Assembly (NCBI GenBank): GCA_021776475.1
Contig: JAJFFV010000006.1
Span: forward strand, 496,001 to 560,000
DNA length: 64,000 nucleotides
From: Parvularculaceae bacterium
GTDB lineage: Bacteria > Pseudomonadota > Alphaproteobacteria > Caulobacterales > Parvularculaceae
Direction of reading: 5' to 3'
The number at the start of each line of letters is the position of its first letter. Positions within the stretch are counted from its first letter, which is position 1. Shown piece by piece: positions 1-64,000 of this stretch. Below the pieces are notes generated by a model. It had not been told where the DNA came from, made no database searches, and saw only the letters and a list, made by a program, of their open reading frames with translations. Made by a program: the position numbers and the translations under genes.

Positions 1-199
1 TGTGGGGGTCATTTTTGAGCGCTGCCTTTACTTTTGTGATCAAGGCATCCAGTTCCTCAATTGACTCAGGTATGACAACAGGTTCACTGCCAATGTTTTG
101 TGCAGCTACTGAACTAGCGATTAGATTCAAAGCCAACATCGCGATTGCAAGTAATTTTCCAGAAATGTCAATTCTGAGTGTGCCACCCAAAAAAAGCAT
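1..199 (-). CDS. N-terminal part of an exported protein, function unknown
   Basis: The minus strand opens with ATG at 199–197, preceded by a GGAG ribosome site six bases upstream, and stays open to the window edge (66 codons seen). The product starts with a short n-region, a hydrophobic stretch rich in Leu, Ile and Ala, and an SSVAAQ-like cleavage site near residue 36, so it looks like a Sec signal peptide. The mature part begins acidic and then becomes helical. The rest lies outside the window and no family can be assigned. The evidence for a gene is the good ribosome site, the signal peptide and the uninterrupted frame. Confidence 0.6.
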   Translation of the reverse strand, partial: MLFLGGTLRIDISGKLLAIAMLALNLIASSVAAQNIGSEPVVIPESIEELDALITKVKAALKNDPH

Positions 200-752
200 G
201 TTTTTCTCCTGAATTGTCATATTCCAGCTCCGATCACCAACTCACGAGATTTTGGCTCATCAATTGGTCATAATCTAATCTGCAGCACGGTTGTGATGCA
301 AGCGCTTTGGTACGATGGTTTACGTTTGATCCTTTCTCGGTTGAGTAAAATAGTTGGCCCACGTCCGTAGTAGACACCAGAACTCCAGTTAAAAGAGCAA
401 TCTTTCGAACAAGCTCAAATTTGATGCATGAACCCGATGATTGCCATCAGAACAATGGCTCCCCAATAGGCTCTATTAGGAGGGTGGCGGGGTACCCCTC
501 ACCATCGCCAATGCCGCCATGCTCGATAGCGGTAAAAGGTCGAATATTTCTCGTCACGACGCGACGAGCCATAATCCCTCTGGTTTGGCTGGACCGCCTG
601 AAAAGTAATGGAAACTCGCTTTCATGGGAGGATAGTCTCGTACGAGTGCTGTTTCCTTATTTCGCTGGCTTTGGTCCGCCCGCCAAATTCTCACGCTGAA
701 TCGTTGGCGCCGACTCAATAGAATGAAGATGATTTGAAAGGTCGAAAAAAGA
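200..752. other. Intergenic stretch without a convincing gene
   Basis: This 550-base stretch lies between the divergent partial gene and the DUF2075 gene. A 92-codon plus-strand frame at 421–699 has no recognisable domain and no ribosome site, and I do not accept it as a gene. The only clear structure is the GGGTGGCGGGGTACCCC copy at 482–498, described separately. Confidence 0.6.
482..498. repeat. 17-bp direct repeat, left copy
   Basis: GGGTGGCGGGGTACCCC occurs here and again, identical and in the same orientation, at 2753–2769. It contains the perfect palindrome GGGGTACCCC. The two copies bracket the DUF2075 gene and nothing else, giving a unit of 2,288 bp. The pair could be target duplications or recombination sites of a cargo element, or two copies of a dispersed repeat. 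Sequence alone does not decide this. Confidence 0.7.
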
Positions 753-2723
753 TTGGCGGTTTCATATTACAGCGCTTCTTTGTCAGAGTTCGCGGAGCAC
801 TCGCGGATGGAAATCCTCGGTGAACTTACGCGCAACCATCGTCACGATCTTGAGCATCAGCAACGGGACGCTTGGCTCACCCAGATCGATGTCCTGAAAA
901 TTCATCTGGCCGGGTTTGCGAATGGGTATGTCCATTTCGAGTTCATCATTCCAAGGATGGGAAAGCGTGCAGATTGTGTGGTTCTGCTTGATGGGATCGT
1001 ATTTGTTCTAGAGTTCAAAGTTAACTCGGCCAGCTTTGATAGAAATGCAATCGATCAGACGCACGATTACGCGCTCGATCTCAAGAATTTTCACCGTGGA
1101 AGCCACAATGCGGCCATCGTACCAATGCTTATCGCGACAGAATCCACCGTCGGTGTTACCAACGTCACTTACGCTGCAGACAAAGTAGCGTCGCCACTAA
1201 TGACTGGATCAACAGGCATTCGCGCCGCCATCCAAAGTGTTCTTGCAGTCACAAATGGCGCAATCCTCGATCCAGAACAATGGGCCGCTAGTGGTTACCA
1301 ACCGACGCCAACGATCATCGAAGCGGCCCAGGCACTCTATCAAAACCACGCCGTTCAGGACATCGCCCGATCCGATGCGGGAGCCAAGAACCTGCAGGCT
1401 ACAGATGCATGTATAGCTGAGATCATCGAGCGATCGAAAACCGAAGGACGAAAGTCTATCTGTTTTATTACCGGCGTTCCAGGTGCCGGCAAGACGCTTG
1501 CAGGGCTCAATATTGCCGCCACGCGCTGATCCGAGCATGCAGATGAGCATGCGGTGTTTCTCTCTGGGAATGGTCCACTAGTCGACGTGCTTCGTGAAGC
1601 TCTGGCACGCGATCAGGCCAGACGCGAAGGCATCAAGAAATCCGATGCGCTGCGAAAAGTGCGCACCTTCGTTCAGAATATTCATCACTTTCGAGACGAA
1701 TACCTGCAGGACCTAAAGGCGCCGATCGAAAAAGTAGTCGTGTTTGACGAAGCGCAGCGCGCTTGGACTAAGGAACAAGCGTCAAAATTTATGCTGTCGA
1801 AGCGCGGTCATGCTGGGTTTTCGCAGTCAGAGCCGGAGTTCTTAGTCAGCGTAATGCATCGCCATACCGACTGGTGCACAATTATTTGCCTCATAGGTGG
1901 CGGGCAAGAGATCAACACCGGCGAGGCGGGCCTTCTCGAATGGTTGACCGCGCTGCAGGATCGGTTTCATGATTGGGACGTGCACGCCTCCGCTCTCCTG
2001 GATGACCGGCATTACACGGTCGCCCCTGCGGCGGTTAGGTTACTGCAAGCAGAACGCGTGGCCAAGCACCCTGACCTGCATCTATCAGTTTCCATGCGGT
2101 CATTCCGAGCGGAGCGTTTATCTGCTTTCGTTGGCGCCTTGCTCGATGGCGAAGCAGAAGACGCCAAAAACCTCCTTACAGGGGCCAAATATCCAATCTG
2201 GGTGACACGCAATCTTGGGGCTGCGCGCGGCTGGCTTCGGATGGTTTCCCGCGGCAGCGAACGGTTTGGCCTCGTTGCCCCTTCTGGCGCCCAACGGCTT
2301 CGTCCAGAGGGCATTCATATTAAATCTACAATTGATCCGAAAAGTTGGTTCTTGAACGACAAGGCTGACATTCGATCCTCTTACTATTTAGAAGATGTCG
2401 CCACCGAGTTTGACATCCAGGGTCTTGAGCTCGATTGGGTGGGAGTGTGCTGGGATGCAGACTTGAGATTTGGCCCATCCGGATGGGAATCCCATGCCTT
2501 TCGCGGAACTAAATGGCAGAACGTCAGAAAGGAAGAACGAAAACTGTATCTGAGAAATGCCTATCGGGTTCTCCTCACGCGAGCGCGCCAGGGCATGGTT
2601 TTGTTCGTCCCCGAAGGCGATGATGCAGACCCAACGAGGCCGAGGGCCTTTTATGATGACACATATGAGTTTCTAATGAGCTGCGGGCTTTCCAGCACAG
2701 ATCCTGGTGCAATGCGCGGTTAA
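753..2723 (+). pseudogene. DUF2075 (Schlafen group 3-like) helicase/ATPase gene with one in-frame stop
   Basis: The reading frame runs from TTG at 753 to the stop at 2723 in a single frame, interrupted only by TGA at 1527–1529. Without that stop the product would be 656 residues. The N-terminal part resembles the nuclease-like region of DUF2075 proteins. Walker A (GVPGAGKT) lies just before the stop codon. Walker B (VVVFDEAQRAW) and the late helicase motif NAYRVLLTRARQGM follow it. DUF2075 proteins are superfamily 1-like ATPases thought to act on nucleic acid, often found in accessory or defence regions. The TGA separates Walker A from Walker B, so a terminated product cannot be an active ATPase. 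Both halves keep good coding character, so the lesion is recent, read through, or a sequencing error. Flanking 17-bp direct repeats suggest acquisition as cargo. Confidence 0.8.
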
Positions 2724-3115
2724 TGGGACCCGCTCGAACCAATTCTTCCTGGGGGTGGCGGGGTACCCCGTTCCGGGCGCACAGCCGGCATGGTCGGAAG
2801 ATCGAGTCTGTGATCGCATTTTGACGCTGCAAGGGCTGATCTGTCCGACGCCAAGTCGGCGCAACGGTACCAAACACACGCTTAGAGCAGGAAATTCAGC
2901 ATTGTACAGTACCCAGAGGAGTCCTAAACAACACATGCCTTTGATCAACGGCGCTGGAGCATGTTGCAACCGGGCTTTGAATGATCGCCTGTGGTAGCCC
3001 AATAAGCGTTAACACAAATAAGTGGACATTAGAATGCATTGTGGGAACAAACGTGGGAACGAATACCGCGCCAGCCTAAATAGTTGTTTGATTTCAATGA
3101 GATAAAGAAAGGCGC
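2724..3115. other. Gap between DUF2075 gene and tRNA-Ser; repeat copy and GTGGGAAC doublet
   Basis: No gene is supported in these 392 bases; the frames on both strands lack domains and ribosome sites. The stretch contains the right copy of the 17-bp repeat (2753–2769) and, near 3041–3060, two GTGGGAAC words separated by four bases. It abuts the 3' end of a tRNA gene, a common integration target, so it may be the scar of an element whose integrase is gone. Confidence 0.5.
2753..2769. repeat. 17-bp direct repeat, right copy
   Basis: This is an exact second copy of GGGTGGCGGGGTACCCC (see 482–498). It lies 30 bases after the DUF2075 stop codon. The identity ends sharply at both edges of the 17 bases. 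Confidence 0.7.
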
Positions 3116-3207
3116 TGGCGGAGACGAAGGGATTCGAACCCTCGAGACGGTTTAAGCCGCCTACTCCCTTAGCAGGGGAGCGCCTTCGACCACTCGGCCA
3201 CGTCTCC
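3116..3207 (-). tRNA. tRNA-Ser(GCU)
   Basis: The minus strand gives a type II (long variable arm) tRNA. The acceptor stem GGAGACG pairs with CGTCTCC, followed by discriminator G and an encoded CCA. The anticodon stem CTCCC/GGGAG encloses the loop CTGCTAA, so the anticodon is GCU, serine. The T arm contains the standard GGTTCGAATCC. The 3' end faces the accessory stretch to the left, the usual orientation for islands inserted at tRNA 3' ends. Confidence 0.97.
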
Positions 3208-3293
3208 ACCGCGGAAACTGACAGAATTTAACAGATATGCAAGTGAGAAGATCGATCCTGGGCGTAATTTTTAAGGAGAAAAACCGACTGGCT

Positions 3294-5891
3294 TCAGCGG
3301 TTCCAACAGTCGTGTTCGCCGTCTTTGAATTCAGCGAGCTGCCGGCTGTTAAGGTCATCTGCTTCCAAAAACGTTGTATCCTCGCCAAGATCGCAACCGG
3401 CGATCAGCTCAGGCTCGGCAAATTCACTGATGACCGCCGGGAGCTGGATTTCGGCAATCGGCGGAAGGAGGGTCTCCGTATCGGGAGGAAGTGGAGCAAG
3501 TTTGTCATCGCGCAACTGCTCGGACATCAATTGATCAGTGGATGGCAGGGTGGCGCCTGGAGTCGCGATCATCGGCGCGGCTGGTGCCATCATGAGGGGC
3601 AGCGCTGCGCTCGTTGACACGGCGGTATCCTCAAGCTGGTCAAGCATCAACTGGTCAGAAGAGGTAACTGAGTTGAGAATTTTGTTTGGGCGCAGCATGT
3701 CCGCTGATGTCATCTGGGCTGTGGCTGCGAATGCGATCGGTTCCGCTTTCGGTGGCGAAGTCTGCGCCATATTCAGTGCTGCTGCACGGCTCAGAACCGG
3801 CGTCGGCGGTTGAATACCGATTGCGGAAATAGTACCGCCGCCGCGGACGAGATCGCGCGCGAGTTGACCTGGGATTGGCTGACGCTCTATCTGGGCGCGA
3901 TAAATCTGGGTATTTTCCAGGACCCGCTGAACGTAGTTGCGGGTTTCGCTGAACGGGATCAGCTCGACCCAGTCAACCGGGTCTACATCAGGATTGCGGG
4001 GGTCGCCGTAAGTGTCGATCCACTGGTCAACACGGGTGGCACCGGCATTATAGGCAACGAGAGTCATGATGTAGGAGCCCTCAAACCGCGCCAGCATGTG
4101 TTTCAAATGCGCCGACCCGATAATCATGTTGTAGGAAGGATCATCGAGCAGGCGTGACAATCGATAGGGTAGGCCCTCCTTGCGGGCCGTGATCTTCGCG
4201 GTCGATGGAAGAAGCTGCATAATGCCACGGGCACGGGCTGACGAATAGGCTCTCGGGTTAAACTCGCTTTCCTGCCGCGACAGGCCGAGGATCAGGGCAT
4301 GCTCTGCGAGCGCGCGCGCTTCCTCCGGCACTTGTACAAGCGGGTAGGAAACACTCGGCGCATCGGCATTCTGTTTAACCGCGACCTTGCCTGCCCGAAC
4401 GGACAGGAAGATCATGCCTTCGTCGATCATTAACTGTTCGTAGGCGGCATATTCACCTGGCGTTTGTAGTTGATCGTCAAGCGCCCTGGCAAAGAATATG
4501 AACTCTTTTTCGCGGTCGAGTTCTGCCAGAACCCTCATCGCGTATACGAGAGGCCGGGCATTGAAGATCGTTTCCGCGTCTGTGGAAACCTCAGTGGAAG
4601 CAGGGAATTGCGGCGGCGTTGCGCGGTCCTGTACTTTCTCGAAGGCGAGCTGGCCGTAATATGTCAGCGGATATTCAGCGGCCACCAGAAAGTGCTGATC
4701 CGCACGCGTTTGATCACCTGCCGTTTCAAATGTCCGACCCAGCCAGTATTGTGCGCGAGCTGTACTGATTGGTGCGGTCACGCCCGCATTCAGATAGGCA
4801 AAATGTGGTCTTGCCCGTTCCGGATCATTAAGGAAGCGAAGGGCAATCCAGCCCGCTTCAAACTCAGCCTGGGCGAAGGCCTCCCCGTCTATTAGCCCAG
4901 TATACGCGACCATCGCGTAGGCATCTTCATAAAATCCGTTTTTTAGGGCCCAGCGCGCCAAAACCCGTTTTTCCGTCCACCAGCGTTCGATGTTTCGCAG
5001 TTGCTGTTCCCCCAACGGCGCTTGACGGGCGTAACTAATCGCCGATAGTTCCTCATTGCCGCGGCGGTAATAGCGTGTTGCGGCATGCAGGACACCGGAA
5101 TCGGATCTCTCTTTCTTTGACAACCGGTTTAGCAGCGCGACCGCATCGGCGTCCCGTCGTAACAGGGCGATCCGGGCTGCCGCCATCCGCTGGGTGCTGC
5201 CGCTCAGGTATGGCAGAAGACGTTTGGTGTTTGTTGCTTGAACTTCGAACAATTGCCGGTCGGCTTTCGCCGCATGGTCTTTGGAGGTGAGATAAGCGTC
5301 ATATTGTCGCAGAATTTGCTTTTCCCTGGTCGAACTCCAGTTGTGCTCAACCCAGGCAGATTGCAAATATTCTGCACCAGCGCCGGGTTGACCTTCGGCA
5401 AACAAAGCCTGCGCTAATCGCAGTTTGCCAGTTCCTGTCGCAGGTTGACGGTTTTCAAAGAAAAGAAGCACGGCACTCGGCGCTACCTTCTCGGGGATGC
5501 TCTTTTCTGCCAGTTGCTGGATGTAGTTGCTGCTGGGCCAGTCGGTGTGGGCGTCGAGGAATACGCCGGCTTCGCGGTAGTCGAGGTCTGGTGGATCCTC
5601 ACGAAAATAAGACCAGTCGGCGATGCTGCGCGCAACAGGATCGGTAAGGCTTTTTCTGTGAAGGGCAGCGAGGGACCACTTTTTGCGGGAAACAGCCTCG
5701 AAGAACTGATCGAGTGTAACGTAATCGGCTTGCGAAAGGTAAACCGGCTCCGGGGCCTGAGGTTTGATGCGCGGCATGGGTGCGGCCGAAGCAGTGCTCG
5801 CGATCGCCTGTAGAGCGATAGACAATAAGCAAGTGAGCGCCGCCAGCACAAAATCAGAACCAGATTTGCCGTTTTTTACCCCAAACTTCAT
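3294..5891 (-). CDS. slt: Soluble lytic murein transglycosylase, Slt70-type
   Basis: This periplasmic enzyme cleaves the MurNAc–GlcNAc bond of peptidoglycan and leaves a 1,6-anhydro end. I chose the ATG at 5891 because it directly precedes a signal peptide (a basic start, then a hydrophobic Leu/Ala stretch ending in ASAAP). An upstream extension in the same frame is poor. The product is about 865 residues. Residues 60–530 form the helical U/L superhelix with TPR-like repeats. The SLT catalytic domain follows, with Glu in GLSRQESEFNPRA and the later GIMQLLPSTA and AYNAGATRV motifs. The last 170 residues are a Pro/Leu/acidic tail containing two DQLM..QL-type repeats, longer than in E. coli Slt. 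The gene is divergent from dapA, as in many alphaproteobacteria. Confidence 0.92.
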   Translation of the reverse strand: MKFGVKNGKSGSDFVLAALTCLLSIALQAIASTASAAPMPRIKPQAPEPVYLSQADYVTLDQFFEAVSRKKWSLAALHRKSLTDPVARSIADWSYFREDPPDLDYREAGVFLDAHTDWPSSNYIQQLAEKSIPEKVAPSAVLLFFENRQPATGTGKLRLAQALFAEGQPGAGAEYLQSAWVEHNWSSTREKQILRQYDAYLTSKDHAAKADRQLFEVQATNTKRLLPYLSGSTQRMAAARIALLRRDADAVALLNRLSKKERSDSGVLHAATRYYRRGNEELSAISYARQAPLGEQQLRNIERWWTEKRVLARWALKNGFYEDAYAMVAYTGLIDGEAFAQAEFEAGWIALRFLNDPERARPHFAYLNAGVTAPISTARAQYWLGRTFETAGDQTRADQHFLVAAEYPLTYYGQLAFEKVQDRATPPQFPASTEVSTDAETIFNARPLVYAMRVLAELDREKEFIFFARALDDQLQTPGEYAAYEQLMIDEGMIFLSVRAGKVAVKQNADAPSVSYPLVQVPEEARALAEHALILGLSRQESEFNPRAYSSARARGIMQLLPSTAKITARKEGLPYRLSRLLDDPSYNMIIGSAHLKHMLARFEGSYIMTLVAYNAGATRVDQWIDTYGDPRNPDVDPVDWVELIPFSETRNYVQRVLENTQIYRAQIERQPIPGQLARDLVRGGGTISAIGIQPPTPVLSRAAALNMAQTSPPKAEPIAFAATAQMTSADMLRPNKILNSVTSSDQLMLDQLEDTAVSTSAALPLMMAPAAPMIATPGATLPSTDQLMSEQLRDDKLAPLPPDTETLLPPIAEIQLPAVISEFAEPELIAGCDLGEDTTFLEADDLNSRQLAEFKDGEHDCWNR

Positions 5892-6082
5892 AACCACAAC
5901 GTGTTTATCTCTCAAAAACTTGTCCTCGGCGCATCGAGGCATGATAAACATAGAGTCAAACACAAAAAGGGTCTTTGGAGAACAAGATTCTGTCATTGTG
6001 GTTAAACGATTGAACAACAACTGCTCAACCTGCTTGAAGGCTGTGGGCAAGCATTGATATCGACTGGCGAAGAGAATTGAGA

Positions 6083-6976
6083 ATGAAAAAAGAACTGGCT
6101 CGAGATTTCAGAGGGTCGATTACAGCCCTGATCTCACCGTTTGATGGTGATGACGTTGACGAAGATGCGTTCGCCAAGCTGATCCATCGACAGATAGACG
6201 CTGGGACTCATGGACTTGTGCCCATGGGCACTACTGGCGAGTCTCCAACGCTGAGCCTGAACGAACATTGTCGTGTCGTTCAGCTCTGTGTTGATGTTGC
6301 CTCCGGCCGGGTTCCTGTCATTGCGGGAGCCGGGTCGAATTCGACTAGAGAAGCGACCCAATTGGCTCGGGCCGCTGAAGAGGCCGGGGCCAATGCGCTG
6401 CTGGCGGTCACCGGTTATTACAACAAGCCGTCTCAAAAAGGGATTTATACTCACTTCAAGGCGATCCACGATGAGGTCTCACTGCCTCTTATCATCTACA
6501 ACGTGCCTGCGCGAACAGCGTCTGATGTTTCAGTTGAAACTCTGAGTAAGCTCAGTCGCCTCGACAGGGTGATCGGAGTCAAAGACGCAACGGGTGATCT
6601 TGCCCGTGTGGCAAGACAACGCTTAGTGTGCGGTGCAGATTTCATTCAACTCTCCGGCGAAGATATAACCGCTGTTGGATTCAATGCCATGGGCGGACAA
6701 GGATGCATTTCAGTAACAGCCAATGTAGCGCCAGCCTTATGCGCAGAAATGCAAAATGCCTGTCTGGCAGGGGAGTGGGAGCGCGCGTTAGCGTTGCAAA
6801 ACCGGTTGGTCCCTCTTCATGATGCGCTCTTTTCAGACACAAGTCCTGCGCCGACCAAATATGCGCTGTCCAGATTGGGGCTTTGCGCGCCAGATCTGCG
6901 CTTGCCGTTGGTCGGCCCGTCGGAAACGGCCCGTCACAAGGTGGATGCGGCGCTGGAAGCACTCGGATTGGTTTAA
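6083..6976 (+). CDS. dapA: 4-hydroxy-tetrahydrodipicolinate synthase
   Basis: DapA condenses pyruvate with aspartate semialdehyde, the first committed step to diaminopimelate and lysine. The 297-residue product has the TIM-barrel aldolase family's landmarks: GTTGESPTL near residue 45, YYNKPSQKG, the tyrosine of IIYNVPART, and the Schiff-base lysine in VIGVKDATGD. An upstream TTG at 6077 is in frame, but ATG at 6083 has the better spacing from the purine-rich GAAGAGA. smpB follows after 9 bases, so they are probably cotranscribed. The length and motifs are normal. Confidence 0.96.
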   Translation: MKKELARDFRGSITALISPFDGDDVDEDAFAKLIHRQIDAGTHGLVPMGTTGESPTLSLNEHCRVVQLCVDVASGRVPVIAGAGSNSTREATQLARAAEEAGANALLAVTGYYNKPSQKGIYTHFKAIHDEVSLPLIIYNVPARTASDVSVETLSKLSRLDRVIGVKDATGDLARVARQRLVCGADFIQLSGEDITAVGFNAMGGQGCISVTANVAPALCAEMQNACLAGEWERALALQNRLVPLHDALFSDTSPAPTKYALSRLGLCAPDLRLPLVGPSETARHKVDAALEALGLV

Positions 6977-6985
6977 ACAAGAATT

Positions 6986-7471
6986 ATGGCCACAAAAAAT
7001 GATGCGGGTTCTAAGACAATTGCTGACAACAGGAAAGCCCGCCACGAATTCAGTATCGAAGAAGAGTTTGAAGCAGGGCTGGTGTTAACGGGGACCGAGG
7101 TAAAGGCCCTGCGTGCTGGAAAGGCCAATATCGCGGAGAGCTACGCGGCACCTGAGGCGGGACCCGCCGGCGTTGAATTATGGCTGATTAATTCCAATAT
7201 ACCAGAATACAAACAGGGCAATCGGGAAAACCACGCACCCAAACGGTCCCGAAAACTCTTGCTTCACAAGCGTGAGGTCGACCGATTGATTGGTGCCGTC
7301 GAGCGGAAAGGGTACACTATTGTTCCCTTGCGTCTTTACTTCAACGAGCGGGGCATCGCCAAACTGCGAGTCGGGCTTGGAAAGGGTAAAGCCCTGCATG
7401 ACAAGCGCGCCACTGCAAAAACGCGCGATTGGAATCGTCAGAAACAACGCTTGATGCGGGATCATGGATAA
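6986..7471 (+). CDS. smpB: SsrA-binding protein SmpB
   Basis: SmpB brings tmRNA to stalled ribosomes for trans-translation. The 161-residue product shows the full family signature: [29 protein letters not shown] near the start, the NIPEY segment, and the basic C-terminal tail with [24 protein letters not shown], which is placed in the mRNA channel. It lies nine bases after dapA in the same orientation. No ssrA gene was recognised nearby. Confidence 0.96.
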
Positions 7472-7689
7472 ATATGGCGGGATCGCGCGAAGAATGCTTG
7501 GACAGGAATTCACAACGATCGCCGCGAGGTATGAAGGGTAGGACGATTGTTTTTCACAACTGGTCTCACCCCGCCTGCCATATTTCCCCCTGGAATAGTC
7601 TGTAAGATATAGGAAGGCAGCCAGCATTTTGCTGTGCTCCGTGTTAAATAAGTGGACCTCGGTCTAAATTTCAAAACGCGATCGAGAAA

Positions 7690-8358
7690 TTAACCCAGGA
7701 TCGATTTCGCCTGGCGAAAAACATCTTCAAACATCTCTTCGGTGAGCCGTCTGGTATTAGTGTTGTATCGGGAGCAATGATAGCTGTCTAGCAATGTGAT
7801 GGTTCTACCGTCTACGTCTATTTTGTGTGGCGCATTATGGACAAATGTGTGCGCTGATCTAATTAACTCGAGGGTACTTAGTGTGTTGTCATGCGCGATA
7901 CGTCCAAGGCAAAGAATAACTTTCAAATTGGGAAGGGAAGCAATTCGGGCGCCGAGAAACGGGCGACAATTCTTCATTTCAGAGCCAATTGGTTTGTTTT
8001 GCGGAGGCACACACCGCACCGCGTTGGTAATCATGGTGCGGGACAATTGTAAACCGTCGTCAGGCTGAGCTTTGTATTCGCCTTTGGCAAAACCGAATTT
8101 CAATAACGTCGTGTACAGGAGATCTCCGGCCCAGTCGCCGGTAAAAGGCCGACCCGTCTTGTTTGCCCCTTGCAATCCCGGTGCAAGACCCACGATCAAA
8201 AACTCAATATCATCATCCTTACCGGGCGCCGCGAAGGACGGTACAGCGCCGTTGAACCAGTCAGGATATTTGGCTTGATTGTCTTTTCTGAATGCTACAA
8301 GCCTCGGGCAAAGCGAGCAATCTGCAGCAGGTTCGGATGGATTCTTTGGGCCGGACAT
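7690..8358 (-). CDS. Uracil-DNA glycosylase, family 5 (UDGb)
   Basis: This DNA repair enzyme removes uracil, and in this family also hypoxanthine and other deaminated bases, from DNA. The product is 222 residues. The first cysteine group CSLCPRL near the start fits an iron–sulfur ligand set completed by CVPPQNKP and a later Cys. Motif A is GLAPGLQGANKTGRPFTGD, which matches family 5 (GLAP) rather than family 4 (GEAPG). Motif C, SYHCSRYNTNTRRLT, resembles the family SYHPSxxNTxTGRLT, with Cys in place of the usual Pro. It is convergent with smpB and lies 12 bases downstream of the NYN-domain gene, probably in the same operon. Confidence 0.88.
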   Translation of the reverse strand: MSGPKNPSEPAADCSLCPRLVAFRKDNQAKYPDWFNGAVPSFAAPGKDDDIEFLIVGLAPGLQGANKTGRPFTGDWAGDLLYTTLLKFGFAKGEYKAQPDDGLQLSRTMITNAVRCVPPQNKPIGSEMKNCRPFLGARIASLPNLKVILCLGRIAHDNTLSTLELIRSAHTFVHNAPHKIDVDGRTITLLDSYHCSRYNTNTRRLTEEMFEDVFRQAKSILG

Positions 8359-8370
8359 AACTATCGGGGA

Positions 8371-8982
8371 TTAGTGATTATGTTCATCGGTAGCCATATC
8401 ATCGTCATCGAACTCGACATCCTTTTTTTGTGGAGCGCCTTTCCGACCAATGGAATTTTGTAGATCGGCAAGATCTATAAAATGATCCGCTTGGCGACGA
8501 ATATCATCACCAGCCATTGGCGGCGATGATTTAACTGTCGAAACCAGTGTCACTTTGACACCCTTACTTTGCACCGCTTCGATCGCACGGCGAAAGTCTC
8601 CGTTGCCGGTAAAAATGACAGCTGCATCAATCTTATCTGACAACTGCATCAAATCGACAACCAGCTCAATATCGATTGATCCCTTGAAACGCTTTTTGCC
8701 CTGGCTATCTGTAAATTCGCGGGCAATTTTGGTCACCATTGTGTAACCGTTATAATCCAGCCAGTCGACAAGCGGCCTCAAAGGAGAATAGTCCTCATCA
8801 CGGTCTTCCTGCATTGCCGTATAATAGTATGCTCTGATCAAGCGGCATTCACGTTGAGTCTTGGTCAGTAGGGTCTTGTAATCAATATCGAAACCGAGAT
8901 TACGTGCTGTTTTATATAAATTGGCCCCGTCGATAAAAATTGCACACCTGTCGTCTTCATCAAGACCTAGCCAGCCGGTCAT
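8371..8982 (-). CDS. NYN/LabA-like PIN-fold nuclease domain protein
   Basis: The ATG at 8982 has GGAG six bases upstream and is preferred over the in-frame TTG at 8994. The 203-residue product has NYN (DUF88) landmarks: AIFIDGANLYKTAR (first acidic residue), KGSIDIELVVDLMQL (second) and AVIFTGNGDFRRAIE (third), the acidic triad of a PIN-like RNase. The C-terminus is a short Asp-rich and His-rich tail. NYN proteins are generally taken to be ribonucleases, but no substrate is evident here. It is divergent from folK and upstream of the UDGb gene. Confidence 0.88.
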   Translation of the reverse strand: MTGWLGLDEDDRCAIFIDGANLYKTARNLGFDIDYKTLLTKTQRECRLIRAYYYTAMQEDRDEDYSPLRPLVDWLDYNGYTMVTKIAREFTDSQGKKRFKGSIDIELVVDLMQLSDKIDAAVIFTGNGDFRRAIEAVQSKGVKVTLVSTVKSSPPMAGDDIRRQADHFIDLADLQNSIGRKGAPQKKDVEFDDDDMATDEHNH

Positions 8983-9075
8983 TATTGTCTCCAATATAAT
9001 TTGCTTAAAATATTTCGATTGAGCCTTAAGCGGTGTAACCTAATAACACCGCAATAAGAAATCAAATACTGAAGT

Positions 9076-9615
9076 ATGATATTGATTGCTCTTGGCTCCA
9101 ACTTGCCGTTCTTAAATTTATTTTCAGCGGAAATACTTTGTAACGCCATGTCCGCGGTCGCTAGGTTGGGCCAAGTTGTTACAGTTTCTTCGTTGTATGA
9201 GAGTGAAGCATGGCCCGATCCAACCGTTCCGCGATATACAAACGCTGCAATGTGCCTCAAAGAGTCGCCATTGTCCCCCGAACAATTATTGAATGGGCTT
9301 CATGTCATCGAAACAGCTTATGGACGCCTGAGAACTGACGCTGAAAAAGGTGTGAAACGCTATGCCTCCCGGACGCTTGATCTCGACCTGCTTTCATACC
9401 ACGACCTCACGATATGTCATAATGGGTCAGCCGGCTTGCGGCTGCCACACCCAGCGATTGAAGATCGTGATTTTGTGCTTCTGCCACTCCTTGAAATAGT
9501 GCCGCACTGGCGTCATTCCGGCACAAAAAAAACACCAGCAGAGATGCTCGCCAGTCTACAGGGCAAGGGCGCGAAACTTACGGCTCAACGCCGGCGATCG
9601 CTGGAAATTAAATAA
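9076..9615 (+). CDS. folK: 2-amino-4-hydroxy-6-hydroxymethyldihydropteridine diphosphokinase
   Basis: FolK transfers pyrophosphate from ATP to hydroxymethyl-dihydropterin in folate synthesis. The 179-residue product begins with ILIALGSNLP and has the SSLYESEAW region, PRYTNAA (substrate loop) and the signature RTLDLDLL with RLPHPAIEDRDFVLLPLLEI after it. All match the HPPK family in order and spacing. It precedes rpoZ in the same direction with a 72-base gap, a common alphaproteobacterial arrangement. folB and folP are not adjacent. Confidence 0.95.
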   Translation: MILIALGSNLPFLNLFSAEILCNAMSAVARLGQVVTVSSLYESEAWPDPTVPRYTNAAMCLKESPLSPEQLLNGLHVIETAYGRLRTDAEKGVKRYASRTLDLDLLSYHDLTICHNGSAGLRLPHPAIEDRDFVLLPLLEIVPHWRHSGTKKTPAEMLASLQGKGAKLTAQRRRSLEIK

Positions 9616-9687
9616 CGGAAAGGTTTCTTGCATTCGCTGGCGCAGCCCGCTAATAAGCGTTTCTTTCCAATATCCAAGGAGTATCAT

Positions 9688-10056
9688 ATGGCGCGCGTGA
9701 CTGTTGAGGATTGCGTAGACAAGGTTGAGAACCGGTTTAATCTCGTGTTGCTCGCTGCACACAGGGCTAGAACGATCTCTTCCGGTGCCCCTCTTAACGT
9801 TGAACGCGACAATGACAAAAATCCTGTCGTTGCGCTGAGAGAGATTGCTGACGCCGCAATCGAAGTGCCTGCGATCGAAGACGATTTAATCACATCAATG
9901 CAGAAACAGCTTGATGTTGATGAGCCTGAAGAAGCAGAAGGTGCCGCGGCGGAAAAAGCTGATTTGCCAGAGCACGATCAAGTTAGTGAAGAGGACCTGT
10001 TACGTGCCCTGCAAAATTCAGGTATGTCACCGGTGCAACCTTTAAACAGATCCTGA
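9688..10056 (+). CDS. rpoZ: RNA polymerase omega subunit
   Basis: Omega supports assembly of the core RNA polymerase and forms part of a ppGpp binding site. The start at 9688 gives the standard [10 protein letters not shown] beginning and has AAGGAG eight bases upstream; frame upstream of it is not coding-like. The 122-residue product contains the conserved [14 protein letters not shown] and [11 protein letters not shown] blocks. The acidic C-terminal extension is typical of alphaproteobacteria. Its position just before the (p)ppGpp synthase/hydrolase gene is conserved in the class. Confidence 0.95.
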
Positions 10057-10118
10057 TATCCCGGTCTTGAAAGTCTTAGAGCCAGGGCAGGTGTCACCTT
10101 TGCCACGGGCAGTATGAG

Positions 10119-12593
10119 ATGAGCACAGACGATACCGGGACAACAGCTGCAAAAAACGGGACGGTGCCGGTTTCGGGTGTCCCGGATACGCAGACTACTC
10201 ACAATGCGAGCTCTGATCCCGTGGCCAAAAAGCCATCTGTCAAAACTTCAAATACGAGAAAAAAAACTCAAAATACCGCTTCGGCCAAAAAAGGCAGCTC
10301 TGGGCGCAAAGCAAAAGGGCTTGATAAAGACCGATCGCAGCAGAGCGTGGACCAGCGCAATTCACATCCGATCGGCTTTATCCGGCAGTTTGAATTGGTC
10401 GAGCGTGTAAAAGCCTATGATCCTCATTGCGATGAGGATTTGATCAATCGGGCGTATGTGTTTTCAATGAAGGCGCATGGTGAGCAAACCCGAAAAAGCG
10501 GTGACCCATATTTCACACACCCGATCTCGGTCGCGGCTATCCTGACAGAACTAAAAGCGGACCCTGAGACCATCATAACCGCGCTCCTGCATGACACGGT
10601 CGAAGACACAGATGCAACAATAGAAGAAATCGATAAACTTTTCGGATCAAAAGTTGCCGCCCTTGTCGACGGTGTGACGAAGCTCTCAAAATATGAGATG
10701 CAATCTGAAGCCAGCAAAGAGGCTGAAAACTTTCGCAAGTTCGTTCTGGCGATGTCGAAGGATGTCCGGGTTTTGCTCGTCAAGCTCGCTGACCGATTGC
10801 ATAACATGCGTACACTGCATTATATTCCGAAGCGGGAGAAACGTCATCGTATAGCATTGGAGACAATGCAGATTTATGTTCCGCTTGCGGGCCGTATCGG
10901 CGTACAGAAATTTCGCGAAGAGCTGGAAGACCTTTCATTCAAGTATATGAATCAGGAAGGCTATCAGACCATCAAGCGCAACCTTGAAAAACTTGGCAAG
11001 GAAACAGTTCGCTCGGTTGTCCTTCTTGGCCAAACCTTGCGCCAAAAGCTTGTGGACCAGAACATAAACGCCGAAGTGCACAGCCGTGAGAAACGGCCCT
11101 TTTCAATTTGGCGGAAGATGCAACGTAAAGGGCATGCGTTTGAGGAACTGGCAGATATTTATGCCTTTCGGATAATCGTGAATACAGTCGAAGAGTGCTA
11201 TCATGCATTGGGAATTATTCATCATAGCTTTCCGATGATTCCGGGTGAGTTCGACGACTATATCTCCACGCCCAAACCAAATAACTATCGGTCGATCCAT
11301 ACGGCTGTGTTAGCGCCCATCGACAAAACAGGTATACGCCAACGCGTCGAAATTCAAATCCGAACTAAGGAAATGCACGAGACGGCTGAGCGGGGAATTG
11401 CTGCACATTGGCGCTATAAAGACGCATCAGCAAAAGCTAAAAGCGAGCGGATTATCGAAATTACAAATGCGGGCGAATATGATCCATACGACTGGGCCCG
11501 CAATGTGGTTGAAATGCTTCAGCATGGTGAGAACGCGGACGAGTTTCTCGAAAATGCAAAACTCGAACTCTTTCAAGATCAGGTATTCTGCTTCAGTCCG
11601 AAAGGGCGGGTTATTTCGTTGCCGACCGGCGCCACGCCCATTGATTTTGCCTACGCCCTTCACACGGATATTGGTGAAACCTGTGTCGGTGCGCGCATCA
11701 ATGGTGTCACGCGCCCAATGAGAACGTCTCTTCACAATGGCGACGTGGTTGACATTCTGCGGTCCGACAAAGCCCCGATACCGCAAAATTGGGAATCCTT
11801 GGCGGTCACCGGTCGAGCTCGCGCATCAATCAGGCGCCGCATCAAACAGTTGAAGCGCAATGAGCAAATGAAGCTCGGCCGACGTATTCTAGAATCTGAG
11901 TTTAGTGCGCACGGACTCAATCTTTCGGACGGTGGCGTGGAAAGTGCTCTGGAACGCCTCGGTCAAAAATCAGTCGAAGATACTTATGCAGCGGTAGGGG
12001 CGTTACAATTGCAGCCACGCTTGGTGCGTAAATCGATCTATCCAGGTGCCAATACAGCTGATTCCGAGGCCGTCGGGTCTCGAATGATCACCAAAAAGCA
12101 ACGCTTGCGCGAAGCCATATCTGTCGAAGACTTGACCCGAGGGGTTTCTTTTACACTGGCGCCTTGTTGTACGCCGTTGCCAGGGGAAAGAATCGTCGGC
12201 TTGCCAACCGGTGAAGGAAGCATTGCCATTCACCGGATTGATTGTGATTCACTTGGGACCACATCTGTATCGGAGGATGATTGGCTCGACTTGCAATGGC
12301 GGACCAACCTGGAGGGCGGGTTTGTCGCGCCAATTACCATCACAGTAAACAATCGCATTGGAGCGCTAGCGCATGTCTCCACGATCCTTGCCCGTTATGA
12401 AGTGGATATTGTCGATATCAGACTGGTTAATCGCGAAATTGAATTTAACGAGATCCTGATGGATGTGTTGATCGGCGATGCCAAACATTTGAGTAATGTA
12501 CTAACGGGCCTGAGAGCCTCAGAACATGTAATTGGTGCGGATCGTCGCTACGTCAAACCCGTTTCGGGAACAAGGGCAGAGGGAAATGACTGA
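10119..12593 (+). CDS. rsh: Bifunctional (p)ppGpp synthetase/hydrolase (Rsh)
   Basis: Rsh makes and degrades the alarmone (p)ppGpp. The 824-residue product begins with about 80 residues rich in Thr, Ser, Lys and Asn that are not part of the standard family. Next comes the HD hydrolase domain with HGEQTRKSGDPYFTHP and an intact HDTVEDTDAT. The synthetase domain follows with REKRPFSIWRKMQ, ADIYAFRIIV and PNNYRSIHT, then TGS (VFCFSPKGRVISLPTGATPIDFAYA), a zinc-finger-like segment with APCCTPLPG, and a C-terminal ACT domain (ITVNNRIGALAHVS). Both catalytic halves look active, as in the single bifunctional Rsh of alphaproteobacteria. The stop overlaps the pyrE start. Confidence 0.95.
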   Translation: MSTDDTGTTAAKNGTVPVSGVPDTQTTHNASSDPVAKKPSVKTSNTRKKTQNTASAKKGSSGRKAKGLDKDRSQQSVDQRNSHPIGFIRQFELVERVKAYDPHCDEDLINRAYVFSMKAHGEQTRKSGDPYFTHPISVAAILTELKADPETIITALLHDTVEDTDATIEEIDKLFGSKVAALVDGVTKLSKYEMQSEASKEAENFRKFVLAMSKDVRVLLVKLADRLHNMRTLHYIPKREKRHRIALETMQIYVPLAGRIGVQKFREELEDLSFKYMNQEGYQTIKRNLEKLGKETVRSVVLLGQTLRQKLVDQNINAEVHSREKRPFSIWRKMQRKGHAFEELADIYAFRIIVNTVEECYHALGIIHHSFPMIPGEFDDYISTPKPNNYRSIHTAVLAPIDKTGIRQRVEIQIRTKEMHETAERGIAAHWRYKDASAKAKSERIIEITNAGEYDPYDWARNVVEMLQHGENADEFLENAKLELFQDQVFCFSPKGRVISLPTGATPIDFAYALHTDIGETCVGARINGVTRPMRTSLHNGDVVDILRSDKAPIPQNWESLAVTGRARASIRRRIKQLKRNEQMKLGRRILESEFSAHGLNLSDGGVESALERLGQKSVEDTYAAVGALQLQPRLVRKSIYPGANTADSEAVGSRMITKKQRLREAISVEDLTRGVSFTLAPCCTPLPGERIVGLPTGEGSIAIHRIDCDSLGTTSVSEDDWLDLQWRTNLEGGFVAPITITVNNRIGALAHVSTILARYEVDIVDIRLVNREIEFNEILMDVLIGDAKHLSNVLTGLRASEHVIGADRRYVKPVSGTRAEGND

Positions 12594-13191
12594 GTTGTAC
12601 AAGGATATGACCACTGAAGATGTAATGGAGGAATTTCGCGCCTGCGGCGCGCTGCTCTCTGGGCATTTCATACTATCATCCGGTTTGCGGAGTGACACAT
12701 ATCTCAACAAGTCTATAGTTTCGATGTATCCTGACCGAACCACAAAGCTTTGCCGAGCGCTGGCGCAGAAGGCACGCAGCGTGTTGAACCGGCAACCGCA
12801 TTACATCATCTCGCCGGCAATGGGCGGCATTATCTATGGTTATGAAACAGCCCGGGCGATGCAGTTACCTTTTATGTACACGGAGCGTGTGGACGGTCGG
12901 TTTGAACTAAGGAGAGGATTTCGGGTGCCGAAAGGGGCTCCCGTTTTGATCGTTGAAGATATTATTTCCACGGGTCTGTCTGCCGGAGAATGTGTGGAGG
13001 CTGTAAGAGAGCATGGCGGCGATCCGGTCGCTGTTGCATGTCTCATCGATCGCTCGGATGGTGTCACAGATATTGGGGTTCCAATCGTTGCTCTTGCATC
13101 ATTGAAAGTTGATGCATGGGCGCCCGATAATCTGCCCGATCACCTGAAGGATTTACCTCCTATCAAACCCGGCAGTAGGGGTCTTTCTTGA
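12586..13191 (+). CDS. pyrE: Orotate phosphoribosyltransferase
   Basis: PyrE joins orotate and PRPP to give OMP in pyrimidine synthesis. The chosen ATG at 12586 overlaps the end of rsh by eight bases and has AGAGGG just upstream. The product is 201 residues. It has LSGHFILSSGLRSDTYLNK (orotate side), PAMGGIIYGYETARAM, and the PRPP loop VLIVEDIISTGLSAGE. It is followed by pdxJ, whose ATG overlaps the pyrE stop by one base. Tight overlaps on both sides indicate cotranscription from rsh through pdxJ and acpS. Confidence 0.95.
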   Translation: MTELYKDMTTEDVMEEFRACGALLSGHFILSSGLRSDTYLNKSIVSMYPDRTTKLCRALAQKARSVLNRQPHYIISPAMGGIIYGYETARAMQLPFMYTERVDGRFELRRGFRVPKGAPVLIVEDIISTGLSAGECVEAVREHGGDPVAVACLIDRSDGVTDIGVPIVALASLKVDAWAPDNLPDHLKDLPPIKPGSRGLS

Positions 13192-13982
13192 TGTCACCGC
13201 ACAAAAGCGTGACGGATAAAAAACTGGATGCCTCTCGCTGTCGTCTAGGCGTTAATGTTGACCATGTAGCGACATTGAGAAACGCCAGAAATGGTGACCA
13301 CCCGGATCCGGTCAGGGCAGCTCAGCTCGCCGCCGCAGCCGGAGCAGACAGTATAACTGCGCATTTGCGTGAGGACAGACGTCATATAAGAGATGACGAT
13401 ATGTACCGTCTCAACACAGAAGTTGGGCTGCCGCTCAATTTCGAGATGGCGGCTACTGAGGAAATGTTGAAAATCGCGCTGGATGTTCACCCATATGCGG
13501 TGTGCCTGGTACCAGAAAAGCGCTCGGAACAAACCACAGAGGGTGGGTTGAATGTTGCTGATCATAAACAAGAGCTAATATATTATGTCGATAAACTCAC
13601 GGCCGCTGGGATCAGGGTTTCGCTGTTTATTGATCCCGAGATCCAACAAGTGGAGGCAGCCCGTGATCTTGGGGTTCCAGTAGTTGAGTTGCATGCTGGG
13701 GCCTATCATGAAGCAGTGCACAAGACCCAGCCTGATTTAATTCACCAGGAGCTACAGAAAATCATTGCAAGCGCTTGTAAAGGCAATGAAATTGGGTTGG
13801 AAATTCATGCAGGCCATGGCTTAACATTTGACAATGTCCAACCGGTCGCAATGGTACCGGAAGTGCGCGAGCTAAACATCGGACACTTTTTGGTCGGTGA
13901 AGCTATAGTTATGGGGTTGGACAAATCGGTACGCGAAATGCGTCGGCTGATCGACGATGCCCGAACCGGAACACTCGTATGA
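13191..13982 (+). CDS. pdxJ: Pyridoxine 5'-phosphate synthase
   Basis: PdxJ forms pyridoxine 5'-phosphate from 3-amino-2-oxopropyl phosphate and deoxyxylulose 5-phosphate. The 263-residue TIM-barrel protein shows [15 protein letters not shown], the catalytic-region [41 protein letters not shown] and GHGLTFDNV, all in family order. The ATG at 13191 shares a base with the pyrE stop; a TTG one codon earlier is less likely. acpS begins inside its last codons. Confidence 0.96.
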
Positions 13983-14383
13983 TTTTGGGTATCGGCAACG
14001 ATCTGATCGATATCCGCAGGATTGAGAACAGCCTCACCCGTTTCGGCGACAGGTTCGTCACCCGGATATTTACTGACCTTGAACGGACAAAATCGGACAA
14101 AAGGCATAATCGCGCTGCATCATATGCGAAACGCTTTGCCGCCAAGGAGGCCTGCGCCAAGGCACTCGGTACTGGTCTGTCCCGTGGTGTTTATTGGCGC
14201 GATATGGGGGTAGTAAATCTACCGGGCGGCAAACCGACCATGCTCCTGACTGGCGGTGCGGCACAACGGCTGGCTGATTTGACGCCAGCAGGGTCGGAAG
14301 CAGAAATACATTTAACAATCACTGATGATTTTCCCTTGGCGCAGGCATTTGTGATCATTTACGGTAATCGGAAACTGGGGTAG
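13979..14383 (+). CDS. acpS: Holo-[acyl-carrier-protein] synthase
   Basis: AcpS attaches 4'-phosphopantetheine from CoA to acyl carrier protein. The 134-residue product has the family start [15 protein letters not shown] with its Mg-binding Asp, and the second motif [15 protein letters not shown] with the conserved Lys–Glu. The start overlaps the pdxJ stop by four bases (ATGA). It is 13 bases upstream of lepB. The pdxJ–acpS–lepB–rnc–era order is conserved in many proteobacteria. Confidence 0.95.
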
Positions 14384-14396
14384 GGCGACAAACAAA

Positions 14397-15242
14397 ATGA
14401 CATTCAACATGTTGAGTATGGATAAGATAAAAAAAGCTTTTTCCGGGAAGACCGGCGTTGAGGGCGACAAAATTGGCAAGTCTTCAAAAAAACCGGCCGA
14501 GATGACAGCCGCTGAAGAGGCTTGGGATATTTTAAAGACCATCTTGCTGGCTGTGGCCATCACCCTCGTTTTCAGAATGGTTGCCTGGCAACCATTTAAC
14601 ATTCCTTCCGGCTCAATGCGGCCAAATTTGTTGGTTGGTGACTTTCTGGTCGTGTCAAAATTCGAGTACGGCTACTCGAAGGCTTCGCTTGTTTATCCGT
14701 TTACTCGTCTGCCGATTGACGGTCGCATCTTTGCCGGGTCACCGGAACGCGGAGATGTTGTTGTTTTTAAAAACAGCCGTGACAGAAACCGGGACTATAT
14801 CAAGCGTGTTATCGGGCTTCCAGGTGATGAAGTTCAGACTGTTAATGGAACGCTTTATCTCAATGGAAAAAAAATAACGCGTGAGTTGGTCGGCAATGAA
14901 ACTGTTCGTTGCGCCGGATATCAGAGTCTGGCGGCGACCTATCGTGAAGCACTGCCGAACGGCATTTCCTATACTATTCAGGAGTGCAATGGGAACAATT
15001 ATCGGCTGGATAACGTTGGCCCTTACGTTGTCCCCGAAGGTCACTTCTTTATGATGGGGGACAATCGCGATAATTCTCAGGACAGCCGCACCCCGATGGT
15101 TGGGATGGTGCCCGCTGATCAGATTGTCGGAAAAGCGCAAAGATTGGTTTTTTCCGTCGATGGTGCTGAATCCAGGATTTGGCAGGTCTGGAAATGGCCA
15201 TCTGCGATCCGTTTTGACCGCATTTTTGATCCTGTGAAATGA
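14397..15242 (+). CDS. lepB: Signal peptidase I
   Basis: LepB removes signal peptides from exported proteins at the outer face of the inner membrane. The 281-residue product has a basic cytoplasmic lead of about 45 residues, one membrane segment (residues 48–62), the nucleophile serine in NIPSGSMRPNLLVGD, the catalytic lysine in DYIKRVIGLPGD, and the closing GDNRDNSQDSR motif. All are intact. The stop overlaps the rnc start (ATGA). Confidence 0.96.
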   Translation: MTFNMLSMDKIKKAFSGKTGVEGDKIGKSSKKPAEMTAAEEAWDILKTILLAVAITLVFRMVAWQPFNIPSGSMRPNLLVGDFLVVSKFEYGYSKASLVYPFTRLPIDGRIFAGSPERGDVVVFKNSRDRNRDYIKRVIGLPGDEVQTVNGTLYLNGKKITRELVGNETVRCAGYQSLAATYREALPNGISYTIQECNGNNYRLDNVGPYVVPEGHFFMMGDNRDNSQDSRTPMVGMVPADQIVGKAQRLVFSVDGAESRIWQVWKWPSAIRFDRIFDPVK

Positions 15243-15952
15243 ACAAAAAAAACGCTGAAGACCTTGAGACCTTGCAACAAAAGCTTGGATATCGATTTAA
15301 GGATCGCACACTGCTTGAGCGCGCCGTCACACATTCAAGCCTGTCGAACGAGGCCGAGAACATACGCAATCTTGAGCGGCTGGAATTTTTGGGCGACCGG
15401 GTTCTTGGTTTGCTGACTGCGGAGAATCTATGGCGTCGTTATCCGGAGTTTTCTGAAGGTGACATGGCGCCGCGTCTAAATGCACTTGTCCGGAAGGAAG
15501 CTTGTGCGAAGGCCGCCGAGGCGATTGGGTTGGACAAAGTTGTTCGTTTGTCACCCGCTGAAGAGGACAGTGGCGGCCGCTCAAAGCCGGCTATTTTGGG
15601 TGATGTCTGCGAGGCATTGCTGGGCGCGCTTTACGTCGATGGCGGGCTTGTTGCGGCGCACAGGGCGTATGATTTGTATTGGATGAAGGACTTTGACTTC
15701 CTGGCCTCCCGATATAAGGATAGTAAAACTGCTTTGCAGGAATGGGCTCAGGCAAAATTGAAAACAACACCCGCCTACCGCGTCCTCAAGAACCGCGGAC
15801 CGGCACATGCACCTGTTTTCGAAATTGAAGTATCTGTTAAAGGGCTGGCTCCCGAAACGGCTTCCGGGAGTTCCAAGCGAAACGCGCAATCCTTGGCGGC
15901 GCAGAAGCTGCTTATGCGGGAAAATATCTGGACCGAAGATGACATTATCTGA
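15239..15952 (+). CDS. rnc: Ribonuclease III
   Basis: RNase III cleaves double-stranded RNA and processes rRNA precursors. The 237-residue product carries the signature ERLEFLGDRVLGLL with its metal-binding acids, the second catalytic site ILGDVCEALLGALYVDGG, and a C-terminal double-stranded-RNA-binding domain ending GSSKRNAQSLAAQKLL. It overlaps lepB by four bases and era by 14. Confidence 0.96.
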   Translation: MNKKNAEDLETLQQKLGYRFKDRTLLERAVTHSSLSNEAENIRNLERLEFLGDRVLGLLTAENLWRRYPEFSEGDMAPRLNALVRKEACAKAAEAIGLDKVVRLSPAEEDSGGRSKPAILGDVCEALLGALYVDGGLVAAHRAYDLYWMKDFDFLASRYKDSKTALQEWAQAKLKTTPAYRVLKNRGPAHAPVFEIEVSVKGLAPETASGSSKRNAQSLAAQKLLMRENIWTEDDII

Positions 15953-16892
15953 TAACCCAAACCGTCAATGCGGGTTTGTCGCAGTTATTGGCGCCCCAAA
16001 CGCTGGTAAATCTACTTTTGTTAATCAGATGGTCGGAGCAAAAGTCTCTATTGTAACTCAGAAAGTACAAACGACCCGCCGGCGAATTCGCGGTGTCGCA
16101 CTAAAAGACGGAGCACAAATTGTCTATGTCGATACGCCAGGGATATTCAAGCCACGGCGTAAGCTCGACGAAGCGATGGTTAGCGCGGCGTGGGACGGGG
16201 CGACCAACGTGGACGTGCTTTTGCTGGTTGTCGACGCACCGTCCTACTACTCCCATTTGGCTGATGACCGCCCGGGCGCGGCGAGCGAACGAGCCGCGTC
16301 GAATACAAATCTGATCATTGATGGATTAAAAAAAGAAAACCGCAAAGCGATACTCGTCCTAAACAAGATTGACCTTATTCCAAGCCAGCATCTCTTGACC
16401 TTAATTGAACATTTCAACGAAACGGACCTGTTCGATGAAACTTTCATGATCTCCGCTGAAAAGGGGATGGGTACTGAAGACCTTGAAGCTTACCTGGCGG
16501 CGCGCATGCCAGCGGGGCCGTGGATGTACCCGGAAGATCAGCTATCTGATATTTCCGACAGGTTGATGGCCGCGGAAATTACACGGGAAAAACTGTTTCT
16601 GCGTCTTCATCAGGAATTGCCTTATTCACTGACCGTTGAGACTGAAAGCTGGAAACGTACCAAGAAAAAAGAATTGCGGATCGAACAGGTCATTTACATT
16701 GAGCGCGACAGCCAGAAAGCGCTGGTGCTGGGGCGAGGTGGGCATACGATAAAGGCAGTCGGTCAAACCGCCCGGGAAGAAATGGAAACTTTGTTTGGTG
16801 AAAAGATCCACTTGTTCCTGTTTGTAAAAGTCAGGGCAAACTGGACTGATGATCCAGCGCGGTTCCGTGAAATGGGCCTCCAGCCGGAATAG
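15939..16892 (+). CDS. era: GTPase Era
   Basis: Era binds the 3' end of 16S rRNA during small-subunit maturation. I start it at ATG 15939, inside the end of rnc, because the residues following are the typical Era N-terminus; the frame further upstream is a shadow of rnc. The 317-residue product has G1 GAPNAGKS, G2 near QTTRRRIRG, G3 DTPG, G4 NKID and SAEKG, then a KH domain containing VLGRGGHTIKAVG. The insert DRPGAASERAASN after the switch region is somewhat long. Confidence 0.95.
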   Translation: MTLSDNPNRQCGFVAVIGAPNAGKSTFVNQMVGAKVSIVTQKVQTTRRRIRGVALKDGAQIVYVDTPGIFKPRRKLDEAMVSAAWDGATNVDVLLLVVDAPSYYSHLADDRPGAASERAASNTNLIIDGLKKENRKAILVLNKIDLIPSQHLLTLIEHFNETDLFDETFMISAEKGMGTEDLEAYLAARMPAGPWMYPEDQLSDISDRLMAAEITREKLFLRLHQELPYSLTVETESWKRTKKKELRIEQVIYIERDSQKALVLGRGGHTIKAVGQTAREEMETLFGEKIHLFLFVKVRANWTDDPARFREMGLQPE

Positions 16893-16910
16893 ACATAAAG
16901 ATTGGTACTC

Positions 16911-17642
16911 ATGGAATGGACTGACGAGGGCATTATCTTGGGCGCCCGTCCTTATGGTGAGAATCATGCGGTTGCGGAAGTGTTTACACCATCAGCAGGC
17001 CGCGTGGTGGCTCTTGTCCACGGTGGTCAGGGGCGTCTGAAACAGCCGCTGGTACAATCCGGCAACGGCGTCGTGGTCACCTGGAAGGGTCGATCAGAAG
17101 AAAGCCTCGGCCACTTCTCGATTGAGCTGACAATGCCGCGGGCTGCCGCCCTGATGCACGATTCGCTGGCGCTTGTGGGATTGTCCTCTATGACGACACT
17201 GCTGTCCATGTGTATGCCTGAACGCCAGTCCGTACCGCGGCTTTATGATGCTACAAAAATAATTCTCGACCTGCTTGAGGAAAAAACAATTTGGCCGATA
17301 GCAATGACCAAATGGGAACTGGGACTTCTGTCGTCCCTTGGTTTTGGCCTCCGTCTCGATGTTTGCGCCGCCACCGGGGCAAAGCTCGAGGATGGGGCTG
17401 ACCTGGTGTTCGTCTCCCCGAAGTCTGGTGGTGCGGTTTCCCACACGGCCGGGATGCCCTACCGCGACAAGCTATTACCCCTGGCACCATTCCTGACCGG
17501 CCGGGGGGAGCCGACAAAGCAGGATATTATGGCTGCATTTTCACTGACCGCCTTTTTCATAGAAGATCGTATTCTGGCGCCCGCCAACAAGGAGCTTCCG
17601 GATGTTCGAAAACGTCTGGTGGAGAGACTTGGTCGCTTGTGA
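16911..17642 (+). CDS. recO: DNA repair protein RecO
   Basis: RecO works with RecR to load RecA onto gapped DNA. ATG at 16911 gives MEWTDEGIILGARPYGENHAV, the usual alphaproteobacterial beginning; a TTG three codons earlier is in frame. The 243-residue product has the N-terminal OB fold with GRVVALVHGG, the helical middle ending ELGLLSSLGFGLRLDVCAATG, and SPKSGGAVS. The zinc-binding CxxC pairs of some RecO proteins are absent, as usual in this class. It follows era by 18 bases and precedes parC by 38. Confidence 0.93.
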   Translation: MEWTDEGIILGARPYGENHAVAEVFTPSAGRVVALVHGGQGRLKQPLVQSGNGVVVTWKGRSEESLGHFSIELTMPRAAALMHDSLALVGLSSMTTLLSMCMPERQSVPRLYDATKIILDLLEEKTIWPIAMTKWELGLLSSLGFGLRLDVCAATGAKLEDGADLVFVSPKSGGAVSHTAGMPYRDKLLPLAPFLTGRGEPTKQDIMAAFSLTAFFIEDRILAPANKELPDVRKRLVERLGRL

Positions 17643-17680
17643 TCTTGCCTATTTCACCCGAAGAGCCTTAATCAGAAACT

Positions 17681-19924
17681 ATGGTTGATCTTACAGAAGA
17701 CATTTTTCTTGAACCGTTGTCGGACGCGCTTTCCAGGCGATATCTGGCGTATGCGCTTTCCACAATTACGTCTCGTGCGCTCCCCGATGTGAGGGACGGC
17801 ATGAAGCCAGTGCAGCGCCGTATCATTTATGCGATGCTGCAAATGAAGCTCAATCCGGGTGGGGCGCACAAAAAATCAGCGCGGGTTGTCGGTGATGTTA
17901 TTGGCAAATACCACCCGCACGGTGACCAGTCTATTTATGACGCGTTGGTACGGCTTGCCCAGGATTTTGCCGTTCGCTATCCGCTCGTTGATGGTCAGGG
18001 TAATTTCGGCAATATTGACGGCGACAATGCAGCCGCCATGCGGTACACAGAAACCCGGATGACCGAAGCAGCCACACTCCTGCTTCACGGAATTGACGAA
18101 GACACCGTAGATTTTCGCGACAACTACGACGGCAACGACACCGAACCAACGGTTTTGCCTGCAGCCTTTCCCAATCTTCTTGCCAATGGCGCATCAGGTA
18201 TTGCGGTCGGCATGGCAACGTCGATCCCACCGCACAATGTCGCGGAGTTGATTGACGCAGCGATCCACATCATCAAATTCCCAAATGCGTCGGCCAAAAC
18301 CCTGGTCGAGAAATACGTCAAAGGTCCAGATTTTCCGACTGGGGGTATATGTATTGAACCGCAGGAAAACATAATAGAGGCGTATGCGACGGGCAGGGGT
18401 GGTTTTCGATTGCGCGCGCGCTGGCAGGCGGAAGATCTTGCGCGGGGTAAGTACCAGGTCGTGGTAACGGAAATTCCGTACCAGGTTCAAAAATCTAAAC
18501 TGATCGAGAAGGTCGCAGAGCTGATTCAGAACCGTAAATTGCCGTTACTCGCTGACATTCGCGATGAATCCGCTGAAGATGTTCGATTGATCCTGGAACC
18601 AAAGTCACAGAACGTAGACCCGTCTGTCCTAATGGAAACGCTATTCAAGCAGACGGAGTTGGAGACACGTGCGTCGCTTAACTTGAACGTATTGGACGCG
18701 AGGGGGACGCCGCGCGTCATGTCTCTGCGCGAGGCCCTTCAAGCTTTTCTTACTCATCGCAAGGAAGTGCTCGTTAGACGCACCAATTATCGGCTCGGAA
18801 AAATCAAACACCGCCTTGAGATCCTTGATGGTTACATAATCGCGTTCCTTAATCTCGATGAAGTGATCCGGATCATTCGTTATGAAGACGATCCGAAAGA
18901 GAAATTGATCGCGACATTTAGCCTCACCGATGTTCAGGCTGAAGCAATCCTCAACATGCGCCTGCGGTCTCTGCGCAAACTCGAAGAAATGGAGTTGAAG
19001 CGCGAGCACACTGCTCTCAAGAAAGAGCAGCGGGAACTCAAGGCCCTGCTCAAATCTGACGATGACCAGTGGAAGAAAATTAACGGCGAGCTTCGCGATG
19101 TGAGAAAGGTATTTGATCCCAAATTGGAACTGGGCAACCGCCGCACAACGATTGAAGATGCCCCAGACGAAATCGAGATTGACTTGGATGAGCTCATCGA
19201 GAAAGAGCCTGTCACAGTCATTTTGTCCGAAAAGGGATGGATGCGGACCATGAAGGGGCACGTCGAGAATCCGGCTGACATTAAGTACAAAGATGGCGAT
19301 CGTGAAGCACATTTTGTTCACGCGATGACTAATGAAAAGGTCATGGTGTTTGGTACGAATGGTAAGTTCTATACGCTCGATGTCCGCGATTTGCCTGGTG
19401 GCCGGGGGCACGGTGAACCCATTCGCCTGATGGTTGACCTTGGCAACGATCAAAGCATTGCGGCTATGTTTATCTATCGGGGAGAACGGACTCTCTTGGT
19501 AGCTTCTACCGCTGGGCATGGCTTTTTTGTCAACGAGGAAGACTGCCTTGCGACGACGAAGAAGGGCAAACAAGTCCTGAATGTCGCCGGAGGGGCCGAA
19601 GCAATTGTTTGCCGCGTGATGGCTGAGCCACCTGGTAAAGAAGCGATGCTGGGGTCTGTTGGCAGCAACCGGAAACTCCTGATTTTCCCTGCTGAGGAGT
19701 TACCGGTCATGTCTCGCGGCAAAGGTGTACTCCTGCAAAAGTTCTCGTCCGGTATGCTGGTTGACGCAAAAGTTTTCGGAAAGAAAGAAGGCCTGAGCTG
19801 GAAAGACCGTGCCGGCCGCATTCAGTCTGAGGCCAAATGGAAAGACTGGGTTGGTAAACGGGCGCAAGCGGGCAAAATCGTACCGAAGGGCTTTCCGCGT
19901 GCCGTGAGTTTCGGAAGGGATTAG
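17681..19924 (+). CDS. parC: DNA topoisomerase IV subunit A
   Basis: ParC with ParE decatenates daughter chromosomes. The 747-residue product has [22 protein letters not shown] near the start and the active-site tyrosine in AAAMRYTE. It also has the GxGxxG-like switch [17 protein letters not shown], the coiled-coil with the C-gate ([16 protein letters not shown]), and a short C-terminal propeller. In the quinolone-resistance region the sequence is GDQSIYDA, with Gln where E. coli ParC has Ser80. Residue identity there may be normal for the lineage and is not proof of resistance. parE is not adjacent. Confidence 0.95.
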
Positions 19925-20159
19925 ATTCGGGACCCAGCGACGAGAAAATCGAATAAAAAATTCGGTAACGAGTTTCGGTTTGAACCGATGCAATGTCACG
20001 GAGAACAACGCCAACAGAATATCGGAGTGTTTCACTATTCTTAGAAATCTGACGGATTTGAAAGTTAGTCTTCTTGAATTGTAATCTGTTTGTTTTTTGA
20101 CCTAAAACCGAAACAGGGCCACAATGCAACCGAGCGTGGCTCTGACAAAAGGATACGAT

Positions 20160-20723
20160 ATGAGCGGTCTTCTGATCATTCTGGGCTTACTAGCCCTTTT
20201 GGCCTTTGTTTTCATCAATATTTACAACCGTATAGTGAGTCTCAATCAGCGATGCGATCAATCATTCGCTGATGTGGACGTTCAGCTAAAGCAACGCCAC
20301 GATCTCGTGCCCAACTTGGTGGAAACGGTTAAAGGATATGCAAAGCACGAAAAAGAAACGCTGGAAGCGGTTATTCAGGCCCGCAATTCGGCAGTTTCTG
20401 CTTCCGGTCCAGCGGCGCAAGGAGCAGCGGAAGGAATGCTGGGTGCAGCGCTAGGAAAACTTTTTGCGCTGGCGGAAGCGTATCCTGAGTTGAAAGCGAA
20501 TACCAACTTCCTCGAATTACAGCGAGAGTTATCAGACATTGAGAACAAGATTGCTGCGGCGCGGCGCTTCTTCAATAATTCCGTACAGGAATATAATACG
20601 CAAATACAACAAATTCCGGGCAACTTTATTGCGCCAATCGGTAACTTTGAAAGCCGCGAATTCTTTGAGGTTCCTGAAGCAAGCCGGGCCGCTGTTGAAG
20701 CAGCGCCGGAAGTTAAATTCTAG
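20160..20723 (+). CDS. lemA: LemA family protein
   Basis: The ATG at 20160 follows AAAGGA and starts an N-terminal membrane anchor (residues 4–22). The remaining 160 residues form the helical LemA domain, with YNRIVSLNQRCDQSFADVDVQLKQRHDLVPNLVETVKGYAKHE as the family hallmark. LemA proteins sit in the membrane; their role is poorly defined. The M48 peptidase gene nine bases downstream is a frequent partner, which suggests a membrane quality-control function. The product is 187 residues, the family's usual size. Confidence 0.92.
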   Translation: MSGLLIILGLLALLAFVFINIYNRIVSLNQRCDQSFADVDVQLKQRHDLVPNLVETVKGYAKHEKETLEAVIQARNSAVSASGPAAQGAAEGMLGAALGKLFALAEAYPELKANTNFLELQRELSDIENKIAAARRFFNNSVQEYNTQIQQIPGNFIAPIGNFESREFFEVPEASRAAVEAAPEVKF

Positions 20724-20732
20724 GGCAATCTC

Positions 20733-21698
20733 ATGCGCGCCTATGGCCTGCAAAGCCATATCTGGAACAACAATCTAAAGTCCGCCATCTTACTGGCGGG
20801 TTTTCCAGTTTTGCTTTGTATTCTGATTTACGCATTGCTGCTTCTGGGCGTTGGGGTTAGTGGCAGTTACGGATCAATTGATAACGCGTTAGTTCAAGCT
20901 TGGCAGCTCTTTAGCCGGTACTGGTATTTTGCGCTTATCGGGGCTGGGGCTTGGTTCGTCGTCGCAGGGTTATTCCACCAGAAAATGATCAATGCGAGCA
21001 CTGGCGCGCGTGGCGTGACGCGCAAGGAAGAGCCGGAGATATACAATATCCTTGAAAACCTCTGCATCGAGCGTGGGTTGAAGATGCCCAAACTCAATAT
21101 CATTGATAGTGGGGCGCTCAATGCATTTGCGAGCGGTATCGATGACAAAAGCTATGCGGTTACTCTTACAAAAGGACTGATCAGTCGCCTTGAAAAAACG
21201 GAACTTCGTGCTGTGATCGCGCATGAGCTGACGCATATACGCAATCGTGACGTTCGGCTGTTGATTATATCAGTTATTTTTGTTGGAATCTTTTCCTTCT
21301 TTGGCGAATTGGTTTTTCGAAATATGTTCCGTATAGGGCGCCACACTGGTGGGTACTCGCGTGGCAAGAATGGCGATAGCCGTGGCGGCGGGGCGATAAT
21401 ATTGATCGCACTTGCCATAATAGTCATTTCATATCTTCTAGCCCTTGTGGTCCGTTTCATGATTTCACGCCGGCGTGAGTTTCTGGCCGACGCCGGAGCC
21501 GTCGATCTCACACGGGATCCTGATGCGATGATCTCTGCCCTGAAAAAGATCAGCGGCAAGTCAGACCTTGGTGTGCCTGGTGATGTTCAGCAGATGTGTA
21601 TCGATAATGACCAGCCATTTGCCGGCATCTTCATGACACACCCGCCAATCGAAAAGCGCATCAGCGCGCTTGTCGATTATGCAGGTGGGCAAGTCTGA
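20733..21698 (+). CDS. M48-family membrane zinc metalloprotease (HtpX-like)
   Basis: The 321-residue product has two N-terminal membrane segments (about residues 18–42 and 63–80), the zinc site VIAHELTHIRNRD, a third and fourth hydrophobic stretch around residues 175–195 and 215–240, and the third zinc ligand in RRREFLADAGAV. A Gly/Arg/Ser-rich linker (GRHTGGYSRGKNGDSRGGG) lies between the last segments. It is probably cotranscribed with lemA. The family degrades damaged membrane proteins. It is HtpX-like in layout, but LemA-linked M48 proteases form their own group. Confidence 0.9.
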   Translation: MRAYGLQSHIWNNNLKSAILLAGFPVLLCILIYALLLLGVGVSGSYGSIDNALVQAWQLFSRYWYFALIGAGAWFVVAGLFHQKMINASTGARGVTRKEEPEIYNILENLCIERGLKMPKLNIIDSGALNAFASGIDDKSYAVTLTKGLISRLEKTELRAVIAHELTHIRNRDVRLLIISVIFVGIFSFFGELVFRNMFRIGRHTGGYSRGKNGDSRGGGAIILIALAIIVISYLLALVVRFMISRRREFLADAGAVDLTRDPDAMISALKKISGKSDLGVPGDVQQMCIDNDQPFAGIFMTHPPIEKRISALVDYAGGQV

Positions 21699-21746
21699 AG
21701 CTGACTGAATGTCCCGAACTCAAAAAAGGCGTCGCGGGGTGGTTGC

Positions 21747-24700
21747 CTAGTTGGGCACATAGCTGCCCATATCTGGGGTGTCGTTCACTGTGAAGACAGC
21801 GCCGTTGTCGTCAAGGAACAGCTCTTCCATTTCTGGCCGCGTGAATGGCCGAGAGCCAAGGCGTCCAAACACAGCCATCTGCGCGCCTGTTTCATCGACT
21901 CCTCGATCCCGGTCCAATCCCTTGGACAGAGCGATCGCTGGAGTCTTGGTTTTCTTCCACGCGATCATTTCCGGATTGGGTTCTGGTGAGAAGCCGTAGA
22001 AGTTTGGTTGCAGCGATGGACTTGTCAATTGCAGAACTTTGAACCCATTTTTGCCGTCCGCGACATATGCAAAAAGCGATGCATTTGTCGTCGCAACGAT
22101 AACGTCCTGGGCATCGCTCAATTGACCATCAAGAGTAACGCGCTTGTAGATTTGTGGCTGTTCCGGTTTTTCGATATCAACAATGATCAAACCCTCAGAA
22201 CCTGCGGCAACATAGGCATAGGTTCGTGCCAAATAAACTTTTCTCGCGTCTGCCAATGAAACAGTTGCAGACGGCACAGGCCTTGGTGATTTAAGGTCGG
22301 TGATATCCAACACTTCAAGACCATTTGCTGTCGTAACCCAAAGATAGCGAAACTGTACCGCTGACGCGCGGGCGTCGTTGAGTGGTATTGTGCCTCTATG
22401 GATTGGCGTCATCGGGTCATCAAGATCGATAACCGCAATACCGGCATCGGTGGCGACATAAGCGATGTGACCGGCAAGTGTAATGTGCCGAGCACCATTG
22501 AGAACGCCGTTGTCATTCCAGGTAAGGTCGCGTTTGAGGAAGTTGTTGCGCGGCTCGCCGTCGCCCATGGTGAGAATATTTACGAGGATCAGTCCTTCGA
22601 GTGAATCGACAACAACTGCGTAGGAATACAGAGGATGGAACGGCTGTTCCTGATTTTGAACCCGCATCAACTCTCCCTGGTTCCTGAGCGGATTGATTGG
22701 CTGGTTGGTCGACAGCGCCATACAGGTCGCATTAGCGGTATTAACGCGCGTGTCATGTCCGAGGGGTGAGAACGGTGCGGTTATCGACCGTTCTGAAAAA
22801 CCCTTATTGCCGATACTAGCGATGTCATAGACGCGGAACCCGCCCTTGCCTTCGGCGACATAAAGGTATTCGCCGCGCGCCTGGAGACAGTTGACGGTGC
22901 CACCAGTGGTCTGACGAACGTTGGCAATTTCCTCTACGGCACCGGTTTCACCGGAACCTTTGTTGTTTGTATCGAATATTTTGCCACGGATCCAGTTGAT
23001 CAGCTCTTTGCCGTTACGTTCGACATGATAGCCGTAGTAATCGGGATACGCATATTTGTGGAGGTAGGATCCGAAGACCGCTTGTGGTTCATCCCATTCC
23101 GTGACGCGGACTGCTTCGTAGGCACCTTCTTCACCGACCCATACATGCAAACCAACAAAATTGACAAAATTTGTACCAAGCAATAGCAGTTGCGCCATGA
23201 TCGCGTTGTTGTCATTTTCGTCAGAGACATGACAGTCCGTACAGGTCTTTGTTTCTGTCAATCTGGCAGTGTGCGGGAAGTGGGGTGCAAATGCCTGCGA
23301 CGAATAGCCGGCAGCGGAAACCGGCGGCTGTTGTACATAGATACGCTCTCTGTTTACATTTGTTGAAGACAGAACAAGGGCCGATGTTGACCGGACGGGA
23401 GCAATAGCATTGTTTTTGGTTGTCTGGTGTTTGCCAAGCTGGAACATCTGGTCACGCGCGACCTGCGGGTTATACGTCGCGTAGTTGCGTGTCGTATCCC
23501 CTTCGTATTTGTTCGCTTTAGCCTTCCAGTTCGCTTCGATCGGCAAATGACAGCCGCCGCAAGATGTCGTCCAGGACAGGTGGCAGGTGTAACACATCAT
23601 CTCGTCTTCGTTGTGCGCTTTGTCAGCACTGGCGACACCGGCGCCCCAAATGAAATTGCCATTTGCGTTTTTGATCGCAGAAACGGTTTTCGCGCGAGCG
23701 GACTTTTCATTGAAGTCGGGATGCCCCCGTGTCACTGAGTCCTTAATCAGCGAAACTTTCCACTCCAAGGTCGGGTCGGTTATTGATCGCTGGATCAGTA
23801 CCCTGCGATTGTCGCTATTAATCCATTCAAAACGTCGTCGGCCATCGGGATTTCGCAGAGCCATAAGATCCGTACCGCCTGGTCGGGCCGCGACGTTGGA
23901 AGTGAGTAGTGTTGGATATTTGTCAGCGCTACCGTGGCAGTCCCGGCATCTGATTTCGACCGCATTGGCGACTTCTCCGTGAATATAGCCATTGCCGTGG
24001 CTGTCTTGTGCAAAGTGGCAGTCAGCACACTGCATACCGACTTCGGCATGTATGGACATCATATGAACAGTTTTACCAGGGTTGGTGCCCGGCTCGACGA
24101 ATTTTCCTTCGCCATTTTTGCGCCATTTCTCAGGGTCATCATTCGCGACAATATTTCCGTTTGCGTCGAGCAGGTTGCCCTTGCGGTCGCGTTTCAGAAT
24201 GGCCCGGAAATTCCAGCCGTGGCCGTGATAATCAGCGAATTGTGTGTCTTTAAGCTGCGGATTCAGGTCATAGACGTTGCGCAAGAATTCGCGATCACCC
24301 CATTTGCCTCTGACGGCGGCACCCTCGGGGTTACGATCAAGAATAGTCCGCTGTTCCTCGATTGTTGGATATTTCTGTTCCTTCGGCCACATAAAAGGCG
24401 CATCAGATTCGTAATCCCACATCGTGTATCCGTAATATGTATTCAAGAACATATTTGGTTGGTGCATGTGGCAATTCATGCACATTGACGTGGGAATCGC
24501 CCGCGTAAATTTATGCTCCAACGGGTGACCGCTTTCATCATGAGGGATGGTTGGATCTTTGGAAATTGAAGTGCCGTCCCGACCATATTTGGCATAGACC
24601 ATGGAGTGTCTGATCTCCCGATCGTTAGCGTAGACAACGTGACAGGAAGCACATCCAGAGCTGCGATAGTCACCTTGTTGATCATTCGATCCCATGAACC

Positions 24701-25877
24701 AGGAGAACGGGTCGTTGAGACGGGTTTTGTGAATATTCAGGACTGGGATAGCCACCCGTAATCCAGTGCCCGGTCCGCGGTTCGATTGTCGCAAATCAGG
24801 ACGGCCGGGTTCCTCAAGGCGTTGAATCAGACCGAGAGAGTTTGGCAGGCCAACTTCGGCAAATTGAGTTATGACATTGCGACCACCGCGCTCGAACACG
24901 CGGAACACATCTGCTGGCGGAATAACGTGCCAGGTCGGAAGGGGCGCAAATACGGGCAACGCGCCACGCGCCATCGCTTCGGCAGATGGCATTTTTTCGC
25001 ATCCAACGAGATCCAATACGGCGTTTGGTTCGGTTCGCTCGTCGCCGGGCGAGCATAAAGCGGCTGACTCGCCTTCGCGTGTATAAGCCTCACCGATAAC
25101 ATAGTTCTTATAGGGAAGGATCCCGTTGTTGTAAGATGCGCCGCCCCACAGCATTGCACCGGTAGCCATCATTGAGCGTTCGGCTGCTTGAATGATTTCC
25201 AGGTGGCAAGCACCGCATGCCTCGCGAGCAACACGATAATCAGACGGGTTTACAAATCGCAAGTATTCTGGAGATTCTTTGTTGAGGAGTGTGTAGCCAC
25301 GTTTAGGGTTCGCTGCTGAAGGCCAGTGCCAAGAATCTGGGTAAGTTGGCAGAACATGGGCCGCATTGCGATATTTTTCATATTCGTTTTTCGGTTCGAA
25401 GTAGCTTTTCTTCTTGCCTTTCTTGTCGCCTTTATGACCATCGTCCGCGTGATCATCTCCCTTATGGTCGCTTGTCGCGTAGCTATCACCTTCATGATCG
25501 TCGCCGTGAGAGCCGTCCGCATCACCATGAGAGTCGCCACCGTGACTACCGGCATATTTGGATCGCTCAACGCCTGCGGGAAGGAAAATTGATGAGTCAC
25601 CACCATGACAATCAACACATCCGAGATTGATCCCCGGCACATTGTGCATGGATTCTTCATCGGTTTCGGTGTGACAGCTCATGCAGCCATCGCTCTTCGC
25701 TCGAACCATTTCTTCCGACTGTGACTTCGGTGCCGACGGCGCGGTCACGTAGTTCACTTTTTGTGGTTTCTCTTTATCGCCCGCTGCAAATGTCGGTGAG
25801 ATCGATGCTAGCAGCAGAGAACCAACGGCCAGGAACAGCACAGTCAGCAGATATGTCTTGATTTCCGTACGCATCAT
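21747..25877 (-). CDS. Exported decaheme cytochrome c with C-terminal LVIVD propeller
   Basis: The 1376-residue product has a Sec signal peptide (cleavage near TFAAG). It carries ten CxxCH heme sites: CMSCH (65), CVDCH (87), CGACH (221), CASCH (409), then CMNCH, CADCH, CRDCH, CYTCH, CGGCH and CTDCH, all within the first 900 residues. Residues about 108–153 form an unusual His/Asp/Gly-rich segment with ten histidines, a possible metal-binding loop. From about residue 980, five or more LVIVD-type units occur (GIAVIDLDDP, GLEVLDITDL, GLIIVDIEKP), which predict a beta-propeller. It is last in the leftward operon, eight bases after the beta-barrel gene. It is probably the surface or outer-membrane-associated terminus of the electron chain. 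That placement, and whether it meets an extracellular donor or acceptor, is inference. I know no named homologue. Confidence 0.9.
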   Translation of the reverse strand: MMRTEIKTYLLTVLFLAVGSLLLASISPTFAAGDKEKPQKVNYVTAPSAPKSQSEEMVRAKSDGCMSCHTETDEESMHNVPGINLGCVDCHGGDSSIFLPAGVERSKYAGSHGGDSHGDADGSHGDDHEGDSYATSDHKGDDHADDGHKGDKKGKKKSYFEPKNEYEKYRNAAHVLPTYPDSWHWPSAANPKRGYTLLNKESPEYLRFVNPSDYRVAREACGACHLEIIQAAERSMMATGAMLWGGASYNNGILPYKNYVIGEAYTREGESAALCSPGDERTEPNAVLDLVGCEKMPSAEAMARGALPVFAPLPTWHVIPPADVFRVFERGGRNVITQFAEVGLPNSLGLIQRLEEPGRPDLRQSNRGPGTGLRVAIPVLNIHKTRLNDPFSWFMGSNDQQGDYRSSGCASCHVVYANDREIRHSMVYAKYGRDGTSISKDPTIPHDESGHPLEHKFTRAIPTSMCMNCHMHQPNMFLNTYYGYTMWDYESDAPFMWPKEQKYPTIEEQRTILDRNPEGAAVRGKWGDREFLRNVYDLNPQLKDTQFADYHGHGWNFRAILKRDRKGNLLDANGNIVANDDPEKWRKNGEGKFVEPGTNPGKTVHMMSIHAEVGMQCADCHFAQDSHGNGYIHGEVANAVEIRCRDCHGSADKYPTLLTSNVAARPGGTDLMALRNPDGRRRFEWINSDNRRVLIQRSITDPTLEWKVSLIKDSVTRGHPDFNEKSARAKTVSAIKNANGNFIWGAGVASADKAHNEDEMMCYTCHLSWTTSCGGCHLPIEANWKAKANKYEGDTTRNYATYNPQVARDQMFQLGKHQTTKNNAIAPVRSTSALVLSSTNVNRERIYVQQPPVSAAGYSSQAFAPHFPHTARLTETKTCTDCHVSDENDNNAIMAQLLLLGTNFVNFVGLHVWVGEEGAYEAVRVTEWDEPQAVFGSYLHKYAYPDYYGYHVERNGKELINWIRGKIFDTNNKGSGETGAVEEIANVRQTTGGTVNCLQARGEYLYVAEGKGGFRVYDIASIGNKGFSERSITAPFSPLGHDTRVNTANATCMALSTNQPINPLRNQGELMRVQNQEQPFHPLYSYAVVVDSLEGLILVNILTMGDGEPRNNFLKRDLTWNDNGVLNGARHITLAGHIAYVATDAGIAVIDLDDPMTPIHRGTIPLNDARASAVQFRYLWVTTANGLEVLDITDLKSPRPVPSATVSLADARKVYLARTYAYVAAGSEGLIIVDIEKPEQPQIYKRVTLDGQLSDAQDVIVATTNASLFAYVADGKNGFKVLQLTSPSLQPNFYGFSPEPNPEMIAWKKTKTPAIALSKGLDRDRGVDETGAQMAVFGRLGSRPFTRPEMEELFLDDNGAVFTVNDTPDMGSYVPN

Positions 25878-25885
25878 CTCGGTCC

Positions 25886-28249
25886 TTAATACGTCACTGT
25901 GCCGTTAAAGAGTATGGAATAGTAATAATCATCGCGCTCTTTGTTCTCGAAAAGATCTTCAAATCCTTGTCCAGGGAGCAATGCTGCGCCCGAAAGCCGG
26001 AACACGAAGTTTTGAATGAACCGCGGGCGATAAATCGTGGCAACTGAAACATCCCAGCCGATGGCCGGATCGATGTCGCCTTGGACGCGCAGCGCTTCGA
26101 CCGTGCTGGTATCGTCAAACCATATGTGATTAGCGTTCAACGTTACTCTGAGCGGCGGTGCAATATCGAAGTCGGCACCTGCACCAAGAAGAACCGTCCC
26201 TGGGTTAGCAAAGTTAGACTGACCTTGTTCTTTTGACGAGCGCAATGAATTGAGGACACCATTACGACCGTTGACGCCAATGACCCTGCCGCCGCCGGCA
26301 AATGGAATCGTCTGCCGGATCCAGTAGCTGGTGTCCGCTCCTGCGAATTGAGGATTCTCGAAAATCGCGTCGAAGCCTTCTTCTTTATCATCATATGGAT
26401 CGCTGTCGCCACTGGCATAAAGGCCTGAAAGACGAAAACGGATCCAGTTAAAGTCCAATGAGGGCTCGACAGCAGCGAAATATGCCCTGATGTCGGCTGG
26501 TTGGTTTGTAAAAATGCTGTTCCGGTTTTCGCCGAGTGCATAGTAGAAAGAAGCGGTCAGGTTCAGGCGCTTCCAGCGACCGTCGGCATTATAGCCTAAA
26601 TAAGTGACATCGTAGTCTCGGCCACGCAAACTACCAAGTAGGGCAGGGCGCACCGGAAAGCCGTTATCATCGATTGTGATCTGGCCTTTCTCTCGGTTCA
26701 TATTGTAGACAATCGTGCCCTGGCTGGTCATGCCCGGGAACGGAAAATCCTGGCGGTAGGCATTGGCGAGGAAAATATAGTCATCCCGGATTGATTTCGT
26801 GACGTCATTTAGCCCGGAATTAGTATCTTTTTCTAGTCGGGCAAACGCCGCAAGATTGTACTGCCAGCGATTGTTGTCGCGGTTACCGAAGAACCTCAGG
26901 CCAAACTGGTTGTCCTGAAACAGGAACCCACGAAAGTCCGTATTGAACGGTTGAATGCCAAAGCGGAGAGAGTCAAAATCATACCTGTCAGAGACGTTTC
27001 TGATATGGTAGTCGATGAACGCTTCTTGCAGGCCGACCCATAAATCCCGTCTGGTGGATCCTTTTGAAGGTTCAACAAAAAGAATACGTTTTTCGTTGAT
27101 ATCAACATAATTGTAGTTAAACGCAGCCGTCAGACGATATTCCAAGTCCTGTGGTTTGTAGGCAGTCGATCCCTTGATCAAGGCCGCCTGCGCTATAAAT
27201 GTTTGCGCTGCGACAAAGCTGTAGGCATCGCCAAACACGTCAAGGCGGCCGGGCGACTCAGTTGTCTGTACCCCAACAGGAACGGGGAAAGTCCGTGGCT
27301 CAATGATCGTGTCTGAAATGCCGCTCACGGCAAGAAACCAGTCGTCAAACCCTTTGATCGGCCTGTCACCCTTGAGCGTGTTTTGGCCGTAGGGGTTGAG
27401 TAGACTGTGATTGATCAAACCGAGATTAGATGCCAAGCGCCAGCGATCGGGAACAGGAATCGGATCGCCGGTAAGGTCAAACCGTGACGGCGGTGGCACC
27501 GCACCTGCCTCCGCTGGAGACACGCGGTTTTCTTCACCAATTTTTATGGGCCGACCAGGTCTGCGACGGCCATTGCCATTTACCGTTCCGTTAGACGGTT
27601 CGTCCGCGTAATATGTAACTGGTGTCAGGTTAACCGCCGGACCACGATCGCCGAGAGAGGCTTTGATGTCAGCGATAATTCCTTCCGCAGTCCAATCTTC
27701 ATCTTTTATATAGAGCGCGCCGGCAATAGCGTCGTTACTTTCCAGTGCCGCCTCAAGCTCACCCATCAACTCTTCCGTTTCAGGATCAGTTGCCTCGAGC
27801 AAATCTTCGGGCTGACCAGCAAAATGCGCGACAATGACATGATCCGGCACACTATTCTGGCGTTGCTGCCAAGTGTCAGTATGCAGTATCTCGACATTTT
27901 GATATTCCGCAACAGGCGCAAAATCCAGTATTAGTGGATCCTTTTCGAGTGAAGTATTAATGCTAGCGACGACATCTGTTTCAAGGCGGTGTCGCCAAGT
28001 ATCTGTGACCACAATCTCAACATCTTGATATTTTGCAATACGTGTAAGATCGAGTTTCAAAGGGTCAGTTTCAAGTGACGCCTTGACGCCGTCGATGATG
28101 TCGGCGGCGGTCAGGAGCACCGCTTCAGACTTACTGAGCCCGTGAGAGTCATTAGACGCATTGTAGCTGCAGGCAGACAACCCGGAAGCTGTCAGGACCA
28201 GAATGCTTGTCGACATCAACAGACGTTGATGGTTAGTCCTCGCGCCCAT
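25886..28249 (-). CDS. Outer-membrane beta-barrel with lipobox and N-terminal tandem repeats
   Basis: I place the start at ATG 28249, seven bases after GAGG; an ATG two codons upstream (28255) is too close to that site. The 787-residue product has a signal sequence ending in GLSAC, a lipoprotein box with Cys at about residue 27. Residues 55–130 hold two copies of a 35-residue unit (SLETDPLKLDLTRIAKYQDVEI and its counterpart, both followed by a TDTW). A third degenerate copy lies near residue 195. From about residue 270 to the end, alternating aromatic/polar strands and a terminal TVTY fit a large outer-membrane porin. It is four bases or so downstream of the GlcG lipoprotein gene and upstream of the decaheme gene, as expected of a porin in a porin–cytochrome conduit. 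No named family was recognised. Confidence 0.8.
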   Translation of the reverse strand: MGARTNHQRLLMSTSILVLTASGLSACSYNASNDSHGLSKSEAVLLTAADIIDGVKASLETDPLKLDLTRIAKYQDVEIVVTDTWRHRLETDVVASINTSLEKDPLILDFAPVAEYQNVEILHTDTWQQRQNSVPDHVIVAHFAGQPEDLLEATDPETEELMGELEAALESNDAIAGALYIKDEDWTAEGIIADIKASLGDRGPAVNLTPVTYYADEPSNGTVNGNGRRRPGRPIKIGEENRVSPAEAGAVPPPSRFDLTGDPIPVPDRWRLASNLGLINHSLLNPYGQNTLKGDRPIKGFDDWFLAVSGISDTIIEPRTFPVPVGVQTTESPGRLDVFGDAYSFVAAQTFIAQAALIKGSTAYKPQDLEYRLTAAFNYNYVDINEKRILFVEPSKGSTRRDLWVGLQEAFIDYHIRNVSDRYDFDSLRFGIQPFNTDFRGFLFQDNQFGLRFFGNRDNNRWQYNLAAFARLEKDTNSGLNDVTKSIRDDYIFLANAYRQDFPFPGMTSQGTIVYNMNREKGQITIDDNGFPVRPALLGSLRGRDYDVTYLGYNADGRWKRLNLTASFYYALGENRNSIFTNQPADIRAYFAAVEPSLDFNWIRFRLSGLYASGDSDPYDDKEEGFDAIFENPQFAGADTSYWIRQTIPFAGGGRVIGVNGRNGVLNSLRSSKEQGQSNFANPGTVLLGAGADFDIAPPLRVTLNANHIWFDDTSTVEALRVQGDIDPAIGWDVSVATIYRPRFIQNFVFRLSGAALLPGQGFEDLFENKERDDYYYSILFNGTVTY

Positions 28250-28258
28250 CGACATACC

Positions 28259-30418
28259 TCACTTCCCTTGACAAACATTTTGTTCGCTTGACCCGACAAA
28301 CGGATTAAACGGACAACTTACGTACCGTAGCCTGATTTCCTCACCGTTCACCGTTACGGTTATGTTGTCAGCGCGAATTGCTGGCGGTGCATTGTTGATC
28401 GTCCCGAGCCTCAAGCCTGCATTGTGCAGACCAAGGAAGGAGATCATGTCATCCTGATCGATCCCGTCACCTGAAACGCCAATGCCGCCAACGAGGTTGC
28501 CGTCACGATAGATCGGTACACTTCCAGGGAATATCTGAATTCCGTTCTGTAGACGGTTTTCTCCGACATCACCTGGATTATCAGCCTCCGGAAGGAAAGT
28601 GCATCGCTGCGCGGTGTCTGTTGTAATCAACTGACTATCATCGCCGGTGATCCGTTTCAAAGGTTGCAGCACATAAGCGACGTGCTCGACGATGTTGTCC
28701 AGCACCAGATCCACTTGCAGTCCGACGGCGAAAGGACTCCACGATGTTATTGGAATTGAGAGCGGTCCGTTTACGGTACCGACTTCGCCATCCGGGAAAT
28801 ACGGACGAGAGAGGTTACCACCCGACCGGTCTGCAAAAGCGACGTCACCAGTCAGAGCGTTTGCATCACCAACAAAATCCCGGACGATCTGAACATAATC
28901 CCGTTCGTTAGGGTCAGGGACGATTTGTCCGAAAACCAGCGACGGATCACCTCTGACAAGATCAGCGAGACCGCTTGTTCCGTGGCCCTGTAAGTCGGGT
29001 GCCGCGAAACGGCCGGAGAAAAAGGCCGCTGTGCGCGCTTTCTGCAACGACACGTCGGTCCCGAAAATCGGCGCGTCTGGACCACGGACAACACCGAGGA
29101 TCACGCCATTTGTATCGACGACCGAAACCGTCACCTGTGCCAGGCTGTTTAAGGGTTGGCGGATCTGCCCCCGCGCTTGTGCCATAATCCCAAAGGCTTC
29201 TTCAAGCAGAACTTGCACTTCGGTCGCCGTCAGCGGTTGGGCGACAGTACCCGCGTCTGTGGCCGCTATTGGCGGGAATCGGTTGTTACCAAAGCCGTCG
29301 GTCAGAATATAAGCGTCGGGGTTTGCAAACTCACCTGCTGTAACAGGTCTGATGCCTGACGCCTCGGAACCATAGGCTGTCCCGGCGCGGATCGCTACGC
29401 TCGTCGGGTCCTCAAAATCGCCAAAGTATCCGTTGACCTGCGTCAGGCTCCCGGAGGTGCCATTGATCGACGCAAATGATGGTGCCGTGATCGGGTCGGT
29501 CATCAGGTCGGCAGGTGCCGCATCGGAAAAACGCAGGAAGGTACCGTCAACCGTGATCCTGTTGGCTCGAATATTTGTTGGCGCGGCAAATCCCGTCGTT
29601 CCTGCCACCGCTACGAGTTCTTCAATATCCGTATCAAAATCAAGTGTGTTCGTATCGAAGCCGTAGTCATCGTCGATGGAGATACCGATGCCACCAACCA
29701 CAACACCGTTCTTATAAAGCGGCATGCCTCCGGGGTCAGCAGAAAGACCAACCGGCGCCCTTTGCGGTCCGATCATGCCGTCCGCGTTCGTATTAATCGT
29801 CCCATCTGGATTTATTGCCCGGCTGATAAGATCAGAACAGGGTAATTGGCTGAATTGGACACCAAAAAGCGGGCCACTTTCGAGGCCGATTGTCGTTGGT
29901 GATGGCGGAAAATGTTCCTGTACAATCTGGCTCGCCGTTCGTGATGTAAAGGCGTTGCCCATCGAGGCAAGGTAGGCGCCCGTTACCGCTTTTGAAATCG
30001 CCGTCATCGATCGCGGTACGATGAATAATCCTTGTACGCCGCGATTATCGGCAACCAGGCCCGATGGTCCAGAGCGAATGACTTCAACGAAATTTTCAAG
30101 ATTATCCAACGTTGCCCGGTCATCTTCGGTGCCGGTCATCGAGAAAACGGCGAGGACATTTCCGACACGATCGACGATCGCAATCACGGCCGGTTGACCG
30201 CGAGCGGAAGCTTCTCCAACCGCCTGAGCGATAATAATTTCAATATCGCCGACAGTCAGGTTTTCAAGGGCAGGAACATCAAACGTTGCTTTAGCGCCTG
30301 GTGGAGGAGGGCCGCCGGTTGGTGGCGGTGCAGGATCGCCGCCGCCGCCGCTACACGAAGCTGCGAGCGCCAGCACAGACCCGCAAAGCAAGGGTTTCAG
30401 GATATTCCTGACCTTCAT
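28259..30418 (-). CDS. Lipoprotein with two GlcG/HbpS heme-binding-type domains
   Basis: ATG at 30418 is preceded by GGAGG with good spacing. The 719-residue product has a lipobox (LALAASC, Cys at residue 22) followed by Gly/Pro-rich linker. Two GlcG/HbpS (DUF336) domains follow: the first opens with LENLTVGDIEIIIAQAVGEA and PAVIAIVDRVGNVLAV, the second with LTATEVQVLLEEAFGIMAQA and VTVSVVDTNGVILGVVRG. Each closes with a GG-hairpin (YKNGVVVGGIGIS; YRDGNLVGGIGVS). Some members of this family bind heme or cobalamin. The protein is likely anchored in the outer or inner membrane facing the periplasm. A duplicated, lipid-anchored form inside a cytochrome operon suggests a heme or electron-transfer accessory role; this is inference. 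Confidence 0.88.
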   Translation of the reverse strand: MKVRNILKPLLCGSVLALAASCSGGGGDPAPPPTGGPPPPGAKATFDVPALENLTVGDIEIIIAQAVGEASARGQPAVIAIVDRVGNVLAVFSMTGTEDDRATLDNLENFVEVIRSGPSGLVADNRGVQGLFIVPRSMTAISKAVTGAYLASMGNAFTSRTASQIVQEHFPPSPTTIGLESGPLFGVQFSQLPCSDLISRAINPDGTINTNADGMIGPQRAPVGLSADPGGMPLYKNGVVVGGIGISIDDDYGFDTNTLDFDTDIEELVAVAGTTGFAAPTNIRANRITVDGTFLRFSDAAPADLMTDPITAPSFASINGTSGSLTQVNGYFGDFEDPTSVAIRAGTAYGSEASGIRPVTAGEFANPDAYILTDGFGNNRFPPIAATDAGTVAQPLTATEVQVLLEEAFGIMAQARGQIRQPLNSLAQVTVSVVDTNGVILGVVRGPDAPIFGTDVSLQKARTAAFFSGRFAAPDLQGHGTSGLADLVRGDPSLVFGQIVPDPNERDYVQIVRDFVGDANALTGDVAFADRSGGNLSRPYFPDGEVGTVNGPLSIPITSWSPFAVGLQVDLVLDNIVEHVAYVLQPLKRITGDDSQLITTDTAQRCTFLPEADNPGDVGENRLQNGIQIFPGSVPIYRDGNLVGGIGVSGDGIDQDDMISFLGLHNAGLRLGTINNAPPAIRADNITVTVNGEEIRLRYVSCPFNPFVGSSEQNVCQGK

Positions 30419-30542
30419 TTCCACCTCCCCCGAAGCCTTTTAAGCTCAGGTCCTCACAATCTCATCTCAAGACTAAAACCATCGTCGTGATCCTGCAACC
30501 AAATGTCGCGGGTGTTGCCTATATTTTATCCGGTCACTTGCA

Positions 30543-31901
30543 TCAAAGTCTGTTAACTTGTGTTGCAATTCGTTTGAATGCGTCGCGCATTCTGTTTTGA
30601 TTATACCTGTTGGGTTCGTTTACGACGTCGTAAGCCGCGTCAATCGACGGGCGCATATTTGTCGCGGCTTCATATGAAATGTGGTTTTCTGCCAATAGCG
30701 CTTCAAGAAAGGTATCCACTGCGATAATAGCCTGCTCAGCCGCTGAGTAGTCTGTGTAGCGGTTGGTTACATTATCATTCACGATCGTTTTCATAATCGA
30801 CAGTGTCTCGCTCTTGCTGAACTCCTCGGCTGCCATGCGCTCTGACAGGTTTTTAGCCATGCCCAGAAGATTGCCTGTAGCGGATTGGTACGACCCGCCT
30901 CCCGCAGAAGACACAGAACGGTGAAAGCGGATACCAGCCTGCCGAAGTTCGTCTTCCATCTCAGGCGCGACAGTTTTCACGGCCGCCTTTAACATGATGA
31001 GATTGGCGTCGTTAAATACCGGGACACCTGGTCCGAGTGCCCGATCAGGATTCGCCCGCCAGGTTGGCCGCCAATCAGGATCGTTGGAAAATGTCAGGTG
31101 GCAGGCGTGGCAATCGAAAAAAACCAACTCTGGGAAAGCCCCTTCACGGCCACGTACCGGATCGGAGAAAAGTTCCAGCTGCCTTTGCAGAGCCATCGCC
31201 TGCCCGATCGCCCAGGTTTTGACGCCGCCGGCGGCGTTCTTACGTGTTCGATAATCCGTATCTTCGTCGTGATGACTTTGTAAATTAGTAAACAGATCGA
31301 GCTCGAAAGAGATCCGTGGGTGACCGGCGCCCATGATTCGGTGGGTGATGAATTGGTTTGGCGCCTCCGAACCAAGGTGACAGCCGAGACAAAGTTTCGC
31401 TCGGGCGACTGGATCTTCGGTTCGATACAAGCCATTGGTGGTATTTTGTTCGTGCGTCTGGCCTGGCGCATAGTGGCTGGTAAGCCAGTTTTCGGAGCCG
31501 CCGTGGCATGCTTCGCAACCGACGCCTTCGGAAATATCAAACCGCTCGCCGCGCTGTTCTTCAGGAATATAATCTGAATGGCAGGCGAGACACTCCTTCG
31601 CCTCGTGCGCCGGTCCGATCCCAAGATTGCGCGCAATAATGCGAGATTTTTGGTTCAGCAAAACCTTGTAAGCGCGAGAGTGCGCGCCGCTTATGTCGCT
31701 TTGATCCTGCCAGGTGATGATTTCATTCTGGCGAACATTGTTGCCAGTCGCGGACTGCCTGCTGTGGCAGGTCGAGCCGTAGCAGGAGATGACGCCTTCA
31801 TGGGTATAACTATCCAGAATGGGTGTCGGATTTTCTTGAGCTGCCGCCTGACCGGCTATGGTCACGAAGCCTATAGCTATCAGTAAAGCACGCAGTTTCA
31901 T
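30543..31901 (-). CDS. Periplasmic pentaheme cytochrome, cytochrome c554-like
   Basis: The first gene of the leftward operon; ATG at 31901 follows AAAGGGGG. The 452-residue product has a signal peptide ending GQAAAQE. Heme sites are CYGSTCH (a CX4CH variant near residue 40), then CLACH, CEACH, CLGCH and CHACH, five in all. The arrangement of the first 280 residues resembles the cytochrome c554 family of tetraheme and multiheme carriers. The C-terminal 170 residues are helical and heme-free. It probably shuttles electrons across the periplasm between the inner-membrane FHA decaheme cytochrome and the outer-membrane complex. The 124-base gap to the next gene has no strong terminator. Confidence 0.88.
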   Translation of the reverse strand: MKLRALLIAIGFVTIAGQAAAQENPTPILDSYTHEGVISCYGSTCHSRQSATGNNVRQNEIITWQDQSDISGAHSRAYKVLLNQKSRIIARNLGIGPAHEAKECLACHSDYIPEEQRGERFDISEGVGCEACHGGSENWLTSHYAPGQTHEQNTTNGLYRTEDPVARAKLCLGCHLGSEAPNQFITHRIMGAGHPRISFELDLFTNLQSHHDEDTDYRTRKNAAGGVKTWAIGQAMALQRQLELFSDPVRGREGAFPELVFFDCHACHLTFSNDPDWRPTWRANPDRALGPGVPVFNDANLIMLKAAVKTVAPEMEDELRQAGIRFHRSVSSAGGGSYQSATGNLLGMAKNLSERMAAEEFSKSETLSIMKTIVNDNVTNRYTDYSAAEQAIIAVDTFLEALLAENHISYEAATNMRPSIDAAYDVVNEPNRYNQNRMRDAFKRIATQVNRL

Positions 31902-32067
31902 GGAAGTCCCCCTTTAAGACCAGCGCTACCATATCGTACTGTGGATTCTTTGTTAACCACCACAAGCAGATTTTTTGCTATTGGAATCCTTGAAGTTTTA
32001 CTGTTGTGGCTATTTAAAATCTCCAAGCTATTGGCTATAGTGATTCTGAAAGAAGGGGAGATATCGA
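31902..32067. promoter_or_regulatory. Divergent promoter region of the cytochrome locus
   Basis: This 166-base interval drives both arms. For the leftward operon, TTAACA (complement of 31951–31956) and TATGGT (complement of 31928–31933) are 17 bases apart. For the rightward operon, TTGAAG (31990–31995) and TTTAAA (32013–32018) are also 17 apart. An inverted pair CCACAAGCAG (31960–31969) and CTGTTGTGG (32001–32009), with one bulge, lies between the two promoters and could be a shared operator. No FNR or sigma-54 site was found. These are consensus matches only. Confidence 0.35.
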
Positions 32068-34518
32068 GTGGGGCAGGTCTATAAGATTGCGGTGGTTGGT
32101 TCTGGGCCAGCGGGGCTTAGCGCTGCCGTGCATGCCGCCAAACTCGGACTGCCTCACGTTCTCCTCGAAAAGACGGACCATCTTTCTGATACCATATATA
32201 AGTACCAGCGAGGAAAATACGTCATGGCGACACCAGATGTACTGGTGCTGCGGTCGGATACTTCTTTCCAAGCGGGTACGCGCGAAGAAATTCTTGGCGT
32301 TTGGGACAACGAATGTGAATTTCACCAAACCAACGTCCAGTTAAACGCAGATGTTCAGAAGATTACCGGCGAAAAAGGTAATTTCACCATTCAAACCGCA
32401 GCTGGCGACACCATACTCGCGGAGCACGTAATTCTGGCGATCGGAACGCAGGGTAACCCCAACACGATGAGATGCCCAGGCGGTGACATGCCGTTCATCC
32501 AGTATCAGCTGGATGATCCAAAAGAATATTTTGACGAAAACATTGTTGTTGTTGGTGGCGGTGATGCCGGTATCGAAAATGCACTTGGTCTCGCTGATGA
32601 TCCGGGTCAGGGCAACAACGTCACATTGCTTCAGCGTAGCGATGGCTTTCCTCGATCAAAGCCCGCCAACGTAGCACTCCTCGAATCAGCCAAGGCACAA
32701 GGCAAACTGGATTTCCTGACGGGCACAACGCCTGTGAAAGTTGAACCGGGCGTGTTGACTGTAGAAACCCCGGACGGTCAGGCAGACTTGCCGGTCGATC
32801 GGATCATTGCGCGACTTGGGAGCGCGCCGCCACGTAAATTCGTCGAATCAATTGGTATTGAGTTTGGCGGCCCCGACCGTGACGCCCTACCGGTCTTGTC
32901 GGAAGTGTTTGAAAGCAGTGTTCCGGGCGTCTTTGTCGTTGGCGCGCTTGCTGGTTATCCTTTGATCAAACACTGTACCAACCAGGGCTACGATGTTGTT
33001 GAGTTTATTAATGGCAATACTGAGCTTAAACCGGCTGACGAACCCATCCTACGAGATATTTTTGACGGCCTCCCTGGTGAGTACGAAGTCTCGGATTGGC
33101 TCGAAATTCTGCGTAACAAGGTTGATATCTTCAAGGATGTTTCAGTGCTGCAGCTTCGCGAATTCATGCTCGAATCGACCATGCATTATAAAAAGAAAGG
33201 TGAGGTTGTATTTGAACGCAACGCGCTTGGAGATTCGTTGTTCGCAGTTGTCGGCGGCACGGTGAATGTTGAGATTAACCCTGCTGATACCAGCATCGTT
33301 GTACCGTTGGGCGATGGCGAGATTTTTGGTGAGATCGGTCTGATTTCAGGGCGCCGTCGTGGCGCAACTATCCGCGCCGGAGCGCCGTCAATCCTGGTCG
33401 AGATGCCTGCGCGCGCGGCGAAAAAACTGATCGCAACGACGCCGGCAGTTAAACGGGCAGTGGACGATATTGCGACCGAGCGTCAGATCAAACAAATCTT
33501 CGGTAATGATATTTCGCCAGAGTGGATCGACCGCCTCAAAGCCACCGCCGAATTGCTGCAGCTAAAAGCCGGCGAAACAATTATTCAGGAAGGTGATGTC
33601 AGTACCGACGTTTTCATTATTCGATCAGGCAGCGTGATCGTCGAAAAGAACATTGGCGGCAAAGAAATCTTTTTGTCTTATGTTGCTGCTGGTGCCTTTA
33701 TTGGTGAAATGGCGCTCTTTGAGGAAGGAAAAAGAACGGCGACTGTCCGTACGACAATTAAATCAGAAGTCATCAAATTGCCTGGCGACATATTCAGCGC
33801 GATGATGGACGAGCGCCCGATGATCCGTAAGCGAATAGAGGAAACGATCGCAGCAAGACGCGAGGTCAATTCGTTTATTGAGTCACAAAAAAGTGGCTTT
33901 GGATCGGTCGTTGACTTGTATAGTTCGGTTGCAAACTTTCTGCTGGAGGAAGGCTTGGGCGAGGCGACGGATGCCCTCCTCATCGACGAAAGCTTGTGCG
34001 TTGGTTGCGACAATTGCGAAGTTGCGTGTGCTGAAACGCATTTGGGCATTTCGCGCCTCGACCGTGAGGCCGGGAAGACATATGCCAATATCCACGTCCC
34101 GACATCATGCCGGCACTGCGAACATCCACACTGCATGGGCGATTGTCCGCCTGATGCAATCCGCCGTGCGCCAGACGGAGAGGTCTTTATCAACGAGACC
34201 TGTATCGGCTGTGGAAACTGTCAGCGAAACTGCCCCTATGGCGTGATCCAGATGGACCGCGTTCCACCGAAAAAGCCTGGCCTTCTTCAGTGGTTGTTGT
34301 TCGGGGCAGGGCCGGGGCCGGGCCAAGCAGACAAGGCGTGGGTCAACAAGGTTGCTACAGAAGCAGAAAAAACGGGTATGAAAGTCGCGGTTAAGTGTGA
34401 CATGTGTAAAGGGATCAAAGGCGGCCCCGCTTGCGTCCGGGCGTGCCCGACAGGTGCTGCCATCCGTGTCTCTCCAGAGCAGTATTTAAATGTCGCTCAG
34501 CGCAAGGGGAGTGTCTAA
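32068..34518 (+). CDS. FAD/NAD(P)-oxidoreductase–double cNMP-binding–four [4Fe-4S] fusion protein
   Basis: Starts at GTG 32068, seven bases after GGGGAG. The 816-residue product has no signal peptide and is probably cytoplasmic. Residues 1–320 are a two-dinucleotide-binding flavoprotein (GSGPAGLSAA and VVVGGGDAGIENA) of the thioredoxin-reductase/YpdA fold, without a CxxC redox pair. Two cyclic-nucleotide-binding domains follow (about 350–450 and 490–590); the second has the classic FIGEMALFEEGKRTATV, the first a looser FGEIGLISGRRRGAT. Residues 640–800 contain four cysteine groups typical of four [4Fe-4S] clusters as in DmsB/HybA/NrfC electron-transfer subunits: CVGCDNCEVAC, CRHCEHPHCMGDC, CIGCGNCQRNC and CDMCKGIKGGPACVRAC. 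It likely passes electrons between NAD(P)H and the membrane protein encoded next. The cNMP domains suggest allosteric control. No catalytic molybdopterin subunit is present. Confidence 0.9.
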   Translation: MGQVYKIAVVGSGPAGLSAAVHAAKLGLPHVLLEKTDHLSDTIYKYQRGKYVMATPDVLVLRSDTSFQAGTREEILGVWDNECEFHQTNVQLNADVQKITGEKGNFTIQTAAGDTILAEHVILAIGTQGNPNTMRCPGGDMPFIQYQLDDPKEYFDENIVVVGGGDAGIENALGLADDPGQGNNVTLLQRSDGFPRSKPANVALLESAKAQGKLDFLTGTTPVKVEPGVLTVETPDGQADLPVDRIIARLGSAPPRKFVESIGIEFGGPDRDALPVLSEVFESSVPGVFVVGALAGYPLIKHCTNQGYDVVEFINGNTELKPADEPILRDIFDGLPGEYEVSDWLEILRNKVDIFKDVSVLQLREFMLESTMHYKKKGEVVFERNALGDSLFAVVGGTVNVEINPADTSIVVPLGDGEIFGEIGLISGRRRGATIRAGAPSILVEMPARAAKKLIATTPAVKRAVDDIATERQIKQIFGNDISPEWIDRLKATAELLQLKAGETIIQEGDVSTDVFIIRSGSVIVEKNIGGKEIFLSYVAAGAFIGEMALFEEGKRTATVRTTIKSEVIKLPGDIFSAMMDERPMIRKRIEETIAARREVNSFIESQKSGFGSVVDLYSSVANFLLEEGLGEATDALLIDESLCVGCDNCEVACAETHLGISRLDREAGKTYANIHVPTSCRHCEHPHCMGDCPPDAIRRAPDGEVFINETCIGCGNCQRNCPYGVIQMDRVPPKKPGLLQWLLFGAGPGPGQADKAWVNKVATEAEKTGMKVAVKCDMCKGIKGGPACVRACPTGAAIRVSPEQYLNVAQRKGSV

Positions 34519-34519
34519 C

Positions 34520-35404
34520 ATGGCTCGGACAAAACCCAATAGAAAAACGCACCGCGACGATGCGCAACATGTGAGTTTCCTCCGCCATCGGAATTTCAGA
34601 TATTTGAAATTGGCGATGCTGATCTCAATAGTTGCGATAATCGCCTATTTCTTTGTTGATCCAACACCGCGACACAATGGTGGAACCTGGTATGGATATA
34701 CTTTGGGAACAATCGGTGCTGGCCTTATCGTTTGGTTGACCTTGCTCGGCATTCGTAAGCGCGCAATTACCCAGGGTGCCTGGAGTTTGAAAGCGTGGAC
34801 ATCCGCTCATGTATACCTTGGACTTTCGCTGCTCGTCATCGCAACGCTGCACACTGGATTTCAGTTTGGTTGGAATGTGCACACGCTTGCTTATACACTG
34901 ATGATGATTGTGATCATTTCCGGGGCGTTTGGCATTTATTTTTACTCAAATGTTCCTCGGATGATGAGTGAGAACAGGGCTGACAACACACAGCAGGAAA
35001 TGATTGCGGAACTCAACGCCATCGATGCCCAGCTTGAGGATGCTGCCAGACCGCTATCCGCTCAGTATGTCTCAGAAGTTCAACGTGCCATCAATGACAC
35101 CAAGATAACCGGCGGGCTATTTACACGGCTGTCTGGCCGTGTGAATAAATGTGCATCGATGCGAGCATTATCTCGACTGCGAGCGGTAACGGAGGGATCG
35201 ACGACATCTGTGGATGAGGCCGGTGAGGACCTCGGATCGGTGATCAGTATTCTCGATCGCAAATCCGTTATGCTCAATCGGGTCAGGAGGCATATCAGGT
35301 ACAAGACCTTGCTCGAGTTATGGCTCTATGTCCACGTGCCATTCACCATTTTTCTGCTGGGTGCGCTAACGGCGCATATTCTCAGCGTATTCTTCTATTG
35401 GTAG
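34520..35404 (+). CDS. Membrane diheme cytochrome b-like subunit
   Basis: ATG at 34520 starts two bases after the preceding stop. The 294-residue product has a basic cytoplasmic start and five predicted membrane segments (about 31–46, 58–77, 96–113, 124–142 and 270–293). Two of these carry His pairs spaced H-x13-H: His97/His111 and His272/His286, the arrangement that holds two stacked b hemes in cytochrome b-type subunits. A soluble acidic loop of 115 residues separates segments four and five. It probably takes electrons from (or gives them to) the iron–sulfur protein and connects to the periplasmic decaheme domain of the next gene product. No named family was recognised; it is distantly like ferric-reductase or cytochrome b561 subunits. 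Confidence 0.82.
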   Translation: MARTKPNRKTHRDDAQHVSFLRHRNFRYLKLAMLISIVAIIAYFFVDPTPRHNGGTWYGYTLGTIGAGLIVWLTLLGIRKRAITQGAWSLKAWTSAHVYLGLSLLVIATLHTGFQFGWNVHTLAYTLMMIVIISGAFGIYFYSNVPRMMSENRADNTQQEMIAELNAIDAQLEDAARPLSAQYVSEVQRAINDTKITGGLFTRLSGRVNKCASMRALSRLRAVTEGSTTSVDEAGEDLGSVISILDRKSVMLNRVRRHIRYKTLLELWLYVHVPFTIFLLGALTAHILSVFFYW

Positions 35405-35411
35405 GCGGCTC

Positions 35412-37319
35412 ATGACTTTTATTATCAGAAAAATCCGTCGTCGGCCTAATGGGCAGGAAGTTGTTCGTGATCAACCGGTACTGAAAAGCGAACTGACTGT
35501 AGGGCGAGCGACGGATTGTGACATCTACTTGCCAGACCTTCGTGTCAGCCTCAATCACGCGCAGATCGAAGCGGCGGGAACCAGCATTCGCGTCGTTGCA
35601 ACGAGCGACCGGCCGGTACAAGTTAAAAACAAACTCGGAAACCGCTTTGTTTTCTCGCACAAGGATCAGGCGGAAGTTGAGATCGGCCCCTACCAACTTA
35701 AGATTTACAAGGAAGAAGGTAGCGACTCAATTGTCGTTGCTACTGAACGGATTGAAGAAAAAACGCCAACGTTGCAGCCCGAAGACGAATCGAAACTCTT
35801 CTCATTGAAAAAAACTCTGCCCGGCAAGCGATCTTCGGCTTGGTTTTTGACAGTGCTGGCTGTCGCGGGATCCATATTCGTTCCTTTGTATTATTTCTAT
35901 ACAGATCGAAAAGCCGACGTCGCCGAGCCGATCCAGACCCGTGCAGACCAGGAACTTATCGGCATCCGGTCTGACCAATGGTGGCTGTCGGGTGAAATGT
36001 CGACTGCTCACACGAGCCTGGCTGACAATTGTAATTCATGCCACTTGAACGCTTTTGAGTCGGTCAAAGACGAAACCTGTTTATCATCAGGATGTCACGA
36101 CAGTCTCAGAAATCATGCGGACACGACCGATTTGAAAACCGCACGAGAGCCCTTGTCTCCTTTCGGTATGATGTTACGCCAGACTGCGGACTTTGTCGGC
36201 AAGGCCGATATGCGTTGCGCATCTTGTCACCTTGAGCACAATGGGCGTGATGGTATCATACTGACAACAGAATCTCTTTGTGGTGATTGCCACAACGAAA
36301 TGGATACGCGGCTGGCAGACACAGATTTGATCAATGTTGGGTACTTTGACAAAGATCACCCGAACTTCCGCGCAACCGTTGTTGTTGAACCTGATAGGCA
36401 AAATCCGCTGACCAGGCGTGTCAGCCTTGATGAAAATCCGACCTCCAATTCAGGCCTCAAATTTCCTCATGATATTCACATGGAGGCCGGCGGGGCGGTT
36501 GAGAATGACCTTGAGGGGCTCGCTGATACATACGGTTTTGGCGAGAAACTGGTTTGCGAAGACTGTCACAAAGCGAACACAGCTGGTGCATTGTTTCTGC
36601 CCATTCAAATGGAAAAACACTGTGGTATGTGTCATTCGCTGGGCTTCGACAAGGATCCCGAGACTGGCTACGTCCGAACCCTTCGACACGGTGAACCGGA
36701 AGATGTTGTCGCAAGTATGCGTGACTTCTATAATTCAACTGCGGCTGTTCTTTTTGAGAGCTCCAATGAAGTCGGTGGCCGCCGCCGGCCTGGAGATGTT
36801 GCCAGGTTGCGCCAGGATCGCCGTTTGGTAGACGCGCTAGTCGGCGCGGATGAGCGCAGCAATGACAAAATCAGAGAGATTTTTAACGAAGGCGGGGCCT
36901 GTTTTGACTGCCACACGATTGTGCAGCCGTCTGATCCAGAGTCAGTCGATTATAATATTTCGCCGGTTTCGGTCGAAGAGACCTTCATGCCAAAGGCTAT
37001 TTTCCACCACGACAGTCACGACAATATGGACTGCGTTGATTGCCATGACGCAGAAACTTCTGGCGAAGCCAGCGATGTCTTGATGCCGGGTATCGATAAT
37101 TGCCTCGACTGTCACCGCGGTGAGACGACGGTCAACTTCATCCCGTCAAATTGCCTCATGTGCCATGAGTATCATGACGAGGACCATGTCCCATTCATGA
37201 CCCCGGCTAAGACCTCCCGGCACGCGGCCTTGTGGCCATCTCGCAAAAATGACACCGCCGACAACAGCGCTATTGCTGCGGCGATGGAGTTGTCAACGAC
37301 GATCGCCGGTGGCAAATAG
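35412..37319 (+). CDS. FHA domain–transmembrane–decaheme cytochrome c fusion
   Basis: The 635-residue product has three parts. Residues 1–105 form a cytoplasmic FHA domain with GRATDCDIYL and SLNHA, the phosphothreonine-binding loops. A membrane segment at about 142–163 follows a basic KRSS, so the rest is periplasmic. The C-terminal part has nine CxxCH sites (CNSCH, CASCH, CGDCH, CEDCH, CGMCH, CFDCH, CVDCH, CLDCH, CLMCH) and one CX4CH (CLSSGCH, residues 223–229), ten in all. FHA domains read phosphorylation on partner proteins. Joined to a multiheme electron carrier through the membrane, this is a rare architecture that could couple protein phosphorylation to electron flow or complex assembly. 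It lies seven bases downstream of the cytochrome b gene and 33 upstream of ccmF. Confidence 0.9.
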   Translation: MTFIIRKIRRRPNGQEVVRDQPVLKSELTVGRATDCDIYLPDLRVSLNHAQIEAAGTSIRVVATSDRPVQVKNKLGNRFVFSHKDQAEVEIGPYQLKIYKEEGSDSIVVATERIEEKTPTLQPEDESKLFSLKKTLPGKRSSAWFLTVLAVAGSIFVPLYYFYTDRKADVAEPIQTRADQELIGIRSDQWWLSGEMSTAHTSLADNCNSCHLNAFESVKDETCLSSGCHDSLRNHADTTDLKTAREPLSPFGMMLRQTADFVGKADMRCASCHLEHNGRDGIILTTESLCGDCHNEMDTRLADTDLINVGYFDKDHPNFRATVVVEPDRQNPLTRRVSLDENPTSNSGLKFPHDIHMEAGGAVENDLEGLADTYGFGEKLVCEDCHKANTAGALFLPIQMEKHCGMCHSLGFDKDPETGYVRTLRHGEPEDVVASMRDFYNSTAAVLFESSNEVGGRRRPGDVARLRQDRRLVDALVGADERSNDKIREIFNEGGACFDCHTIVQPSDPESVDYNISPVSVEETFMPKAIFHHDSHDNMDCVDCHDAETSGEASDVLMPGIDNCLDCHRGETTVNFIPSNCLMCHEYHDEDHVPFMTPAKTSRHAALWPSRKNDTADNSAIAAAMELSTTIAGGK

Positions 37320-37352
37320 AGTTACTGAAAATCCGTTTTTCTATGGAATCGC

Positions 37353-39371
37353 ATGATTGCTGAATTTGGACACTATGCGCTGGTACTCGCGCTAATCGTT
37401 GCCTTCTTGCAGGTGATCATCCCCTTGCGCGCTGCCCATACAGGCGATGAGAGGGGCATGACATTTGCTAAATATGCGGCGTTTGCGCAGTTTGTCCTTA
37501 TTCTCATAGCTTTTTTTGCGCTGATGAATGCCTATGTGACTTCTGACTTCAGTGTGCAGAATGTCTACCAGAACAGCCACTCTGAGAAGCCGCTGATTTA
37601 CAAAATCTCCGGCGTATGGGGCAACCACGAAGGATCAATGCTGTTGTGGCTTTTGATGCTTTCTTTTTTGGGTGCGTTAGTAGGCATTTTTGGGGGCAAT
37701 CTTCCACCATCGTTGCAGGCGAGGGTGCTTGGCATTCAGGCGCTGGTCGGAACAGGATTCTTGGCGTTCTCATTGTTCACCTCAAATCCGTTCTTGAGAA
37801 TGGACCCGGTGCCAATAAATGGACAAGATCTGAACCCGCTATTGCAGGATCCCGGCCTCGCGTTCCACCCGCCATTTCTCTATTTGGGCTATGTCGGCAT
37901 GTCAGTTGCTTTTTCATTCAGCGTAGCAGCCCTTCTTGAGGGGCGGGTAGATCCTGCCTGGGCGCGCTGGGTCCGCCCATGGACATTGCTCGCGTGGTCA
38001 AGTCTCACACTTGGGATCGCGATGGGGGCCTGGTGGGCGTATTACGAATTGGGCTGGGGCGGTTATTGGTTCTGGGATCCAGTAGAAAACGCTTCATTGA
38101 TGCCTTGGCTGGCGGGCACCGCTTTGTTGCACAGCGCAATTGTTGTCGAGAAACGCAATACGTTAAAGCTTTGGACCATCTTTATGGCGATAACCGCATT
38201 CTCAACGTCTTTGCTTGGCACGTTCATTGTGCGCTCTGGTGTGCTGACCAGCGTTCATTCTTTCGCCAACGATCCGGATCGCGGGGTTCTATTGCTCGCT
38301 TTGTGTGTAATTCTGACAGGCGGCGCGTTCGTCCTCTACGCCATCCGTGGTCAGGCGATGAAAGCGGGCGGCACTTTTCAAACAGTTAGCCGCGAATCCG
38401 CCCTCATTATGAACAATCTTATTTTGTCGGTTATTTTGTTCATCGTTTTGCTCGGCACCTTTTGGCCAACAATATCGGAGCTGATTTTTGGGAACCGTCC
38501 GTCCGTTGGCCCGCCATATTATAATATCTTCGCAATACCTTTGATGACCGTGCTGGCTGTTTTTATGGCTTTTGGGATTTTGTTACCGTGGAAGCGGGGT
38601 GATCTCAAGACGGTTATGATCCGGCTCAAATGGGGTGCCGGGATCGCGGTTATTTTGACGATAGTGGCGTTCTATTTGTCAGGCTTCAAAAACATCCTCG
38701 CTGTTGTCGGGTGCCTGATAGGATTCTGGATTATCCTGAGCACATTGACCGACATATCCTTGCGCATGAAACTCTTTAACGGACCGATCCAAACAAGTTT
38801 GCGTCGCGCGTCTGGCTTTCCGCGGTCGTTTTGGGGCGGTTCACTCGCGCATTGCGGCGTTGGTGTTACTATTCTTGGAATGGTCGGGACTTCATTGTGG
38901 GTAACTGAGGAACAAACCATCATGACGCCAGGCGACACCATCGAAATCGCCGGATATCAGTTGCGCATGGAAAAGATCGAAAACCTAAATATTGCTAACT
39001 ACCAAAGCGAAATGGGCACTTTCAGTTTGATCAAAAATGGCACTGTGGTGAATATTCTGAAACCTGAGCGCCGTTGGTATCCGGTTGCACAGCAGCAAAC
39101 CGTAGAAGCGGCTATTCAGCCGCGTTGGGCGGCAGACGTCTACGTCGCACTCGGTGATCCCCGCGGCGAGAATAATGAAGCACGTATCGTGAGGGCTTAT
39201 CATCACCCGCTGGTCATGTATCTGTGGGGTGGCAGCGTGTTAATGGCGTTTGGCGGTATTGTCTCGATAACGGACCGGCGCTACAGGGTCGGCGCACCAA
39301 AACCAAAAGCCAGAAAGGCTGAGAAACCTGACGCGGTGGGTCCAATGCCCGACGCGGTGCCGGCGGAGTAG
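37353..39371 (+). CDS. ccmF: Cytochrome c heme lyase subunit CcmF
   Basis: CcmF takes heme from holo-CcmE and attaches it to CxxCH sites in the periplasm. The 672-residue multi-spanning product carries the WWD-type motif WGGYWFWDPVENASLMPWLAGT, the early VWGNHEGSMLLW, and FHPPFLYLGYVG, with a soluble periplasmic loop near residues 510–610. It is 33 bases after the FHA–decaheme gene and five before ccmH. In alphaproteobacteria ccmF usually follows ccmI and ccmE. Here ccmE is absent from the window, ccmI is inverted, and cytochrome structural genes lie upstream. Confidence 0.95.
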   Translation: MIAEFGHYALVLALIVAFLQVIIPLRAAHTGDERGMTFAKYAAFAQFVLILIAFFALMNAYVTSDFSVQNVYQNSHSEKPLIYKISGVWGNHEGSMLLWLLMLSFLGALVGIFGGNLPPSLQARVLGIQALVGTGFLAFSLFTSNPFLRMDPVPINGQDLNPLLQDPGLAFHPPFLYLGYVGMSVAFSFSVAALLEGRVDPAWARWVRPWTLLAWSSLTLGIAMGAWWAYYELGWGGYWFWDPVENASLMPWLAGTALLHSAIVVEKRNTLKLWTIFMAITAFSTSLLGTFIVRSGVLTSVHSFANDPDRGVLLLALCVILTGGAFVLYAIRGQAMKAGGTFQTVSRESALIMNNLILSVILFIVLLGTFWPTISELIFGNRPSVGPPYYNIFAIPLMTVLAVFMAFGILLPWKRGDLKTVMIRLKWGAGIAVILTIVAFYLSGFKNILAVVGCLIGFWIILSTLTDISLRMKLFNGPIQTSLRRASGFPRSFWGGSLAHCGVGVTILGMVGTSLWVTEEQTIMTPGDTIEIAGYQLRMEKIENLNIANYQSEMGTFSLIKNGTVVNILKPERRWYPVAQQQTVEAAIQPRWAADVYVALGDPRGENNEARIVRAYHHPLVMYLWGGSVLMAFGGIVSITDRRYRVGAPKPKARKAEKPDAVGPMPDAVPAE

Positions 39372-39376
39372 TTTCG

Positions 39377-39859
39377 ATGACCAATTTCCAGAAACTTACC
39401 GCTGCATTTTGCCTTGCATCAATAGTTAACTTGCAAGCCGGATACGCCGTAGATCCTGACGAAGTTCTTCAAGATCTTGCGCTTGAACAACGGGCGCGGG
39501 AAATCTCAAAAGGCTTGCGTTGTGTCGTGTGCAAAAATCAGTCGATTGATCAGTCAGACGCCTCACTCGCGAAGGACTTACGGTTGCTTGTCCGCGAACG
39601 TCTTATGGCCGGCGATTCGAATGAAGAAGTTACCAGCTACATTGTCGACAGATATGGCGAGTTTGTTCTGCTACGCCCACAGTTTTCATCGAAGAACCTA
39701 TTCTTGTGGGGGGCGCCATTGTTCATGCTTGGTGCCGGCGGGTTCCTTGCCGTCTATTTCCTCCGTCAGCAGAAAAAACCGGCAGCCGAGCCTCAGCCGC
39801 TAGACGCCGATGAACAGGTCGCACTGGCTGATCTGATAAAAAACCAAGACGAGAGTTAG
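39377..39859 (+). CDS. ccmH: Cytochrome c maturation thiol protein CcmH
   Basis: CcmH keeps apocytochrome cysteines reduced for heme attachment. The 160-residue product has a signal peptide, the redox motif LRCVVCKNQSIDQSDA, the three-helix domain ending YGEFVLLRPQF, and one C-terminal membrane anchor (about 108–127). ATG at 39377 has GGAG upstream. It is tail-to-tail with ccmI, separated by 24 bases. Confidence 0.94.
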   Translation: MTNFQKLTAAFCLASIVNLQAGYAVDPDEVLQDLALEQRAREISKGLRCVVCKNQSIDQSDASLAKDLRLLVRERLMAGDSNEEVTSYIVDRYGEFVLLRPQFSSKNLFLWGAPLFMLGAGGFLAVYFLRQQKKPAAEPQPLDADEQVALADLIKNQDES

Positions 39860-39883
39860 AGTTTCCTCGTCTGGATCTGGCTG

Positions 39884-41050
39884 TTACTCAAGGTCCAGCG
39901 CCGCTTTGGCTTTTGCATCATCTGGCGACAATCGCAGGATTTGTTCATAGGCATTCTGGGCCTCGTCTAGGCGTCCCAGAACGGTATATGACCGTGCGAG
40001 CCGTTGCCAGCCGGCGAGGTCGTCGGGATTTTTTTCAAGTCGTGCGGCGAGGCCGGCAACCATCCCCTCAATCATTTGACCCTGTTGATCACCTGTCATG
40101 TTTTGCGCGGCGCTGATGTCGGCCGTCGTTGGTCCCTCAAAACCGTCACTTGAAGGCGGTGTAACAGGTTGAGCTGGCGCGGGCGTCGTCGCCGCAAGTT
40201 CGCCTCCGTCCCGAACCGCCGTCATCTGCTGTTGGACAACCGGTAGCCATGGTGCATCAGGTGGTGAATTGTCAATTAGTCGTTGCCAGTCCGCCATGGC
40301 GCCAACGGTGTCACCATTTTGAGCTTTTGCCAACCCGAGATAGTATGTCGCCTGAGGGTCATTGGGATTTTCCTCGACGAAAGCGGTGAAGATCATGCGT
40401 GATTCAGGTCCTACAATGCCGGCATTCCCAACGACCAGCGTTTCGGCATACTCGGCCGCCAGTTGGCGGTCCCTGCCGCCGACTATTCGGTTGGCTTCGC
40501 GGTAGGCTTCAATCGCCTCGTTATATCGATTTAAGTTAACGAGAGATCGCGCCAGCAATGCCCAGCCTTCTGCATCATCAGGATTTTCTCGCAATCTCGC
40601 CGTTAGGGTCTCGACCATATCGCCCATACCGGAGTGCATCCCATCAGCACCGTCTGGCGCGATCGCCAGATCTTGCCGTTCACCAAACGCGGATGCAGGC
40701 TGATCCGGACTGCCCTGCAAAAAGTAAATGATGCCAGCGACAACCGGCATCAGCCCGAGGAGACCAAACCACAGCAATGGCGTCTTTTTCGCGCCACCGG
40801 ATGGACTCATATCTTCTGACTTAGCTTCGGCAAGCATGCGCCGCTCTATCTCGGTACGCGCGGCGGCCTCTTCTTCAGGTACGATCATGCCGCGTTTGAC
40901 ATCACGATCGAGTTCGGCGAGCTGGTCGCGGTAGATTGAGATATTGTATTCGCTTTTGACTGCTTTTTCATCAAGCCCTCGAAAATACGGGACGATGAGG
41001 ATCGTGACGATGACGAACGTCAGCAAGGCGCAAACAACAAACAATACCAT
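39884..41050 (-). CDS. ccmI: Cytochrome c maturation protein CcmI (CycH)
   Basis: CcmI holds apocytochromes and presents them to the CcmF/H heme lyase. The 388-residue product has two membrane segments (about 3–21 and 91–110) with a short coiled coil between them (YRDQLAELDRDVKRGMI, the family signature), then a periplasmic TPR domain (NPDDAEGWALLARSLVNL and two further repeats, with a last one NPDDLAGWQRLARSY). A Pro/Ala-rich linker precedes the last repeat. It is transcribed opposite to ccmF–ccmH, which is unusual, since cycHJKL is normally one operon. Confidence 0.93.
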   Translation of the reverse strand: MVLFVVCALLTFVIVTILIVPYFRGLDEKAVKSEYNISIYRDQLAELDRDVKRGMIVPEEEAAARTEIERRMLAEAKSEDMSPSGGAKKTPLLWFGLLGLMPVVAGIIYFLQGSPDQPASAFGERQDLAIAPDGADGMHSGMGDMVETLTARLRENPDDAEGWALLARSLVNLNRYNEAIEAYREANRIVGGRDRQLAAEYAETLVVGNAGIVGPESRMIFTAFVEENPNDPQATYYLGLAKAQNGDTVGAMADWQRLIDNSPPDAPWLPVVQQQMTAVRDGGELAATTPAPAQPVTPPSSDGFEGPTTADISAAQNMTGDQQGQMIEGMVAGLAARLEKNPDDLAGWQRLARSYTVLGRLDEAQNAYEQILRLSPDDAKAKAALDLE

Positions 41051-41251
41051 GATCAGTCTTAAGCCTCATTTTTTTCGGGAAGTACGGACACCTCGGTTAC
41101 GCATTCGTGAACCTGCGATCAAGGGGAAATCATAAATCAGGAATCTCTTAATGAACAGGTCATTCACACCGGGTGATGTTATTGATTTTAAAGATTATTC
41201 CATGCGCTGGTTGGTCTTGATCCTTTGCATTTGGAAACGTAGTGTTCCGTG

Positions 41252-41899
41252 ATGGATAGAAAAGTCGCGATTTGCACTCCGATACATCGATATACGCATG
41301 CGGACTTTACGGCATCGCTCCTGAAAACGTTCCGCGCGGTTAAAAACTCCAATAATCTCGCCTGGCTCAATATGGTCGGAAATGCCAATTTGGCGCAGGC
41401 CCGTAATGTCCTTGTGTCCGAGGCAATCAAGAAGGGGGTCGATGATATCGTTTTTATTGATTCCGATATCGGCTGGGAGCCGGATGCGTTTGCGGCTTTG
41501 TTTGAACACCCGCCTGAATGCCAGGTCATCGCCGGCGCACCACAGCGCCGGGACCAAGAAGGCGTAAAGTTTTGCGGTGTTCTTGATGACAGGAAGGCAA
41601 GCACGGGACGCCTCCTGTCCGGTATCACGGCGACGGCTTTCTTGCGTATTCAAACAAGTGTTTTTCAAAAACTGACTTACGCTGAAGCCTATCAACACGG
41701 TGGAGGTGAGACGCGCGCGTGGTTTGACTACGTCCGTTACTACAACGAAGAACACAATATGAGCGGCTTTATTAACGAGGATTATTACTTCAGCATGAAA
41801 TGCAAAGAGGAGGGAATCGAGAACTGGATCGATCCGCAAATCCAACTTAGGCACTATAACAACGTCGCACTCACGGCGTGCATGGTTGATCACATTTAG
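41252..41899 (+). CDS. Glycosyltransferase-like protein
   Basis: The 215-residue product starts at ATG 41252 (a GTG one codon upstream is also possible). It begins VAICTPIHRYTHADFTASL, a nucleotide-sugar-binding-like start, and has the metal-binding DxD in VFIDSDIGWEPDAFAAL, then INEDYYFSMKCKEEGI near the end, as in GT-A fold enzymes. There is no signal peptide or membrane segment, so it is probably cytoplasmic. No acceptor or pathway is suggested by neighbours, which are ccmI (divergent) and gdhA. The sugar and target are unknown. Confidence 0.75.
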   Translation: MDRKVAICTPIHRYTHADFTASLLKTFRAVKNSNNLAWLNMVGNANLAQARNVLVSEAIKKGVDDIVFIDSDIGWEPDAFAALFEHPPECQVIAGAPQRRDQEGVKFCGVLDDRKASTGRLLSGITATAFLRIQTSVFQKLTYAEAYQHGGGETRAWFDYVRYYNEEHNMSGFINEDYYFSMKCKEEGIENWIDPQIQLRHYNNVALTACMVDHI

Positions 41900-42334
41900 C
41901 CGCGAACTAACACCGGCGTGGTCCTGACACTCACACGCGAGAAGAAGCAAAGGCCGTCTTGTTTCGGCGTTGTCGGGATTGCGTTCCAAAAATATTGAAT
42001 GCGTCGATTTTCAATGAAGTGCGAAGGTAGCGGCTCTTTGATCAGGTTGGTTGGGGCCGACGCCTAACAGCTGTGACAAAACAAAAAGATCAAGTAATAT
42101 TAACTATTTATGGCAAATTTTTCGCGTTGGGCAGAGGTTATCTCCGGCGCTACCTGGCCTCACTTTATCGAAATCAGTGAACCACAAAAAGCCAATTCAC
42201 TGAGTAGCTTTGCGCAGGCAACGTCACTTTAACAGAAAGATGCACAACCTAACAAAATACCGCTTGCTAACTTTTTCAAAAAGGAGAAATCTGATCCAAG
42301 CCACAACAATAACTCACTAAGGGGAGAACACCAG
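41900..42334. other. Long leader region upstream of gdhA
   Basis: This 435-base stretch lacks a convincing gene. A 40-codon frame at 42110–42232 (ATG to TAA) has no ribosome site and no recognisable motif; I do not annotate it as coding. The stretch from 42075 to 42125 is AT-rich and may hold the gdhA promoter, but no clear –35/–10 pair stands out. No riboswitch fold was recognised. Confidence 0.5.
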
Positions 42335-43693
42335 ATGGCTAATTCTCAAGCAGTTAAGAAAGAAGTTGAAGAGTTTATGACCGGTTTGCACAATCGCAAC
42401 CCGTATGAGCCTGAGTTCCATCAGGCAGTTCAGGAACTAGTCGAAACGGTGATGCCGTATTATCTCGATCACCAACAATACCGTCGATGGCGGATTCTGG
42501 AAAGGATGACTGAGCCGGATCGTGTCATCATGTTCCGGGTCACCTGGTCCGACGATGACGGCGAGATCCGCGCCAACAAAGCATGGCGAGTGCAATTTAA
42601 CAATGCGATCGGTCCCTACAAAGGCGGCATGCGGTTTCATCCAAGTGTGACGTTGAGTGTTCTGAAATTCCTTGGTTTTGAACAGTGTTTTAAGAATGCT
42701 CTCACGGGCTTGCCCATGGGCGGCGCCAAAGGTGGTTCTAACTTCAATCCAAAAGGGCGTTCGGACGTTGAGATAATGCGCTTCTGCCACTCACTGATGA
42801 CGGAGCTGTTCCGGCATATCGGCGAAAGCAGGGACGTCCCTGCCGGCGACATCGGTGTTGGGGCCCGAGAGATCGGCTACATGTTCGGCCAGTACAAACG
42901 CCTTGAAAACAATTTCGTTGGCGTTTTGACGGGTAAAGGTCTCGAATTTGGTGGCAGCTTGATCCGCAAAGAAGCGACCGGCTATGGAACCGTTTATTTC
43001 GCGCAGAATATGTTGAACCATATTGGTGATAGCGTCGAAGGCAAGGACGTTGTCATCTCGGGTTCCGGCAATGTTGCGACCTATGCCGTTGAAAAAGTAC
43101 TGCATTATGGTGGCAAACCGTTGACACTCTCGGATTCAGGCGGGTCCATCTATGACCCCGATGGTATTGATGAAGAAAAGCTAGAATTCATAAAGGATAT
43201 AAAAGAGGTGCGTCGAGGCCGCATCAGTGAGTACACAGACAAGTACTCAACTGCAAAATATCTCGAAGGCAAACGACCCTGGGGTGTTAAATGCGATATT
43301 GCTCTTCCTTGCGCCACACAAAACGAGCTTGATCTTGATGCGGCGAAGGAGCTTGTGTCCAATGGTGTCAAGCTGGTCGCCGAGGGCGCGAATATGCCCT
43401 CGACACTCGATGCGGTGCATCACTTCCTTGGCAACAACGTCCTATTTGGCCCGGCCAAAGCTGCCAATGCCGGCGGGGTTGCGTGTTCAGGTCTTGAACA
43501 AAGTCAAAACTCGCTTCGTATTTCTTGGAGCGCGGAAGAAGTTGATCAAAGGCTGCAGGATATTATGAAGGGCATTCACTCGAAATGTGTCAAGTTCGGA
43601 GAGGGCGGCGAAAACGTAAATTACGTTCAGGGTGCCAACATAGCTGGATTTGAAAAAATTGCAGCCGCGATGACTTCTTACGGTGTAACCTGA
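42335..43693 (+). CDS. gdhA: NADP-type glutamate dehydrogenase
   Basis: This enzyme interconverts 2-oxoglutarate plus ammonia and glutamate. The 452-residue product matches the hexameric family I form. It has YKGGMRFHPSV, the catalytic lysine in PMGGAKGGSNFNPKG, VPAGDIGVGAREIGYM, the dinucleotide-binding VVISGSGNVATYAVEK, and the closing CSGLEQSQNS. GGGGAG lies nine bases before the ATG. The length is normal. The gene stands alone and is convergent with the carboxypeptidase gene, with a 17-base gap. Confidence 0.96.
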   Translation: MANSQAVKKEVEEFMTGLHNRNPYEPEFHQAVQELVETVMPYYLDHQQYRRWRILERMTEPDRVIMFRVTWSDDDGEIRANKAWRVQFNNAIGPYKGGMRFHPSVTLSVLKFLGFEQCFKNALTGLPMGGAKGGSNFNPKGRSDVEIMRFCHSLMTELFRHIGESRDVPAGDIGVGAREIGYMFGQYKRLENNFVGVLTGKGLEFGGSLIRKEATGYGTVYFAQNMLNHIGDSVEGKDVVISGSGNVATYAVEKVLHYGGKPLTLSDSGGSIYDPDGIDEEKLEFIKDIKEVRRGRISEYTDKYSTAKYLEGKRPWGVKCDIALPCATQNELDLDAAKELVSNGVKLVAEGANMPSTLDAVHHFLGNNVLFGPAKAANAGGVACSGLEQSQNSLRISWSAEEVDQRLQDIMKGIHSKCVKFGEGGENVNYVQGANIAGFEKIAAAMTSYGVT

Positions 43694-43710
43694 TTTAACC
43701 TTGCGCTCTA

Positions 43711-45153
43711 CTATCCGTCGGAAATTGATGGGTCGCGCATACTGAAACAGTCGCCGCCATTTCCAATAATGGCGGCGCATGCATCTTCGGACTGTTTTTC
43801 AGACATATAGTTAAACCGGACGCGGTACACGGATTTTCCGTCTGAAATAATTTCAGATATTTCTGGTGAAGAATCGGTGATCAGATCGGCAAACAGAGTT
43901 TGAATGTCCGTCTGCTCGGTCTCGGCCAGTTGTCTGGTGCTGTAAGCACCCGTTTGAATGCTCCAGGAAATGTCTGCTGAAGGCATGGTGTCGTCGATGT
44001 CACCTTCGGCATATTCTCGCGTGGCGTATGCTTCAGCCAGAGCAATAATGTTGAGCTTCTCGGCTTCAGTCATGTTTTCTGAGATCAGGAGTGTCATATC
44101 ATCGGGTTGAACCGAGTTGTCATCTGCTTCTTGACCAAAAACAGCCGCCTGCGAGGAGAGTTGCCCTGGAAGGGCCGCTGAGCCGGCAATGATTGGGGCA
44201 TCGGTAAGATTGGCAGAAGCGATTTGCAATTCTATCGGCGGCCATGAGCCGCCAACTTCAGCCAAAGTTGTTGGCTTTAGATTTGGGCGCGGTTTGATGC
44301 GGTGAACCGAGCTGATAAGAAAAGGTTTGCGCGCTATTGTGCTGTAAGCCTGATCAATAATCTTCTTCATGTGCGCGTCGCGGGTGCGGGTACTGCGCCC
44401 GCCGAGGACAATGCCGATGAGCCGATTATCGCCGCGCGCTACACTTGTCGCCAGATTGTATCCCGACATCCTTGTGTAACCTGTCTTCAGGCCATCCGCC
44501 CCATTGAACTTGCCAATCAGCTTGTTGTGCGATTTGTAGGTTTTGCTTTTCCAAACGAAGCTGCTCTTTTGGAAATAGGACCAATATTGCGGGAAATCCT
44601 GCATGATGCGCTGTGACAGAACTGCTAAGTCACGCGCGGTGGTATATTGTTTTCGGTTCGGCAGGCCTGAGGCATTTCGAAATTGCGTCGATCGCATACC
44701 CATCGCCCAGGCTCTGTTCGTCATTTTCTTAGCAAACCCTTTTTCTGACCCGCCAATTTTCTCCGCGACCACGACAGCCACATCATTGGCCGATTTGATC
44801 ACAAGTGCATCAATTGCCTGTTCAACAGTGATCTTCTCTCCAGTCTGGAGACCGAGATCAGAAGCGGGCATCGATGCGGCGTATCGGCTCACTTTCATTG
44901 ACGAGTCCAGAGATAGCCTTCCAGATTCAACCTCTTCAAAAAGAAGGTAGAGGGTCATCATTTTCGTGAGAGACGCGGGAAAGCGGCGCTGAGTCGAATA
45001 TTTGTCGAAAAGGATATCCCCGGTGTCTGCGTGAATCACCAAAGCGGCGTATTTGCTGTTGGCGGCAGCCGGCGCAAACCCGCTCGCGGCACATGTCAAC
45101 AGGAACGCTGCAATCCAGGTTGTGAATGAAATGTATGATAAACCTGACTTCAT
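43711..45153 (-). CDS. D-alanyl-D-alanine carboxypeptidase (PBP5/6 type) with SPOR domain
   Basis: This low-molecular-weight penicillin-binding protein trims the terminal D-Ala of peptidoglycan peptides. The start is ATG 45153; a TTG two codons upstream is in frame but weaker. The 480-residue product has a signal peptide (ending PAAANS) and the three active-site motifs PASLTKMM (SxxK), IKSANDV (SxN) and GADGLKTGYTR (KTG). The last 80 residues form a SPOR domain (WSIQTGAYSTRQLAETEQ), which binds denuded glycan strands at the septum. A linker of about 100 residues separates the two. SPOR-tailed DacF-like enzymes are typical of alphaproteobacteria. Confidence 0.93.
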   Translation of the reverse strand: MKSGLSYISFTTWIAAFLLTCAASGFAPAAANSKYAALVIHADTGDILFDKYSTQRRFPASLTKMMTLYLLFEEVESGRLSLDSSMKVSRYAASMPASDLGLQTGEKITVEQAIDALVIKSANDVAVVVAEKIGGSEKGFAKKMTNRAWAMGMRSTQFRNASGLPNRKQYTTARDLAVLSQRIMQDFPQYWSYFQKSSFVWKSKTYKSHNKLIGKFNGADGLKTGYTRMSGYNLATSVARGDNRLIGIVLGGRSTRTRDAHMKKIIDQAYSTIARKPFLISSVHRIKPRPNLKPTTLAEVGGSWPPIELQIASANLTDAPIIAGSAALPGQLSSQAAVFGQEADDNSVQPDDMTLLISENMTEAEKLNIIALAEAYATREYAEGDIDDTMPSADISWSIQTGAYSTRQLAETEQTDIQTLFADLITDSSPEISEIISDGKSVYRVRFNYMSEKQSEDACAAIIGNGGDCFSMRDPSISDG

Positions 45154-45322
45154 TCGCAAACCCCGAACACTTTACTCAATCCCCAACTACCGACTGATAG
45201 AATGTAACATGTTTTTGGCATCACAAGAAGATGCGTTAATCCGGTAAACAGCGAGTTAACAAATCGTTTACCTATCGCGCTTCAGCACTCAATTTTCAGG
45301 CCAATATGCCGGGTAAGATTTT

Positions 45323-45388
45323 TTGTTGCAGTGCAGCATTTTTTCTTGACATCGCAATAAATCCTATCCATATGCTGCATTGCAACAA
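45323..45388 (+). promoter_or_regulatory. Phasin promoter flanked by a 16-bp inverted repeat of TGC-type sites
   Basis: TTGTTGCAGTGCAGCA at 45323–45338 and TGCTGCATTGCAACAA at 45373–45388 are reverse complements at 15 of 16 positions. Between and partly overlapping the right arm is a promoter-like pair TTGACA (45346–45351) and CATATG (45369–45374), 17 bases apart. Each arm holds a YTGC-N3-GCAR core, like the TGC-rich sites reported for the polyhydroxyalkanoate repressor PhaR. The natural reading is a repressor that closes the phasin promoter when no granules are present. The repressor gene is not in the window. Confidence 0.65.
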
Positions 45389-45436
45389 CGAACAGTAAAC
45401 CCGCGTTCAAATATTTCACACCCAGGAGAACCCACA

Positions 45437-45892
45437 ATGAGTGCAACCAAGAAAAAAGCGACCGCAGCGCCATCCGTCGAACAATTCGAGGATTTTGCCG
45501 AGCAAACAAATGCAAAATTCAAAGACAATTTTGAAAAGGCGTCCAAGAGCTTCGCCGAAGTAGGTGAATTCTCCAAGGAGAACTTTGAAGCCGTCGTCGA
45601 ATCTGCATCAGTTTACGCAAAAGGCGTTGAAGAAATTGCCGCAGAGCAAGCTTCTTTCGCCAAAGAATCCGTTGAGAAAACTGTCGAACAGTTCAAAACG
45701 ATTTCCTCTGTGAAAACTCCGCAAGAATTTATGCAGGCGCAAACAGATTTCTTTCGCGGTGCGTTCGAATCTAATATCGCACAAATGCAGAAGATGGCTG
45801 ATGTTTGGACAACAACAGCAAAGACTGCCTCTGAACCGCTGAACAAGCGCTACACAGAGGTCGTTGAGAAAGCCCAAACTTATCGATTCTAA
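45437..45892 (+). CDS. Phasin family protein
   Basis: Phasins coat polyhydroxyalkanoate granules. The start at ATG 45437 follows AGGAGA; the upstream frame is leader. The 151-residue product is Ala, Lys, Glu and Phe rich and wholly helical, with the phasin-2 core (NFEAVVESASVYAKGVEEIA to TPQEFMQAQTDFFRGAFE). It has no signal peptide. A strong terminator follows, so it is monocistronic. The TGC-type operator ahead of it supports a storage-granule function and implies PHA synthesis elsewhere in the genome. Confidence 0.9.
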   Translation: MSATKKKATAAPSVEQFEDFAEQTNAKFKDNFEKASKSFAEVGEFSKENFEAVVESASVYAKGVEEIAAEQASFAKESVEKTVEQFKTISSVKTPQEFMQAQTDFFRGAFESNIAQMQKMADVWTTTAKTASEPLNKRYTEVVEKAQTYRF

Positions 45893-45929
45893 GAACTTCG
45901 CCCCCAACGAAGACCTAAGTAGTGTACAC

Positions 45930-45966
45930 AAGGCCCGGCAGCCCCTTTTGCCGGGCCTTTGTTATT
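45930..45966 (+). terminator. Rho-independent terminator of the phasin gene
   Basis: AAGGCCCGGCA (45930–45940) and TGCCGGGCCTT (45949–45959) form an 11-bp perfect stem with an 8-base loop, followed by a T-rich tract TTGTTATT. It lies 38 bases after the phasin stop. Confidence 0.88.
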
Positions 45967-45997
45967 AGTCATCCACAAACCGGAGTAGATCGTTCTC

Positions 45998-46399
45998 ATG
46001 ATTAATTTCAACACACTTAAACGCTCGCCTCGGCCCAACGATTATTTGGTCGCTGATGCGAGTTTCTGTCCGATGGCGAAAGCGGATCGTGAACCTCCGA
46101 CATACGATCACCCGCCGGAAACAGTTTGCAAGGCGTGGCGCAGGGTCATTTCTCAGCAACCTCGGACGAGTGAAACCGTTGCTGACAAGGCTTCCATGAC
46201 GTACGAATACATCCAGCGCTCAGGCGTTATGCGGTTTCCAGACACGATCACCGTCCGGTTTGCGGCGCAAGGCAACAGTAAAGGTACAAAAGTTGTCGTC
46301 TATTCAGCCTCAAAAATCGGTTACTCTGACTGGGGAGTCAACGCCCGACGCGTGCGTGCCTGGTTAACCATATTAGAGCAGGAACTCGGGCGTCAATAA
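45998..46399 (+). CDS. DUF1499 family protein
   Basis: The 133-residue product matches DUF1499 in order: SPRPNDYLVAD at the start, PPTYDHPPETVCKAW, TYEYIQRSGVMRFPDTITVRF and SKIGYSDWGVNARRVRAWL. There is no signal peptide or membrane segment. The function of the family is unknown; members occur widely in alphaproteobacteria and in plastids. It stands alone between the phasin terminator and clpS. Confidence 0.85.
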   Translation: MINFNTLKRSPRPNDYLVADASFCPMAKADREPPTYDHPPETVCKAWRRVISQQPRTSETVADKASMTYEYIQRSGVMRFPDTITVRFAAQGNSKGTKVVVYSASKIGYSDWGVNARRVRAWLTILEQELGRQ

Positions 46400-46479
46400 A
46401 CCTATCTGACACCTAATTCACCCAATGTGACATTTCAGAGGTTGCAGGCGCGCCCGAAAAACCCAAATAATGGGACCAG

Positions 46480-46848
46480 ATGACCGTCGCTGAAACATAT
46501 TACCCGAACACGCTGTTTGTCATGGCGAACCCTGATGAGACCGATAACCCGGAGTCAGAGACCGGGACGATCACGCGCGAAAAGCCCAAGACAAAACGCC
46601 CGGCGCTCTACAAAGTGGTCCTGCTCAACGATGACTACACACCGCAGGAGTTTGTTGTCTGGCTGCTGGAGGCCGTGTTCAATAAGTCGAACGAAGACGC
46701 AATACGCATCATGTTGCATGTGCACCAGACCGGCGTTGGGATTTGTGGCGTATTTACGTTTGAAGTTGCAGAGACCAAAGTGGCGCAGGTGATGGAACTC
46801 GCCAGCCGTAACGGTCACCCTTTGCAATGCACTATGGAAAAGGAATGA
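46480..46848 (+). CDS. clpS: ATP-dependent Clp protease adaptor ClpS
   Basis: ClpS delivers N-degron substrates to ClpAP. The core is complete: [29 protein letters not shown] with the Asp–Asp pair that holds the N-terminal residue, [21 protein letters not shown], and the C-terminal [12 protein letters not shown]. The start is uncertain: ATG 46480 gives 122 residues, while ATG 46522 gives 108 and the more typical N-terminus, but neither has a strong ribosome site. clpA follows after 54 bases. Confidence 0.93.
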
Positions 46849-46902
46849 GGCAGCCCCCACATAAAGCTCGTGCTCAGGCCCGCGCAACTACAGGAGTAAC
46901 CA

Positions 46903-49236
46903 GTGGCTAGTTTTTCAGAGAATTTGGAGAAATCCATTCACCGCGCCATTGCAATCGCCAATGAGTACAAGCACGAACTGGCGACCCTTGAACATTTGCT
47001 TCTTGCGCTGACGGAAGATCCAGATGCTATTGGCGTCATTAATGCCTGCACCGTCGATATTGAGGAATTGCGGCAAAACCTGAAAGACTATTTGGACGAT
47101 GATCTCGCCAAGCTTGTGGTTGAGGACGGCGATGAAGCCAAACCGACAACCGGCTTCCACAGGGTCGTTCAGCGCGCGCTGATTCACGTCGAAACGTCCG
47201 GTCGCTCTGAAGTAACCGGCGCCAACATTTTGGTTGCGCTCTTTGCCGAGCGCGAAAGCCACGCTGCCTACTTCCTGCAAGCGCAGGAGATGACCCGCTA
47301 CGATGCCGTCAACTATATCTCCCACGGGCTCACCAAGAATGGCCAGCCAAGCGAGCCGCGAACCCCGACAGGTGCCGATCAGGATGAAGACGCCCAGGGC
47401 AAACCAGGCGCTGACGCTCTTTCTTCCTACACGGTCAATCTCAACGAAAAGGCGCGTAAGGACGAAATCGATCCCCTTATTGGCCGAGAAAAAGAAGTTG
47501 AGCGCGCCATTCAGATTCTCTGTCGCCGCCGCAAGAACAACCCGATTCTAGTCGGCGATCCGGGCGTTGGCAAAACCGCTATTGCCGAGGGTCTTGCTCG
47601 AAAAATTGTCGATGAAGAAGTCCCGGCAGTACTCGAGGACGCCAGCATTTATTCCCTCGACATGGGAGCGCTTCTTGCCGGTACGAGATATCGCGGCGAC
47701 TTCGAAGAGCGTCTGAAGGCGGTTTTGAAACAAATCACCAGTATAGATGGCGCGATCCTGTTCATCGATGAGATTCATACAGTGATTGGCGCCGGTGCCA
47801 CATCCGGCGGCGCCATGGATGCATCGAACTTGTTGAAGCCCGCCCTACAGGATATTAATTTCCGCTGCATGGGGTCGACCACCTACAAGGAATACAAACA
47901 GCATTTTGAAAAGGATCGTGCACTCGCCCGCCGATTCCAGAAAATCGATATTGTTGAGCCGTCCGTGCCTGACACGATTAAAATCCTACGTGGCTTGCGC
48001 CCGTATTTCGAAGAACATCACCATACCAAATATACTGATGAAGCGATCAAGGTCGCAGTTGAACTCGCTGCCCGTTACATGACCGACAAGAAACTGCCGG
48101 ACAAGGCCATTGACGTGATCGATGAAGCCGGGGCCCGCCAAATGCTGTTCCCGGAAGATCAGCGCGTCAAAGTGATTGACGTGCCCCAGATCGAAGAAAC
48201 GCTCGCGACGATGGCGCGCATCCCGCCGAAATCGGTGTCGAAATCGGACGAAGAAAAACTGAAATCCCTACCCGATGATCTGAACCGTGTGGTCTATGGC
48301 CAGGATAATGCCATCGAGCAGCTGTCAGCCGCGATCAAGCTCGCCCGTGCCGGTTTGCGAGAACCTGAAAAGCCAATTGGCTCATACCTGTTCTCCGGCC
48401 CAACCGGCGTCGGCAAGACAGAAGTAGCCAAGCAGCTCGCGAACATGATGGGTGTAGAGCTTTTACGCTTTGACATGTCGGAATATATGGAGCGCCACAC
48501 TGTCTCTCGGCTGATTGGCGCGCCGCCGGGCTATGTCGGTTTCGATCAGGGCGGCGGCATGCTCACCGATGCGGTTGACCAGAACCCGCATGCGGTGGTT
48601 CTGCTCGATGAGATCGAGAAGGCGCACCCGGATATTTTCAATATCCTACTACAAGTGATGGACAATGGCTCGCTGACCGACACCCACGGCAAGAAGATCG
48701 ATTTCCGCAACATCATCCTGATCATGACCACCAACGCAGGTGCATCTGACGCCGCCAAAATGGCGATCGGTTTTGGAGCCGGTAAAAAAATCGACGAGAG
48801 CGATGCGGCAATCAAGCGTATATTCACACCGGAATTCCGCAACAGGCTTGATGCCTCGATCCAGTTTGCCGGCCTGTCAGCACCGATCATCGAACGCATC
48901 GTTGCCAAGTTTGTGCTGCAACTGGAGGCACAACTCGCCGACCGCAATGTCACGTTCGAATTAACCGAACCGGCGACAAGGTGGCTCGCCGAAAAAGGCT
49001 TTGATGAGGAGATGGGCGCGCGGCCTTTGGCGCGCACCATTCAGGAATATATTAAGAAGCCGATTGCCGACGAGTTATTGTTTGGCTCTCTCAAACGTGG
49101 CGGTATCGTTCGTGTTCTGATTGATAAGAAGGACGAAAGCAAGCTCGCCTTTGAATATATCCCGGAAGAACCCCAATCTGAAAAACCGGGTGAGGGCGAC
49201 GACGAGAAGAAGGACGAGGAAGAACGGGTCAGGTGA
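46903..49236 (+). CDS. clpA: ATP-dependent Clp protease ATP-binding subunit ClpA
   Basis: ClpA unfolds proteins and feeds them to ClpP. It starts at GTG 46903, after CAGGAG. The 777-residue product has the N-terminal ClpS-binding double repeat (residues 1–145), first AAA+ module ([26 protein letters not shown]), second module ([27 protein letters not shown]), and a charged Glu/Lys tail. There is no ClpB-type long middle domain. It overlaps the next gene's GTG start by four bases. Confidence 0.96.
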
Positions 49237-49589
49237 TTTCGCTCGATAGAGACACTTTGTTTCTTTTAGCACCCGGTTTTGAAGACAATGATCGGCGCGA
49301 ATATTGTCCTGAATGCGCAGAAATATGGGGTGTCCTTCATTATTATCCAGCCATTTTGAAGGCTCTGGATATCGTGTACCAACCGATAGCCCGTCCTCGA
49401 CCAGAATTGTCGCGGCTGATCGGCGAAGAAAATCAGAATTGCCCGACGCTCGTTTTGTTGGATTCCGCGGGTGCAGCTGAATCTGCTACCATAAAATCAG
49501 CCAACGGTGTTTCTATTCTTGATAATGCCAAAGATATTGGGAAATACTTCGCGCATCGATACGGAACGGCGTTTCCGCGAGGTGATTAG
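49233..49589 (+). CDS. DUF3088 family protein
   Basis: The GTG start at 49233 overlaps the clpA stop (GTGA). The 118-residue product follows the DUF3088 pattern: LFLLAPGFEDNDRREYCPECAEIWGVL with the CxxC pair, PRPELSRLIGEENQNCPTLVLLD, and a closing YFAHRYGTAFPRGD. The fold is thioredoxin/glutaredoxin-like with CPEC in the expected position, so a thiol-redox or metal role is possible; the family has no known function. Translational coupling with clpA suggests shared expression, not necessarily shared function. Confidence 0.82.
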   Translation: MISLDRDTLFLLAPGFEDNDRREYCPECAEIWGVLHYYPAILKALDIVYQPIARPRPELSRLIGEENQNCPTLVLLDSAGAAESATIKSANGVSILDNAKDIGKYFAHRYGTAFPRGD

Positions 49590-49617
49590 GCGCGGGTGCG
49601 TTGCCACCAAGTTCAGT

Positions 49618-49977
49618 CTAGTTAGACTCTGGACGATTGCCGCCTACGTCCTTATCACAAGCATACCACTCATCCTGCGAAATCGCTCCGTCTTCATTCA
49701 CGTCGACTTTGGCAATAACTTCTTCAGAAGGCAGCCGTCCCGGCATATAAGCGCGGTCCAGTTCGTACTTGCTGATCTTGCCATTGCTGTTGGCATCAAG
49801 ATCCTTGAACTCGGGTAACACCGGTATCCTGTCATTGCTGTTTTCACAGCGGGCAGGGCGTTGCGGGGTGCCGACCTCATCATCAAGCTTTGCGGTGGCG
49901 GCAGGTCCTGCAAAAACATATAACACGGCAACCGGCATAGTCGCCCATTTCCGTCTGCTTCTTGAATTGGCCCGCAT
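49618..49977 (-). CDS. Exported EF-hand calcium-binding protein
   Basis: I use ATG 49977, with a G-rich site just upstream. The 119-residue product has a basic n-region and a hydrophobic stretch ending GPAATA, a probable signal peptide. Two EF-hand loops follow: DLDANSNGKISKYEL and DVNEDGAISQDEW, each with the acidic ligands at the standard positions. Two additional cysteines flank the pair. It is probably periplasmic and binds calcium. It lies 23 bases after the TPR gene in the same orientation, likely one operon. Confidence 0.78.
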   Translation of the reverse strand: MRANSRSRRKWATMPVAVLYVFAGPAATAKLDDEVGTPQRPARCENSNDRIPVLPEFKDLDANSNGKISKYELDRAYMPGRLPSEEVIAKVDVNEDGAISQDEWYACDKDVGGNRPESN

Positions 49978-50000
49978 CGTCCCCCCAAAATTCGCAACGG

Positions 50001-50849
50001 TCAACGGCTAGCATCCGCCTCTGCTGCAATATAGCCAAAACTGTTTTTTTGTTCCAATGACAGAAGCTGTGCCTGCAACTCCGCTGCCCTCACGGCATCA
50101 AGGTTAAAAGCCGCCTTCATCTTCAGACCATAGAGCATAGTACCGGATTTGATCCCGTCAGCATTCTTGGCTGCATCTAGCAACGGCGCACACGCCGCAT
50201 CGTCTTTGAAGCAGAGGATCAGCCGGTGGTATTCAAAATTTTCAATCAGGGTCCAGTCGGCTGACACGGGCGCGATCGCGCGTTCGGCGGCCCGTTCGTT
50301 CCCGGCGCGTATGTTTGACAGATACAACCAATACCGGTTTGCGGCGGCTGAATCGAAGTTTTCAGAAATTGCGATGGCACCGGCGAAGGCTTGGGCGGCG
50401 CTTTCGAAATTGCCACTCAGATAGTAGGAGAGGGCGAGGTGATAGTAGATGTTGCCTTTCAGCGTAGAAGTTGGAATTCCGGCCGCATTGGGCAATCCGT
50501 CCGGTTCAACCTTGTTCGCCACACCGGCCATCATGTCGGCCGCTTGCAACAGCACCCGGACCGCCTCATCAAATTCCCTGAGGGTGATATAACGGTGCCC
50601 CATATGTCGCAAAAACCGTGCGTCGTTGGGGTGCTTTGCAAAACCATCCAGGTACACTTGAATAGCCTCTTCGTAGCGCCCGAGATAACCAAGCCGCCGC
50701 CCGAACCAGATCATTGCATCGGCATCATCAGGATCAGCCGCGAGCTGCGCTGTCGCTTCGACGAGGAGCGCCTCTTGCTTGTCAATAAAATCGTCAGCAA
50801 GGGCTGGTGGCGCAAAAAGCAGAAGTAAAATAACGAGAATATACTTCAT
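50001..50849 (-). CDS. Exported tetratricopeptide-repeat protein
   Basis: ATG 50849 gives a clear signal peptide (KYILVILLLLFAPPALADD). The 282-residue mature protein consists of TPR-type helical pairs: DDADAMIWFGRRLGYLGRYEEAI, PNDARFLRHMGHRYITLREFDEAV, and GNIYYHLALSYYLSGNFESAAQAF. Near the C-terminus a Cys pair (CFKDDAAC) could form a disulfide. It probably scaffolds other envelope proteins. No partner is identified; the EF-hand gene downstream is the closest candidate. Confidence 0.78.
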   Translation of the reverse strand: MKYILVILLLLFAPPALADDFIDKQEALLVEATAQLAADPDDADAMIWFGRRLGYLGRYEEAIQVYLDGFAKHPNDARFLRHMGHRYITLREFDEAVRVLLQAADMMAGVANKVEPDGLPNAAGIPTSTLKGNIYYHLALSYYLSGNFESAAQAFAGAIAISENFDSAAANRYWLYLSNIRAGNERAAERAIAPVSADWTLIENFEYHRLILCFKDDAACAPLLDAAKNADGIKSGTMLYGLKMKAAFNLDAVRAAELQAQLLSLEQKNSFGYIAAEADASR

Positions 50850-50883
50850 GAGCGATATCCTACTCCTCCCATAGGGAGAGGTC

Positions 50884-50902
50884 AAAACCGCCTGGCGGTT
50901 TT
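50884..50902 (-). terminator. Hairpin downstream of the DUF6151 remnant
   Basis: AAAACCGCC and GGCGGTTTT face each other across one base, giving a 7-bp stem with a 5-base loop that includes the inner pairs. Read on the minus strand it ends in a run of T after GGCGG. It may terminate transcription from the M20 peptidase/remnant side before the TPR gene. Confidence 0.5.
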
Positions 50903-50914
50903 GGATGAGTGGTA

Positions 50915-51417
50915 TCAACTACCCTGCTCCGCCGCTTTCTGTTCCTTCATATCGGCCGGATCAATCGACACTTTATGCCACACAGCCGCGTTATCAGCCA
51001 GCACCCGCCAGATCGGCGTGATCTGGGATACTGGAGTGCCCGCCTCATAGGCTTCATTAGCGCCTCGGCAATTATCGTAATTCACGCCAACAAAAAAGCA
51101 GCTTCATATCCGCGGGCGTTTTACCAACTTTCGATTTGCAACACCTGGTGTACCAGCGCATCATACCACTGGACGTCAGACGCACGCAGGCGAAATGCTC
51201 CTGGCCTTGAGTGAATTCGAGTTGTGCCGGGGAGATCTGAGCAATTTCAGTACCCCCATGGGCATCGAGACAATTTTCTGGCTCGCCGAGAAAATGAGCA
51301 AACGCCTGACAGTCGTCGCAATGGCAAACGACCGGTTCATGGTACTGGAGGATGCATCGCGTAAAACACCTTTAACAGCACCGCACCTGCATTGAACGGA
51401 AAGATCTTTTGCTATGA
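50915..51417 (-). pseudogene. Decayed DUF6151 (GFA-superfamily) gene, frameshifted
   Basis: On the minus strand, the stretch beginning near 51405 reads CRCGAVKGVLRDASSSTMNR. After a one-base shift near 51330 it continues VCHCDDCQAFAHFLGEPENCL, AHGGTEIAQISPAQLEF and FACVRLTSSGMMRWY, the ordered landmarks of DUF6151 (zinc-binding, related to GFA enzymes). That frame stops at 51072. A third open segment, in a different frame, runs to TGA at 50915 and contains ITPIWRVLADNAAVWHKVS; its origin is not recognised. There is no usable start codon at the head, where ATA stands in the likely place. The gene is thus broken by at least one, probably two frameshifts. It lies directly after the M20 peptidase gene on the same strand. 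Confidence 0.75.
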
Positions 51418-51418
51418 T

Positions 51419-52948
51419 TTAGCGCTCCACGTTACTCGTCAGCACGGCCAGGATGACCGCGATGCCTTCAAAGAAATTCCCGACACGGATATTCTCATTC
51501 GGGCTGTGTTGGTTGTTATCGATGTTAACAGTGGAGATAATTGCTGCTGGTATATCCAATGTCTCAACGAAAGGCGCAATTGGGATTGATCCTCCGAAGG
51601 AGCGAATCAGGATCGGCTCATGATCATAAAGCCGTTTCATCCCGGCGCGTGCCACAAGCCCGGGAAGTGATTCGAAATCGGACCTGAAGGCACCGTAGCT
51701 GACTTCAGAGCTCATAGACACGATAAGAGGGTACGCAGCGCGCTCGTCATCGCTAGGTGCACCGTCAGTGATGTAGAATCCCTGCGTTTCAATATGATCT
51801 CGGAGCAGCCGGACCAAGCGTTCGGGATCGGTTTCTTTCACCGTCCGAATGTCAATCTCAGCGATAGCCGTGGCCGGAATGATTGTCCGCACCTCGCGCC
51901 CGACCCAGGCCGCAGCGAGCCCACGTATATTAAGTGAAGGGTACTGCAGAGCTTCCTGCAATGTCGGGGCAACCTTGTCTGCAACTGCCAATCCCATGCC
52001 TTTAAGAATTGCCACCTCGTTGTCCGGCACTGCCGCCAATTTCTGTTGCACCTCGCGGCTGATCTTTACGCCGTCATAAAACCCTTTGATCTTCACCCGT
52101 CCGTCGGCGGTTTTCATCGAAGTGAGCAGGCGCGTCAGATGAAAGGCCGGATTGGGAGCAAAGTTACCGTAGTGCCCACTGTGTTGCGGCACAATCGGCC
52201 CGTAGGTGGTGAGGGTAACGGTGGTGATCCCGCGTGCGCCGAAGGTCACCGTCGGTTTGTTCGAGGCGTGCGGTGGGCCATCGAAGATGAGCAGGAAATC
52301 AGCGGCCAGAAGATCTTGATTGGCCTTCACAGCTGCTGCGAGATTGGGTGAGCCCAATTCTTCTTCTGTATCGACAATGACCTTGAGATTGAAATGTAGA
52401 TCAATCTCCGCCGCGTTGATTGCGTCCATCGCTACCATAAACTGTGTCATCGGGCCCTTGGAGTCGGAGGCCGATCTTGCAAACACACGCCAATCCAAAT
52501 TTAGATCATCGGCGCTCTGGGGCCAGTCGATAATTTCCCAAACGCCGTCGGTTTCCTTCTTCAGAACCGGGCCAAAAGGATCCGGCTGGTCCCAGCTTGC
52601 CCGATCGACAGGCTGTCCATCTGCCTGCAAGTAGACGAGTGCGGTTTTGGTGGCACCGGGAAACCTGCGCTCAGCAAACAGGGCGGGGCTGCCCGCTGTC
52701 TCGATCGATTGTGTGGCAAAACCGCGCGCCTCAAATTGCGGCTCCATCCACTCCACCAGTCGCTTGATATCTTCAGGATACGTTGCATCATTGGGTTGAG
52801 ACAGAAATGACCGGAACAATGAGATGGCGGAATCGTGCTGAGCAGAAGCCATCGCTCGGATCTCATTAGTGGAGACCGGTTCGTGAGCCACCCATCCATT
52901 CCCCATCGTCGCAATTATCGCAGCCATAAATCCTGACAGAATACGCAT
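51419..52948 (-). CDS. M20-family metallohydrolase, exported, with altered metal ligand
   Basis: ATG 52948 follows GGGAGG and starts a signal peptide (ILSGFMAAIIATMGNGWVA). The 509-residue product has the M20 fold: catalytic-domain start, the bridging Asp in ARSASDSKGPM, the catalytic/ligand acids in VDTEEELGSPNL, and the dimerisation domain in the middle. The final ligand region is NNQHSPNE. Where classic members have GHxDxQP with the first zinc-binding His, this protein has LQADGQPVD, so Gln replaces His. The same change may be shared by a subfamily of periplasmic M20 proteins. It is probably a periplasmic peptidase or amidohydrolase; the substrate is unknown. Confidence 0.86.
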   Translation of the reverse strand: MRILSGFMAAIIATMGNGWVAHEPVSTNEIRAMASAQHDSAISLFRSFLSQPNDATYPEDIKRLVEWMEPQFEARGFATQSIETAGSPALFAERRFPGATKTALVYLQADGQPVDRASWDQPDPFGPVLKKETDGVWEIIDWPQSADDLNLDWRVFARSASDSKGPMTQFMVAMDAINAAEIDLHFNLKVIVDTEEELGSPNLAAAVKANQDLLAADFLLIFDGPPHASNKPTVTFGARGITTVTLTTYGPIVPQHSGHYGNFAPNPAFHLTRLLTSMKTADGRVKIKGFYDGVKISREVQQKLAAVPDNEVAILKGMGLAVADKVAPTLQEALQYPSLNIRGLAAAWVGREVRTIIPATAIAEIDIRTVKETDPERLVRLLRDHIETQGFYITDGAPSDDERAAYPLIVSMSSEVSYGAFRSDFESLPGLVARAGMKRLYDHEPILIRSFGGSIPIAPFVETLDIPAAIISTVNIDNNQHSPNENIRVGNFFEGIAVILAVLTSNVER

Positions 52949-53158
52949 GGCCGTTCCTCCCTGTTTCGCGAAAAGGATAGGGCGGATCAACGACCAGTAC
53001 AATTGTTCTGCTCGCGACCCTCCAAGGTTTCATTTGCTCTACGCCTTCCGATCGCTGAGGACTGGTGTGGCTTGAACGGCATCTATCGCCTTGCCGACAA
53101 AGGAAAATCATGCCGTTCAACGGCCAAAATTCTCCCTCAATATCGCTTGAAAATTTCA

Positions 53159-53190
53159 TTAATTGTATTATTGTGCAAATATGCAATTAA
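53159..53190 (+). promoter_or_regulatory. Inverted repeat over the start of the ArsR-family gene
   Basis: TTAATTG (53159–53165) and CAATTAA (53184–53190) are perfect 7-bp inverted arms with an 18-base AT-rich spacer. The right arm lies inside the first codons of the ArsR-family gene. ArsR repressors usually bind AT-rich inverted repeats of this kind at their own promoter, so this is a good autoregulation candidate. Confidence 0.5.
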
Positions 53191-53501
53191 ATGAAGCCAT
53201 AGGCATGTTCACGTCCCTTGGGCAGGAGACCCGGCTCGCAGTTTTTCGGTTGTTAGTCGAACAAGGGCCATCGGGCCTCGCCGCCGGAGAAATCAGCAAA
53301 GCGCTAAAGGTCAATGAATCAACGCTGTCGCGGCATTTAGCGCATATGGAAAAGACCGGCCTGGTGCTAGGTACGCGCAAAGCTCGGCATATTCTCTATG
53401 CGGTTTCATGGCCGGGCGTCGAAACGCTCCTAGAGTTTATTGTAGCAGATTGCTGTAAGCGCGATGTCAGCAGTTGTTTGAAGGGAGGATGCTGTGATTG
53501 A
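53181..53501 (+). CDS. ArsR-family metalloregulator with Cys-rich tail
   Basis: ATG 53181 is within six codons of the promoter-proximal inverted repeat. The 106-residue product is a winged-helix repressor: MFTSLGQETRLAVFRLLVEQGPSGLAAGEISKALKVNESTLSRHLAHMEKTGLV, then the wing. The last 18 residues carry five cysteines (CCKRDV, SSC, GGCCD). The ELCxCD-type arsenic/metal site on alpha3 is absent, so the sensing site is probably formed by this tail. The stop overlaps the GTG start of an ATP-grasp gene by eight bases, so the two are translationally coupled and the regulator likely controls that enzyme. Confidence 0.85.
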   Translation: MQLNEAIGMFTSLGQETRLAVFRLLVEQGPSGLAAGEISKALKVNESTLSRHLAHMEKTGLVLGTRKARHILYAVSWPGVETLLEFIVADCCKRDVSSCLKGGCCD

Positions 53502-54810
53502 CCTGCAGCCATGGTCGGTTCATCCCAGGATTGTTCTGCCAGCGGAGGATATTGAATTCGACGCTCAAAATGCAGAGTGCGAGTGTATCCGCGCTGACCT
53601 AGCGGCATTTGAAGAACAGATGCGTTCAGCTGCCGACGATGGTGGACCGGTGTATCACCCGGAGACAATCCACCAGAATATTATTTCGGAAACACCGGTT
53701 ATTTTACCGCAGCGCGAGCTGCGCAAAATCTCCAATGCGGTCGCGGCCATCCACCAAGTGGTCCGGCACTCCTCTTTTCGTGACTATGTGCTGGGCCGGG
53801 CACCTGTCATTGCACGGCAAAATAGCAAAGTGCACGGCGTGTTGATGGGATTTGATTTTCACATGACACCGGATGGTCCAAAACTGATCGAAATCAACAC
53901 CAATGCTGGTGGTGCGTTGATTAATGCCCAGCTCCTTCGCTTCCAGACCGCCTGTTGTGACACCTTTCAGGAAATGATCAGGGAAGTCGGGGTTGTGCAC
54001 GAAGTACATAACAAGATTCTCGCCAGTTTTCTGGCAGAATGGCAAGCGTTTGGTCGGCAGGGCCGACCGCAACGAATCGTCATCGTAGACGAGACCCCGG
54101 CGCAACAATATTTATATCCAGAGTTGATATTGTTCCGGTCCCTGTTTCGTGCTGCAGGAATCGAAGCTGAAATTGTGGCGCCAGAAGATCTGGTGTTCGC
54201 CGGCGGCTCTTTACTCTATCGGAGAAAGACGGTCGATCTGGTCTACAACCGGCTGACAGATTTCTACTTGGAAAAACGGCAAAGCCGTGCACTTCGAGAT
54301 GCTCATATGTCTGGCGAGGTTTTGATTACATCAAATCCTCGCCATCACGCTTTGCTGGCAAATAAAAAGAACTTTAGCATATTCTCCAATGCAGATCTGT
54401 TGCGGTCGTTCAATATTCCCGCTCAAACGATAAACGTGCTTGAGCAAACCGTTCCGAAGTCGTGTTTAGTCACGTCAAATAACGCTGAAATGCTCTGGCA
54501 AAACAGGCGCAAACTGTTCTTCAAACCGGTATCCGGGTTTGGCAGCCGTGGTGCGTATCGCGGGAGCAAACTCACCAAACGCGTATGGCAGGAAATCCTT
54601 AACGGCGAATACATCGCACAGGATTTTGTGGCCCCGTCATTGTCACCGGTCAAGGTCGATGGCGTGACCCGCGAAATGAAGTTCGATATTCGCGCCTATG
54701 TCTATCAGGGTGACATACAGCTGATGGCCGCTCGGCGTTATCAGGGACAAACAACAAATATGCATACAGACGGTGGCGGCTTCGCGAGTGTTTACAGCGT
54801 GACAGTCTGA
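53494..54810 (+). CDS. ATP-grasp-fold ligase-like protein, function unknown
   Basis: The 438-residue product starts at GTG 53494 and overlaps the ArsR gene. It has FDFHMTPDGPKLIEINTNAGGALIN near residue 125 (a metal/ATP-ligand-like motif with Glu and Asn), and toward the C-terminus KLFFKPVSGFGSRGAYRG (glycine-rich nucleotide loop), YIAQDFVAPS and EMKFDIRAYVYQGDIQLMAARRYQGQTTNM. These are the ATP-grasp elements of glutathione-synthase-like ligases, but I do not recognise a named family. ATP-grasp enzymes join a carboxylate and an amine or thiol. Control by a Cys-tailed ArsR protein suggests synthesis of a metal-binding or thiol compound; this is inference. It ends 19 bases inside the convergent thioesterase gene. 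Confidence 0.75.
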   Translation: MIDLQPWSVHPRIVLPAEDIEFDAQNAECECIRADLAAFEEQMRSAADDGGPVYHPETIHQNIISETPVILPQRELRKISNAVAAIHQVVRHSSFRDYVLGRAPVIARQNSKVHGVLMGFDFHMTPDGPKLIEINTNAGGALINAQLLRFQTACCDTFQEMIREVGVVHEVHNKILASFLAEWQAFGRQGRPQRIVIVDETPAQQYLYPELILFRSLFRAAGIEAEIVAPEDLVFAGGSLLYRRKTVDLVYNRLTDFYLEKRQSRALRDAHMSGEVLITSNPRHHALLANKKNFSIFSNADLLRSFNIPAQTINVLEQTVPKSCLVTSNNAEMLWQNRRKLFFKPVSGFGSRGAYRGSKLTKRVWQEILNGEYIAQDFVAPSLSPVKVDGVTREMKFDIRAYVYQGDIQLMAARRYQGQTTNMHTDGGGFASVYSVTV

Positions 54811-55235
54811 AGTTTTTCAAGCGCAGTGCGGAAATCTTCTGGTAGTTGCATTGGTTGGCGTGAATGCCGGTCGACATAAACATGGATGAAATGCCCCTGC
54901 GCCGACGGCATCTGGTCTTCCTCATTAAAGAGCCCGATTTCATAGCGCACACTGGTGGCGCCCAATTTGCCCACTCTGATACCGGCGGTTAGAGTATCAG
55001 GATAAGCTGAAGGCACAAAATAGTTACACTGTGTTTCTACGACGAGACCGATAATATCACCCTGATGAATATCGAGAACGCCCGAGCGAATAAGATACTC
55101 ATTCACGGCAGTGTCAAAAAATTCGTAATAGATAACATTGTTGACATGACCATAAAGGTCATTGTCATTCCACCTGGTCTGTATCAGGAGAAAATGCCTA
55201 TAAGCACTGCGAAGAAGTTGTTCAACTTTATTCAC
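54792..55235 (-). CDS. Hotdog-fold acyl-CoA thioesterase (4HBT)
   Basis: The GTG start at 55235 overlaps the stop of the dehydrogenase gene. The 147-residue product has the 4-hydroxybenzoyl-CoA thioesterase pattern: TRWNDNDLYGHVNNVIYYEFFDTAVNEYL with the catalytic Asp region, then VETQCNYFVPSAYPDTLTAGIRVGKLG, and VRYEIGLF. There is no signal peptide. It likely hydrolyses an acyl-CoA thioester. Operon with the alcohol dehydrogenase suggests a shared fatty or aromatic acid pathway, which is not identifiable. Its 3' end overlaps the convergent ATP-grasp gene by 19 bases. Confidence 0.87.
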   Translation of the reverse strand: MNKVEQLLRSAYRHFLLIQTRWNDNDLYGHVNNVIYYEFFDTAVNEYLIRSGVLDIHQGDIIGLVVETQCNYFVPSAYPDTLTAGIRVGKLGATSVRYEIGLFNEEDQMPSAQGHFIHVYVDRHSRQPMQLPEDFRTALEKLQTVTL

Positions 55236-56389
55236 AGCGCGGCCTCATAAATGTTGCGAGCAGCGTCCAGAGTCATTTCTCGGGGGTTGTTGACCAGCAA
55301 CCGGGTCTGCAGCATTGCATTCTCTGATAATCGATCGAGATCGCTGTTGGCTATACCGACTTCATGCAAGGTCCTCGGAATTCCTGTAGCCTCGGCAAGC
55401 CCTTCCATGCGGGCGATGAATATGTCCGCAAGCTGACTGTCACTGCCGGCAACGCCAGGATCGATGATAGCCGCAAGCGCGGCATACTCTTTGAAAGCGT
55501 CCGGTAAATTGAACCGCAACACATGCGGCATCACGAGAGAATTGGAGAGCCCGTGCGGCACATGAAAAATACCACCTATCGGATAGGCGAGAGCGTGTAC
55601 TGCCGCTACTGGTGCATTGGCGAACGCTTGCCCGGCCAGCATCGCTCCGAGTAACATTTCGGACCGCGCCGGCAGATCGTCAGTCTTTTCACAAACGGTC
55701 AAAAGGTTCCCGTATAGTTTTTCAAGTGCCGCTCGTGCCAGCATGTCAGATACCGGATTTTTTTTGTGCTTTGATGTATAAGCCTCGAATGCGTGGACCA
55801 TGGCATCAATACCTGTCGCAGCCGTGATGTGTAGCGGTAGACCCAATGTCAATTCCGGATCGAGAAGCGCGAGGTCAGCAAAGAGCTGCGGCGCGACGAT
55901 CCCTTTTTTGGAGGTCTCGCCGGTTGTCAAAATAGAAATGGGTGTGACTTCAGAGCCGGTGCCAGCCGTTGTCGGAATCAGGATCAACGGCACCGTCCGC
56001 GGCGATGTTACGTTGCCGACCCCGTAAATCTGTTCAAGCGGCTGTTTCGAAGTCAGCATCAACGCAATCACTTTGGCTGCGTCCATTGGGCTGCCACCGC
56101 CGAGACCGACGACACAGTCAGCCTCCGCTTCTTTCGCCGCTACGATCGCGTCCAGTACAATTCGTTCCGGCGGGTCGGCGACAACTTTGTCGAAAACACT
56201 GACCCTGAAGCCTGCATGCTTCAGGGACTGGATTGCCGGTTCGATAACGCCGGTGGCAATCAGGTTGGCGTCAGTGACGACAAAGACATTGCGCACCTGG
56301 AAACGCTCGGTCACCGTCACGCCGAGAACTCTTGCAGCGCCATTGCGCAAAATTACCGACGGGGTTGTGCGAAATTCAAATCCAGACAT
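55232..56389 (-). CDS. Iron-containing alcohol dehydrogenase
   Basis: ATG 56389 begins MSGFEFRTTPSVILRNGAA, the usual N-terminus; the upstream frame runs into a tRNA gene and is not coding. The 385-residue product belongs to the group III (Fe-dependent) family: VVGLGGGSPMDAAKV for NAD(P) binding, LILIPTTAGTGSEVTPI, and metal ligands in GIDAMVHAFEAYTS and HALAYPIGGIFHVPHGLSN. The substrate is not evident. It is followed by the thioesterase gene with a four-base overlap, so the two are cotranscribed. Confidence 0.92.
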   Translation of the reverse strand: MSGFEFRTTPSVILRNGAARVLGVTVTERFQVRNVFVVTDANLIATGVIEPAIQSLKHAGFRVSVFDKVVADPPERIVLDAIVAAKEAEADCVVGLGGGSPMDAAKVIALMLTSKQPLEQIYGVGNVTSPRTVPLILIPTTAGTGSEVTPISILTTGETSKKGIVAPQLFADLALLDPELTLGLPLHITAATGIDAMVHAFEAYTSKHKKNPVSDMLARAALEKLYGNLLTVCEKTDDLPARSEMLLGAMLAGQAFANAPVAAVHALAYPIGGIFHVPHGLSNSLVMPHVLRFNLPDAFKEYAALAAIIDPGVAGSDSQLADIFIARMEGLAEATGIPRTLHEVGIANSDLDRLSENAMLQTRLLVNNPREMTLDAARNIYEAAL

Positions 56390-56460
56390 GCCTGTAATTA
56401 TCACGGGCTCACAATACTGTCGTCCTGCTTGTGCAGTCACGTCATCAACCCAAAAATGAA

Positions 56461-56547
56461 TGGTGCGGACGGCGGGACTTGAACCCGCATGGCCATTCGG
56501 CCGACAGATTTTAAGTCTGTTGTGTATACCAATTCCACCACGTCCGC
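56461..56547 (-). tRNA. tRNA-Leu(UAA)
   Basis: On the minus strand the acceptor GCGGACG pairs with CGTCCGC, followed by discriminator A and encoded CCA. The anticodon stem ACAGA/TCTGT encloses CTTAAAA, anticodon UAA. A long variable arm (GGCCGAATGGCC) and the T arm GGGTTCAAGTCCC complete the type II fold. Confidence 0.97.
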
Positions 56548-56683
56548 AGTCGCGCAGAGACCTAAACCGGGCCGAGCGGGCGAGCAAGCAGATTCTGGCG
56601 GTCCGAATAGTCTTTGACTAGTGCATAGCCGGGATAATACACTCCTTCGGTGCAAAATTTTGTGCGGTATGTGGGGTGCATTT

Positions 56684-57244
56684 ATGCTGAGGTCTGGTCG
56701 ATTTTTGAGTGCACTGATTGCGTTGTTGATGGCACCCATAATCAACGGGGCCTATGCTGCCCCCCAGGTGGACGTAACGCCTGAACAACTATTCGAAATG
56801 GCACTGACGGCCTACGAAAAGCAACAATACGAATTCGCCCGGGCGTTCTTTGACAGGGCCTGTACGGGTGGACAGACAGGCGGCTGTTTTAACATGGGCC
56901 TCATGACTGATTACGGCGTTGGCGGTCCAGAAGACAGGGCTCTGGCGCGCACCTATTACAAAAAGGCCTGTGAAGGCGGCGTCGGGGAGGGCTGCTTCTA
57001 CCTTGCCAATATGATGTACAAAGGTGAAGGCGGTGAGGAAAACAGGAAAGCTGCACGAGTCTTTTTTTATGAAGCCTGCGGACTCGGCGGGGTCAAAAGC
57101 TGTTTTCTCTTCGCAGAAATGCTGGATCGGGGTGAGGGCGGCTCCGAAGACAAGCCGCTAGCACAGGCCTATTACAGCAAGGCCTGTGAAAGCGGCTTTG
57201 AAATTGCTTGCGAAACGCTGATGTCGACAGAAGGAGTGTACTGA
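56684..57244 (+). CDS. Exported Sel1-repeat protein with CX7C pairs (Hcp-like)
   Basis: ATG 56684 follows GGGGTG and starts a signal peptide (FLSALIALLMAPIINGAYA). The 186-residue product has four Sel1-like repeats with a period of about 36 residues, each containing the C-x7-C pair that makes a disulfide in Hcp-family proteins: CTGGQTGGC, CEGGVGEGC, CGLGGVKSC, CESGFEIAC. It is probably a periplasmic or secreted disulfide-rich scaffold. It precedes proS by 135 bases in the same direction. Function unknown. Confidence 0.85.
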   Translation: MLRSGRFLSALIALLMAPIINGAYAAPQVDVTPEQLFEMALTAYEKQQYEFARAFFDRACTGGQTGGCFNMGLMTDYGVGGPEDRALARTYYKKACEGGVGEGCFYLANMMYKGEGGEENRKAARVFFYEACGLGGVKSCFLFAEMLDRGEGGSEDKPLAQAYYSKACESGFEIACETLMSTEGVY

Positions 57245-57379
57245 CAAAGACCTATTACTGCGTCAAACCGCAAAATCTTTCCGGTACCCCAATTCTGCTG
57301 CGTTGCAGCATTTCTATCATGGACATTGAAACCAGCGCTTCCTATGAAGGTGGCGCTTTTTGCTCACAGGTTATTGCCC

Positions 57380-58723
57380 ATGCGACTTTCAAAATTCTTC
57401 CTGCCTGTTCTGAAGGAGACACCTTCTGAGGCGAAGATCATCTCACATCAGTTGATGCTTCGCGCCGGTATGGTGCGCCAGGGCGCTGCCGGTATCTATT
57501 CCTGGCTGCCACTTGGCCATCGCGTCCTGCGGAAAATCGAACAGATCGTGCGCGAAGAACAAAACCGTGCAGGCGCCGTCGAAATGCTCATGCCAACGAT
57601 TCAGTCGGCCGATCTGTGGCGAGAAAGTGGACGCTACGAAGCCTATGGCAAAGAGATGTTGCGCATCACTGACCGGCATGACCGGGAAATGTTATTCGGC
57701 CCGACCAATGAAGAACTGATTACGGAAATCGTTCGCTCCGGTGTCCGCTCCTACAAAGACCTGCCTAAAATGCTCTACCACATCCAGTGGAAGTTCCGGG
57801 ATGAGATCCGCCCTCGCTTTGGCGTGATGCGGGGACGTGAATTTCTGATGAAGGATACGTATTCCTTCGATCTGACGCCTGATGAGGCGCGGAAATCTTA
57901 CTATAAAATGTTTGCTGCTTATTTGCGCACCTTTGCCAGGATGGGTTTGAGATCCGTGCCGATGCGCGCCGAAACGGGGCCGATCGGCGGTGATTTGTCG
58001 CATGAGTTTATCGTACTTGCCGATACTGGAGAGAGTGAAGTCTTCTGTCACAAGGGGCTCGTCGATATGGCGGTACCGTCAGCTAACACAGATTTTGACG
58101 GAGATCTGGTCGGCATCTTTAATGAGCGCACATCGCTTTATGCCGCGACCGATGAAATGCACGATGAAACCGAGTTCAACAAAGTGCCTGAAGCGAATCG
58201 TCTTTCGGCGCGCGGCATTGAAGTTGGCCACATCTTCTATTTCGGTACCAAATATTCTGAAGCCATGAAATGTAGCGTTAACGGGCCGGACGGAAAGCCA
58301 TCTTTTATCGAGATGGGGTCTTACGGTGTTGGCGTCTCACGCCTCGTTGGTGCCATCATTGAAGCATACCATGATGAAAATGGCTGCAAATGGCCTGTCC
58401 CGGTCGCTCCATTCCACGTTGGGCTCATCAATCTGAAAACCGGAGATGCTGAGACCGAGCGCGTGTGTACGGAACTTTATCAGAAATTGGAAGCCCAGGG
58501 CGTTGAGGTTCTTTATGACGATACCTCGGCCCGGGCTGGTGAAAAATTTGCCACGATGGATCTTATCGGCCTGCCGTATCAAATTGTTATTGGTCCGCGG
58601 GGCCTCAAAAATGGTGTCATTGAAGTCAAGAACCGCAACGATGGCGCAAAAGACGAATTGCCACCGGACGCAGCTTTTGCCTACGTTACTGATGCTATCA
58701 AAAAGGCGTTAGAATTGGCGTGA
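57380..58723 (+). CDS. proS: Prolyl-tRNA synthetase, short alphaproteobacterial form
   Basis: ProS charges tRNA-Pro. ATG 57380 yields [18 protein letters not shown], the typical beginning. The 447-residue product lacks the large editing insertion of E. coli ProRS, as in the alphaproteobacterial group. It has class II motifs: [41 protein letters not shown] and [17 protein letters not shown], then an anticodon-binding domain. Ribosome-site support is weak. lolC follows after 140 bases. Confidence 0.95.
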
Positions 58724-58863
58724 TTACGGACTTGATGCGCCAATCGTAAAGACTTGAAATTATTAGGAAATCACCCGAGCTTGATAAGCGAATTACCCAC
58801 TCTACACTTGTGGTTAACGGGGAAAGTAGACAAGTTCAGCGCTTACTTTACGGGTACGAAATA

Positions 58864-60186
58864 ATGACTGTTACAGACGCATTGCGACCACCAGAGACAA
58901 AAAAATCGACCTCAGCGCGGCCCTTTGGCTTGTTCGAGTGGATGGTTGCTCGCCGTTATATCAGCGCAACTAAAAGCGGTGCCGGCGTCTCTCTTATTTC
59001 AATCATCGCCTTTGCTGGTATCATGCTGGCTGTCGCCGTGCTGATAGTGGTTATGTCTGTTATGCAGGGATTTCGGGCGAAGTTGTTGGACCAGCTGCTC
59101 GGTGTCAACGGTCATGTTTTTGTCGAAGGTCAATTGGATACGCCGATCACGGATTATGAAACATTGGCAAATGAGCTTGCTGCCATCCCGGGCGTCACCC
59201 GGACGACCCCGGTAATTCAGTCGCCTGTTTATGTCACCGCTAATGACCAGACCGCCGCAGTGGTTTATGGTATCAGGCCGGATGATCTGAGATCTATCGA
59301 GCTAATTGCTGGCGACGGGCACCTGATTGAGGGAACCCTTGTCGATTTTGGAGACGGTCGCAAAGGCGGCAAAAAGGTTGCACTTGGCGTCGGGCTCGCC
59401 CGCAAGCTCGGGGTTGGGGTCGGCAGCCCGCTCAATATAATTACCGCAGGCGGCGCCGAAACCCCGATGGGCACATCACCGATCCGCGACAAGACGTATG
59501 AAGTCGGCGCGATATATTCCATTGGCATGTCTGAATATGATGGGTTTTTCATTTATATGCCGCTCGAACAGGCGCAGGTATTTTTTAAACGCGGCATCGC
59601 GGTCGACAAAATTGAAGTGCGGGTCGAAAATCCGCAATTATTGAAGGAGTATCAAAAAAATATCGCCGCTGCGGCCGGCCCGGCGACTTACATTTATAAT
59701 TGGCAGGACCTGCATGAGAGTTATTTTCAAGCGCTGCAAACCGAGCGTGCCCTGATGCGGATCATCTTGTCATTGATTGTCGCTGTAGCTTCTCTCAATA
59801 TTATCACCGGTCTTGTGATGCTGGTGAAGGACAAGACGGCGGATATCGCCGTCATGCGTACCATCGGCGCGACACAAGGCGCGGTCATGCGCATCTTCTT
59901 TATTTCAGGATCGCTAATTGGTGCTGCCGGAGCTATTTTTGGCGTTCTGTTGGGAGTCGCTATCAGTCTTAACGTCGCCGGCATAGAAAAATTCATGTCT
60001 GAAGTGGTGGGCTTTTCAATCTTCAATTCTGATATCTACCTGTTCGACGAAATGCCGGCGCAAGTCCAGTTCATGGAAGTGGGCACAGTAACGGTATTCG
60101 CGTTGGCGATGTCGTTTCTGGCAACGATCTATCCAGCAATGCGGGCAGCCAGACTCGATCCCGTCGAAGCGTTGAGGTATGAGTGA
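58864..60186 (+). CDS. lolC: Lipoprotein-releasing ABC transporter permease (LolC/E)
   Basis: LolC/E extracts outer-membrane lipoproteins from the inner membrane and passes them to LolA. I start at ATG 58864. The 440-residue product has the cytoplasmic lead FGLFEWMVARRYISATKSGAGVSLIS, a first membrane segment (about residues 45–68), a large periplasmic domain, and three C-terminal segments with the family's VKDKTADIAVMRTIGATQG, and ends LDPVEALRYE. It overlaps lolD by one base. A single permease gene (LolF-like use as homodimer) is possible. Confidence 0.93.
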   Translation: MTVTDALRPPETKKSTSARPFGLFEWMVARRYISATKSGAGVSLISIIAFAGIMLAVAVLIVVMSVMQGFRAKLLDQLLGVNGHVFVEGQLDTPITDYETLANELAAIPGVTRTTPVIQSPVYVTANDQTAAVVYGIRPDDLRSIELIAGDGHLIEGTLVDFGDGRKGGKKVALGVGLARKLGVGVGSPLNIITAGGAETPMGTSPIRDKTYEVGAIYSIGMSEYDGFFIYMPLEQAQVFFKRGIAVDKIEVRVENPQLLKEYQKNIAAAAGPATYIYNWQDLHESYFQALQTERALMRIILSLIVAVASLNIITGLVMLVKDKTADIAVMRTIGATQGAVMRIFFISGSLIGAAGAIFGVLLGVAISLNVAGIEKFMSEVVGFSIFNSDIYLFDEMPAQVQFMEVGTVTVFALAMSFLATIYPAMRAARLDPVEALRYE

Positions 60187-60917
60187 TGTCAGAGGTTGAA
60201 AAAAAGCTCGCCCCGGCATTGGCGCTCAGAAACATTTCTCGCGCCTATGGCGATCTTAAAATTCTCGAAGATGCCAATCTTGGGATTGCGCGTGGTGAAA
60301 TCGTCGCACTGCTCGGTCCCTCCGGGTCCGGTAAATCGTCGCTGCTTCATATCGCCGCGCTGTTGGAATCACCAAGCGGGGGTGAGGTTTACATCAACGG
60401 CAAGGCAACCTCCAAAATGTCGGATGCCGAAAAGACCAGCATGCGCCGGGATGAACTTGGCTTCGTCTATCAATTCCATCATTTGATGCCGGAATTTACG
60501 GCGCTCGGAAACGTCGCATTGCCACAAATCATCGCCGGAAAATCAAGAAATGCAGCGGAGGCGAGGGCAGAGCACCTATTGGGTGGCCTCGGTCTTTCAG
60601 CGCGGTTGCATCACCAGCCTGCGCAGCTTTCTGGCGGCGAAAAGCAACGTGTCGCACTTGCCCGCGCACTTGCCAACAAGCCGTCGCTGTTGCTCGCCGA
60701 TGAGCCAACGGGAAACCTTGATGTGAAGACTTCGGGGCAGGTTTTTGACGAACTTTTGAATTTGGTCAGGAATGACAATCTTGCCGCCTTGATTGCGACA
60801 CATGATAGGGCACTGGCCATGAAAATGGACCGGATCATAGCCATCCACGAGCGTCGCCTGGTGCGGGTCAGATTACGCCCGAAAGAAGACCGCGCTGAGG
60901 ACAAAGCCGCGGAATAA
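60186..60917 (+). CDS. lolD: Lipoprotein-releasing ABC transporter ATPase LolD
   Basis: The 243-residue ABC ATPase has Walker A GPSGSGKSS, the LolD-specific GFVYQFHHLMPEFTALGNV, signature LSGGEKQRVALARAL, Walker B LLLADEPTGNLD and the H-loop ATHDRALA. ATG 60186 shares a base with the lolC stop. The C-terminus is a charged tail. The gene works with lolC and is important in this window because two lipoproteins of the cytochrome locus would be its substrates if they belong to the outer membrane. Confidence 0.95.
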   Translation: MSEVEKKLAPALALRNISRAYGDLKILEDANLGIARGEIVALLGPSGSGKSSLLHIAALLESPSGGEVYINGKATSKMSDAEKTSMRRDELGFVYQFHHLMPEFTALGNVALPQIIAGKSRNAAEARAEHLLGGLGLSARLHHQPAQLSGGEKQRVALARALANKPSLLLADEPTGNLDVKTSGQVFDELLNLVRNDNLAALIATHDRALAMKMDRIIAIHERRLVRVRLRPKEDRAEDKAAE

Positions 60918-60963
60918 CCTTTCATTGTTGCGCAAGCCAAAGTCACAGCATTTTGTCGTGCGC

Positions 60964-60999
60964 TTGACAATAATTCGATAATTAGCTAAATGTCAATTT
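60964..60999 (+). promoter_or_regulatory. Promoter and dyad upstream of the SdpR-like gene
   Basis: TTGACA (60964–60969) is followed after 17 bases by TAAATG (60987–60992), a weak –10. TTGACA and TGTCAA (60991–60996) are perfect inverted arms, so the promoter lies within a dyad. The GTG start at 61000 follows within about ten bases, which would make a leaderless or near-leaderless mRNA. Autoregulation by the ArsR-family product is likely. Confidence 0.4.
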
Positions 61000-61314
61000 G
61001 TGAGCATCGTCTTCAAAGCCCTTTCAGACCCGACGCGTCGGCGCGTACTGGAATTACTGCGCGCACGTCCCATGAGCGCAGGCGAACTTGCGGACGAGTT
61101 CAACGTATCTAAACCGACCATGTCGGCACATTTCGCAGTGTTGCGCGAAGCCAATCTTGTCGCGTCGGAAAAACACGGCAAATCGGTCGTCTACCAACTG
61201 CAGATGTCAGTTTTGGAAGATGCGCTTTTAAGTTTCGCACAAGCCTTTGGATGGGAATTGCAAGAAAGCAAGCCGGCGAAGCCCAGGCCTTCAGGTCAGG
61301 AGATTATCAAATGA
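61000..61314 (+). CDS. SdpR-like ArsR-family repressor
   Basis: GTG at 61000 begins MSIVFKALSDPTRRRVLELLRARPMSAGELADEFNVSKPTMSAHFAVLREANLVASEKHGKSVVYQL, which matches SdpR, the autorepressor of the B. subtilis sdpRI operon, more closely than metal-sensing ArsR proteins; no cysteine metal site is seen. The 104-residue product has a Lys/Pro tail. The stop overlaps the ATG of an SdpI-like gene (ATGA), the same regulator–membrane protein pairing as in sdpRI, where the membrane protein controls the repressor. Confidence 0.87.
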   Translation: MSIVFKALSDPTRRRVLELLRARPMSAGELADEFNVSKPTMSAHFAVLREANLVASEKHGKSVVYQLQMSVLEDALLSFAQAFGWELQESKPAKPRPSGQEIIK

Positions 61315-61733
61315 GTAGCGAACGGGATTCCACATCACTTGGAAAACTAACAGCCATAACTATTGGCGGCCTCGTAGTCGGCGTTTTGGTTTTGGCCGCC
61401 ACAAAAGAGTTTGGTATACTAGATGCCAGTATTGTAAAGCGCGCTGTGGGAATGGTTTTTGGAACCATGTTGATTGTCGCCGGTAATATCTTACCGAAAA
61501 TTACACAACCGCTAAATTCACAGCGCCGCAATGCGGTCAGTATAAGGATGGTGGAGCGAATCGCCGGTTGGATATTTGTCGTGACGGGGATTGCTTATAT
61601 CTCCGTATGGCTGTTTGCGCCGGGTGAATACGCCATGCTGATTTCATCTATTGTTGGACTTAGCGCTTTTGTTCTTGTCGCCACAATTTGGGCCTGGCTG
61701 ACCCTCCGTGAGCAATCAACCGATCAATATTAG
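61311..61733 (+). CDS. SdpI-like four-helix membrane protein, copy 1
   Basis: The 140-residue product has four predicted membrane segments (about 12–30, 42–60, 76–95 and 105–125). The motif MLIVAGNILPKITQPL resembles the GNxxPK of SdpI, but the SdpI RTPxT motif is absent. In B. subtilis, SdpI protects against the SdpC peptide and sequesters SdpR. A similar sensor–immunity role is possible, but the divergence makes it uncertain. It is related to the 197-residue protein at 61999, sharing GNILPK/GNFLPK, the ERIAGW/ERFTGW segment and the WLFAP/WMFAP segment. Confidence 0.78.
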   Translation: MSSERDSTSLGKLTAITIGGLVVGVLVLAATKEFGILDASIVKRAVGMVFGTMLIVAGNILPKITQPLNSQRRNAVSIRMVERIAGWIFVVTGIAYISVWLFAPGEYAMLISSIVGLSAFVLVATIWAWLTLREQSTDQY

Positions 61734-61749
61734 ACAAGCAGGAGGTTTT

Positions 61750-61956
61750 ATGTTCAATCACTCTTCCATTATACGGATGACGACGTTTCTGATACTTCAT
61801 GCACTTCTTTGGGTGTTCGCAATCTTCCTGGCGGATTCTATCTGGGGTGATGGGGTGTCGCAAGCGGTTGCTTTTGTATTCATCGTCGTCAACACCATTT
61901 TGGCGATAGCAATTCTGCCGAAATTTCACGCGCCCAAATCTGAGTCTAATGACTAG
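61750..61956 (+). CDS. Small two-helix membrane protein, copy 1
   Basis: ATG 61750 has GGAGG five bases upstream. The 68-residue product has two membrane segments (FLILHALLWVFAIFLAD and QAVAFVFIVVNTILAIAIL) and a charged end. It resembles the broken small gene at 62605, and each follows an SdpI-like gene. Function unknown; its place in an SdpR/SdpI-like operon suggests a small accessory or antagonist. Confidence 0.75.
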   Translation: MFNHSSIIRMTTFLILHALLWVFAIFLADSIWGDGVSQAVAFVFIVVNTILAIAILPKFHAPKSESND

Positions 61957-61998
61957 ACCTCTCAACTGGACACTCTCATTCAGGAAGGAAGAGCACAA

Positions 61999-62592
61999 AT
62001 GAGTATACAAACTAAATTCACCTATCCGGTAAAACTCGCGGCCTTAACTGTGTTGGGTTTGGCCGCTGCCAATTGGTACTATGCGCCCGATAAGGCCGGT
62101 CTGTGGGCAAGCCTCATGGTCGCGGCGCTGGCAGCCATCGGCGCAACAATCTTGCTCTCGAGGCGCAGGAAAACACCGCCTGACGTTGGAGAGGGCAAGA
62201 TACCTGCAGCACTTTTCGGTGCCTCGCTGATCTTGGCTGGCTCACTTGCGGCGGGCCTCGCCAATGAGGTGGGCCTCATCAACGCTGACGCCGAAGAGCG
62301 CGCCTCTGGAATAATTATGGGAATGGTACTGATCGTTACCGGTAATTTCCTGCCAAAAGTTGTCCGGCCGTTGAACAAGGGCGCGTGCGATCAAGCCAGG
62401 GCAAAGGCAGCGGAGCGCTTTACCGGATGGGCATTTGTTATTGCCGGAATATTTTACGCGCTGGTATGGATGTTTGCCCCTGTAGATCACGCCAATTCTA
62501 TTTCGTCTCTAGCTGCTGTTAGTGCCTTCATCTCGGCTTTCGCTGCTTGGGTGTGGTTGGTGCGGGGTAAGCTAATCCGAAATCAATATTAG
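61999..62592 (+). CDS. SdpI-like membrane protein, copy 2 (longer)
   Basis: ATG 61999 has CAGGAAGGAAG upstream. The 197-residue product has an additional N-terminal pair of membrane segments (about 12–30 and 33–52) before a core related to the 61311 protein: GIIMGMVLIVTGNFLPKVVRPL, ERFTGWAFVIAGIFYALVWMFAP and a last segment ending VWLVRGKLIRNQY. The final residues QY are shared with copy 1. The relation indicates a duplication of a two-gene unit (SdpI-like plus small membrane gene). Confidence 0.78.
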   Translation: MSIQTKFTYPVKLAALTVLGLAAANWYYAPDKAGLWASLMVAALAAIGATILLSRRRKTPPDVGEGKIPAALFGASLILAGSLAAGLANEVGLINADAEERASGIIMGMVLIVTGNFLPKVVRPLNKGACDQARAKAAERFTGWAFVIAGIFYALVWMFAPVDHANSISSLAAVSAFISAFAAWVWLVRGKLIRNQY

Positions 62593-62604
62593 GGAGGGTT
62601 TTTA

Positions 62605-62803
62605 ATGCGTAGCGCAATCTTCCAGATCTTACACGCCGTTCTGTGGATTTTTCGCCATGTTCCTCGCCGCTAGTCTCTCGGGTGATGCTGCCTGTGCGGT
62701 CGATTTGATACCCTGGATGGCGGTGGCTTATGTCATCACAAACGGGTTTTACTTGCGTCAAAGCACTCCGCTAAATAGCCGATCGATGGCGACAAGCTGG
62801 TGA
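62605..62803 (+). pseudogene. Small two-helix membrane protein, copy 2, frameshifted
   Basis: ATG 62605 has GGGAGGG upstream. The frame gives MRSAIFQILHAVLWIF, parallel to RMTTFLILHALLWVFAIFLA of copy 1, then runs out of frame at the ATTTTTCGCCATG stretch. Deleting one base near 62653 restores AMFLAASLSGDAACAV and VAYVITNGFYLRQ to the TGA at 62801–62803. The gene therefore carries a net +1 insertion next to a T run. It is either decay of the duplicated copy or a homopolymer sequencing error. Confidence 0.75.
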
Positions 62804-62952
62804 GGCAAGTCGTTTTGCTGGGATGCACAAATCCATAGGGACGATTTTCGGTATTTCAGAACGACCGAGCTAAAAAGGAATTTAGCACCCCTTGAAATCG
62901 GAACAAAAAGGAAATATAAAGAGGGCAAAACATGAACAAATAGGAACTCCAG

Positions 62953-63051
62953 ATGTCAAACACCCTGATAATTCGTGACGCAATGGGTCTTGCGGTCCTC
63001 ATCACCATAATCGCTACCGCTAATATGTGGAGCGGGTTGCTCGGTGCTTGA
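62953..63051 (+). CDS. 32-residue hydrophobic peptide; possible remnant of a longer 39-codon frame
   Basis: ATG 62953, after AGGAACTCC, encodes a 32-residue product with one hydrophobic segment (GLAVLITIIATANMW). In the same frame and seven codons upstream, ATG 62932 has AGAGGG ahead of it but is followed three codons later by TAG (62941–62943). So the original frame may have been a 39-codon peptide broken by a TAG. It could equally be a start after a translated mini-ORF. It follows the SdpI-like operon and precedes dnaE. Confidence 0.4.
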   Translation: MSNTLIIRDAMGLAVLITIIATANMWSGLLGA

Positions 63052-63115
63052 TCTTCATCTCAGTTGTGGGAAAAAGTGCGGCGCTGCCGCTTCATGACTC
63101 TGATAAAAAGGTCAC

Positions 63116-64000
63116 ATGCAGCCCTTCATTCATCTTCACCTTCATTCTGCTTACTCACTTGCTGAGAGCGCCATCCATGTCAGTCGGTTGAGGGATCTTT
63201 GTATCCAGCACGAAATGCCTGCGGTGGCGGTGACTGACACCAATAATCTGTTTGGCGCGCTGGAAGCATCAGAGACACTGAGTGAAGCCGGCATCCAGTC
63301 AATCACTGGCCTTCAACTGGCTATTTTGCCGACAGATTTTGACCTGCCGGAAAACAGAACTGAAGTACTGCCGTCGCTGGTGCTGTTGGCGCGCAACGAA
63401 ACGGGTTATAAAAATCTGATGAAGCTGTCCAGTGCAGCTTTCCTGACTACAGGTGGGGAAGGGGCGGTTCACTCATCTCTCACTATGATTGAAAGGCAAG
63501 CCGAAGGGTTGATTTGCCTGACTGGCGGGCTAAACGGACCTGCCGATCGGCTTTTGAAAGATGACAGATCGGCGGAAGCAAAAGTTTTACTTCGGAAACT
63601 TTCCGGTATTTTCCCCGACAGTCTCTATGTCGAGCTGCAAAGAGTGGCCGATGCAAGAGCTCACCATAAAACTTCGTATGAAAACGAGTTGTTGCTGATC
63701 GCCTATCAGCTTGAGTTACCTCTGATCGCAACGAATGAACCTTATTATCCGGTACAGGATGATTACGATGCGCATGACGCGCTGCTTTGCATTTCTGAAG
63801 GTGCATATGTTCAGCAGGATGACCGCCGTAAAGTGACGCCAAACCATTATTTCAAATCGTCGGAAGAAATGCGCAAGCTCTTCGATGATCTGCCGGAAGC
63901 GATCGAAAATACTTATTTTGTGGCGCAGCGCTGCGCCTTCCGGCCGCGAACCCATCCCCCGATACTGCCGAGCTTTGTCGAAGGCGACAAAGATGCCGAG
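63116..64000 (+). CDS. dnaE: DNA polymerase III alpha subunit, N-terminal part
   Basis: The replicative polymerase's catalytic subunit. ATG 63116 follows AAAAAGG. The 295 codons seen run open to the window edge. The start MQPFIHLHLHSAYSLAESAIHVSRL is the PHP domain's first metal-binding motif (HLHLHSAYS). Next come AVAVTDTNNLFGALEAS, GLQLAIL and the region through IATNEPYYPVQDDYDAHDALLCI, then the segment leading to PHP motif 8 (NHYFKSSEEM). It is the standard family order. The product continues beyond the window. Confidence 0.94.
   Translation, partial: MQPFIHLHLHSAYSLAESAIHVSRLRDLCIQHEMPAVAVTDTNNLFGALEASETLSEAGIQSITGLQLAILPTDFDLPENRTEVLPSLVLLARNETGYKNLMKLSSAAFLTTGGEGAVHSSLTMIERQAEGLICLTGGLNGPADRLLKDDRSAEAKVLLRKLSGIFPDSLYVELQRVADARAHHKTSYENELLLIAYQLELPLIATNEPYYPVQDDYDAHDALLCISEGAYVQQDDRRKVTPNHYFKSSEEMRKLFDDLPEAIENTYFVAQRCAFRPRTHPPILPSFVEGDKDAE

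Follow-up and report, generated by a model that had tools for sequence, protein, structure and literature searches.

A gene of a Parvularculaceae bacterium, at positions 35412–37319 (+) of the window (the 64,000-nucleotide stretch of DNA analysed here), encodes a 635-residue protein in which an FHA domain is followed by a single membrane helix and ten c-type heme sites. With moderate confidence we interpret this FHA-decaheme protein as the periplasmic arm of an electron conduit that would span the cell envelope, with a degenerate FHA domain that would dock a cytoplasmic subunit carrying FAD, cyclic nucleotide-binding (CNB) domains and Fe-S clusters. Electrons would be exchanged between NAD(P)H and this FAD/four-[4Fe-4S] protein, would pass two b hemes in a five-helix membrane protein, and would be carried in the periplasm by the ten c hemes of the FHA-decaheme protein, with an outer-membrane barrel and an exported decaheme beta-propeller protein forming the final stage; we infer both this order and the direction of flow. 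The FHA domain, probably acting independently of phosphorylation, would hold the decaheme beside the FAD/CNB/FeS subunit, and if the conduit is regulated, a cyclic nucleotide acting through the two CNB domains would be the likelier signal. Most trans-envelope conduits described so far are taken to draw on the quinone pool and to be controlled transcriptionally. Should the set move electrons across the envelope, a widespread route would have been overlooked, and one in which post-translational control of extracellular electron transfer could be tested directly.

An FHA domain fused to a decaheme cytochrome

The initial annotation described an open reading frame (ORF) with FHA loops, a membrane segment, nine CxxCH motifs and one CX4CH motif, and the frame on the forward strand matches that description exactly. 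The FHA fold occupies about residues 1–105 and is followed by a linker, by a helix at residues 141–164 (35832–35903, +) that is the one hydrophobic segment in the hydropathy analysis, and by heme sites between residues 207 and 585, all C-terminal to the helix. The loops GRATDCDIYL and SLNHA are G31–L40 and S46–A50, and the CX4CH motif is C223-LSSG-C228-H229; among the loci read for heme motifs this variant is confined to the window and two loci of the same genus (L003 and L004).

In Pfam searches the FHA model (PF00498) matches with 25.4 bits, above its curated cut-off of 20.7, and the YscD cytoplasmic-domain model (PF16697) has a better E-value (7.8e-7), scoring 29.7 bits with the whole protein and 33.6 bits with residues 1–118 alone against a cut-off of 33.2. 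At E 0.01, 43 of 45 family members are matched by the YscD model and 40 by the FHA model. An AlphaFold2 model of residues 1–118, built with 44 relatives, has a pLDDT of 94.8; in Foldseek its best solved match is OdhI (E 4.5e-5), followed by GarA, and VIA-align gives Z-scores of up to 10.8, to Ki67 (rmsd 2.6, 95 aligned residues). The fold computed for residues 1 to about 105 is the FHA beta-sandwich.

The C-terminal part is matched by cytochrome c7/c3 models and, with multiple CxxCH motifs after a membrane segment, can be classed from its motifs as a multiheme c-type cytochrome. An alignment of 33 sequences shows no variation at the ten heme sites, at Trp191 and Gly194, or at nine additional histidines, and these nine could plausibly serve as second ligands to the hemes. 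Attachment of c-type hemes takes place in the periplasm, and the FHA domain therefore lies on the cytoplasmic side. The order of FHA fold, single helix and ten heme sites is borne out by the structural model and its matches and by hydropathy, as is the proposed placement of the FHA domain in the cytoplasm by the site of heme attachment, and a role as an inner-membrane-anchored electron carrier is supported.

Distribution of the FHA-decaheme family

Loci of relatives were gathered with two cytochrome peptide patterns taken from seven sequences, and counts by locus are given for 80 titled loci, the best 80 of 107 confirmed; because the patterns derive from the cytochrome, these loci were not selected for an FHA domain. 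Most are from MAGs, and their record titles, some of which look doubtful, place them in the Alpha-, Beta- and Gammaproteobacteria. A single ORF spans the FHA region and the cytochrome in 79 of these best 80 loci, the exception (L126) being an ORF that starts at a contig end, and exactly ten CxxCH motifs are present in 77 of the 78 fused ORFs longer than 500 amino acids. The recurrence of a single ORF at 79 of the 80 rules out a fusion produced by chance or artefact.

Homologs are present in 14 of 61 relatives and in 38 of 385 genomes sampled from the class (the window's own genome is counted in both, and a few homologs are partial). Across the phylum, at least 15 of 398 sampled genomes contain a near-full match to the family model, taken by eye as a match over more than 400 model columns with at most three candidates scored per genome, and 166 of the 398 contain a match of any kind, most of them partial. 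Within the window's genome, a search for FHA domains at E 0.001 returns 35412–37319 and nothing else.

The phosphothreonine site of the FHA domain

Residue counts refer to 87 sequences, derived from 123 ORFs of the gathered loci with at least nine CxxCH motifs and a W..G motif; removal of those with identical last 400 residues left 104, of which 88 matched at E below 1e-100 and 87 had the N-terminus present. These relatives are akin to one another and do not represent independent observations.

Several patterns emerge at the positions that bind phosphothreonine. First, Gly31-Arg32 (35502–35507, +) is present in all 87 relatives. Secondly, at Ser46-Leu-Asn-His49 (35547–35558, +) the histidine is kept in 61 of the 87 and the serine in seven, and the two are found together in four, all of the window's genus. 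Thirdly, the place of the canonical S-x-N-G loop is occupied in the window by Ser65-Asp-Arg-Pro68 (35604–35615, +), as judged by us from the model strands, loop counts and an alignment to GarA; the loop reads ATSDRPV, and in our alignment the canonical Asn position is thus an Arg. An Asn-Gly pair occurs within loop 63–69 in only three of the 87, and in another register. In the alignment GarA itself has both the Ser (in VSRRHA) and the loop Asn (in SLNGT), and eight free-standing FHA domains of related genomes, found with the model of the FHA-decaheme family and read by eye as controls, have the Ser in seven cases and Asn-Gly in seven; two further control loci (L128 and L137) gave no match to the family model and are outside the eight counted.

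The set of residues required for phosphothreonine binding (Gly-Arg, Ser, His and the loop Asn) is therefore incomplete in the window's own copy, where G31, R32, S46 and H49 are all present and the loop Asn is absent, and judged by these residues the site is largely gone across the family. A phosphate pocket at these loops would agree with the invariant Gly-Arg and with Ser46 and His49 of the window, but not with the missing loop Asn or with the rarity of the Ser among the relatives. With Arg32 unchanged in every relative, the domain may still bind a ligand that is acidic or phosphorylated.

These losses weigh on the idea that the FHA domain reads phosphorylation, binding phosphothreonine (or phosphoserine) in the cytoplasm and so coupling a kinase signal to the electron carrier. 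It would account for the fold, for the constancy of Arg32 and for the retention of Ser46 and His49 in the window's genus; it is difficult to reconcile with a family that has largely lost the Ser, the Ser-His combination and the Asn-Gly loop, when the free-standing FHA domains of related genomes mostly retain their site residues. The distribution of kinases bears on the same question, and was tabulated for 60 genomes, some of them incomplete drafts, comprising 35 of the 37 of the window's family, one further genome of the order (G054), and 24 of the 37 carriers in the class besides the window's genome. Pkinase (PF00069) is above cut-off in 18 of 38 carriers, which is in favor of phosphorylation reading, and in 16 of 22 non-carriers, all from the window's family; it is thus lacking at that threshold from 20 of the 38 carriers as against six of the 22 non-carriers. 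Among the carriers of the family, with G054 included, six of 14 have it, and within the window's genus (G000–G005), where numbers are small, it is found in none of four carriers and in both of two non-carriers.

The initial annotation had suggested looking for Ser/Thr kinases and phosphatases in the same genome, and a whole-genome profile search there placed nothing above the Pkinase cut-off and found nothing for PP2C_2. The Pkinase match below cut-off is to a frame of 507 residues that we take to be UbiB. Seven HipA-type matches and one HprK-type match are present and count in favor of phosphorylation reading, and there are seven class III cyclase matches above cut-off. From these profiles, the window's species is unlikely to use a Hanks-type kinase for phosphorylation, other kinases exist, and cyclic nucleotides are probably made. 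Given the site residues and the kinase counts, we regard phosphorylation reading as very improbable and reject it as the most likely main function of the domain.

Genes of the module

The two genes to the left of the FHA-decaheme gene are transcribed in the same direction. The first (32068–34518, +) encodes an 816-residue cytoplasmic protein in which Pfam and NCBIfam models identify a YpdA/TrxR-like FAD/NAD(P) region and two CNB domains, along with 16 cysteines. These form four [4Fe-4S] patterns and, like the CNB residues E422, R431, E547 and R556, are kept in at least 90% of 64 sequences. The cytoplasmic partner of this protein would be NAD(P)H or NAD(P)+, and we note that Fer4 and FAD domains fit other redox work too. 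The second (34490–35404, +) encodes an inner-membrane protein of 304 residues with five hydrophobic segments by hydropathy, which matches PF01292 only far under the cut-off. Two histidine pairs, H107/H121 and H282/H296, are kept in at least 90% of 78 sequences; they are stacked in two segments and appear to be placed for binding two b hemes across the membrane, and in di-heme b-type reductases the His pairs are likewise stacked in two segments.

Further members are transcribed leftwards. A predicted outer-membrane beta-barrel (25886–28258, −), with a lipobox-like LSAC recognized by eye, has 18 longer strands by our count within residues 304–786 of its AlphaFold2 model, and ends in Tyr787. The mean pLDDT is lowered to 66.5 by poor modelling of roughly the first 300 residues; blocks within 304–786 are mostly at 75–96, with lower values around 321–340 and 631–660. 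The closest solved barrel in the PDB by Foldseek is the alginate exporter AlgE (E 3.1e-15), and porins also match. Both the predicted fold and the C-terminal aromatic residue are those of an outer-membrane beta-barrel. An 18-strand barrel of the AlgE type need not hold a cytochrome, and the MtrB barrel is wider. Next to it are an HbpS-like protein with four stretches of PF03928 and a lipobox-like AASC, also read by eye (28259–30424, −), and a decaheme protein with LVIVD beta-propeller repeats (21747–25904, −), a 1385-residue ORF with ten CxxCH motifs and an N-terminus that by eye is signal-like. A c554-like cytochrome with four CxxCH motifs and one CX4CH motif (30543–31901, −) is an optional member, as seen from Pfam and synteny; the occurrence of a CX4CH among CxxCH sites is common to this protein and the FHA-decaheme protein. 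Directly downstream of the latter are the cytochrome c maturation genes for CcmF and CcmH (37353–39859, +; Pfam), and CcmF, CcmH and CcmI together adjoin the module at 37353–41050; CcmF/CcmH are found at seven and CcmI at nine of the best 80 of the 107 loci.

Neighbors were counted by tblastn at E 1e-5 within a 9-kb flank, and since loci end early at contig ends or at the flank limit the counts are lower bounds. Among the best 80 of 107 loci, the membrane protein is found at at least 78 and the FAD protein at at least 74, such that the FHA-decaheme protein is usually accompanied by a flavin/Fe-S entry protein with CNB domains. The barrel is present at at least 54 of the 80, the LVIVD decaheme at at least 48 and the c554-like cytochrome at at least 24. 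The HbpS-like protein is kept beside the conduit genes at at least 57. At least 42 of these 80 loci have the order FAD protein, membrane protein, FHA-decaheme, HbpS, barrel, LVIVD decaheme on one strand.

Across the 61 relatives the barrel is found in 13, all among the 14 that carry the FHA-decaheme protein, and in none of the 47 non-carriers; the one carrier without a barrel match (G022) is a draft of 460 contigs. The membrane protein is near full length in the same 14 carriers; three further matches are weak and lie elsewhere or represent a second copy. In one genome (G015) about 1.7 Mb of the same contig separate the inner-membrane trio (L158) from the c554–HbpS–barrel–LVIVD set (L159), and the retention of both sets despite this distance argues for joint function rather than mere neighborhood.

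Two related genomes contain modules with a different composition, one at 480–11339 of G046:C23 (L156) and the other at 3244–9068 of G036:C7 (L157). In each, the membrane protein has a distant homolog (tblastn 1e-10 in L156; 7.6e-11 in another search and no tblastn match in L157), accompanied by an FAD/Fe-S protein without CNB domains. They also encode a protein with 24 (L156) or 21 (L157) CxxCH motifs, with no FHA match in a Pfam scan of these frames, and a second protein with 27 or 19 CxxCH motifs.

One alternative is that the barrel, HbpS-like and LVIVD proteins serve another kind of export, such as polysaccharide or heme handling, with the inner-membrane trio as reductant and no electron crossing of the outer membrane. 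The likeness of the barrel to AlgE, and the naming of HbpS-like domains for heme degradation, would both fit this; the ten CxxCH motifs of the LVIVD protein would not, nor would the related modules, which adjoin proteins with 19 to 27 CxxCH motifs as in the PCC3 systems discussed below. We consider it rather unlikely, and prefer the reading in which electrons would cross the outer membrane.

Docking of the FAD/CNB subunit to the FHA domain is suggested by the adjacency of their genes and by just two loci, L156 and L157, in which both the FHA and the CNB domains are absent. The FHA domain may instead be purely structural, contributing to folding or stability of the membrane protein without a specific partner, as was concluded for the N-terminus of EssC. 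That the YscD cytoplasmic-domain model matches nearly all of the family members examined agrees with this, and according to PMC4925161 the EssC FHA region, of a type VII secretion system (T7SS), lacks the residues that bind phosphothreonine and has no partner found, and the protein truncated for it is undetectable. Such a role is unlikely, since the invariance of Gly31-Arg32 is more than a scaffold seems to require, and the joint absence of FHA and CNB domains from the two related modules also argues against it. Returning to docking as the preferred role, we tentatively speculate that cyclic nucleotides at the CNB domains switch the docking of the FAD/FeS protein to the FHA domain, and so gate a wire from NAD(P)H to the cell surface post-translationally; Arg32 would then contact an acidic or, in some genera, a phosphorylated site. 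Though possible, such gating is doubtful, and cyclic-nucleotide control of the conduit in any form is conjectural.

Comparison with known systems

OdhI and GarA are soluble, phosphothreonine-binding FHA proteins. They are the nearest solved FHA structures to the domain of the window, and differ in that their FHA domains are not fused to a cytochrome. A parallel in architecture is offered by EssC and by YscD of type III secretion systems (T3SS), in which an FHA fold also precedes a membrane helix and, in EssC, the phosphothreonine residues are also lost (PMC4925161); the FHA domain of the window differs in being fused to a multiheme cytochrome and in having no apparent role in secretion.

The same conduit could run inward, from an extracellular or periplasmic donor to the reduction of NAD(P)+, an alternative that we hold to be possible yet doubtful. 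The carriers include heterotrophs, namely Colwellia echini, Oceanibacterium hippocampi and Glacieibacterium frigidum, and this stands against it. In its favor, Table 1 of PMC10734462 enters under 'Other' a 'Forkhead-associated protein' with ten hemes, cluster 403, for 27 of 87 genomes of iron-oxidizing Gallionellaceae; by that entry it pairs an FHA domain with ten hemes as the window's protein does. The term 'Forkhead-associated' is tabulated there once, without discussion. Apart from this table, our search of the open literature found no text pairing an FHA domain with a multiheme cytochrome or CXXCH, none pairing LVIVD with multiheme, and none joining cyclic nucleotide-binding, multiheme and extracellular electron. 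The FHA/ten-heme pairing has thus been seen, and within the open literature searched it has not been explained.

MtrCAB and MtoAB, with CymA, share with the set of the window an inner-membrane entry point, a ten-heme periplasmic carrier, a barrel and an exported decaheme (in part after PMC10734462). The entry point differs, as that of the window would be a flavin/Fe-S protein rather than one using quinol, and so does the decaheme, for which identity with DmsE was rejected (TIGR03508 scores 21.7 bits, with its cut-off at 192.2). The Hmc, Qrc and Ext models of NCBIfam match the decaheme and neighboring proteins far under their cut-offs, and these matches were set aside.

The closest overall likeness is to PCC3 of the Gallionellaceae, which, as described in PMC10734462, consists of a periplasmic protein with 21–27 hemes, an extracellular multiheme protein, a porin and a conserved inner-membrane protein. 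The two related modules, L156 and L157, resemble PCC3 in layout, and the set of the window has analogous parts, namely an inner-membrane protein, a periplasmic multiheme protein, a predicted outer-membrane barrel and a putatively exported multiheme protein; homology, which is distant, is seen for the membrane protein against L156 and L157. The set is thus best seen as a variant of a conduit of the PCC3 kind. It departs from PCC3 in that its periplasmic cytochrome has ten heme sites rather than 21–27, is anchored in the membrane and bears an FHA domain, in that its FAD/Fe-S protein has two CNB domains, and in the addition of the HbpS-like protein; the variant thus has CNB and FHA domains together, with a cytochrome that is shorter and tethered.
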